Below are positions 1-34,814 of a stretch of 34,814 nucleotides of DNA, piece after piece. The DNA is from Alcanivorax sp. (lineage in GTDB: Bacteria > Pseudomonadota > Gammaproteobacteria > Pseudomonadales > Alcanivoracaceae), in assembly GCA_022565695.1 (NCBI GenBank), contig JAIUME010000019.1, positions 1-34,814 on the forward strand. Direction: 5' to 3'. The notes below the pieces were generated by a model. The model did no database searches, had not been told where the DNA came from, and saw only the letters and a program-made list of their open reading frames with translations. Each line of letters opens with the position of its first letter. Position 1 is the first letter of the stretch. Position numbers and translations under genes: made by a program.

Positions 1-23
1 CGCTTCGCTCAGCACACCCTACG
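1..23. repeat. Truncated copy of the dispersed intergenic repeat at the window edge
   Basis: The first 23 bases match the right arm of the repeat found in full at 90-198 and 29431-29539 (core GCTCAGCACACCCTACG), with three bases (GCG) missing from the middle of the arm. The rest of the copy lies outside the window. With degenerate copies at the other edge, this suggests the contig broke at repeats. Confidence 0.7.
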
Positions 24-89
24 GGGCTTTGAAAATCATCTTTCGTTGTGGGTGCGTGGGGTGTGCGTGGGGGTGGTGGCTGTTGGGGT

Positions 90-198
90 GTAGGGTGTGC
101 TGAGCATGGCGAAGCGCACCGGTTGTGTCAGTTCATTGCCGGGCTTTGGTGTGCGCTGAGGGCTTTTGGTGCGCTTCGCTGTGCTCAGCACACCCTAC
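90..198. repeat. 109-nt dispersed repeat with 31-nt inverted arms
   Basis: Left arm 90-120 and right arm 168-198 are inverted copies of each other, matching at 29 of 31 positions by eye. They enclose a 47-nt spacer. The same arms and a spacer of identical length and related sequence recur at 29431-29539. It lies in the gap downstream of lapB. As RNA it would fold into a long hairpin. It looks like a REP/MITE-type element without coding capacity; open frames across it are low-complexity and not credible genes. I cannot assign it to a named family. Confidence 0.8.
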
Positions 199-225
199 GG
201 GTGGTGGGTTACGGGTGGTGGGTTA
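198..225. repeat. Perfect 14-nt tandem duplication over the lapB stop
   Basis: The unit CGGGTGGTGGGTTA occurs at 198-211 and again at 212-225 without mismatch. The second copy supplies the lapB stop codon (TAA on the minus strand, 223-225). The first copy abuts the right arm of the dispersed repeat. Confidence 0.8.
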
Positions 226-1347
226 GGTGGCGGTGGGTGGGGTGCGGAGGGTGGACCAGCTTTTGCAGCCGGGGCATTGCCAGTGGAGTTTGCGGGCTTT
301 GTAGCCGCATTGGGTGCATTGGTAGCGGGGGGTGTCGTTGGCCAGGCGGGCGTTCAGGGTGCGGAGGATGTCGAGGCTGTCGGTCTGTTCCAGCGCGGCC
401 ATTTCGCTGAGGCCGTGCAGTGAGGGGTAGCGTTTGAGGTACTGGCCGAGGAATTGGCTGGCCTCTTGTTGACCGCCCCGCTCTTTCAATTGCTGGATTA
501 ACCGGCTCAGGACGGCGCCGGAGGGCTGGTCCAGGCTTGCGTCCAGCAGGAGGTCGAACATTTCATCCTGGCGATCCAGTGCGTCGAGACAGGCCTGAAT
601 ATCATCCAGCACCAGTTCAAGGTACTCGCGCCCGTTGCGCAGGCGGAGGAAGGCACGCAGGGCGCTGGCGTGGTTGCCGGCGGCCAGCTCGAGGCGGCCC
701 TTGAGGAGGCTGGCGCGGGCGCTGCCGGGGTCGAAGGTCAATGCGCGGCGCAGCAGACGGCGCCGGGGGTTGAGTTCGTCGTTGCCTCGCAGGCTGTCGG
801 CCAGTTCGCAGCAATAGTGCGCCAGGATGGGTGCCACAGTGCTGTCGCGGGGCAGCAGGCGCTCGCCAATCGCCAGGGCGCTGTGCCAGTCGCGCTCCTG
901 CTCGTACAGGGACATCAGGTGACGCATCGCCAGCTGTGAGTGGTGGCTGCCCACATCCACCATATGCAGCAGGACATGCTCGGCGCGATCCAGCAGGCCG
1001 GCGGCCAGGAAGTCCCGCGCCAGTTCCAGCTCCACGTCTTCGCGCACGTTTTCCGGCAAGGCGCCGTTGTCGAGCATTCGCTGGTGGATACGGGTGGCCC
1101 GATCCACTTCGCCGCGCTTGCGGAACAGGCGGCCCATGGCCAGGTGGGTGTCGACGGTATCCGGGTCGGTATCGCGGTTGCTCATCAGTGCGTCGATGGC
1201 ATGGTCCGGCTGGCTGCTGAGGCCATAATTCAGGCCGCCCTTGCGGCGCACGCGGCGGCGACGACGGTTTTCAAGACGCCCGAGAAAGAACCCGGCGGCG
1301 ATGGCCACGAACAGGACCAGCAGAAGCCACAGGGTGGAGGTATTCAT
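223..1347 (-). CDS. lapB: LapB (YciM), TPR protein controlling lipopolysaccharide assembly
   Basis: This is a 374-residue inner-membrane-anchored TPR protein close to the E. coli length of about 389. In E. coli LapB works with FtsH to control LpxC turnover and so LPS synthesis. The sequence shows an N-terminal membrane helix (residues about 5-22) followed by basic residues (ENRRRRRVRRK), a long TPR-rich middle, and a C-terminal rubredoxin-like metal knuckle with cysteines 344, 347, 358 and 361. ATG at 1347 is preceded by GGTGA about 10 nt upstream, which overlaps the lapA stop; the gap to lapA is 10 nt, so the two are one transcription unit as in E. coli. The 3' end runs into a tandem duplication and the dispersed repeat, so the last residues may vary between strains. 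Identification is firm from the domain layout and the lapA neighbour. Confidence 0.93.
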   Translation of the reverse strand: MNTSTLWLLLVLFVAIAAGFFLGRLENRRRRRVRRKGGLNYGLSSQPDHAIDALMSNRDTDPDTVDTHLAMGRLFRKRGEVDRATRIHQRMLDNGALPENVREDVELELARDFLAAGLLDRAEHVLLHMVDVGSHHSQLAMRHLMSLYEQERDWHSALAIGERLLPRDSTVAPILAHYCCELADSLRGNDELNPRRRLLRRALTFDPGSARASLLKGRLELAAGNHASALRAFLRLRNGREYLELVLDDIQACLDALDRQDEMFDLLLDASLDQPSGAVLSRLIQQLKERGGQQEASQFLGQYLKRYPSLHGLSEMAALEQTDSLDILRTLNARLANDTPRYQCTQCGYKARKLHWQCPGCKSWSTLRTPPTAT

Positions 1348-1357
1348 AGGAAATTAG

Positions 1358-1606
1358 TCACCGGCGTTGACGACGCAGCCTGAAGGCGCCGCTGAGTGCC
1401 AGACCAGCCAACAGGCCGATGGCGAGGCCGCATAGCAGGAAGGCCAACAGCCATTGCCCCAGGGCCGCTGAGGGCTGCCAGGCAACAACCAGCAGATCCA
1501 GCGCTACGGGCTGGGGATTGCCGAGCAGGAACAGTATGCCGGCCAGCAACAGGGTGATGGTGATCAGGACGAGCAGAAGATTCAGCAACCAGCGCACAGA
1601 GCGCAT
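1358..1606 (-). CDS. lapA: LapA domain inner-membrane protein (DUF1049)
   Basis: This small protein of up to 82 residues has two hydrophobic helices (about 6-28 and 42-68) joined by a short loop with QPVALDLLVV, the usual LapA (YciS) signature. It ends in a basic cytoplasmic tail (FRLRRQRR). LapA partners LapB in envelope and LPS homeostasis. The ATG at 1606 has its purine-rich AAAAGG directly against it. The in-frame GTG at 1597 lies at a better distance (about 7-8 nt) from AGGATG, so the true protein may be three residues shorter. It lies between ihfB and lapB in the same direction. Confidence 0.85.
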   Translation of the reverse strand: MRSVRWLLNLLLVLITITLLLAGILFLLGNPQPVALDLLVVAWQPSAALGQWLLAFLLCGLAIGLLAGLALSGAFRLRRQRR

Positions 1607-1641
1607 CCTTTTATGATTCGGGTTGCTGTGAGTGTAGCGTT

Positions 1642-2013
1642 TCAGGTACCGGAAGCAAGCTGCCGGGGATGCTCCTGAAGCGTCTGGATATCGCCCTCGC
1701 CAGCGATCTGGCCGGGGTTATCCTGCATGGCCTGATTCACGCGGTCGCGCAATTCCTTGCCAGGCTTGAAGTGCGGCACATATTTGCCGTGGAGTTCCAC
1801 GGATGCGCCTGTCTTGGGGTTGCGGCCAACACGTGGCGCGCGGAAATGCAGAGAGAAACTGCCGAAGCCGCGAATCTCGATCCGGCCACCGCCAGACAGA
1901 TTATCCGCCATCTCTTCGATCAGCGCCTTGACGGCCAGCTCGACATCTTTGGGTGAGAGTTGTTTCTGACGTGCCGCGATGCGGTCGATCAGTTCTGACT
2001 TGGTTAACGCCAT
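1642..2013 (-). CDS. ihfB: Integration host factor subunit beta
   Basis: IHF beta pairs with IHF alpha to bind and sharply bend DNA in recombination, replication and promoter architecture. The HU/IHF fold is complete: TKSELIDRI at the start, [20 protein letters not shown] in the body, then the beta-arm GRNPKTG and the end motif [15 protein letters not shown]. The normal family ends near residue 94-96. This protein continues for about 28 more polar residues to 123, a tail absent from the E. coli protein. ATG at 2013 follows AGGGA about 8 nt upstream. Its position after rpsA matches E. coli and Pseudomonas, where ihfB follows rpsA. Confidence 0.95.
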
Positions 2014-2041
2014 ACTGAATATCCCTGATGATCCCCATGGG

Positions 2042-2089
2042 CGTCCTGCCCGCGCACCGCACGCCGGAGCGTGCGGTGCGTGGAGGACG
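2042..2089 (-). promoter_or_regulatory. Strong GC hairpin between rpsA and ihfB
   Basis: CGCACCGCACGC (2053-2064) and its perfect complement (2069-2080) form a 12-bp stem with a CGGA loop. An outer CGTCCT/AGGACG pair (2042-2047 with 2084-2089) extends it. No T-run follows on either strand, so a plain intrinsic terminator is unlikely. Partial termination, RNA processing or 3'-end protection of the abundant rpsA mRNA fits better. Confidence 0.6.
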
Positions 2090-2092
2090 GCC

Positions 2093-3772
2093 TTACTGGT
2101 CGCTGCCTTCCATTTGTGCCTTGATCAGGTCACCAATGGTTTTCGGAGACTGTGCGTCCGGCTTGGCGTTCAGCTCTTCCACCGACTCGCGCTCGTCTGC
2201 CATGTCCTTGGCGCGAATGGAGAGGCTGATGCCACGGTTCTTACGATCGATAGCGATGATCTTCGCTTCGACGTCGTCGCCGACCTTGAACAGTGTCCCG
2301 GCGTCTTCGACGCGGTCACGGCTGATTTCGCTGGCTTTCAGCAGGCCTTCCACGTTATCCGCCAGTTCGACCGTAACCGTCTTGGCGTCTACTGCGGTGA
2401 CCTTACCGGTAACGATCGCGTTCTTCTCGTTAACAGCAACATACTGAGCAAACGGATCATCTGTCAACTGCTTGATACCCAAGGAAATTCTTTCGCGCTC
2501 TGCATCCACGGAGAGAATCACGGTATCCAGCTCGTCGCCCTTGGCAAATTTGCGCACTGCATCTTCGCCTGCTTCTTCCCAGGAGATGTCAGACAGGTGC
2601 ACCAGGCCGTCGATGCCGCCGTCCAGACCGATGAAGATACCGAAGTCAGTGATCGACTTGATCTTGCCGGAAATGCGGTCGCCCTTGTTGAAGTTGGTTT
2701 CGAAGGCTTCCCACGGGTTGGACATGCACTGCTTGATACCCAGGGAAATACGACGACGCTCCTGGTCGATATCCAGAATCATCACTTCGACTTCGTCGCC
2801 AATGGATACGACTTTGGACGGGTGGATGTTCTTGTTGGTCCAATCCATTTCGGATACGTGGACCAGACCTTCCACACCCTCTTCGATTTCGGCAAAGCAG
2901 CCGTAATCGGTGAGGTTGGTGACCTTGGCCTTGACGCGGGCGCCTTCCGGGTACTTGCCCACGATGTCGTGCCATGGATCTTCGCCCAGCTGCTTGAGGC
3001 CGAGGGAGACACGCATCTTGTCGCGGTCAAACTTGAGTACCTTGACTTCGATTTCCTGGCCCACTTCCACGATTTCGCTCGGATGCTTGATGCGCTTCCA
3101 GGCCATATCGGTGATGTGCAGCAGGCCGTCGATGCCACCCAGGTCGACAAACGCGCCGTAGTCGGTGAGGTTCTTGACGATACCTTTGACAACCATGCCT
3201 TCCTGCAGGGATTCGAGCAGTTGCTCGCGCTCTGCAGAGTGCTCGGCTTCCATGACCGCGCGGCGGGATACCACCACGTTGTTGCGTTTCGGATCGAGTT
3301 TGATGACCTTGAAATCGAGGTCTTTGCCTTCCAGGTGAGCAACGTCGCGCACCGGGCGGATATCCACCAGGGAGCCTGGCAGGAAGGCGCGGATAAGGCC
3401 GATATCGACGGTGAAACCGCCTTTGACCTTGCCGCTGATCTGACCCTTGATGATTTCGTCTTTATCGAATGCCGCTTCCAGATCTGTCCAGATTTCAGCG
3501 CGCTTGGCTTTTTCACGGGACAGACGAGTGAAGCCGAGGCCGTCGTCGATAGCGTCTACCGCTACTTCGACTTCGTCGCCAACGGCGGTTTCGAGCTCGC
3601 CGGCTTCACTGAGAAATTCTTCGCGCGGGATAATCCCTTCGGATTTAAGGCCGGCGTTTACGGTTACCCAGTCGTTGTCGATGGCGACAACAGTGCCGCG
3701 AATGATCGCGCCACGGGCAACATCGAGATCCTGGAGACTGGCTTCAAAAAGATCAGCAAAACTTTCGGTCAT
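2093..3772 (-). CDS. rpsA: 30S ribosomal protein S1
   Basis: S1 binds mRNA on the small ribosomal subunit and helps initiation on structured leaders. The 559-residue protein matches the usual gammaproteobacterial length and holds six S1 (OB-fold) repeats; the repeated GxVxxxTDFGxFVxLxxGxxGLVHxS pattern is clear, for example [17 protein letters not shown] and [18 protein letters not shown]. The start was set at ATG 3772 ([10 protein letters not shown]), which matches E. coli and has AGGT about 8 nt upstream. A 12-residue upstream extension is possible but has no family support. The 125-nt gap to cmk probably carries its own leader and promoter. S1 is known to repress its own translation in E. 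coli. Confidence 0.97.
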
Positions 3773-3841
3773 GTGTGAGTACCTGTAAGGTGTATTTCGC
3801 CATGGCAACCAGTAGACATGGGCAGCTTGAAGTCAGATTAA

Positions 3842-3877
3842 CCGTTGGCCTTACTGGTTTACATTTGCAGCCAACGG
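3842..3877 (-). promoter_or_regulatory. Inverted repeat in the cmk-rpsA gap (rpsA leader candidate)
   Basis: CCGTTGGC at 3842-3849 is complementary to GCCAACGG at 3870-3877, with a 20-nt A/T-richer loop. It lies in the 125-nt gap between the cmk stop and the rpsA start. It could shape the rpsA leader, where S1 autoregulation acts in E. coli, or act as a weak cmk 3' hairpin. No T-run follows. Confidence 0.35.
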
Positions 3878-3897
3878 GCAATCACCCGCAACGGTGT

Positions 3898-4581
3898 TCA
3901 TGCCGACTGGACGAGCGCTCGTCGTGCGGCTTCATCGAGGATCCGGTTGACCACGTCATCAATGCTCATTTCTGTGCTATCGATCACGATTGCATCGTCG
4001 GCGGGCTTCAAAGGCGCCACTTCACGCTGCATATCACGGTCATCCCGGGCGCGGATGTCCTCAATGAGGGCCGGGAGGGTAGCACCAAAGCCCTTTTCCT
4101 TCAACTGCTTATAGCGCCGCCGGCCGCGCTCTTCAGCGCTGGCGGTGAGGAATATCTTGAGGGGGGCGGCGGTAAACACCACGGTGCCCATGTCACGGCC
4201 ATCGGCCACCAGGCCCGGCGCCTCGGCGAAATCCCGCTGACGGGCCAGCAAGGCGTCGCGTACCGGCTGCAGGATCGCCACCCGGGAGGCCAGCTCACCC
4301 ACCCGCTCATCGCGGATTTCCCGGCTCACATCCTCGCCATTGAGGCAGACCAGGGTGTCGCCGTTGCGCTCGCGGAAGCTCACCGGCAGGCGCTGGGCCA
4401 GCACTTCCAGGGCTGCTTCGTCGTCCAGCGCCACACCCTGCTGCTCGGCATGGTAGCCCAGCACCCGGTAGAGCGCGCCGGAATCCAGCAGATGCCAGCC
4501 CAGGCGGCCCGCAACGATGCGGGCCACGGTGCCCTTGCCTGAGGAGGACGGGCCGTCGATGGCGAGGATCGGCGCCGTCAT
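3898..4581 (-). CDS. cmk: Cytidylate kinase
   Basis: Cmk phosphorylates CMP and dCMP with ATP to give CDP and dCDP, recycling pyrimidine nucleotides. The protein is 227 residues from ATG 4581 ([11 protein letters not shown]). It shows the P-loop GPSSSGKGT, the LDSGALYR substrate loop, the [12 protein letters not shown] motif and the R-rich lid with [10 protein letters not shown]. The ATG overlaps the aroA stop by four bases (ATGA, 4578-4581), so it is probably translationally coupled to the tyrA-aroA gene. An upstream extension to 4656 would overlap aroA and lacks family support. The same aroA-cmk-rpsA order occurs widely in Proteobacteria. Confidence 0.96.
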
Positions 4582-6854
4582 GCCACCACCAACTGCAGCC
4601 CGGCCCGGGCGGCAAGTTCGGCAAAGCCAGGGAACGAGGTGGCCACATTGGCGCAATCATGGATGCGTATCTCGCCACTGGCGCGCAGGGCGGCCATGGC
4701 GAAGCTCATGGCGATACGGTGATCCCCATGGCTCTGGATCTCGCCGCCGGTGAAGGCGGCATTGCCCTGCCCTGCCCCGCGGATGCGGATACCGTCCGGG
4801 TAGACCTCGGCATCGACGCCCAGGGCCAGCAGCCCGTCGGCCATCACCTGGATACGGTCGGACTCCTTGACGCGCAGCTCTTCCGCGCCATGCAGGATGG
4901 TCTCCCCATCGGCACAGGCCGCCGCCACGAACAGCACCGGGAACTCGTCAATCGCCAGCGGCACCAGGTGCTCGGGGATGACGATGCCTTTCAGGGGGGC
5001 GCTCCTGACGCGCAGATCGGCCACGGGCTCGCCGCCCGCATCACGCTCGTTTTCCACAGTGATGTCAGCACCCATCAGGCGCAGGATGTCGATCACGCCG
5101 GTGCGGGTCGGGTTGATGCCCACGTGGGGCAGCAGCAATTCGGAGCCCGGCGCGATGGAGGCCGCCACCAGGAAGAATGCAGCGGAGGAGATATCCGCCG
5201 GCACGTCCAGATGACAGGCGCGCAGTGTGCCACCGCCGCTCAGGGTCACGCTGGCGCCGTCGCGCTGTACGGCATAGCCGAAGCCGGCCAGCATGCGCTC
5301 GGTGTGGTCGCGGGTCGGTGCCGGCTCGGTCACCCGGGTCTCGCCTTCGGCATAGAGCCCGGCCAGCAGGATGGCAGATTTCACCTGGGCGGAGGCCACC
5401 GGCAGGTCATAGTCGATGCCCTTGAGGGCCTTGCCGCCACGAATCCGTACCGGCGGCGTGCCTTTGCCGCCGCTGTCGGTGGTGCTGACCGCCGCACCCA
5501 TATCGCGCAGTGGCCGTGCCACGCGCTCCATGGGGCGCTGGGACAGCGACGCGTCGCCGGTCAGCTCACAGTCAAACGGTTGCCCGGCCAGCAGCCCCAT
5601 CAGCAGCCGCATGGAGGTGCCGGAGTTGCCCATATACAGGCTGCGGGACGGTGCTTGCAGACCCTGCAGGCCGACCCCGTGAATGCGCACCCGGCCCGCA
5701 TGCGGGCCTTCGATGACCACGCCCAGATCGCGGAAGGTCTGCAGGGTCGCCAGGGCATCTTCCCCTTCCAGGAAACCTTCCACCTCGGTCACGCCCTCTG
5801 CCAGGGCGCCGAGCATGATGGATCGGTGGGAAATGGATTTGTCGCCGGGCACTCGGGCCTGGCCGCTCAACTGTGCGCCGGGCTGGACAACAAAAACCGG
5901 GTTTGCGGCGTTCTCTGAACCCGTGCGCTGTGAATCAGTGTTCATGGCTTGCTCGGCATAGATATGTGTATAAGAGGTGCGGGCATTCATGGCCAGAAAC
6001 CGGGCGCGGGCACTGTTGGCCCGGGTCATGACGCCCAGCAGGGCATCGCTGTCGCCTGCTGCCACCGCGTCGCGGAAGCGCGCCAGGCCCGCTGCAAACA
6101 GATCGGTTGCGGCCAGTACGGCATCCCGGTTTTCGGTAAAAATGTCATGCCACATCACCGGATCGCTGGACGCGATGCGGGTAAAGTCCCGAAAACCGCC
6201 GGCAGCATACCGGAAGATCTCGGTGGAGTCGCCTTGGCGGGCCAATGTGTCTACCAGGGAGAAGGCCAGCAGGTGCGGCAGGTGGCTGGTTTCCGCCAGC
6301 ACCCGGTCGTGCTCGTCCGGGCGCATGGTCAGCACTTCCGCGCCGACGCGGGTCCACATCTGGCGCACCACCAGTGTCGCGGCCGGGTCTGTCTCGGGCG
6401 TGGGCGTGAGAATCACGCGGTGGCGTTCGTACAGGGCCGCATCGGCGGCGTCGACACCGCTTTTTTCCTTGCCGGCAATCGGGTGGCCGGGCACAAAGCG
6501 CGAGCGATGCGCGCCCAGCTGCGCCCGGGCGGCGTCGATCACTGCGCCTTTGACGCTGCCGCCATCGGTGATGACCACGCCGGGGGCCAGGCCGGGGGCC
6601 ATGGCGGCAAAGGTGTCTGCCATGGCCGATACCGGCACGGCAACAAACACCAGATCAGCGCCGTCCACCGCCTTGGCCAGATCCTGATATCCGGCATCGA
6701 TCAAGCCCAGTGCCAGACCGCGCTCCAGGGTGCGCGCCGAACGGCCGCCCGCAACGATGCTGTCCGCCAGTCCCCGTGCACGCAGCGCCGCTGCCAGTGA
6801 GCCGCCAATCAGGCCCAGGCCGATAATCGCGACTTTGCGGAACGCGCTGCTCAT
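4578..6854 (-). CDS. tyrA-aroA: Fused prephenate dehydrogenase / EPSP synthase
   Basis: One 758-residue chain carries two enzymes. Residues about 1-300 are prephenate dehydrogenase (tyrosine branch): the NAD motif GLGLIGGS at 13-20, [12 protein letters not shown] near 122-133 and the [11 protein letters not shown] helix. Residues about 322-758 are EPSP synthase (shikimate pathway): GDKS 337-340, GNSGT 409-413, SAQVK 488-492, RDHTE 515-519 and NPTR 581-584. These match the four motif types I know for class II EPSP synthases. The linker (about 290-320) is polar and contains Met304. The start ATG at 6854 overlaps the hisC stop by ATGA. The same fusion is known in Pseudomonas, so it is a lineage trait rather than an assembly error. 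Confidence 0.95.
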
Positions 6855-7948
6855 CCAAGCACCTCGCCCAGGGCCTCGATAAAGCGCTCGTTTTCCTCCG
6901 GCAGGCCGATGGACACACGCAGGTGGTCGGGCATGCCATAGGCCGCAATGGGACGCACGATCACGCCCTCGCGCAGCAGCGCTTCGTAGATCGGCATGGC
7001 CTCACGACCGCAGTCGAAGGCAATGAAGTTGGCCACGGAAGGAATATAGGACAGCCCCAACTGCTCCAGACCTTCCGCCACCTGCGCCAGCCCGCTGGTA
7101 TTGAGATCGCGGCTGTGCTCCAGAAAATCCTCATCGTCCAGTGCGGCTTCCGCCGCTGCCAGCGCCAGGCTGTTGCAGTTGAAGGGCTGCCGCACGCGAT
7201 TGAGGACTTCGGCGATATCGAGGCTGGAGACGCTGTAGCCGACGCGCAGGCCGGACAGGCCATAGGCCTTGGAGAAGGTGCGCGCGACGATCAGGTTCGG
7301 ATGTGCCGCCAGGCGGGACACGCCATTGGGGTAAGCGCTTTCCTCGACATACTCGAAGTAGGCCTCATCCAGCACCACCAACACGTCCTTCGGTACCCGT
7401 GCCAGAAACCGGTCCAGCGCAGACGCAGTAACCCAGGTCCCTGTGGGATTGTTCGGGTTGGCGATGAAGACAATGCGGGTGCGCTCGGTGATCGCCGCCA
7501 GCATGGCATCCAGATCATGCCCGTAGTCCTTGGCGGGCACCGGCAGCGGTTTGGCCGAACAGGCCATGGTCACCAGCGGATAGACCGCAAAGGCGTGCTG
7601 ACTGAACACCACCTCGTCGTCTGCACACAGCCAGCCACGGGCTACCAGTTCGAGAATATCGTTGGAACCATTGCCCAGGCTGATCTGTGCGGCACGCACA
7701 CCCAGTCGTTCTGCCAGTGCCGCCTTCAGGCGATAGCCGGAGCCATCCGGGTAGCGATGCATGTTCTCCAGCGCCGCGCGCGCGGCTGCCAGTGCCCGGG
7801 GGCTCGGACCCAGGGGGTTCTCGTTGCTGGCGAGCTTGACGATATTGGAGATGCCCAGCTCGCGCTCCAGCTCTTCGATGGGCTTGCCGGGCTGATAGGG
7901 CTTGAGCTGCTGCACGCCAGCAGTGGATAACGAAATAAAATCAGCCAT
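6851..7948 (-). CDS. hisC: Histidinol-phosphate / aromatic aminotransferase
   Basis: This is a 365-residue PLP-dependent fold-type I aminotransferase. It carries LASNENPLGPSP near the N terminus, IANPNNPTGTW in the middle, VVLDEAYFEY, and the PLP-lysine motif TFSKAYGLSGLRVGY. HisC makes histidinol phosphate. Copies between pheA and tyrA, as here, are thought to serve aromatic amino acid transamination, so it may act on phenylpyruvate and 4-hydroxyphenylpyruvate (inference from context). The start is ATG 7948 (MADFISLS), with GGAG about 9 nt upstream; an extension to 8032 has no family support. It is translationally linked to tyrA-aroA by an ATGA overlap and separated from pheA by 120 nt. Confidence 0.93.
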   Translation of the reverse strand: MADFISLSTAGVQQLKPYQPGKPIEELERELGISNIVKLASNENPLGPSPRALAAARAALENMHRYPDGSGYRLKAALAERLGVRAAQISLGNGSNDILELVARGWLCADDEVVFSQHAFAVYPLVTMACSAKPLPVPAKDYGHDLDAMLAAITERTRIVFIANPNNPTGTWVTASALDRFLARVPKDVLVVLDEAYFEYVEESAYPNGVSRLAAHPNLIVARTFSKAYGLSGLRVGYSVSSLDIAEVLNRVRQPFNCNSLALAAAEAALDDEDFLEHSRDLNTSGLAQVAEGLEQLGLSYIPSVANFIAFDCGREAMPIYEALLREGVIVRPIAAYGMPDHLRVSIGLPEENERFIEALGEVLG

Positions 7949-8068
7949 GTCGAATCGCTCCGCGACAACCCCGCGCCATAGGCAGGGCTCCCGAAAACAT
8001 CTGTTTGCGTCGGTATGGGCGGGACACTGCACGCACTCCCGCCCCAGAGATTATTGTGTCGCCAGCCG

Positions 8069-9157
8069 TCAGATTACCGCTTTCGGGTAGGAACCGAGAA
8101 ACCGGATATCCAGGGCTTCGCCTTCCAGGCTCTCCAGGACGCGCTGTACTGCGGCGTCATCCTTGTGGCCTTCGAAGTCGATAAAGAATACGTAACTCCA
8201 GTTGCCGCTGCGTGAGGGGCGTGATTCGACGCGGGTCAGATCCACGCCCTGCTCCATGAACGGCTTGAGCACATGGTACAAGGCGCCGGGGCGATTCTTC
8301 ATCCGCACCAGCAGGCTGGTCTTGTCCTGCCCTGAAGGCGGCGTCTCGCGGCGACCGATAATGATGAACCGGGTGGTGTTGTCGGGCCGGTCTTCCACGT
8401 TATTGCGCAGAATTTTCAGGCCGTAGATTTCAGCGGCGGTTTCACCGGCGATGGCGGCGGCATTCCACTCGTCCTTGAGGCGGCGCGCCGCCTGGGCGTT
8501 GGAGCTGACGGCCACGCGCTCGGCGTGAGGCATGTGCGCATCCAGCCACTTGCGGCATTGCGCCAGGGTCTGCTGGTGTGAGTAGATCCGGGAGATGCTT
8601 TTCTCCTGGGTGTTCTCGCCCACCAGCAGGTGGTGATGAATGCGCAGCTCCACTTCACCACAAATCTTCAGGGACGAATCCATGAAGCTGTCCAGGGTGT
8701 GATTGACCACGCCCTCGGTGGAATTTTCCACCGGCACGACGCCGTAATGCACCGCGCCGGATTCCACTTCGCGGAACACTTCATCAATGGCGCCCATGGG
8801 CACCGTGTCGACAGCGTGGCCGAAATGTTTCAGTGCCGCCTGCTGGGTAAAGGTGCCTTCCGGCCCGAGAAACGCGACTTTGGTGCGCTGCTCCAGCGCC
8901 AGACACGCGGACATGATTTCACGAAACAGGCGCGCGACGGTTTCGCCATCCAGCGGGCCGGTATTGCGCTCCTTGACGCGACGCAGGATCTGCGCCTCGC
9001 GCTCGGGGCGATAGAACACGGCATTGCCATCTTCCACCAGCTTCACATCCGCGACTTGCCTGGCGAGCCGGGCACGCTCGTTGAGCAGCTGTTGCAGCTG
9101 ATCATCCAGCGCGTCGATATGCTGGCGAAGTTGGTCGAGGGTCAGATCATCAGCCAT
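8069..9157 (-). CDS. pheA: Bifunctional chorismate mutase / prephenate dehydratase (P-protein)
   Basis: It converts chorismate to prephenate and then phenylpyruvate, the entry to phenylalanine. The 362-residue chain has an AroQ chorismate mutase helical domain (about 1-90, LDQLRQHIDALDDQLQQLL), a prephenate dehydratase domain starting at VAFLGPEGTFTQ, and a C-terminal ACT domain with RPGALYHVL and ESRPSR. The last two are the phenylalanine-binding motifs, so feedback inhibition is likely. ATG 9157 is preferred; a TTG four codons upstream is possible. Its 5' end overlaps the serC stop by 8 nt, which suggests coupling. Confidence 0.96.
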   Translation of the reverse strand: MADDLTLDQLRQHIDALDDQLQQLLNERARLARQVADVKLVEDGNAVFYRPEREAQILRRVKERNTGPLDGETVARLFREIMSACLALEQRTKVAFLGPEGTFTQQAALKHFGHAVDTVPMGAIDEVFREVESGAVHYGVVPVENSTEGVVNHTLDSFMDSSLKICGEVELRIHHHLLVGENTQEKSISRIYSHQQTLAQCRKWLDAHMPHAERVAVSSNAQAARRLKDEWNAAAIAGETAAEIYGLKILRNNVEDRPDNTTRFIIIGRRETPPSGQDKTSLLVRMKNRPGALYHVLKPFMEQGVDLTRVESRPSRSGNWSYVFFIDFEGHKDDAAVQRVLESLEGEALDIRFLGSYPKAVI

Positions 9158-10229
9158 GGCGTTGGGCAAAGTCCTTCATGTAGTCGATCAGGGCGTCTAC
9201 GGCCACTTCAGGCACGGCGTTGTAAATGCTCGCACGCATGCCGCCGACACTGCGGTGGCCTTTCAGGTTCAGCAAGCCGGCGCCTTCGGAGCCTTTCAGG
9301 AAGGTGTTATCGAGATCGCTGTTGGCGAGCACGAAAGGCACATTCATCCAGCTGCGGCTGTGGCGCTCCACCGGGTTGCTGTAGAAGCCGCTCTCATCGA
9401 TGTAGTGATACAGCTTTTCCGCCTTGCGACGGTTCAGGGCCGCCATCTGGGTCAGGCCACCCTGGGCCTTGAGCCACTTGAATACCAGCCCGGCAAGGTA
9501 CCAGGCGTAGGTCGGCGGCGTGTTGTACATGGATTCGTTTTCCGCGTGCACGCGGTAATCCAGCATCGCCGGCACTTTTTCACCGGCACGGCCAAGCAAA
9601 TCACGGCGCACAATCACCACGGTGATGCCTGCGGGGCCGATATTTTTCTGCGCACCCGCATAGATTAGACCAAAGCGGGACACATCCAGCGGACGCGACA
9701 GAATCGTGGACGAGAAATCAGCGACCAGCGGCTTGTCGGTTTCCGGCACAAAGGAGTATTCCAGCCCGCCGATGGTTTCATTGGGCGTGTAATGCACATA
9801 GGCCGCGTCATCAGACAGCTGCCAGGTGGATTCCGCCGGCACGGTGGTGAAGTTGGTATCTTCGCTGCTGGCCGCTACGTTGATCTGGCCGTAGCGTTTC
9901 GCTTCCTTGATGGCCTTGATGGACCACTGCCCGGTATTGATGTAATCGGCCTTGCCGCCGTTACCCAACAGGTTCATGGGCACCATGGCGAACTGCTGGC
10001 TGGCACCGCCCTGGAGAAACAGCACGGCGTAGTCATCGCTGATGCCCAGCAGATCACGCAGATCCTGCTCGGCGGTCTGGGCTATATGCACAAACTCGTC
10101 AGAGCGATGGCTCATTTCCATGACCGACAGACCACGGCCGTGAAAATCCAGCATTTCGCTGGCCGCCTGCTTCAGCACATCTTCGGGCAGTGCCGCAGGA
10201 CCGGCACAAAAATTATAGGCACGCGTCAT
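9150..10229 (-). CDS. serC: Phosphoserine aminotransferase
   Basis: SerC makes 3-phosphoserine from 3-phosphohydroxypyruvate and glutamate, and also serves pyridoxal phosphate synthesis. Length is 359 residues, typical of the family. It begins YNFCAGPAALPEDVL, has LFLQGGASQQFAMVP, and the PLP lysine lies in IYAGAQKNIGPAG. The ending with HRSVGGMRASIYNA is characteristic. ATG 10229 has AGGTG close upstream (10233-10237). A GCGGC-TCG-GCCGC hairpin at 10240-10252 sits just before this site and could affect initiation. It is the first gene downstream of gyrA in the same direction, overlapping pheA by 8 nt. Confidence 0.96.
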   Translation of the reverse strand: MTRAYNFCAGPAALPEDVLKQAASEMLDFHGRGLSVMEMSHRSDEFVHIAQTAEQDLRDLLGISDDYAVLFLQGGASQQFAMVPMNLLGNGGKADYINTGQWSIKAIKEAKRYGQINVAASSEDTNFTTVPAESTWQLSDDAAYVHYTPNETIGGLEYSFVPETDKPLVADFSSTILSRPLDVSRFGLIYAGAQKNIGPAGITVVIVRRDLLGRAGEKVPAMLDYRVHAENESMYNTPPTYAWYLAGLVFKWLKAQGGLTQMAALNRRKAEKLYHYIDESGFYSNPVERHSRSWMNVPFVLANSDLDNTFLKGSEGAGLLNLKGHRSVGGMRASIYNAVPEVAVDALIDYMKDFAQRHG

Positions 10230-10292
10230 AAAACACCTGGCGGCTCGGCCGCATCGCTCGGTTCGTGATCAGTATCTACTTTACACAACAAG

Positions 10293-10310
10293 CCGGAGCA
10301 TATGCTCCGG
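10293..10310 (-). terminator. Hairpin downstream of gyrA, likely terminator
   Basis: CCGGAGC and GCTCCGG form a 7-bp perfect stem around an ATAT loop, 23 nt beyond the gyrA stop. On the minus strand it is followed by a moderately T-rich stretch (CTTGTTGTGT). It would separate gyrA from serC. The tail is weaker than in a textbook terminator. Confidence 0.6.
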
Positions 10311-10333
10311 CCCACTGCTTCTGCGCGATCGTG

Positions 10334-13015
10334 TTACTTGTCGTCGCTGTCTGTCTCGTCGTCAGAGGCTGCTGGCGTCTCGCCCTGCCCTGCGTCGTCA
10401 GCCTGCTGATCCGCAACAACCACTGCGCCGTCGACCGCATCGCCGACAACACCTTCCTCGTCGTCATCGACTTCCACGCCTTCCAGTTCCGGAATGCGTT
10501 CGACGCCCACCAGACGCTCATTGTCGCCAACGCGAATCAATGTCACACCCTGGGTGTTACGGCTGAGGGTGCTGACTTCATCCACCCGGGTCCGCACCAG
10601 CGTACCCTGGTTGGAAATCAGCATCAGGTCTTCGCCACCGAACACCTGTGTCGCGCCGACCAGCGCGCCGTTACGATCATTGACGATCATGCCGATCACG
10701 CCCTGGGTGCCGCGGCCCTTGGTGGGGAACTCGCTCACATCGGTGCGCTTGCCGTACCCTTTTTCTGATGCGGTCAGCACCTGGCCACCTTCTGCGGGCA
10801 CGATCAGGGCAATCACTTTCTGGCCTTCGGCAACGCGCATACCGCGCACACCGCGTGCGGTACGACCCATGGGTCGCACATCTTCCTCGCGGAAGCGCAC
10901 GGCCTTGCCGTTGTCCGCCACCAGCAGAATGTCTTCTTCGCCGCTGGTCATCGCCACGTTCACCAGGCTGTTGCCTTCATCCAGCTCGATGGCAATCAGG
11001 CCGTTGGAACGGGGGCGGCTGAAGGATTCCATGTCCACTTTCTTCACGGTGCCGTTGCTGGTGGCCATGAAGATGTATTTGCTGGTCATGTCCTTGGCCA
11101 TGGGCAGGATGGCGGTAATGCGCTCATCCGGCTGCAGGGCAGGAATCAGGTTGATGATCGGCTTGCCACGGGAACCACGTCCGCCCTGCGGCAGGGTAAA
11201 GACCCGCAACCAGTACACCTTGCCCGCGCTGGTAAAGCACAACAGCGTGTCGTGGGTGCCGGCAACCAGCAGATGTTCGACGTAATCCTCATCCTTCACC
11301 GCCGTGGCCGCCTTGCCACGCCCGCCACGTTTCTGTGCACGGTAGGTGTCGATGGGCTGCATCTTGGCGTAACCGCCATTGGACAATGTGACCACCACGG
11401 TTTCTTCGGCGATCAGGTCTTCCATGGACAGATCAAGATGGGAGGTCTGAATCACGGAACGGCGCGGATCGTTGTACTCTTCGCGAATGGCACGCAGCTC
11501 TTCACGAATCACTTCCAGCAGCCGCTCCGGGTCGGCCAGAATCCGGCCCAGTTCGGTAATCAGCTCAAGCAGCGCCTGATAATCCAGCACCAGCTTTTCC
11601 TGTTCCATGCCGGTCAGTTTCTGCAGACGCAGATCCAGAATCGCTTGCGCCTGATCCGGGGACAGGTGATAGAGGCCATCACGCAGGCCGTAGTGTTCAT
11701 CCAGCCCGTCCGGACGGCAGGCATCTGCGCCGCCAGCACGGTCCAGCATGGTCATGACTTCGCCAGGCGCCCAACCTTTAGCCACCAGCGCTTCTTTCGC
11801 TTCGGCACCCGAGGTGGATTTCTTGATCAAGGCGATCACGGCATCGATGTTCGCCAGTGCCACAGCCAGGCCTTCCAGCACATGGCCTTTTTCCCGTGCC
11901 TTGCGCAGTTCATACACCGTACGCCGGGTCACCACCTCGCGGCGGTGACGAATAAAGGCTTCCAGCATCTGCTTGAGGTTCAGCAGGCGCGGCTGGCCAT
12001 CCGCCAGCGCCACCATGTTGATCCCGAAGACGGTCTGCAACTGGGTCTGGGCATAGAGGTTATTGAGCACCACTTCCGCGTTCTCGCCACGGCGCAGTTC
12101 GATCACCACGCGCATGCCATCCTTGTCGGATTCGTCGCGCAGTTCGGTGATGCCTTCGATGCGTTTTTCTTTCACCAGCTCGGCGATCTTCTCGATCAGG
12201 CGAGCCTTGTTCAGCATGTAGGGCAGCTCGGTGATGATGATCGCCTGCTTGTTGCCCTTTTCCATGTCTTCGATATCGGCCCGGGCGCGCACATAAATGC
12301 GGCCACGGCCGGTACGGTAAGCCTGGATGATGCCCGCGCGGCCATTGATGATGCCGGCGGTGGGAAAATCGGGACCGTGGATGTATTCCATCAGGTCGTC
12401 GATGGTCAGGCTGTCGTCATCGATCAGCGCCAGGCAGCCGTCAATCACTTCGCCGAGATTGTGCGGCGGAATATTGGTGGCCATGCCCACGGCAATACCG
12501 GAGGAGCCGTTCACCAGCAGGTTCGGCACCCGGGTCGGCATCACTTCGGGGATTCGCTCGGTGCCGTCGTAGTTATCGACGAAATTCACCGTTTCCTTGT
12601 CGAGATCGGCCAGCAGGTCGTGGGCGATCTTGGACATGCGCACTTCGGTGTATCGCATGGCCGCAGCAGAATCGCCATCCACCGAACCGAAGTTGCCCTG
12701 CCCGTCCACCAGCATATAGCGCAGGGAAAACGGCTGCGCCATGCGGACAATGGTGTCGTAGACGGCGGAGTCACCGTGGGGATGGTATTTACCGATCACG
12801 TCACCGACGACACGGGCGGACTTCTTGTACGCCTTGTTCCAGTCGTTGTTGAGCTCGTGCATGGCGAACAGCACGCGACGGTGCACCGGCTTGAGGCCGT
12901 CACGCACGTCTGGCAACGCTCGCCCGACGATGACGCTCATGGCGTAATCCAGGTAGGACTGCTTCAGTTCGTCTTCGATGTTGACCGGGGTAACTTCTCT
13001 GGCGAGATCCGTCAT
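10334..13015 (-). CDS. gyrA: DNA gyrase subunit A
   Basis: GyrA cuts and rejoins DNA in the A2B2 gyrase that introduces negative supercoils. The 893-residue protein keeps E. coli numbering at the active site: Tyr122 in AMRYTEVRM. The quinolone-determining positions are Ser83 and Asp87 (HGDSAVYD), the usual susceptible residues. The GyrA-box QKRGGRGK marks the start of the C-terminal DNA-wrapping domain with its repeated beta-pinwheel blades. The C terminus is a long acidic tail of about 45 residues rich in D and E. ATG 13015 is preceded by AAGGA. It is divergent from mtaD across a 189-nt gap and followed by a hairpin. Confidence 0.98.
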
Positions 13016-13098
13016 GCTAATCCTTTATTATGGCGCTGGTACGAGGTGGTGCCTGTTTTTTGACCAGCCGGTGCACACCGACCGGTTTTAAGCCGGCA

Positions 13099-13107
13099 AT
13101 AATAGCA
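13099..13107 (-). promoter_or_regulatory. gyrA: Possible extended -10 promoter element for gyrA
   Basis: Read on the minus strand this is TGCTATTAT, an extended -10 (TGn plus TATTAT), about 85 nt before the gyrA ATG. No good -35 box is seen, which extended -10 promoters can tolerate. The call rests on motif and position alone. Confidence 0.35.
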
Positions 13108-13122
13108 CAACCCGAAGGCCCA

Positions 13123-13141
13123 GGTAGGGTCCTCCCCTACC
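13123..13141. promoter_or_regulatory. Small hairpin in the gyrA-mtaD divergent region
   Basis: GGTAGGG (13123-13129) pairs with CCCTACC (13135-13141) around a 5-nt loop. It lies between the two divergent starts, just upstream of a TATACT box (13163-13168) that could be the mtaD -10. It may be an operator or a DNA structural feature; nothing more can be said. Confidence 0.3.
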
Positions 13142-13204
13142 CAATCTTTCACACGGTTGCGCTATACTGCCGCCCCGGAGATCAACCAGGAATCAGGAGT
13201 GTCC

Positions 13205-14527
13205 ATGCCCCAAGCCCCGGCCCACGCCGATCTGATCATCCAGGCCAGCTGGATTGCCCCTGTGGAGGGCCCGGAACGCCTGTTGACGGACCATGCCATC
13301 GTCATCAGCGGTTCGCGCATCGTCGATATCCTGCCGTTTGCGGATATCGCTCGCCGCTGGCAGGCCACCGAGACGATCCGGCTGGACAAGCACCTCTTGA
13401 TGCCGGGGCTGATCAACGCGCACACCCATGCGGCCATGAACCTGTTCCGGGGCCTGGCGGATGATCTGCCGCTGATGACCTGGCTGGAGGAGCATATCTG
13501 GCCGGCAGAGGGCAAATGGATCAGCGAGCAGTTCGTGGCCGACGGCACGCGCCTGGCGGCGGCGGAAATGATCCGCAGCGGCACCACCTGCTTTGCCGAC
13601 ATGTACTTTTTCCCGGATGCCATCGCCCGTGTCGCCTCGGAGGCGGGCCTGCGCGCCAGCCTGTTCAGCCCGCTGCTGGATTTCCCGACGCCCATGGGCC
13701 AGGGGCCGGACGATTACCTGCGCCTGGCCACCCAGGCGGCAGATGCCTGGCGCCATGACCCGCTGATTTCCGTGGGTTTTGGCCCCCATGCGCCGTATAC
13801 CGTGTCCGACGAGCCCCTGCAGCGGGTCGCCATGCTGGCCGAAGAGCTGGATGCGCAGATCATGATGCATGTGCACGAGACGGCGGGCGAAGTGAGCATG
13901 GCGGAACAGGCCGGAGAGCGCCCGCTGGCGCGGCTGGCGCGGCTGGGGCTGCTGTCCCCGCGCCTGCTGGCAGTACATATGACGCAGCTCACAGACGACG
14001 AGATCGAGCAACTGCGGGACACGGGCACCCACGTGGTGCATTGCCCGGAATCCAACCTGAAACTCGCCAGCGGCTTCTGCCGGGTCGAAGCGCTGCGCCG
14101 CGCCGGGGTCAATGTGGCGCTGGGCACCGATGGTGCTGCCAGCAACAACGACCTGGACATGCTCGGCGAGCTGCGCACGGCGGCCCTGCTGGCCAAGGGC
14201 GTGGCCGGTGCCGCTGATGCGCTGCCGGCGGACGCGGCGCTGGCCATGGCCACGCTCAATGGCGCCCGGGCGCTGGGGCTGGAGCACCAGACCGGCTCCC
14301 TGGTGGCAGGCAAGCAGGCCGACATCATTGCCGTGGATCTGGGGGCGCTGGAAACCCGCCCCCTGTACGACCCCATCGCCCAGGTGGTGTATGCCGCCGG
14401 GCGTGAACAGGTGACTTACAGCTGGGTGGCTGGCCGCTGCCTGATGGCAGAGCGCCAGCTACTGACGCTCAACAGCGCACGCATTCTGCGCGATACCCAG
14501 CACTGGCAGGAGACGATCAATGGCTGA
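13205..14527 (+). CDS. mtaD: TRZ/ATZ-family amidohydrolase, probable 5'-methylthioadenosine deaminase
   Basis: This is a cytosolic metal-dependent deaminase of the amidohydrolase superfamily, 440 residues. Metal ligands are visible as HTHAAMN (His73, His75), the HVHET motif and the late LGTDGAASNN aspartate motif. The Pseudomonas gene in the same position (next to ubiG and mupP) was characterised as methylthioadenosine deaminase, which makes methylthioinosine in the methionine salvage route. I transfer that role by synteny; related enzymes deaminate S-adenosylhomocysteine or guanine-like bases. ATG 13205 follows AGGAG at a good distance. A TATACT box sits at 13163-13168. The stop overlaps ubiG by 8 nt, so it leads a tight four-gene operon. 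Confidence 0.88.
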   Translation: MPQAPAHADLIIQASWIAPVEGPERLLTDHAIVISGSRIVDILPFADIARRWQATETIRLDKHLLMPGLINAHTHAAMNLFRGLADDLPLMTWLEEHIWPAEGKWISEQFVADGTRLAAAEMIRSGTTCFADMYFFPDAIARVASEAGLRASLFSPLLDFPTPMGQGPDDYLRLATQAADAWRHDPLISVGFGPHAPYTVSDEPLQRVAMLAEELDAQIMMHVHETAGEVSMAEQAGERPLARLARLGLLSPRLLAVHMTQLTDDEIEQLRDTGTHVVHCPESNLKLASGFCRVEALRRAGVNVALGTDGAASNNDLDMLGELRTAALLAKGVAGAADALPADAALAMATLNGARALGLEHQTGSLVAGKQADIIAVDLGALETRPLYDPIAQVVYAAGREQVTYSWVAGRCLMAERQLLTLNSARILRDTQHWQETING

Positions 14528-15254
14528 TGCTCATTCAGGCAATAGCGCACGTAATGTGGATCTGCAGGAAATCGCCAAGTTCGAGGAGCTGGCCGAGCGC
14601 TGGTGGGACCCGAACAGCGAGTTCCGGCCCCTGCATGATATCAACCCGCTGCGCCTGAACTATATCGACGAGCGCGCCGGGCTGCCGGAGAAGCGCGTTA
14701 TTGATATCGGCTGCGGCGGCGGCCTGTTGTCCGAGGGCATGGCCCTGCGCGGCGCCGACGTCACCGGCATCGACCTGGGTGAGGCACCGCTGGCCGTGGC
14801 GCGCCTGCACGCGCAGAAATCCGGCGTGGCGGTGGAATACCTGAACATCGCCGCCGAGGAAATCGCCGCAGAACGCGCCGGGCAGTATGACGTGGTGACC
14901 TGCCTGGAGATGCTGGAGCATGTGCCCGATCCGGCAGCGGTGGTGGCCGCCTGCGCGGCGCTGGCCAAGCCCGGCGCGCAGTTGTTCTTTTCCACCATCA
15001 ACCGCAATCCCAAGTCGTTCCTGTTTGCCATTGTCGGCGCCGAGTATGTGCTGCGCCTGCTGCCCCGGGGCACCCATGAGTACGCCAAGCTGATCCGCCC
15101 CTCGGAGCTGGCCGCCTGGTGCCGGGATGCCGGGCTGGAGGTGCGCGACACCGCAGGCATGACCTACAACCCGCTGACGCAGGTCTACAAACTGAACCGG
15201 GATGTGTCAGTGAATTATCTGATTCATGCGGTCAAACCGGGCGAGCGTAGCTGA
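14520..15254 (+). CDS. ubiG: Ubiquinone biosynthesis O-methyltransferase
   Basis: UbiG carries out both O-methylations of the ubiquinone ring with S-adenosylmethionine. The 244-residue length fits the family. The SAM-binding motif I is VIDIGCGGGLLSEGMALRGA, followed by VTGIDLGEAPL and the LEMLEHVPDP loop. The N terminus has the UbiG-typical FEELAERWWDPNSEFRPLHDIN (positions about 21-42), which distinguishes it from general methyltransferases. It overlaps mtaD by 8 nt and mupP by 1 nt (TGATG). The product probably associates with the inner membrane face where Ubi enzymes assemble. Confidence 0.96.
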   Translation: MADAHSGNSARNVDLQEIAKFEELAERWWDPNSEFRPLHDINPLRLNYIDERAGLPEKRVIDIGCGGGLLSEGMALRGADVTGIDLGEAPLAVARLHAQKSGVAVEYLNIAAEEIAAERAGQYDVVTCLEMLEHVPDPAAVVAACAALAKPGAQLFFSTINRNPKSFLFAIVGAEYVLRLLPRGTHEYAKLIRPSELAAWCRDAGLEVRDTAGMTYNPLTQVYKLNRDVSVNYLIHAVKPGERS

Positions 15255-15919
15255 TGCCACACGCAGTGTTTTTTGATCTGGACGGCACGCTGATCGATAC
15301 CGCGCCGGATTTTCATGTGGTGCTGAATCAGGTCCTGGCCGATGCCGGGCGGCCGCCACAGAGCATGGCGGCGGTGCGCAGCCAGGTCTCCAATGGCGCC
15401 CGGGCGCTGGTGACACTCGGCTTCGGGCTCGGCCCGGACGACGCGGGCTTCGCCGAGGCGCTGGAGACATTGCTGGACGCCTATGCCGCCCGCCTGGATG
15501 TGGACACCTGTCTGTTTCCGGGGATGGACGCGGTGCTGGCGCGCCTGGACGCGGACGGCACGCCCTGGGGTGTGGTCACCAACAAGCCGGCGCGCTTTAC
15601 CGGGCCGGTGTTGCGGGGGCTTGGCCTCGGTGAGCGGGTGGGGCCAGTGATCTGCCCGGATCACGTGACCCTGCGCAAGCCTGACCCGGAGGGGCTGCTG
15701 AAAGCCGCTGCGGCGGTGGGCGCCGCACCGGCGCAGTGCCTTTATGTGGGCGACCACCTGCGCGATATCGAAGCGGGCCGCAATGCCGGCATGGTCACGG
15801 TGGCCGCCCTGTTCGGCTATCTGGACGCGAATGAAGACCCGCGTGCCTGGCACGCTGACTACTATATAGACGCGGCGGAGGAACTCTTGCCGCTGCTGGA
15901 TCAGGATTTGCACTCATGA
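15254..15919 (+). CDS. mupP: HAD phosphatase, likely MupP (MurNAc-6-phosphate phosphatase) or Gph
   Basis: The 221-residue protein is a HAD-superfamily phosphatase with all four motifs: FFDLDGTLID (I), VVTNKP (II), RKPDPEG (III lysine) and YVGDHLRDIEAGRNAGM (IV). Automated pipelines usually call such proteins phosphoglycolate phosphatase. In Pseudomonas the gene in exactly this place, between ubiG and yciK, is MupP, which removes phosphate from MurNAc-6-phosphate in the cell-wall recycling route that bypasses de novo synthesis and affects fosfomycin tolerance. I infer MupP from synteny. Sequence alone does not separate MupP from Gph here, and the partner genes amgK and murU are not in the window. 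Confidence 0.75.
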   Translation: MPHAVFFDLDGTLIDTAPDFHVVLNQVLADAGRPPQSMAAVRSQVSNGARALVTLGFGLGPDDAGFAEALETLLDAYAARLDVDTCLFPGMDAVLARLDADGTPWGVVTNKPARFTGPVLRGLGLGERVGPVICPDHVTLRKPDPEGLLKAAAAVGAAPAQCLYVGDHLRDIEAGRNAGMVTVAALFGYLDANEDPRAWHADYYIDAAEELLPLLDQDLHS

Positions 15920-16722
15920 GCACCCACACACCCGCAGGCCGCGCCCCGAAAGTCGACCTGGATACGGCGCAAGCCGCCGCCCTGGCCTACCACTGTGAGC
16001 CCGGCACCCTGAAAGACCGCATCATCCTGGTCACCGGCGCTGGCGAAGGCATCGGCCGGGCCATGGCCCTGGCGCTGGCCGCCGCCGGGGCCACGGTGAT
16101 CCTGCTGGGGCGCACCCAGGACAAGCTGGAAAAGCTGTACGACGAGATTATCGCCGCCGGGTATCCGACACCGGCCATGGTGCCGGTCAATCTGGAGGTG
16201 GCCACCCCGGCCAACTTCGAGGAGCTGGCCGGCATGTTCGACAGGGAGTTCGGGCGGCTGGACGGCATTCTCCACAACGCCTCGATCCTGGGGGATATCA
16301 CGCCGCTGGATAATTACGGCTACAGCACCTGGGACAGCGTCATGCAGGTCAACCTGAATGCCGCGTTCTATCTGACCCGCGCCATGCTGCCGCTGCTGCG
16401 CTCCTCCACGGATGCGTCGGTGCTGTTCACCTCCTCCAGTGTCGGCCGCAAGGGTCGGGCCTTCTGGGGTGCCTATGCGGTGAGCAAGTTTGCCACCGAG
16501 GGGCTGGTGCAGGTGCTGTCGGATGAGCTGGAGAACACCACCGCGATCCGCGTCAACAGCATCAACCCCGGTGCCACCCGCACGCGCATGCGTGCGCTGG
16601 CCTACCCCGGCGAAGAAGCCATGAGCGTGACCGCGCCTGAAGCACTGGCGCCGGCTTACCTGTATCTGCTCGGCCCGGCCAGCCGTGGCGTGACAGGTCT
16701 GGCGCTCAACGCCCAGGCCTGA
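15916..16722 (+). CDS. yciK: YciK-family short-chain dehydrogenase/reductase
   Basis: This is a 268-residue classical SDR. The cofactor motif is TGAGEGIGRA, the structural motif is HNASILG, and the catalytic Ser and Tyr-Lys are in FTSSSVGRKG and YAVSKFA. The Arg in LLGRT after the second strand suggests NADPH preference (inference). YciK occurs next to ubiG/mupP or the aromatic genes in many gammaproteobacteria, but its substrate is not established. The start overlaps the mupP stop by four bases (ATGA). It is the last gene of the mtaD-ubiG-mupP-yciK operon; 154 nt separate it from the next gene. No clear terminator was seen. Confidence 0.92.
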   Translation: MSTHTPAGRAPKVDLDTAQAAALAYHCEPGTLKDRIILVTGAGEGIGRAMALALAAAGATVILLGRTQDKLEKLYDEIIAAGYPTPAMVPVNLEVATPANFEELAGMFDREFGRLDGILHNASILGDITPLDNYGYSTWDSVMQVNLNAAFYLTRAMLPLLRSSTDASVLFTSSSVGRKGRAFWGAYAVSKFATEGLVQVLSDELENTTAIRVNSINPGATRTRMRALAYPGEEAMSVTAPEALAPAYLYLLGPASRGVTGLALNAQA

Positions 16723-16804
16723 CTTTCACGTGTTATTGACCCTCACGCACACCCCTGACGACCTTACAGTCATAGATCACCCTCGCTCCCGGTAGGACTA
16801 TCAA

Positions 16805-16833
16805 GGAAGGCTGGCGCTGTCGTGCCAGCTTCC
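16805..16833 (+). promoter_or_regulatory. Hairpin between yciK and the first solute-binding protein
   Basis: GGAAGGCTGGC (16805-16815) pairs with GCCAGCTTCC (16824-16833), giving about 10 bp with one bulged G and an 8-nt loop. There is no T-run after it. It lies 44 nt before the AGGGAG ribosome site of the next gene, so it may be a yciK 3' hairpin or part of that gene's leader. Confidence 0.4.
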
Positions 16834-16876
16834 CTGTGCCCGACGTGGGCGCAGCGGATGGATCACAGGGAGCATA

Positions 16877-18076
16877 ATGATGAAACGGATTGCAGTATGG
16901 GGGTTGGGGCTGTGCCTGATGTTCAGCGCGGCGCTGGTTCAGGGTTCGCAACGCCAGACAGGGCCTGTGCTCACGGACGAACAGAAACAGGCGCTTCAGC
17001 AGTTGGCACCGGGCGTCGAGATCACGCCGGAGCTGATCGAGCTGATGCAGGACATCACCTATAACCCGGACATGAGCATCGACGCACGCTTGCGCGCCAT
17101 CGGCCGTCTGTCCGGGCTGGATCGCCTGCCGGAAGACCAGCGCATGTCCACCACCATCTGCATCTGGGACCCGGCCGGGCGCGCTGGTCCGATTTTCACC
17201 GCAGCCGAAGAGCAGCGCATCCGCGCGGCGGAATATGGCCTGCAGATCAATATGGTGCCCTACACCAACGAAAGCGTGATGGTGGACGAGTTACTCAGCG
17301 CACGTTGCGACGCGGCACTGATGACCGGCCTGCGGGCGCGCCAGTTCAACAAGTTCACCGGCACGGTGGACGCCATAGGCGCCCTGCCGACGGATGAGCA
17401 CATGCGCATTCTTCTGGAAGTGCTCAAGCATCCGCGCAACGCCGGCCGCATGGTCGATGGCGAATACGTGGTGCTGGGTGTGTTCCCGGCGGGCGCGGCG
17501 CACATTTTTGTCAATGATCGTGAGATCAACACCCTCGGCAAGGCCGCTGGCAAGCGTGTGGTGGTGCTGGACTACGACCCGATGCAGGCACAGATGGTGG
17601 CCGGTCTCGGCGCCACGCCGGTGCAAGCAGATATCACCCGGGCGCCGGGCATGTTCAACAACGGTGTGGTGGACGTGCTGGCAGCACCGCTGGTGGCCTA
17701 TGAAGCGCTGGAGCTGTATCGCGGGCTGGACCCGGATGGCGGCATTATCGATTACCCGCTGACTCAGCTGTCCATGCAGCTGATCGGGCGGCGGGCAAAA
17801 TTCCCCAACGAAATTGCGCAACTGATTCGCGAGGCCACCCACGAAGCCTATGACGACATCATGGCTTTCCTGAACCGGGAAGCGGAGCGGGTGCCGGCAA
17901 AATGGTGGATCAACATCCCTGAAAAGGATCGCCAGGAATACGAGGTGATGATGGAGGATGCGCGGGTGGAATTGCGCAACCTCGGTTACTACCACGGCGA
18001 CATGCTGACGCTGCAGCGGCGAATCCGGTGCCGTCTGGAACCGGATCGCAGTGAGTGTGCAGAGCCGCGCGAGTAA
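16877..18076 (+). CDS. Periplasmic solute-binding protein 1 (DUF6091-like, TRAP-associated)
   Basis: The 399-residue protein has a signal peptide (residues 1-23, cut near VQG-SQ) and a mature domain that looks like a TRAP-type ligand-binding protein. It resembles the family I remember as DUF6091, putative solute-binding protein; that label is from memory. It is one of three paralogues here (with 20872-22065 and 24777-25793). Shared landmarks are CIWD near 95, RCDAALMTG near 144, TGLRAR, FNNGVVDVL, ELYRG, and a C-terminal motif with Cys385 and Cys394. The four conserved cysteines suggest two disulfides. Residues about 31-90 form a helical N-terminal extension absent from the third paralogue. 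AGGGAG lies 4-7 nt before the two adjacent ATGs (16877 and 16880). The stop is 3 nt from the convergent acylase stop. The ligand is unknown. Confidence 0.8.
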   Translation: MMKRIAVWGLGLCLMFSAALVQGSQRQTGPVLTDEQKQALQQLAPGVEITPELIELMQDITYNPDMSIDARLRAIGRLSGLDRLPEDQRMSTTICIWDPAGRAGPIFTAAEEQRIRAAEYGLQINMVPYTNESVMVDELLSARCDAALMTGLRARQFNKFTGTVDAIGALPTDEHMRILLEVLKHPRNAGRMVDGEYVVLGVFPAGAAHIFVNDREINTLGKAAGKRVVVLDYDPMQAQMVAGLGATPVQADITRAPGMFNNGVVDVLAAPLVAYEALELYRGLDPDGGIIDYPLTQLSMQLIGRRAKFPNEIAQLIREATHEAYDDIMAFLNREAERVPAKWWINIPEKDRQEYEVMMEDARVELRNLGYYHGDMLTLQRRIRCRLEPDRSECAEPRE

Positions 18077-18079
18077 CGC

Positions 18080-20626
18080 TCAGGGCGCCGTTGCCCGCAA
18101 GCGCAACGTTTGCAGCGCCGGGTCTGCATTGATCTCGGCGTCTGCATACGGGAACCGAATCCAGGCCTTGTCGGCATATGCCTCGGTCATGTTGCGGAAG
18201 AACGGCGAGGCCGGATCGGTGGATTGGGAATAGGTCACAAACCCTTCCGCCACCGGCATGCCCTGCTCGTCCCAGGTTACCGTCTGGATATAGCTGTTGC
18301 CGAAGGTGACCGCGTAACCCTGTTCTGTCAGCGCCCCTCGCGAGCTGGCAATGGTAAACGACCCTTCAAACCCTTCCCCGCCGAATACCGGAATACGCTC
18401 CTCATCGGTGCCCGAACCATGAATGCCGGAGAACTGGATATCCCCCATGGGCGCATCCAGGGCAAAACCGGAATCTATGGCGGTCTGCACGCCATCGGCG
18501 AAGGCCAGCTCCACCAGCGGGCTCAGGGGGTTCAGCCCGGCCGGCGTGTTCACCGGGTCATTGGCATTGAATGGCGTCAGCCACATACCTGGCAGTTCCA
18601 GCGGCAACGGATTGATGCCGCGCCAGAACTCGCGCCAGATATGGCCGCCGCGGGCGTCCAGGTTGTGGGTGCCGTCCCATTCGGCGAGCACGGCACAGGC
18701 CTCTGCCACTTCCACCGGCCCGCTGGTGCCGAGCAGGGGTAACGGCACCTGGCAATAGGTCGAGAGAATGGTGTCGCGGGCGAGCCGCTCGGTCATCAGG
18801 CTGCTGTCGAGCACGATGTCCTGCAGCACCGGCATATCAAAGGTGGTGCCGGGGCGGCCGTCGCTGCCGTCGAGGCGATCCTGGATGTGTCGTATGCACT
18901 GGCGGGTGCGCAGGGAGCGCGCTGATTCCTCATCGCCGATGATGGCGGCAAAACCGGTCAGGGGCTCTTCGGGGTGGGTGAGCCAGTAGCTGTCGTTGCA
19001 GTTATGCACCCAGTCGCTGCGGGTCAGGCTCGGCAGGTTGCCGGGGCCGAAAATGCCGGGCGCCGGGGCGTCGTCATCCGTATCCCAGGCGCAGGACGCA
19101 CGGCTGCCATCGAGAATCGGCACACCGGGCTGCAGCAATGCGAACACCGGCGTCAGTACCGTGGCGCAACTGAGGACCTTGCTGTCGGGCACATTGGGCA
19201 CCACGGTCACATCACCATAGTAGGCCGGTTTGCCCGGGCCGGTGGCGATGGTATTGACCCAGGGCGTGCCGAGCACGCTGGCATGCAGGTCCACGAATTC
19301 CTCAAAGCTCTGGGCACGGTTCCAGCGGAAAAACTGGTTCAGCAGGCGGTCATTCTCGGCGTTGGCGTCACGCAGGGTATAAGCCTTGAGCGGTGACCAG
19401 GACAGGATCGGGATACCGGACACCTCGAACTCCAGCATCGGCCCGTAGTGGGAATGGTACAGCGTGCGCTGTTCCTGCCGCACACTGCCATCCTGCTCCA
19501 GCACATCGATGGTGATATCGCGGGCTTCCATATCAATGAATTCGCCATCGAAGAGGTACCGGGTCGGGTCCAGCGGATCGAGGGTCAGCTCGTAGAAGCT
19601 GAACCGGAATGCCGTGGACACGGTGTGGCTCCAGGCAAACTTGTCGTTGAAGCCGATCAGCACGGCAGGCAGGCCGATCAGCGCGGCGCCCATGATCTCG
19701 ATGCGTTCGTCTGGCGGCCCCACCTGCAGATGGGTCATGTAAAGCCGCTCGGTCTTCTCCCAGGGGAAATGGGGATTGCCGAACAGGATCGACTCGCCGT
19801 TCTCTGTGGTGTCTCCGGCCAGCGCATACATGTTGCTGCCGAACGGCAGCTCGTTACTGAGCGGAAACGGCAGCGGCACAGGCAACAGGCCACTGACACC
19901 GTCCACCACCCCGCCAACCAGATCGGTGAGCTGATCTATGATCTCCTGCGGGTCGAGCGGCAACGGCAACTCACCCAGCAAATCTGGCGGCGCCGCATTG
20001 GCGACGCCATCCACGAAGACCGAGGAACTGGCCAGCACCGCCAGGCGGAAGTAACGGCGGTACATATCCTCTTCTTCAAGGGCCAATAGCCAGTCGGCAT
20101 CGCGGCAGGCCAGGTGCCGGCCACTGTGCTGGCCGTCGAGAATTTCCTGGCGGTAGCGATTGAAGCCATCGACAAAGCCCCGGGAGGCCTCCAGCACTTC
20201 CTGATCACTGCTGTCGCGCAGGGGCGCTATGGCCTCATCGGTGGCCAGGCTGCGCCAGAAGAAATCCGCCTCGATATTGCTGGCGACTGCGCCGTTGGCG
20301 GGAATGGTGTAGGTGCCCTCGCCGCCCAGATAGCGGGCGCGCAGGCCCCGAATCGTCAGCGTGTCTTCCGCCAGCAGACACAGGTTGTCTTCCGCCTGGG
20401 CGTAGCCGTAGCCGTAACCCATGCTGGCAAAGTCTGCTGCGGTGATATGGGGTATGCCCTCGCCGGTGCGGCGGATGGTGACATCGTAGTCTGTCGCTGG
20501 CGGCGGCACGTCAGGATCGATACCTGGGCCTGGCGCGCGCAGGTTGCTGTCGCCGCCGCAGGCGGCCAGTAGCAGTGTGCCGGTCAGCAGCGTGCCGACC
20601 AAAAGAAACTGTGCATTATTATTCAT
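18080..20626 (-). CDS. Lipoprotein penicillin/acyl-homoserine-lactone acylase family enzyme
   Basis: This is an Ntn-hydrolase precursor of 848 residues that should mature by self-cleavage. The likely nucleophile is Ser264 in FGSNMYAL (codon 19835-19837); residues after it give GNPHFPW and WSHTVSTAFR, patterns of the AHL/aculeacin acylase branch (PvdQ-like). The N terminus is a lipoprotein signal with lipobox LAAC (Cys23), so it is probably anchored to the outer membrane instead of free in the periplasm. Such enzymes hydrolyse amide bonds of N-acyl compounds; the substrate is not readable from sequence. A Pro/Leu-rich stretch precedes the cleavage site. ATG 20626 follows CGGGA; a GTG eight codons upstream is less likely. 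It is divergent from the second binding protein and tail-to-tail with the first. Confidence 0.85.
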   Translation of the reverse strand: MNNNAQFLLVGTLLTGTLLLAACGGDSNLRAPGPGIDPDVPPPATDYDVTIRRTGEGIPHITAADFASMGYGYGYAQAEDNLCLLAEDTLTIRGLRARYLGGEGTYTIPANGAVASNIEADFFWRSLATDEAIAPLRDSSDQEVLEASRGFVDGFNRYRQEILDGQHSGRHLACRDADWLLALEEEDMYRRYFRLAVLASSSVFVDGVANAAPPDLLGELPLPLDPQEIIDQLTDLVGGVVDGVSGLLPVPLPFPLSNELPFGSNMYALAGDTTENGESILFGNPHFPWEKTERLYMTHLQVGPPDERIEIMGAALIGLPAVLIGFNDKFAWSHTVSTAFRFSFYELTLDPLDPTRYLFDGEFIDMEARDITIDVLEQDGSVRQEQRTLYHSHYGPMLEFEVSGIPILSWSPLKAYTLRDANAENDRLLNQFFRWNRAQSFEEFVDLHASVLGTPWVNTIATGPGKPAYYGDVTVVPNVPDSKVLSCATVLTPVFALLQPGVPILDGSRASCAWDTDDDAPAPGIFGPGNLPSLTRSDWVHNCNDSYWLTHPEEPLTGFAAIIGDEESARSLRTRQCIRHIQDRLDGSDGRPGTTFDMPVLQDIVLDSSLMTERLARDTILSTYCQVPLPLLGTSGPVEVAEACAVLAEWDGTHNLDARGGHIWREFWRGINPLPLELPGMWLTPFNANDPVNTPAGLNPLSPLVELAFADGVQTAIDSGFALDAPMGDIQFSGIHGSGTDEERIPVFGGEGFEGSFTIASSRGALTEQGYAVTFGNSYIQTVTWDEQGMPVAEGFVTYSQSTDPASPFFRNMTEAYADKAWIRFPYADAEINADPALQTLRLRATAP

Positions 20627-20871
20627 GGTTGTGTCCCGGATAATGACCACTGAACTCAGTTCTACTCCGGCACAGCCGGGTCCGGGAGTGGCTGGCTACG
20701 ATAAACCCTCAGGGCTTACAAAAATCCTAAACAAGCGTACCAGCGCCTGATCCGCCTGCCCGGGGGCTGATTGACTCCGCAGTCACCGCATACTTTCTGT
20801 CGGGTCATGTACGCCCTCTCGGCCCACTGCTAGAAAGAAGGCCATTACATTGCTCCGACCAGGACATGGAC

Positions 20872-22065
20872 ATGATGCGTATAACCAGAACAAGACATTC
20901 GCTACAGATGCTACTGACTGCCGCACTGATCAGCCTGCTGGGTATCAGTCAGGCTGCCGCCGTGGAGATGACCGACGCACAGCGGGAAGAGCTCAGCCGT
21001 CTCGCACCGGGTCTGACCATCACCAATGAGATGGCAGAGCAGTTACGGGCGATTGCCTACGACCGCTCGCTCCCGCTGGAACAGCGCGTCGCGGCGATGC
21101 GTCGCGTGTCCGGCTTCCCGGATGATGCCATGGTCAAACGTCGTATCTGCATCTGGGATATTGCCGGGCGTAACGGCCCCATCTATCAGGCGGCCCAGGA
21201 TCAACGGCTGCGCATTCTGGAATTCGGCGTCGATGTGGAATTGCTGCCCTACACCAATGAGGGTGTCATGGTGGAAGAACTGCATTCGGGCCGTTGCGAT
21301 GCTGCGCTGATGACCGGGCTGCGGGCGCGCCTGTTCAACCAGTTCACCGGCACCATTGATTCCGTCGGCGGCCTGCCAACAGATGAGCACATGCACGTAC
21401 TGCTGCAGGTGTTGGCTGATCCGCGCATGGCCGACAGGATGGTGAGCAACCGTTATGTGGTGATGGGTATTGCGCCGGCTGGCGGCGCCTATGTGTTCGT
21501 CAATGATCGTTCGATCAATTCACTGGCGCGCGCGGCGGGCAAGCGGGTGCCGGTGCTGGAGTATGACCCGACCCAGGCGCGCATGGTGTCGCAGATCGGC
21601 GCCACCCCCGTGGCGGCGGATCTGATCAGCGCGCCGAACATGTTCAATAATGGTGTGGTGGATGTGCTGCCGGCGCCGTTGATCGCCTATGAAATTCTGG
21701 AGCTGTATCGCGGCATGGGCGCCAATGGCGGTGTGATTGATTACCCGCTGGCACAGATCACCATGCAGTTGATCGGACGGGAAGACAAATTTCCGAATGA
21801 AATTGCACAACTGGTCCGGGAAGCCTTTTTTGAAGGCTATGAAGACATCATGGAGCAACTGAATACGGAAGCCGCCAAGGTGCCCGATCGCTGGTGGATC
21901 GCCATTCCTGATGAAGACAAACAGGAATACGAAACCATGATGCAGGATGCGCGGCTGCAACTGCGGGAAGAGGGCTATTACAGCGCCGAGATGTTGACAC
22001 TACAGCGGCGCATTCGCTGCCGGATGGACAACAACCGTGGCGAGTGCACCAATCCCGTAGAGTAA
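20872..22065 (+). CDS. Periplasmic solute-binding protein 2 (DUF6091-like paralogue)
   Basis: This close paralogue of the 16877-18076 product is roughly 60% identical by eye and has the same layout: signal peptide ending near SQAAA, helical N-terminal extension (TDAQREELSRLAPG onward), CIWD, RCDAALMTGLRAR, FNNGVVDVL, and the C-terminal pair of cysteines in RIRCRMDNNRGEC. Counted from ATG 20866, Cys95 and Cys144 fall at exactly the numbers seen in paralogue 1, and the total is also 399. The start at 20872 is preferred because AGGA (20861-20864) is then 7 nt away; 20866 and 20875 are alternatives. It has its own 245-nt divergent region with the acylase, so it is probably transcribed separately. 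The stop is 4 nt from the convergent kinase stop. Ligand unknown. Confidence 0.8.
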   Translation: MMRITRTRHSLQMLLTAALISLLGISQAAAVEMTDAQREELSRLAPGLTITNEMAEQLRAIAYDRSLPLEQRVAAMRRVSGFPDDAMVKRRICIWDIAGRNGPIYQAAQDQRLRILEFGVDVELLPYTNEGVMVEELHSGRCDAALMTGLRARLFNQFTGTIDSVGGLPTDEHMHVLLQVLADPRMADRMVSNRYVVMGIAPAGGAYVFVNDRSINSLARAAGKRVPVLEYDPTQARMVSQIGATPVAADLISAPNMFNNGVVDVLPAPLIAYEILELYRGMGANGGVIDYPLAQITMQLIGREDKFPNEIAQLVREAFFEGYEDIMEQLNTEAAKVPDRWWIAIPDEDKQEYETMMQDARLQLREEGYYSAEMLTLQRRIRCRMDNNRGECTNPVE

Positions 22066-22069
22066 AGGA

Positions 22070-23434
22070 TCAATGCAGCCGGTCGATGGGCGGGAAACCG
22101 TCCAGTCCACCGAACATGTCGACGCGGTTATCCGAAAACATATCCAGCTCTGGTGCCAGGGCCTGGATATAGCGGTCGAAATACAGGAACTGTTTCAACA
22201 GCAACGCGAATTCCCGTGGAAAACGAATGCCGTGCTGCTCGCCGATCTTGACGATATCCATGAGCAGGCGGTTGACCTCCCGCTCATTGCGGTTACCTTC
22301 AAGCAGGCTGGCAGGGTCGACATTTTCCAGGCGTGACTGAAAGCGCTCCAGATCTTTTGTGAGGGCATCCACGCTCACCGTCTCGCGGGTCATGCCGATC
22401 TGGATCATGGCTTCCGCCACCACGCGGTGGTCGCCGTTGCTGATGCCGTCCAGGAAGCGTGACATGGCCTCCCAGGTATTCTTGCGGATGCGCCCTACCA
22501 TACCGAAATCAATAAAGCCGATGCGGCCGTCATTGAGCAACATCAGGTTGCCGGCGTGCACATCGGCGTGGAAGAAGTCGCACAGCATGAGGCTGGAGAA
22601 CCAGGTGTTGAGGGCAGCGACCAGTGTGTCGGCCGGATCATCCACATGGCGACGCAGCACATCCAGATCGGTGAGCGGCACACCATGGAAGCGCTCCATG
22701 GTCAGCACTTTCTTTGTGCTCAGCTCCCGGTAGGGGCGCGGCGCCACGGCGCGGGTATTGCCGGTCAGCAGCAGGAATTCGTTGAAGCGCTCCAGGTTCT
22801 GGGCTTCCTTGAGAAAGTCACACTCCTCCAGCATGGAGCCCTGCAGTTCCTCAATCACGCCCGACACGGCAGAACGCGACAACCCCGGCGTCAGCATTTC
22901 GAAAATACGCGCCGCCACATAGAGAAAGTTGAAATCCGTCAGCAGCACCGTGCTGACACCGGGCTTCTGCACCTTGATCACCACATCCTCGCCGGTGTGC
23001 AGCCGTGCCGCATGCACCTGGGCGATGGATGCAGAGGCCAGCGGCGCCGGGTCCACATGGCTGTAGAGGGCACTCAGGGGCTTGCCCAGCTCGCTCTCGA
23101 CGGTTTCCCGGATATAGCGAAACGGCAGCGGCGGCGTGCGGTCCAGGCACTTCTGAAACTCTTCGACATAGGCTTCCGGAAACAGGGACGGCGAGCTGGC
23201 GATAAATTGACCAAGCTTGATGTAAGTCGTGCCCAGCGCTTCGACGGTCTCGCGGAGTAGCACTGGCGCCGGCGGACGATGGCCCAGCAGCCAACCCGCG
23301 CCCGCGCGGAGCAGCACAGCGCCGGTCTGCACCACCCGAAATCCGCCCCGGGCGGTGTCTCGGGCCAGGCTCAAACCCGCACGGCGAGCGGCCATCCGCT
23401 CGCGCATCTGCTCTACCTCAGTCTTTTTGCTCAT
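22070..23434 (-). CDS. ABC1/AarF/UbiB family atypical kinase
   Basis: The 454-residue protein belongs to the UbiB/ADCK family linked to ubiquinone synthesis and lipid handling. Family marks (numbered from ATG 23434): KLGQ at 73-76, the alanine-rich ASAS loop near 134-137 replacing a glycine loop, the VIKVQKP lysine at about 154, the E-x-D motif in EECDF, catalytic HADVHAGN near 289-296 and DFG at 309-311. All nucleotide-binding residues appear intact. It is not in a ubiE-ubiJ-ubiB operon, and no C-terminal pair of membrane helices is seen, so it is probably an additional ABC1 paralogue, not UbiB itself (inference). AGGTGA lies 9 nt before the ATG. It is divergent from the TatT-like gene and convergent with binding protein 2. 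Confidence 0.85.
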   Translation of the reverse strand: MSKKTEVEQMRERMAARRAGLSLARDTARGGFRVVQTGAVLLRAGAGWLLGHRPPAPVLLRETVEALGTTYIKLGQFIASSPSLFPEAYVEEFQKCLDRTPPLPFRYIRETVESELGKPLSALYSHVDPAPLASASIAQVHAARLHTGEDVVIKVQKPGVSTVLLTDFNFLYVAARIFEMLTPGLSRSAVSGVIEELQGSMLEECDFLKEAQNLERFNEFLLLTGNTRAVAPRPYRELSTKKVLTMERFHGVPLTDLDVLRRHVDDPADTLVAALNTWFSSLMLCDFFHADVHAGNLMLLNDGRIGFIDFGMVGRIRKNTWEAMSRFLDGISNGDHRVVAEAMIQIGMTRETVSVDALTKDLERFQSRLENVDPASLLEGNRNEREVNRLLMDIVKIGEQHGIRFPREFALLLKQFLYFDRYIQALAPELDMFSDNRVDMFGGLDGFPPIDRLH

Positions 23435-23539
23435 CAGCGCCAATCACCTTATGTTCGAATGGGTCAAAAGCTGGCATCACGGGAAATTCACGCTTGCCGA
23501 ACACCCTCTATGTATAGCTTACTATGCGGCTATAAGCGT

Positions 23540-23568
23540 TTGTAATTGCATACTTTGCTTTTTGTAAT
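23540..23568 (+). promoter_or_regulatory. Candidate sigma-70 promoter for the TatT-like gene
   Basis: TTGTAA (23540-23545) and TGTAAT (23563-23568) are separated by 17 nt and match the -35 and -10 consensus at 4/6 and 5/6. The region is clearly A/T-richer than the surrounding genes. Transcription would begin near 23575, leaving a leader of about 70 nt before ATG 23646. Confidence 0.45.
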
Positions 23569-23645
23569 CGGCGCTTGTGCCAATAATGACCGTTCGGTAC
23601 TGTTGCCGTCTTGGTGATCCAGAACAATAACATGGAGAACGCTAC

Positions 23646-24710
23646 ATGAAGTCTTCTTTTGAGACTCCGGGTGTGGCTGGCGTTGCTACGCCAGTAATGA
23701 AGAATCTGTTTGGCCGGGTCAGGCTGGCCGCCCTTGCGCTGACGGTTGTTGCCCTGCAGGGCTGCGGCATCATCTACAAGACCACCGGTGACGTGCTGAT
23801 CAGCTACGGCAGCAACGAGATGGTCCCCTATCTGCTCACCTATGACGATGTTGCCATGGGCTGCGCCACCGGCGAGTCCCTGACGCCCCTGCTGATGTCT
23901 TTCGAAGCCGTGGGCTCCAACCCCGACCGCCTCGCACCTCTGGTCTTCACCGTCGCAGCCAGCTGTACCGAAGCGCTGGCCACCGAGCAGGAACTCCGCT
24001 ACAGCCGCGCCCTCAAGGACGGCAATGTCAATGAGGCCCAGGATGCCCGCGCCCTGCAGAAGCGCTACCTGCGTGTCACAGCACAGCGTTACCACACGGC
24101 TTACCAGCGCGTGACAGCCCAGTACGGCGAAGCCGACAACGGTAAGTGCCCGCGTCTGCGCAAGGATTTCGATGAGCTGGTATGGATGGTCGGTCAGATC
24201 GCCGGTGTTCAGGCTGTCCTGAATGATGGCGCCTCTGATGCCTCACTGGGCATCCCGCGGGATATCGCGGCCAAGGTCGAGCGCGGCGCCGCCTGCCTGG
24301 ACAACGAAAAATGGTGGGGCGTGCCCAACGGGACACGCGCTGCACTGTGGAGCATCCTGCCCATGTTCGCGCCGGAAGGTGCTGACGCCTGGCAAGAGAT
24401 GGATCGCTCTGTGCGTCTCGGCTTCGAGCAAGGCGTACGGCTCCCCAGCGCCCTGGCAGCCATCGCCGCCCACAGCGTCGGTGACGAGCAGCGTGTACGC
24501 CGCGCCATTCGCGAGTTTGCCAATAACAATAACAACCTGGATCCGAACTACGCCATGCTGGATGCACTGGCTGAATTCCTGATCACGGGGGTATCCGACC
24601 GCATGTGGACTGAGGCGACAGGACGCCGCACACCGTTCAATGCGCTGGGTACATTCTGGGACGATGCAAGATCCTCACAGCCTGACTTCGACATTGATGA
24701 CCTGCTGTAA
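23646..24710 (+). CDS. Lipoprotein resembling TRAP transporter T-component (TatT)
   Basis: The 354-residue protein has a signal with a long basic n-region and lipobox ALQGC (Cys40), so it is a lipoprotein. The mature part is helical. The stretch from about residue 65 to 160 (EAQDARALQKRYLRVTAQRY and neighbours) looks like the TPR-type fold of TatT, the T-component that pairs with TRAP binding proteins in Treponema, where it forms a trimer presumed to load ligand. I recognise it by pattern and by its place directly before a binding protein and a TRAP permease, so the call is moderate. It could instead be an unrelated lineage-specific lipoprotein. GGAG lies 8 nt before ATG 23646; Met18 is an unlikely start because no ribosome site precedes it. 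It is 66 nt upstream of binding protein 3. Confidence 0.6.
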   Translation: MKSSFETPGVAGVATPVMKNLFGRVRLAALALTVVALQGCGIIYKTTGDVLISYGSNEMVPYLLTYDDVAMGCATGESLTPLLMSFEAVGSNPDRLAPLVFTVAASCTEALATEQELRYSRALKDGNVNEAQDARALQKRYLRVTAQRYHTAYQRVTAQYGEADNGKCPRLRKDFDELVWMVGQIAGVQAVLNDGASDASLGIPRDIAAKVERGAACLDNEKWWGVPNGTRAALWSILPMFAPEGADAWQEMDRSVRLGFEQGVRLPSALAAIAAHSVGDEQRVRRAIREFANNNNNLDPNYAMLDALAEFLITGVSDRMWTEATGRRTPFNALGTFWDDARSSQPDFDIDDLL

Positions 24711-24734
24711 TCTGAACATTAATAACGTGCTTGG

Positions 24735-24768
24735 CAGCACCCTCCTCCGGGTGCTGTCGATCAGGAGG
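24735..24768 (+). promoter_or_regulatory. Hairpin with anti-Shine-Dalgarno loop before binding protein 3
   Basis: CAGCACCC (24735-24742) pairs with GGGTGCTG (24749-24756) as an 8-bp perfect stem. The 6-nt loop TCCTCC contains CCTCC, which is complementary to GGAGG inside the AGGAGG ribosome site at 24763-24768, 8 nt before the ATG at 24777. An H-type pseudoknot or an alternative CCTCCT/AGGAGG hairpin could hide that site. No T-run follows, so it is not a terminator. Confidence 0.6.
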
Positions 24769-24776
24769 CAGTAACC

Positions 24777-25793
24777 ATGCGTTTTTCACGTTTTCTCTCC
24801 GTTGCTCTTGCTGCGCTCGCCCTGGGCTTCACCTCCCAGGCCAGTGCCAACACGCAGCTCCGTCTGTGTGTGTTCGACATCATTGGTACCTCCGGTGACA
24901 TCTTCAACCTGATGCGGGATTACCGCACCGCCGCTCTCGGAGAGGGTGTCGACTTCAGAATGCGTGCTTTCACCGATGAAAACATCGCTTATGAAGAGCT
25001 GACTGGCGGCCAGTGTGACGTGGCAGCCATCACCGGTATTCGTGGCCGTCAGCTGAACAGCTACACCGGCAGCCTGGACTCCATCGGTGCTGTGCCCAAC
25101 TACGATGCGCTGCGCATGGTGGCTCAGGTGCTGGCCAGCGAGAACCCGCGCATTACGCCGAACCTGCGTAACGGCCCCTATGAAGTCATCGGCATTGCGC
25201 CCATGGGTGCGGCATACCTGTTCGTGAAAGACCAGAGCATCAACAACGTCAACGCACTGGCGGGCAAGTCCATCGCCGTGATGGAATATGACGTGGCTCA
25301 GGGCCGCATGGCGTCCCGCGTCGGCATGTCGCCGGTGATGTCCGACATCACCAACTTCTCCGGCCGGTTCAACAACCACAGTGTCGACATCTGCTTTGCA
25401 CCCATGGCAGCCTATGGCGCACTGGAGCTGTATCGTGGCATGGGCGAGAACGGCGGCATCGTCGACTACACCCTCGGCCAGCTGACCATTCAGTTGATCG
25501 CCCGTCACGACAAGCTGCCAGAGGGCTTCGCCACCTGGTCACGCAAGTACATGTTTGAAGAAATCTACGATCGTGCGCAGGCCGTGGTCGACAACGCCTA
25601 CAGTGATGTCCGCGATGATCGCTGGATCCGCATCAGCGAAGAAGACACCCTCAACTACGACGAAATGATGCGCGATGCGCGGATCGACCTGACCCAGCAG
25701 GGCGTCTACAACGCTGACATGATGTCTCTGCTGCGCAACATCCGCTGCCGCCTGGATGCGTCGCGCGGCGAGTGTAGCGAAAGTCGGGAGTAA
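24777..25793 (+). CDS. Periplasmic solute-binding protein 3 (short DUF6091-like paralogue)
   Basis: The 338-residue protein has a clean signal peptide (cut near ASA-NT, residues 24-25) and then goes straight into the ligand-binding domain (LRLCVFDIIG). It lacks the helical extension of about 60 residues carried by the two other paralogues. It keeps the family landmarks TGIRGR, LELYRGMGENGG, the cysteines at 31, 80, 324 and 333, and the C-terminal motif NIRCRLDASRGEC. An extra Cys occurs in VDICFAP. Identity to paralogues 1 and 2 is lower, roughly 40% by eye. It has the strongest ribosome site of the three (AGGAGG at 24763-24768). Lying between the TatT-like gene and the TRAP permease, it is the most likely cognate receptor of that permease. 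Ligand unknown. Confidence 0.82.
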   Translation: MRFSRFLSVALAALALGFTSQASANTQLRLCVFDIIGTSGDIFNLMRDYRTAALGEGVDFRMRAFTDENIAYEELTGGQCDVAAITGIRGRQLNSYTGSLDSIGAVPNYDALRMVAQVLASENPRITPNLRNGPYEVIGIAPMGAAYLFVKDQSINNVNALAGKSIAVMEYDVAQGRMASRVGMSPVMSDITNFSGRFNNHSVDICFAPMAAYGALELYRGMGENGGIVDYTLGQLTIQLIARHDKLPEGFATWSRKYMFEEIYDRAQAVVDNAYSDVRDDRWIRISEEDTLNYDEMMRDARIDLTQQGVYNADMMSLLRNIRCRLDASRGECSESRE

Positions 25794-25818
25794 TACCGGT
25801 TCAGAAACAGTAATGATG

Positions 25819-25852
25819 CGGGGCCCCAGTGGCCCCGTATTGTTTGGTTTTA
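25819..25852 (+). terminator. Intrinsic terminator after binding protein 3
   Basis: CGGGGCC (25819-25825) and GGCCCCG (25831-25837) form a 7-bp GC stem around CCAGT, followed by the T-rich stretch TATTGTTTGGTTTTA. It lies 25 nt after the binding-protein stop and would separate it, fully or partly, from the permease gene 210 nt downstream. Confidence 0.75.
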
Positions 25853-25972
25853 GCCGCATATACACTTCAGAGACATGCAATTACCGAAAAGCTGCCTTGA
25901 ATGGCAGTTCAGCGGTAGGCAGATGGGCACAGGTCACATAGAATCAGCCTTTCGCTTGAGCAATGTGAAATT

Positions 25973-25996
25973 CCGGGCCGACAGTTTGGCGCCCGG
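25973..25996 (+). promoter_or_regulatory. Leader hairpin upstream of the TRAP permease
   Basis: CCGGGC (25973-25978) pairs with GCCCGG (25991-25996) around a 12-nt loop in the 210-nt stretch between the terminator and the permease ATG. It could lie in the 5' leader of the permease transcript. No convincing -35/-10 pair was found nearby. Confidence 0.3.
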
Positions 25997-26062
25997 GTCT
26001 TTCAAACCATCAGGTGTCCGGGGCAGATAACCGGCACTGTGATAACAACAACCGGGTGAACA

Positions 26063-28213
26063 ATGACTACAGCGTCGCCTTCATTCAAGATAGCCAATCG
26101 CTCTGTCGGCGAATGGATATCCTCTCTCCCCACTCTCATTATTCTTCTGATCACCATCTTCGTAGCCTCCGGTGAGATCATTCACTCTCAGCTGCTGCGC
26201 GTTGGTGAGAACACCTGGGAAGAATATTTCCTGCTGCGTGGCGCCGGTGTCATTGGTGAACCTACCTGCGAGCAGAACCCCGATATCGATGAGCAGGTGC
26301 GCCGCACTGTCATACAGCGAGAGGCCGAAGCGGCTGACGACCCGCTGGCAGGCATGTTCGGCACCGACATCGACGAGGACGCCATCCGACGCTCCATCGA
26401 GCGCTCGGTGCAGGTGTGTCAGGAGCGCTGGGCGCGCTTCGAGCGAGTAGAGGAGCGCGTGACACCCGGCGTGCGCGCCTTCCGCACCGTGGAGGTCGGT
26501 GTGTCGCGCATGATCACCGGCATTGGCGAGAGCAAGCGCACCCTGCTTGCCCTGCTGGTGCTGATCTGTGCGGCCACCGCCACCTTCAGTCGGCACCATA
26601 TCGCTATCCGCCCGGTGCGCAGTGTGCGCGACCACTATGTCTCCACCACCGCCCTGCTGGCGGCCAATACCATGCTGTTCGTGTCGTCGATCCAGTATCG
26701 CGAACGGCAGCTGATGAGTATTGCGGAGGGGATATCGGTCAGTCACTACAACCTGAACCTGATCTGGATTACCGGGTTCGGGATACTGGCGGCCATCAAT
26801 ATCTACCATCTGGCCAAGCGGCCGGCGGGACTGGAGGCCGGAGGCAACTACGGCAAGGCCCTGCTGACCATTCCGCTATATGGCTTCATGTCCCTGACTG
26901 CCGGCAGCCGCTTCATGCTGGATGGCTACTACCACGGCATGAGCGTGTACCTGGGCATGATGATGGAGCACTCCACGCTGTTCCTGAATCTGGCCCTGTA
27001 TATCTGGATCGGCATGATGCTCAAGCAGACCCGGATGGCACAGCTGGTGTTCAACGTGCTGCGCCCCTGGAACATGTCGCCTGAACTGCTGTGCTTCGTG
27101 GTGCTGCTGGTCACTGCGGTGCCCACCGCGTACACCGGTGCTTCCGGGATCTTCGTGATCGCGGCGGGCGCGGTGATCTACAGTGAGCTGATGCGCGCCG
27201 GGGCACGGCCGCAGATGGCACTGGCCACCACCGCGATGTCCGGCTCCATGGGTGTGGTATTGCGGCCCTGTCTGCTGGTGGTGATCATCGCCGCGCTGAA
27301 CAACCAGGTCACCACGACCGAGCTGTTCGGCTCCGGGGTGAAGATCTTCTTCCTGACTGCGTTCCTGTTCTTCATCTACTCGCAGTTCGCACGCAAGGAG
27401 CCCGCCCGTATCGCGCCCTTCCGTGAAGCGCTGCCGGAGAGCATCCGTCGTCTGAAGCCGCTGATCCCCTATGTGGTACTGATGGCCGTGGTCATCATGT
27501 TCTTCGGCCAGATTCTGGACCGCCGTCTGGACGAGTTCTCCGCGCCAATCATCCTGCCGGTGATCCTGCTGGTGATCCTGCTTTACGAATATGTCTTCTC
27601 CAAAAAGACAGCGGAAGCACTGGGACTGGATGCGGACAAGACCACGGGCAACGAAGCACGCCCGACCGGTTTTGAGCCCGCGCTGCGCAAGGCGACCAAT
27701 GAAACCACCGGCCACATCGGTGCCCTGCTGATGCTGATGGCACTGTCCGTGAGCGTGGGCGGTATCATCGAGCGGACCGGCCTGATGGAATCCATGCCGT
27801 CTGAATTCGCCTCTATCTGGATCGCTGCCGCCATTCTGGTTGTGACCCTGGTGGGCATCGGCATGATCATGGACCCGTACGGCGCTGTGATCCTGGTGAA
27901 TGCGACCATTGCCCAGGTGGCCTTTGCTGCCGGCATTGATCCACTGCACTTCTGGATGATCACGCTGGTGGCCTTCGAGCTGGGGTACCTGACGCCGCCC
28001 GTTGCACTAAACCACCTGCTTACCAGGCAGGTGGTTGGCGACGACGAGGTGGAGAAGTCCAAGCTCACTACCGGGTCCTTCTGGGATCGCTACGAGAAGT
28101 TCCTGCTGCCCATTGCAGTGATGCTCACGGCCCTGATAATCGTCGCATTCCTGCCGCTGGCCTGGGACGGACTGCACGAGTGGCTGTTCAAGAAGGTCGC
28201 GATAGGCGGTTAA
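26063..28213 (+). CDS. Fused TRAP transporter permease (DctQM-type)
   Basis: This 716-residue inner-membrane protein should couple sodium or proton flow to uptake of ligand delivered by the binding proteins. The C-terminal part (about 340-716) is DctM-like: YTGASGIFVIAAGAVIY, ATTAMSGSMGVVLRP, and later GMIMDPYGAVILVN and ELGYLTPPVALNHLL. The N-terminal part supplies the small DctQ-like helices. Helix 1 (about 22-40) and helix 2 (about 158-176) are separated by a hydrophilic loop of about 115 residues, probably periplasmic, with Cys69 and Cys119 and charged helical sequence. GGGTGA lies close to ATG 26063. A strong terminator follows at 28239. A 269-nt gap with its own hairpin precedes it, so it may also be expressed separately from binding protein 3. 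Confidence 0.88.
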   Translation: MTTASPSFKIANRSVGEWISSLPTLIILLITIFVASGEIIHSQLLRVGENTWEEYFLLRGAGVIGEPTCEQNPDIDEQVRRTVIQREAEAADDPLAGMFGTDIDEDAIRRSIERSVQVCQERWARFERVEERVTPGVRAFRTVEVGVSRMITGIGESKRTLLALLVLICAATATFSRHHIAIRPVRSVRDHYVSTTALLAANTMLFVSSIQYRERQLMSIAEGISVSHYNLNLIWITGFGILAAINIYHLAKRPAGLEAGGNYGKALLTIPLYGFMSLTAGSRFMLDGYYHGMSVYLGMMMEHSTLFLNLALYIWIGMMLKQTRMAQLVFNVLRPWNMSPELLCFVVLLVTAVPTAYTGASGIFVIAAGAVIYSELMRAGARPQMALATTAMSGSMGVVLRPCLLVVIIAALNNQVTTTELFGSGVKIFFLTAFLFFIYSQFARKEPARIAPFREALPESIRRLKPLIPYVVLMAVVIMFFGQILDRRLDEFSAPIILPVILLVILLYEYVFSKKTAEALGLDADKTTGNEARPTGFEPALRKATNETTGHIGALLMLMALSVSVGGIIERTGLMESMPSEFASIWIAAAILVVTLVGIGMIMDPYGAVILVNATIAQVAFAAGIDPLHFWMITLVAFELGYLTPPVALNHLLTRQVVGDDEVEKSKLTTGSFWDRYEKFLLPIAVMLTALIIVAFLPLAWDGLHEWLFKKVAIGG

Positions 28214-28238
28214 GCCCGCCTGCCACAGGCCAAACCGG

Positions 28239-28263
28239 AAAACGCCCCGCAAGGGGCGTTTTT
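28239..28263 (+). terminator. Intrinsic terminator after the TRAP permease
   Basis: AAAACGCCCC and GGGGCGTTTT make a near-perfect stem around a GCAA tetraloop, ending in a run of T (TTTTTCG). It is 26 nt after the permease stop. The A-run on the other side means it could also act on the minus strand. This is the clearest terminator in the window. Confidence 0.9.
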
Positions 28264-28394
28264 CGTTTGCGCGTTCATGTCACCTTTCATGCGGTCTTTC
28301 ATGTAATATTGCCCCCTGAGGCGGTACGCTTCAGCCAGTGATTGCCCCGCGACTACCCCTCACTACCCTTCACCAGCAACCGTGATGAGCCGCA

Positions 28395-28610
28395 ATGACC
28401 GACAAACCGCAGCCCGTTGAGCCCAGTCAAGTTGAGAAACCCGCTGAGCAGCCCCGCCCGCGACGGCGCAGAAACCGGCGCGACTACAGCACCTATGAAC
28501 CCGCACCCACCAGCTATCGCCCTGTCTGGCTCCTGCTGCTTTTCCTGGCTGGCCTTGTGGCGCTGGTTGCCCTCGCTGCCGCAGTGGTCGATGCACTGGT
28601 GCTGAACTGA
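28395..28610 (+). CDS. Small single-helix membrane protein of unknown function
   Basis: This 71-residue protein has a polar, Pro/Glu-rich N terminus, then a basic patch (RPRRRRNRRDY, about 21-31), then one hydrophobic helix (about 44-66) ending near the C terminus. By the positive-inside rule the basic half should face the cytoplasm. I do not recognise a family. The ribosome site is weak (GATGAGC upstream of ATG 28395) and there is no close ATG alternative. It stands 181 nt after the permease and 37 nt before the methyltransferase. Without it the stretch 28214-28647 would hold only the terminator, so it is plausible but unproven. Confidence 0.5.
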   Translation: MTDKPQPVEPSQVEKPAEQPRPRRRRNRRDYSTYEPAPTSYRPVWLLLLFLAGLVALVALAAAVVDALVLN

Positions 28611-28647
28611 TTCCGGGCTGATCCCGGTACCGATTGAGCGTGCGCCC

Positions 28648-29412
28648 ATGCCAGAGAGCACTGAGCCCACAGGATCACCTCGCAACAGCCCCACTGACTG
28701 GCGCTCGCCCGCCTACCAGCAGTTCCGACCGCGCTATCCCGACGCCCTGTTCGACTGGCTTGCCCGGCACTCACCGGCCACAGGCCGGGTGCTGGACTGC
28801 GGCTGTGGCACCGGCCAGGCCAGCACACCGCTGGCTGCCCGCTTCACACAGGTGATCGCCTCTGATCTGGTGCAGACACAACTTGCCGCGTTCGACGCCC
28901 CGGCCAACTGCCAGCGCCTGGTGGCCGACAGTGGCGCCCTGCCGCTGCCTGATCAATGCCTTGATCTGCTTACCGTGGCCCAGGCACTGCACTGGTTTGA
29001 TCTGCCCGCCTTTGTGAACGAGGCTCGCCGCACCTTGCGGCCGGGCGGCCTGCTGGCAGTGTGGACCTACGGGTTATGCGATATCGCGGGCGAGGCAGGC
29101 CAGCTGGTGCGGGACTTCCACGACCGGACGCTCGCGCCCTGGTGGGCGCCCTCGCGGGCTCACGTGGTGGACGGCTACCGTCAACTCGCACTCCCCTGGC
29201 CATTGCTGGCGGCACCCACGCTGACGCTGCGCTATGCGTGGCACTGGCAGGACATGCTCGGCTATCTGGGCACCTGGTCGGCCGTCATCGCCGCTCGCGC
29301 TCAAGGGCACGACCCACTCGCCGCACTGGCCCCGGTGTTGGCTGATGCCTGGGGAGAACACCCCCGAACCGTCATCTGGCCATTGCATATCAAGGCAGCC
29401 GTTCGCCCTTAG
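28648..29412 (+). CDS. Class I SAM-dependent methyltransferase
   Basis: The 254-residue cytosolic methyltransferase has SAM motif I VLDCGCGTGQAS (about residues 48-59), the acidic end of strand 2 in VIASDLVQTQL, and the QALHWFD motif common in methyltransferase-11 type proteins. The C-terminal half is variable, and the substrate cannot be read from the sequence. The family includes proteins similar to yeast trans-aconitate methyltransferase and many of unknown role. ATG 28648 has no strong ribosome site; an earlier start would overlap the small membrane protein. The gene is followed directly by the dispersed repeat at 29431. Confidence 0.85.
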   Translation: MPESTEPTGSPRNSPTDWRSPAYQQFRPRYPDALFDWLARHSPATGRVLDCGCGTGQASTPLAARFTQVIASDLVQTQLAAFDAPANCQRLVADSGALPLPDQCLDLLTVAQALHWFDLPAFVNEARRTLRPGGLLAVWTYGLCDIAGEAGQLVRDFHDRTLAPWWAPSRAHVVDGYRQLALPWPLLAAPTLTLRYAWHWQDMLGYLGTWSAVIAARAQGHDPLAALAPVLADAWGEHPRTVIWPLHIKAAVRP

Positions 29413-29430
29413 GGATGCGCGGGTGTGCGT

Positions 29431-29539
29431 GTAGGGTGTGCTGAGCACAGCGAAGCGCACCGACTGCTTCGGTTCACTGCCGTACTTTCGCAGGTGCTGA
29501 GAGTCTTCGGTGCGCTTCGCTGCGCTCAGCACACCCTAC
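29431..29539. repeat. Second full copy of the 109-nt dispersed repeat
   Basis: Arms 29431-29461 and 29509-29539 are inverted copies of each other (30 of 31 positions by eye) around a 47-nt spacer. The spacer shares its length and landmarks (GTTCA-TGCCG, CTTT, GCTGAG) with the copy at 90-198. A further CACACCCTACGCA unit follows directly. It lies between the convergent methyltransferase and HIT genes and could act as a bidirectional 3' hairpin. Confidence 0.85.
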
Positions 29540-29575
29540 GCACACCCTACGCAGAACCCACGCACACTGGCTGGC

Positions 29576-30031
29576 TCAGGGTGTGGGGGGGCGGAAGCGT
29601 TCGCGGAGGAGGCCGGCGAGGCGGTCGAGGCGGTCGCGGCGGGCGGCGAGGCCGAAGATATTCATCATGCGGGTGGCCCAGCCGAGCATCATGGCCAGGG
29701 TGTCGCCGCCACGGCGGGGAATCACGTGCAGGTGGACATGGGGGACATGCTGGTTGGCGGCCTTGCCGTCGTTGATCACCAGGTTGTGGCCCTTGATCGC
29801 CATACCGGCTGATTTCTGCGCGGCGATGGTGGCCTGGGCCAGGCTCATCATATGGGCGGCGACACCCGGGTCCAGTTCCTCGACAAACGCCACATGCTGT
29901 CTCGGAATCACCAGTGCATGGCCCTCGCGCACCGGAAACAGATCCAGTATCACCAGGGCAATGTCATCTTCGTAGATCACGCTGGCAGGTGCGCTGCCGG
30001 CGAGAATGTCGCAGAAGATACAGTCGCTCAT
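29576..30031 (-). CDS. HIT-domain nucleotide hydrolase
   Basis: The 151-residue histidine-triad protein carries the HVHLHVIPR active-site triad and an N-terminal CIFCDI pair that may bind zinc with a downstream His. HIT proteins of this kind hydrolyse nucleoside phosphoramidates, adenylylated conjugates or dinucleoside polyphosphates; the exact substrate is open. The last 30 or so residues form a basic Arg-rich tail (RRDRLDRLAGLLRERFR), longer than in minimal HinT proteins. ATG 30031 is preferred (MSDCIFCDI); a longer start to 30142 would overlap the upstream gene. It is the last gene of the rnd-ycgL-ycgN operon-like set, 10 nt after the membrane protein. Confidence 0.9.
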   Translation of the reverse strand: MSDCIFCDILAGSAPASVIYEDDIALVILDLFPVREGHALVIPRQHVAFVEELDPGVAAHMMSLAQATIAAQKSAGMAIKGHNLVINDGKAANQHVPHVHLHVIPRRGGDTLAMMLGWATRMMNIFGLAARRDRLDRLAGLLRERFRPPTP

Positions 30032-30041
30032 GACAGGCCGC

Positions 30042-30383
30042 TCATGAAAAGCGCCGACGCACGGCGACAAATATCGCAGCGAGCACCAACGCCAGGACAC
30101 AAGCCGCCAGTAACGGCGCACCGGCGCGCATGGGCTCGGCATCCGCCTGAATCAGGCTGTCGAACAACATGATGACCCAGGCAGGTGCCAGACTTTCGGT
30201 CTCGGTGGAGACCAGCCAGGGCGTAAACAGCAGGGCAATCAGCAGCGCCCGCAACGGCGCCTTGAGCCACAGGCGCCAGGTGGCGGTGAGCCACCACATT
30301 ACCGCCACAATCACCAGGGCGGCGGCGGAATAGACCAACCAGGCCATCATGTAACCGTCTTGTGCCACGACCTCTTGTGCCAC
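30042..30383 (-). CDS. Small inner-membrane protein of unknown function
   Basis: The 113-residue protein has about three hydrophobic helices (around 13-33, 42-56 and 90-108) and a basic end (RRRFS). I chose the GTG at 30383 because AGGAGAG lies 7 nt upstream. A second in-frame GTG sits 15 nt later in a small direct repeat (GTGGCACAAGA twice), and Met-Met follows at residues 12-13. Family not recognised. Its fixed neighbours ycgN upstream and the HIT gene downstream suggest a conserved Pseudomonas-type cluster, but no function follows from that. Confidence 0.65.
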   Translation of the reverse strand: MAQEVVAQDGYMMAWLVYSAAALVIVAVMWWLTATWRLWLKAPLRALLIALLFTPWLVSTETESLAPAWVIMLFDSLIQADAEPMRAGAPLLAACVLALVLAAIFVAVRRRFS

Positions 30384-30505
30384 GATATGTCTCTCCTGAT
30401 TAACAACTCGGACACCTGATCCGACACCCGCACCATGAATCTGAATCATGATGCGCATGGCGAACAGGCCGATGATAGCAGAGGGCCACCATCGGTGCTC
30501 CCGGG

Positions 30506-30967
30506 TCAGTTCACCCAATGCACCACATGGTCCTCGAAGTCTTCTTCGGCAATGCCTTCCTCGCTGATCACCTGGTCACGCACGGACAGACCGGCCCGGT
30601 GGACGGATGCCGGATCACCACTGATCAGCGGGTGCCAGTCTGACAATGGCTGGCCGTGGGCCAGACGCCGGTATGCACAGGTCGCCGGCAGCCAGTCGTA
30701 GGCTGCCACTTCCGGTGTCACCTGCAGGCAACCCGGCACGCGGGTCGCGCGATCCGCATAGTTACGGCAGCGACAGGCATGAATATCCAGTTCCCGGCAG
30801 GCCAGCCGGGTGTAATACATCTCATCGGTGTCTTCGTCCTGCAGCTTCAGCAGACAACACCGGCCGCACCCGTCGCACAGGGCTTCCCATTCGAGCGGGT
30901 TCAGCTCCGCCAGCGAATACTGTTCCCAGAAACGCTCACGCAGGGTGTCGGCGGGCGTATCGCTCAT
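30506..30967 (-). CDS. ycgN: YcgN-family cysteine-cluster protein (UPF0260)
   Basis: This cytosolic protein of 153 residues matches the UPF0260 family. It has a dense cysteine pattern: CDGCGRCC near 31-38, then [20 protein letters not shown] and ATCAYRR. Such clusters probably bind zinc or an iron-sulfur centre; the role is not established. ATG 30967 overlaps the ycgL stop by four bases (ATGA), so it is coupled to ycgL. A 122-nt gap separates it from the next gene. Confidence 0.92.
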
Positions 30968-31260
30968 GCCGCCCCCGAGCCACGCTTGTGGCCGGCCGCC
31001 AGGTACAGGTCTTCATCCGGCGGTGGCGGCATCTGCAGAAACCAGCCTTGATCAAGCAGCGCCTCGCGTACTTTTTCCGCGTCCACCCGAGCCAGCGGGC
31101 GGCCGGGTTTGAGCAGCATGTCAGAGACATGGCGCGGGGTGCCGAAACGGATCATCAGCGCTTCAGGCACCGCTTCCAGGCCGCGCTGCTTGTTCACGAA
31201 CAGGTACATGCCGTCCTGCCGCGCACTGCGATAGATGGAACAGAACAGGTGCTGCGTCAC
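30964..31260 (-). CDS. ycgL: YcgL-domain protein
   Basis: YcgL proteins are small and of unresolved biochemical role. This one has 98 residues from GTG 31260, the start that overlaps the rnd stop by four bases (GTGA) and has GGAG about 8 nt upstream. The family core is evident: [16 protein letters not shown] at the start, then [13 protein letters not shown], and the end pattern [17 protein letters not shown] longer start is possible but would sit inside rnd. The pairing rnd-ycgL-ycgN is common in gammaproteobacteria. Confidence 0.92.
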
Positions 31261-32387
31261 GGCAACATCTCCAGCAAGGGGCGCGCTACGAGTTCGTGGC
31301 GCCATCCGGTCAGGGGCTCGGGCACAGTGCCGGGTTCGCGCACCATGGCTTCAAGCCAGCGGCGGCGCATCAGTATTTCGGGCTCCAGGCCCATGTCCTT
31401 GCCGATCGCCGCCACTTTGGCGCGCAGTTGCTTGATCAACTGCCGCTGCGCCGGGTCCGGTGGCCCCGGCAGCGCCGGTGGCGGCGTCTGTTGCTCGCCT
31501 TCCCGCAGCAGCGCCAGCAGGGTGTCGCCATCACGGCGCACCATGGACGGATGCAGATCCAGCCCGGCCAGTTGCTCGCGGGTCGTCGGCCCGGCCTGGG
31601 CCAGGGCGAGCAGCGCCGGATCGCGGATCACGAAACCGCGCGGCAGATCCCGTTCGCGGGCCATGGCATCACGCCATTGGGCGAGGGTCACCAGCCGGGC
31701 CAGTGCCACACCGGCCAGATTGCCGGCGCCTTTTACCTGGCGCCAGCTCAGTGCCGGGTCGACCTCTGCCACCGCATTGCGCAGCAGACGATCACATTCT
31801 TCCTCCCACCAGGCCAGGCGGCCCAACGTATTCAGCCGCTCGGTGAGCATCTGCGTCATCAGCGGCAGCCAGACCACATCATCGCGGGCATAGGACAACT
31901 GACTCTCGCTCAGGGGCCGCCGCAACCAGTCCGTGCGGGTCGCATCCTTGGCCAGTTCGGTGCCGGTCAGCTCGCGCACCAGGCGCTGATAGCTGCACTG
32001 CAGATCGAAGCCGGTCAGGGCCGCTGCAATCTGGGTGTCGCGGATGCGCGCCGGGGTCTCGCCGGTGAACACCTTCAATGCTTCGATATCTTCCGAGCAG
32101 GCGTGCATGACCAGGGTGCGGCCCGCAAGCAGTTCCCGCAGCGCTGCAGCATCGCCCAGCGCCGGGGTATCAATCAGCCAGACGTGCTCGCCAGTGTGCT
32201 CCTGCGCTGCCCCCGCCGGTGCCGCCGGTGCCGCATCCGGTGTGGTATTGACCTGCACCAGCGCAAGCTGCGGCCAGAAGGTGCGCTCGCGCATGAATTC
32301 CGTATCCAGGTACAGCGGCTGATCGGTGGGCAATCTGGCATTGAGGTCCGCCAGGGGCGGGTTTTGGTCGATCCAGCGATAGCTCAT
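31257..32387 (-). CDS. rnd: Ribonuclease D
   Basis: RNase D trims tRNA and other small RNA 3' ends. The 376-residue protein has the DEDD exonuclease core: [11 protein letters not shown] (first D and E), [10 protein letters not shown] (second D) and YARDDVVWL (last D with Tyr). HRDC-like helical domains follow in the C-terminal half. An Ala/Pro-rich loop (about residues 50-62, [11 protein letters not shown]) is inserted after the first strand pair and seems longer than in E. coli. ATG 32387 (MSYRWIDQ) follows AAGGA. It starts the five-gene minus-strand set and is divergent from the beta-propeller gene. Confidence 0.95.
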
Positions 32388-32474
32388 GCTGTTCCTTGTA
32401 TTCACGTTGGCGGGCATTATACGGGCCCGGCGGGGCGGCCTGCGAGCCTTGCCTGCCCTCGCCCATCACCCGAC

Positions 32475-32503
32475 CTGCCAGCCGCGCTCAAAAACCCTAT
32501 ACT
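32475..32503 (+). promoter_or_regulatory. Candidate promoter of the beta-propeller gene
   Basis: CTGCCA (32475-32480) and TATACT (32498-32503) are spaced by 17 nt, with 4/6 and 5/6 matches to sigma-70 consensus. A start near 32510 would leave a leader of about 20 nt before the AGGAGAG ribosome site and GTG 32532. Confidence 0.5.
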
Positions 32504-32531
32504 CGGGCTATCTAAAAAAAGGAGAGACGGT

Positions 32532-33605
32532 GTGCGCGCACTGAAGATATTGATAGTCATTGCCATTTTACTGCTTGTCAGCGCCATGCTGCTGACCCGA
32601 CCCGGCGCCGTGGATGCGGTAGGCTGGGAGCCGCCTGTGCCGCCCGAGGACAGCGGCGTGCTGGCCGACAATGCCGATCTGCGCGAGGCCACCCTGCTGG
32701 CACTGGGCGCGGTGAGCGGCCCGGAGGACATTGCCATCGACAATGACGGCAACCTGTATACCGGCACGGCGGACGGCCGCGTTGTGCGCATCAACCAGGA
32801 TGGGCAGGTGGAAAAGCTGGCCGACACCGGCGGCCGCCCCCTGGGCATGGACTTCGATGCTGGCGGCAAGCTGGTGATCGCCGACGCGAAACTCGGCCTG
32901 ATCAGAGTGGACATGGGCGGCGAGATCGAGGTGCTGACCAGCAGTGTCGACGGCGAGCCGATCCGGTTTGCCGATGATGTGGCTGTCGCCGCCGATGGCA
33001 CTATCTACTTCAGTGATGCCTCGACCCGCTTCGGCCTGTCCGATTACCAGCTTGATCTGATCGAGGGGCGGGCCAACGGGCGCTTGCTGGCCTTTGATCC
33101 GGAGAGCGGCGAGACACGGGTGCTGCTGGAGGATCTGTATTTTGCCAATGGCGTGACGCTGTCCGCAGAACAGGACTATCTGCTGGTGACCGAGACCGCA
33201 CGCTATCAGATTACCCGCTACTGGCTCAGCGGGGAGCGCGCGGGGCAGCACGATATCTTCGCCAGCAATCTGCCGGGGTTCCCGGACAATATTTCCACTC
33301 GCCCGGATGGCAGTGGCTACTGGGTAGCCATTCCCAGCCGCCGCAACGCGCAGCTGGACAGCATCAGCCACTCCCCTCGCCTGCGTAACCTGACGGCACG
33401 CCTGCCCTACTGGATGCAACCCGCGCCAGAGCACTACGGCATGGTGCTGTTGCTGGACAAGGATGGCGAGATCCGCATGGCGCCACGGGACCCGGGTGGG
33501 GAGATGCTGTATGAGGTCACCTCCGCGACCGAGCATGAGGGCCATCTGTATCTGGGCTCCCTGGGTAGCGACCGGATTGGTCGCTGGCCAATCCCCGTGC
33601 ATTGA
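32532..33605 (+). CDS. Membrane-anchored strictosidine synthase/SMP-30-like beta-propeller
   Basis: The 357-residue protein starts at GTG 32532 behind AGGAGAG. An N-terminal hydrophobic helix (about 4-21) anchors or exports it. The rest is a six-bladed propeller of the strictosidine synthase/gluconolactonase superfamily: GPEDIAIDNDGNLYTG, FADDVAVAADGTIYFSDAS, LYFANGVTLS, GFPDNISTRPDGSGYWVA and APEHYGMVLLLDKDG. These are the marks of the APMAP/strictosidine-synthase-like group, many of which are probable lactonases or esterases. The substrate is unknown, and strictosidine itself is not expected in bacteria. It is divergent from rnd and 113 nt before gpmA. Confidence 0.85.
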   Translation: MRALKILIVIAILLLVSAMLLTRPGAVDAVGWEPPVPPEDSGVLADNADLREATLLALGAVSGPEDIAIDNDGNLYTGTADGRVVRINQDGQVEKLADTGGRPLGMDFDAGGKLVIADAKLGLIRVDMGGEIEVLTSSVDGEPIRFADDVAVAADGTIYFSDASTRFGLSDYQLDLIEGRANGRLLAFDPESGETRVLLEDLYFANGVTLSAEQDYLLVTETARYQITRYWLSGERAGQHDIFASNLPGFPDNISTRPDGSGYWVAIPSRRNAQLDSISHSPRLRNLTARLPYWMQPAPEHYGMVLLLDKDGEIRMAPRDPGGEMLYEVTSATEHEGHLYLGSLGSDRIGRWPIPVH

Positions 33606-33656
33606 CCGCAGCACTGACCGCAACATTGACACGGAAGCCTGACATCGGGGACTGAC
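33603..33656 (+). repeat. Five TGAC units at 12-13 nt steps
   Basis: TGAC occurs at 33603, 33615, 33627, 33640 and 33653. The first two units are nearly the same 12-mer (TGACCGCAGCAC, TGACCGCAACAT). It begins on the stop codon of the propeller gene and fills half of the gap to gpmA. It may be a decayed tandem repeat or a set of binding sites. Confidence 0.45.
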
Positions 33657-33718
33657 ACCGGGTTTGGCTTCCTGATACCCTTACGCCCCCAAAAACTGAA
33701 CCACCGCAGGGATTCACG

Positions 33719-34471
33719 ATGACCACAAAACTCGTGCTGGTCCGCCATGGCCAGAGCACCTGGAACAAGGACAACCGCTTCACTGGCTGGAAGGATGTCG
33801 ACCTGACCGACCAGGGGCGTGCCGAAGCCGCCCGGGCAGCGGAACTGCTGCAAGAAGCGGGCTTTGAGTTTGATGTGGCCTACACATCGGTACTGAAGCG
33901 GGCCATTCGTACCCTGTGGACCATTCTTGATGGCATGGACCAGATGTGGATTCCGGTGATCCGCAACTGGCGCCTCAATGAGCGGCATTACGGCGCATTG
34001 CAGGGCCTGAACAAGGCCGAGACGGCGCAGAAATACGGTGACGAGCAGGTGCTGATCTGGCGTCGCAGCTATGACACCCCGCCGCCGAAAATGGACCGTG
34101 ACGATGAGCGCTATGCCGGCCGTCAGCGGGTCTACAAGGATCTGACCGACGAGCAGATTCCGTTGAGCGAAAGCCTGAAGGATACGGTGGATCGCTTTGT
34201 GCCCTACTTCGACGCGGAAATCGCGCCGCAGATTCGTGCGGGCAAGCAGGTGCTGATCGTGGCCCACGGCAACAGCCTGCGGGCGCTGGTGAAGCATCTG
34301 GATAATGTGTCGGAAGAAGAGATTCTGAAGCTCAATATTCCGACCGGAATTCCGCTGGTGTATGAGCTGGATGATGATCTGAAGCCGATCCGCAGTGGGT
34401 ATCTCGGGGATGCCGAGGCGGCGGAGAAGGCTGCGGCGGCGGTGGCGAATCAGGGTAAGGGGGAGCACTGA
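33719..34471 (+). CDS. gpmA: 2,3-bisphosphoglycerate-dependent phosphoglycerate mutase
   Basis: GpmA interconverts 3- and 2-phosphoglycerate in glycolysis and gluconeogenesis. The 250-residue length is typical of the cofactor-dependent family. The phosphohistidine is in [10 protein letters not shown]. Other marks are [23 protein letters not shown] (the Glu acts in catalysis) and [10 protein letters not shown] with the second His. The last about 20 residues are Ala-rich and low complexity ([18 protein letters not shown]). ATG 33719 follows CAGGGA. No clear terminator follows. Confidence 0.97.
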
Positions 34472-34628
34472 GGGGGTTGCCGGGGGATTGGGGCCGGGTG
34501 CGGATAAGGTAGTTTGACGGAAATGGCGTCTTTTTGGCGAAGATGAGCGTGGTTTGGTGAAGATATGGGTTTAGCGGGCATAGGGATGGTTGCCTGAGCT
34601 GGTCGGTGTGGGGCTTCGATTGGGCAAT

Positions 34629-34662
34629 GGTGCGCTTAGCCAGTTGCGAAGCACACCCCACG
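34629..34662. repeat. Degenerate right arm of the dispersed repeat
   Basis: The block beginning GGTGCGCTTAGC and ending GCACACCCCACGGG aligns with the right arms at 168-198 and 29509-29539 with several changes. No matching left arm was found directly upstream. Confidence 0.5.
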
Positions 34663-34750
34663 GGTGGGAAGGGGTGGCGGGGGGTGTTGGGAGCGGAGCG
34701 GCGCGCACCGCCCCCCGCACGCCACCAACCCAACCGTCGCCCCCGGCCGC

Positions 34751-34783
34751 GTAGGGTGGGCTGGGCCCCCGGCGAAGCGCCCC
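34751..34783. repeat. Degenerate left arm of the dispersed repeat near the window end
   Basis: GTAGGGTG followed by GGCTGGGC and GGCGAAGCGC aligns with the left arm of the repeat. Every substitution against the intact copies exchanges A or T for G or C. That bias is more like sequence-end error than normal decay. Confidence 0.5.
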
Positions 34784-34814
34784 CGGCCCCCCGGTCCCAC
34801 AGCCCCCGTTCCCC

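Follow-up and report, generated by a model that had tools for sequence, protein, structure and literature searches.

A TRAP-type locus in Alcanivorax sp. encoding three PF19582 receptors, a helical lipoprotein and one permease that several receptors may share

Results

Genes of the locus

The window, which is the whole stretch of 34,814 nucleotides that was analysed, contains the genes of three receptors (R1, R2 and R3), a lipoprotein (T) and a permease (M), all five of which are complete open frames in an ORF check (Table 1). The start of R2 was taken at 20866; the sequence-only reading had placed it at 20872, at an ATG that lies in frame two codons into this ORF. The order T-R-M is repeated in relatives and is also present on plasmid pHP-187 of Marinobacter adhaerens HP15. 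The gap between R3 and M measures about 270 bases and holds a terminator-like hairpin, which may possibly yield receptor in excess of permease. Hairpin-type sites number 14 in the region against 6.8 expected in the pattern scan.

Table 1. Positions of the genes and other features in the window.
Feature	Position	Strand	Evidence
R1, periplasmic receptor with N-terminal extension ahead of the receptor domain	16877..18076	+	PF19582, E 7.6e-79
PvdQ-like acylase, lipoprotein-like start judged by eye; membership not shown	18080..20650	-	Penicil_amidase, E 9e-105
R2, periplasmic receptor, R1 paralogue	20866..22065	+	PF19582, E 6.1e-77
ABC1/UbiB-like kinase	22070..23443	-	ABC1, E 3.6e-61
T, all-helical lipoprotein, TatT-like predicted fold	23646..24710	+	lipobox Cys40 at 23763-23765
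R3, operon receptor	24777..25793	+	PF19582, E 3.8e-76
Terminator-like hairpin in the R3-M gap, 14 pairs and a loop of 5	25812..25844	+	pattern scan only
M, fused DctQM-type TRAP permease, 716 aa	26063..28213	+	PF06808 DctM, E 7.3e-17
M residues 52-134, between membrane helices 1 and 2, presumed periplasmic	26216..26464	+	AF2 helices and hydropathy

The two opposite-strand genes that an earlier sequence-only reading had described as interleaved with the locus are an acylase and a kinase. The kinase is a recurring neighbour at Alcanivorax-like loci and is not considered part of the importer. The acylase scores under the cut-off of the PvdQ model. Its membership in the importer is not shown and is no more than a lead; the acylase was found in 2 of the 78 named loci. 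In genome G136 an acylase is also found close to a T-R pair (L087), and in G028 close to an M (L128).

The permease

M matches PF06808 with 61.7 bits (cut-off 23.8). Its AF2 model (pLDDT 83.3) retrieves IseQM (9pym, E 9.3e-12, 620 columns) in a Foldseek search, and SiaQM is also matched; over about 620 columns of the QM structures TMq is 0.46-0.49. On the basis of the model, M is predicted to have the TRAP permease fold, with the Q subunit that such a system should possess present as a fusion. The segment between the first two helices, counted from residue 51, is 77-105 residues long in 29 relatives. Of its two cysteines, C119 is present in 29/29 relatives and C69 in 28/29. This two-cysteine segment could serve as a common docking site for the receptors; docking data are lacking.

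The lipoprotein

The lipobox cysteine of T, Cys40, is invariant in all 27 family members. The AF2 model of T (pLDDT 89.4) resembles TatT: 3u64 is the fourth Foldseek hit (probability 0.99, TMt 0.55, E 0.19), and 3u64, 8g53 and 4di3_A occupy ranks 4, 6 and 8 with probabilities of 0.98-0.99. The corresponding E values of 0.19-0.28 are not significant, and three unrelated entries rank above TatT. No Pfam or NCBIfam family was found for T up to E 0.1, and none of the 27 family members matches TAtT (PF16811) at E values up to 1. Alignment of the T profile with the true TatT of the same genome (hhalign, probability 0.4) gives no match. Kinship of T and TatT in sequence is supported by neither Pfam, PDB profile search nor hhalign. 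The "TatT-like" label of this lipoprotein rests solely on the predicted fold.

The receptors

The Pfam profile search proposed in the sequence-only reading assigns R1, R2 and R3 to PF19582 (AdeT1_2; E 8e-79, 6e-77 and 4e-76), with scores of 256.9-265.8 bits where the cut-off is 27. They are paralogous, as that reading had held: identity is 58% between R1 and R2, 42% between R1 and R3 and 43% between R2 and R3. R1 and R2 carry N-terminal extensions, R3 none.

A DctP fold, taken as a criterion for a TRAP receptor, appears from profile comparisons to be met only remotely. Alignment with the genome's own DctP (hhalign) gave probability 92 and E 6e-7; SiaP and DctP entries in the PDB profile search gave E values of 0.016-0.056. 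With the DctP Pfam model, R1 scores under the cut-off and R2 and R3 give no match. The canonical TRAP arginine, which binds the ligand carboxylate (R147 of SiaP), is absent from the 37 receptors aligned, all of which have A, V, P, S, G or T in the column aligned to the 4pf8 arginine.

A receptor tree was calculated from 73 receptors of fetched loci, out of the 92 counted in the order survey (see below). R1 and R2 belong to a set of 22 rows that a well-supported branch separates from the rest, and no receptor of this set has a permease within 3 kb. The receptors nearest to R1 and R2 in the tree occupy the corresponding position in related genomes. The label "alone" was given to receptors with M more than 3 kb away and no T within 700 bases. 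This label requires nine changes on the tree, at least five of them by the starred branches. Such repeated origin of receptors away from M is what would be seen if the extra copies were duplication leftovers without a selected role. That explanation seems very improbable, given that the R1 and R2 relatives have stayed open genes at the matching place and that 37/37 receptors, whether from operons or orphans, share four invariant cysteines and three invariant arginines.

Copy number and distribution

The source genome encodes six PF19582 receptors, two T proteins and one permease of the M subfamily. Three of these receptors, including that of a second T-receptor pair, lie beyond the window; no second permease of the M subfamily was found in the genome.

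Surveys of the kind suggested in the sequence-only reading show R and M in identical genomes at three levels: order (26/145 genomes, in which T is likewise present), class (6/321) and phylum (8/349). T was not surveyed in class and phylum, and receptor counts at these levels are lower bounds, with at most five candidates scored per genome. Across the three surveys, which together have 31 distinct positive genomes, R was never found without M, nor M without R; paralogues without the permease, set beforehand as a refuting outcome, were not encountered at the genome level. The probability of this co-occurrence by chance is about 3e-29 if relatedness is ignored. Among relatives, the all-or-none pattern holds in genus g22 and family f36 for R, T and M, and in family f21 for R and M.

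The 26 positive order genomes have 92 receptor matches and 52 permease matches. For these counts split permeases were treated as one by manual merging of their second segments (eight cases), partial permease matches in G062 and G126 were counted as permeases, and a 21.9-bit fragment of one G101 receptor was left out. In 16 of the 26 genomes receptors outnumber permeases; 8 genomes have equal numbers of both and 2 have more permeases than receptors, and these ten weigh against a shared permease. Also to be weighed against it, two of the 31 positive genomes of the three surveys, G156 and G352, have as their only M match one with an in-frame stop, and that of G352 is partial as well. One receptor per permease, a usual but not strict feature of TRAP systems, is not met, as the excess in 16/26 genomes indicates. 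For 41 of the 92 receptors the closest such permease is more than 20 kb off or on a different contig, and G028 and G066, each a single contig, also have receptors far from the permease. Often M is accompanied by one receptor in the operon, with more receptors elsewhere, and the second refuting outcome, a dedicated receptor elsewhere, is not simply applicable.

In G035 the only M lies on a different contig from the T-R pair and from the other R. Three chromosome-sized Acinetobacter baumannii records each have one T, one M and five receptor places (a partial receptor match on an Acinetobacter pittii plasmid was left out), with no receptor within 6 kb of M in the two records examined. In one of them, NZ_CP104448, T and M are close together without R within 6 kb; the receptor places comprise a tandem of three (about 1.112-1.116 Mb), a fourth at 3.13 Mb and a fifth that was not located. 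Since no receptor is near M in G035 or NZ_CP104448, a distant receptor would have to serve M there.

These arrangements bear on the possibility that M is served by R3 alone, with the scattered paralogues sensing ligand, carrying or scavenging periplasmic lipid, or serving another transporter. The position of R1 and R2 in the set without a nearby permease, their N-terminal extensions, which R3 lacks, and the catabolic genes beside several orphans would fit such roles. The possibility is nonetheless unlikely, because receptors are never found without M in the 31 positive genomes and because G035 and NZ_CP104448 have no receptor near M. The sharing of one permease by several receptors, as first suggested, is supported by co-occurrence; physical sharing remains an inference.

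Discussion

Comparison with known systems

The closest counterpart is TPAT (TatT-TatP-TatQM; Tp0956-Tp0957 of Treponema pallidum), likewise encoded by three genes, for a helical lipoprotein, a receptor and a fused QM permease. The TPAT arrangement of a lipoprotein encoded beside receptor and QM is met here, the T model resembles TatT without a significant E value, and the likeness extends to receptors without the canonical TRAP arginine. Unlike TPAT, T lies outside the TAtT family by sequence, and the receptors belong to PF19582 and often occur in several copies per genome. The source genome also has a separate classical TPAT (L022; PF16811, E 7e-78, with DctP).

With DctPQM and SiaPQM TRAP systems the locus shares the predicted fold of M, which matches IseQM and SiaQM, and the remotely DctP-like receptors. 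It differs in its T component, its several receptors per permease, the lack of the canonical arginine and the stretch of roughly 80 residues that separates helices 1 and 2 of M; we know of no classical Q subunit with such a stretch. Receptors also exceed permeases in the TTT (TctABC) systems of Bordetella, which have orphan Bug receptors; TTT is, however, a separate transporter family, and to our knowledge its systems lack a T component. In PMC5812351, orphan Bug receptors of Bordetella are described as many and permeases as few.

AdeT1 and AdeT2 of A. baumannii belong to PF19582, to judge from the family name and three A. baumannii proteins. PMC6679007 labels AdeT an RND-type efflux pump with an earlier-shown role in aminoglycoside resistance, and on the naming in the Acinetobacter literature the AdeT family would be part of RND-type drug efflux. 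We find this scarcely credible for the proteins studied here. R1-R3 and the three A. baumannii relatives match the solute-binding family AdeT1_2 and contain no RND transporter domain in Pfam; they are proteins of 330-399 aa, remotely DctP-like, and co-occur with a TRAP permease, here alongside T.

Proposed mechanism and ligand

The locus probably encodes a TRAP importer of TPAT-like make-up in which one permease works with several receptors, although sharing in trans is inferred, there being no binding, docking or transport data. T, probably on the outer-membrane side, would collect a hydrophobic solute, as its TatT-like predicted fold and the published TatT suggest. It would pass the solute to a PF19582 receptor, either R3 or one of the five paralogues outside T-R3-M; the hand-over is inferred. 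Any of these receptors may then dock on the single M, which would take the solute in, presumably using an ion gradient as other TRAP systems do. If the receptors differ in ligand, as we infer, the substrate range would be widened by duplication of the receptor and not of the permease.

A hydrophobic ligand is likely, but unproven; both it and the T-receptor complex are inferred. The pore of TatT and the cleft of TatP are described as hydrophobic in PMC5812351. Wax-ester synthase occurs in 18 of the 26 positive order genomes against 41 of the other 119, the total of 59 including two weak matches under the family cut-off. This association is not corrected for phylogeny and is suggestive only. 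Of 131 proteins near orphan receptors, 5 matched Abhydrolase_1 and 4 acyl-CoA dehydrogenase; of 106 control proteins farther off, 2 matched Abhydrolase_1 and 2 thiolase; acyl-CoA dehydrogenase is not among the 25 families listed for the control. Lipid genes are hardly commoner near orphan receptors than in this control, and no enrichment is claimed because several of the near matches are orthologous.

Implications

We lean slightly towards regarding these components as a new family of receptor-modular TRAP importers, comprising PF19582 receptors, a T family without Pfam entry and a QM permease with an additional, conserved two-cysteine segment, in which dispersed receptors share one permease for different hydrophobic compounds. 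AdeT of Acinetobacter would then be a receptor for import and no efflux pump. The usual description of a TRAP transporter is that of a receptor and a permease dedicated to each other. Should a single permease serve dispersed receptors, gene adjacency would be a poor guide to TRAP specificity, and the rules of receptor-permease docking could be tested inside one genome. The "RND efflux pump" label of AdeT proteins is brought into question, and import offers a testable alternative to it in resistance surveys. The named relatives of M are mostly from Alcanivorax, Marinobacter and similar genera, which are hydrocarbon or lipid users. This distribution makes a route for greasy compounds possible, and the system may provide such bacteria with a passage for these compounds across the inner membrane.

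Gene content of the locus and its genome

The layout described by the sequence-only reading, in which three paralogous receptors, a TatT-like lipoprotein and one permease are interleaved with two opposite-strand genes, was borne out: positions 16877-28213 hold five plus-strand genes and two minus-strand genes, identified in Pfam/NCBIfam searches as a PvdQ-like acylase and an ABC1/UbiB-like kinase. A Pfam profile search placed all three paralogs (R1, R2 and R3) in one family, and their pairwise identities are 58% (R1/R2), 42% (R1/R3) and 43% (R2/R3). The hairpin between R3 and the permease, known from its pattern alone, suggests that permease expression may be lowered relative to the receptor.

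Features of the receptor-permease locus. R, PF19582 receptors; T, TatT-like lipoprotein; M, fused DctQM-type TRAP permease.
Feature	Position	Strand	Assignment
R1	16877-18076	+	PF19582 (AdeT1_2)
R2	20866-22065	+	PF19582 (AdeT1_2)
T	23646-24710	+	no family matched in Pfam and NCBIfam profile searches
R3	24777-25793	+	PF19582 (AdeT1_2)
Terminator-like hairpin	25812-25844		between R3 and M; pattern scan only
M	26063-28213	+	716 aa; DctM family PF06808, E 7e-17

The source genome (3.53 Mb, 22 contigs; the window is contig C19) encodes six PF19582 receptors, three on C19 and single copies on C3, C9 and C14, and two T genes, on C19 and C3, that are 62% identical to each other. The only permease of this kind found is M itself, which is 97% identical to a permease from Alcanivorax limicola. 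Two further DctM proteins, on C1 and C4, exceed the Pfam cut-off and are distant from M in sequence; three additional matches fall below it. The C4 protein is part of a classical TPAT (G000:C4:87000-95000, 1515-5244) comprising a TAtT lipoprotein (PF16811, E 7e-78), a DctP receptor and the DctM permease. Contig C3 carries a T-R pair without a permease of the M kind, and the C9 receptor is neighbored by two lipase-like hydrolases, a lipase chaperone and an acyl-CoA dehydrogenase. A JetD-like (Wadjet) protein and a large coiled-coil protein, possibly SMC-like, are encoded a few kb downstream of the C3 pair (G000:C3:154000-168000, 10557-13993).

Co-occurrence of receptors, T and M

Consistent co-occurrence had been named as support for a single system, and in all three surveys R and M were found in the same genomes. 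Among 145 genomes of the order (M threshold E up to 1e-30), M, PF19582 and T are each present in 26, and these are the identical 26; the hypergeometric chance of this is 3e-29 when relatedness is ignored. R and M likewise share the same 6 of 321 genomes of the class (M threshold E up to 1e-20) and the same 8 of 349 of the phylum. The samples overlap and yield 31 distinct positive genomes, none of which has R alone or M alone. The sole M match carries one in-frame stop in G156 and in G352, where it is also partial. The three parts appear, short of a formal phylogenetic test, to have been gained or lost together, because related genomes have all three or none: in genus g22 three genomes have the set (G060, G093 and G121) and G019 lacks it, and in family f36 G035 and G101 have it and G072 and G129 do not. 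In family f21, where T was not surveyed, G624 has R and M and the other listed members have neither.

Receptor surplus and dispersal

The 26 positive genomes of the order contain 92 receptor versus 52 permease matches; receptors are in excess in 16 genomes, the two are equal in number in 8, and permeases are in excess in 2. The distance from receptor to permease is at most 3 kb for 38 of the 92 and 3-20 kb for 13; the remaining 41 are more distant or sit on a different contig. Broken contigs swell this last class, but G028 and G066, each a single contig, have distant receptors too. Eleven permease matches, including fragments and matches on short contigs, lack a receptor on their contig within 20 kb. 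The single M of G035 shares no contig with that genome's T-R pair or remaining receptor.

In 78 named loci, some cut by contig ends, T is present in 73 and R in 69. The genes are most often ordered T-R-M (21) or R-T-M (13), and Alcanivorax-like loci include R-R-UbiB-T-R-M forms. A complete T-R-M is carried by plasmid pHP-187 of Marinobacter adhaerens HP15 (NC_017507.1; L223, 2732-6947); the unit can therefore be plasmid-borne.

A tree of 73 receptors, built by a quick method, places R1 and R2 in a set of 22 with no permease within 3 kb of any member, and R3 among operon receptors. Receptors away from the permease are inferred from this tree to have arisen several times, because the label 'alone' requires nine changes, at least five by the starred branches. 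Delivery of ligands by several receptors to one common M is itself an inference. That many receptors share few permeases, inferred here for TRAP, was already proposed for TTT/Bug systems (accessible part of PMC5812351); no paper describing it for TRAP was found in the open-licence literature, subscription papers being mostly uncovered.

Structural predictions

Modeled with AlphaFold (pLDDT 83.3), M has structural matches to IseQM (E 9.3e-12) and SiaQM. The segment between its first two membrane helices spans 77-105 residues across 29 relatives and has conserved cysteines (C69 in 28, C119 in all 29). It is presumed to be periplasmic, and any part in docking is conjecture. T is modeled as all-helical (pLDDT 89.4). 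Its top three structural matches are unrelated proteins with TM-scores of at most 0.27; TatT 3u64, TPAT protein 8g53 and the TatT in 4di3 rank 4, 6 and 8, with probabilities of 0.98-0.99 yet E values of 0.19-0.28. On this model T is predicted to be TatT-like, and no more than that. The receptors are remotely DctP-like (hhalign probability 92, E 6e-7; PDB profile E 0.016), and in none of 37 does an arginine align with the TRAP arginine of 4pf8.

Possible ligand

The 78 named relatives, which are the best 78 by similarity and so biased, include 20 Alcanivorax, 16 Marinobacter, 5 Alloalcanivorax, 5 Thalassolituus, 4 Oleispira and 3 Oleiphilus, genera known to use oil or lipids; the genus is missing for 16. 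Orphan receptors, those away from M, adjoin lipases and an acyl-CoA dehydrogenase (L020), a P450 (L139) and GMC/FMO oxidoreductases (L140), and in L092 (G028:C1:4420000-4435000, 4737-8572) an alpha/beta hydrolase, a FadL/TodX-type outer-membrane protein and the receptor are successive on one strand. These four were selected from a larger set (131 proteins), which contrasts only slightly with control genes taken from farther away. Wax-ester synthase occurs in 18 of 26 positive versus 41 of 119 negative genomes. A lone M (G035:C45:17000-35000) has two START/polyketide-cyclase-type genes alongside (6296-7647), and in A. baumannii a STRING link joins a START protein to AdeT (PMC6679007, in the part accessible). 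According to the accessible part of a review (PMC5812351), TPATs of free-living proteobacteria are mostly from hydrocarbon degraders and the TatT pore is hydrophobic. A hydrophobic ligand seems reasonably probable; the compound is unidentified.

Acinetobacter and AdeT

In a tblastn search of the plasmid collection PLSDB, four Acinetobacter baumannii records have M in one place, T in one place and receptors in four or five places each. Three of the four (NZ_CP104448.1, NZ_CP077849.1 and NZ_CP064203.1) measure 3.7-4.1 Mb and, by size, seem to be chromosomes deposited as plasmids. In NZ_CP104448, only about 1 kb separates T from M, and no receptor is encoded within 6 kb of them. Three receptors, whose proteins match AdeT1_2, form a tandem array at about 1.112-1.116 Mb and a further one maps to 3.13 Mb; the fifth place was not located. 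In CP040042, too, receptors are absent from the 6 kb around M; an acyl-CoA dehydrogenase is near T/M, and T and M are separated by a gene with a rhombosortase annotation (rrtA; CP040042.1 30878-45007, 5193-5759).

In the accessible part of PMC6679007, AdeT is described as an efflux pump of the RND type, with ABUW_0008, 0009, 0010 and 0394 given as AdeT proteins. No paper linking AdeT to TRAP was found in the open-licence literature, which leaves subscription papers mostly uncovered. The present data, which include none on resistance and have no bearing on the measured phenotypes, fit an import receptor better than an efflux pump.
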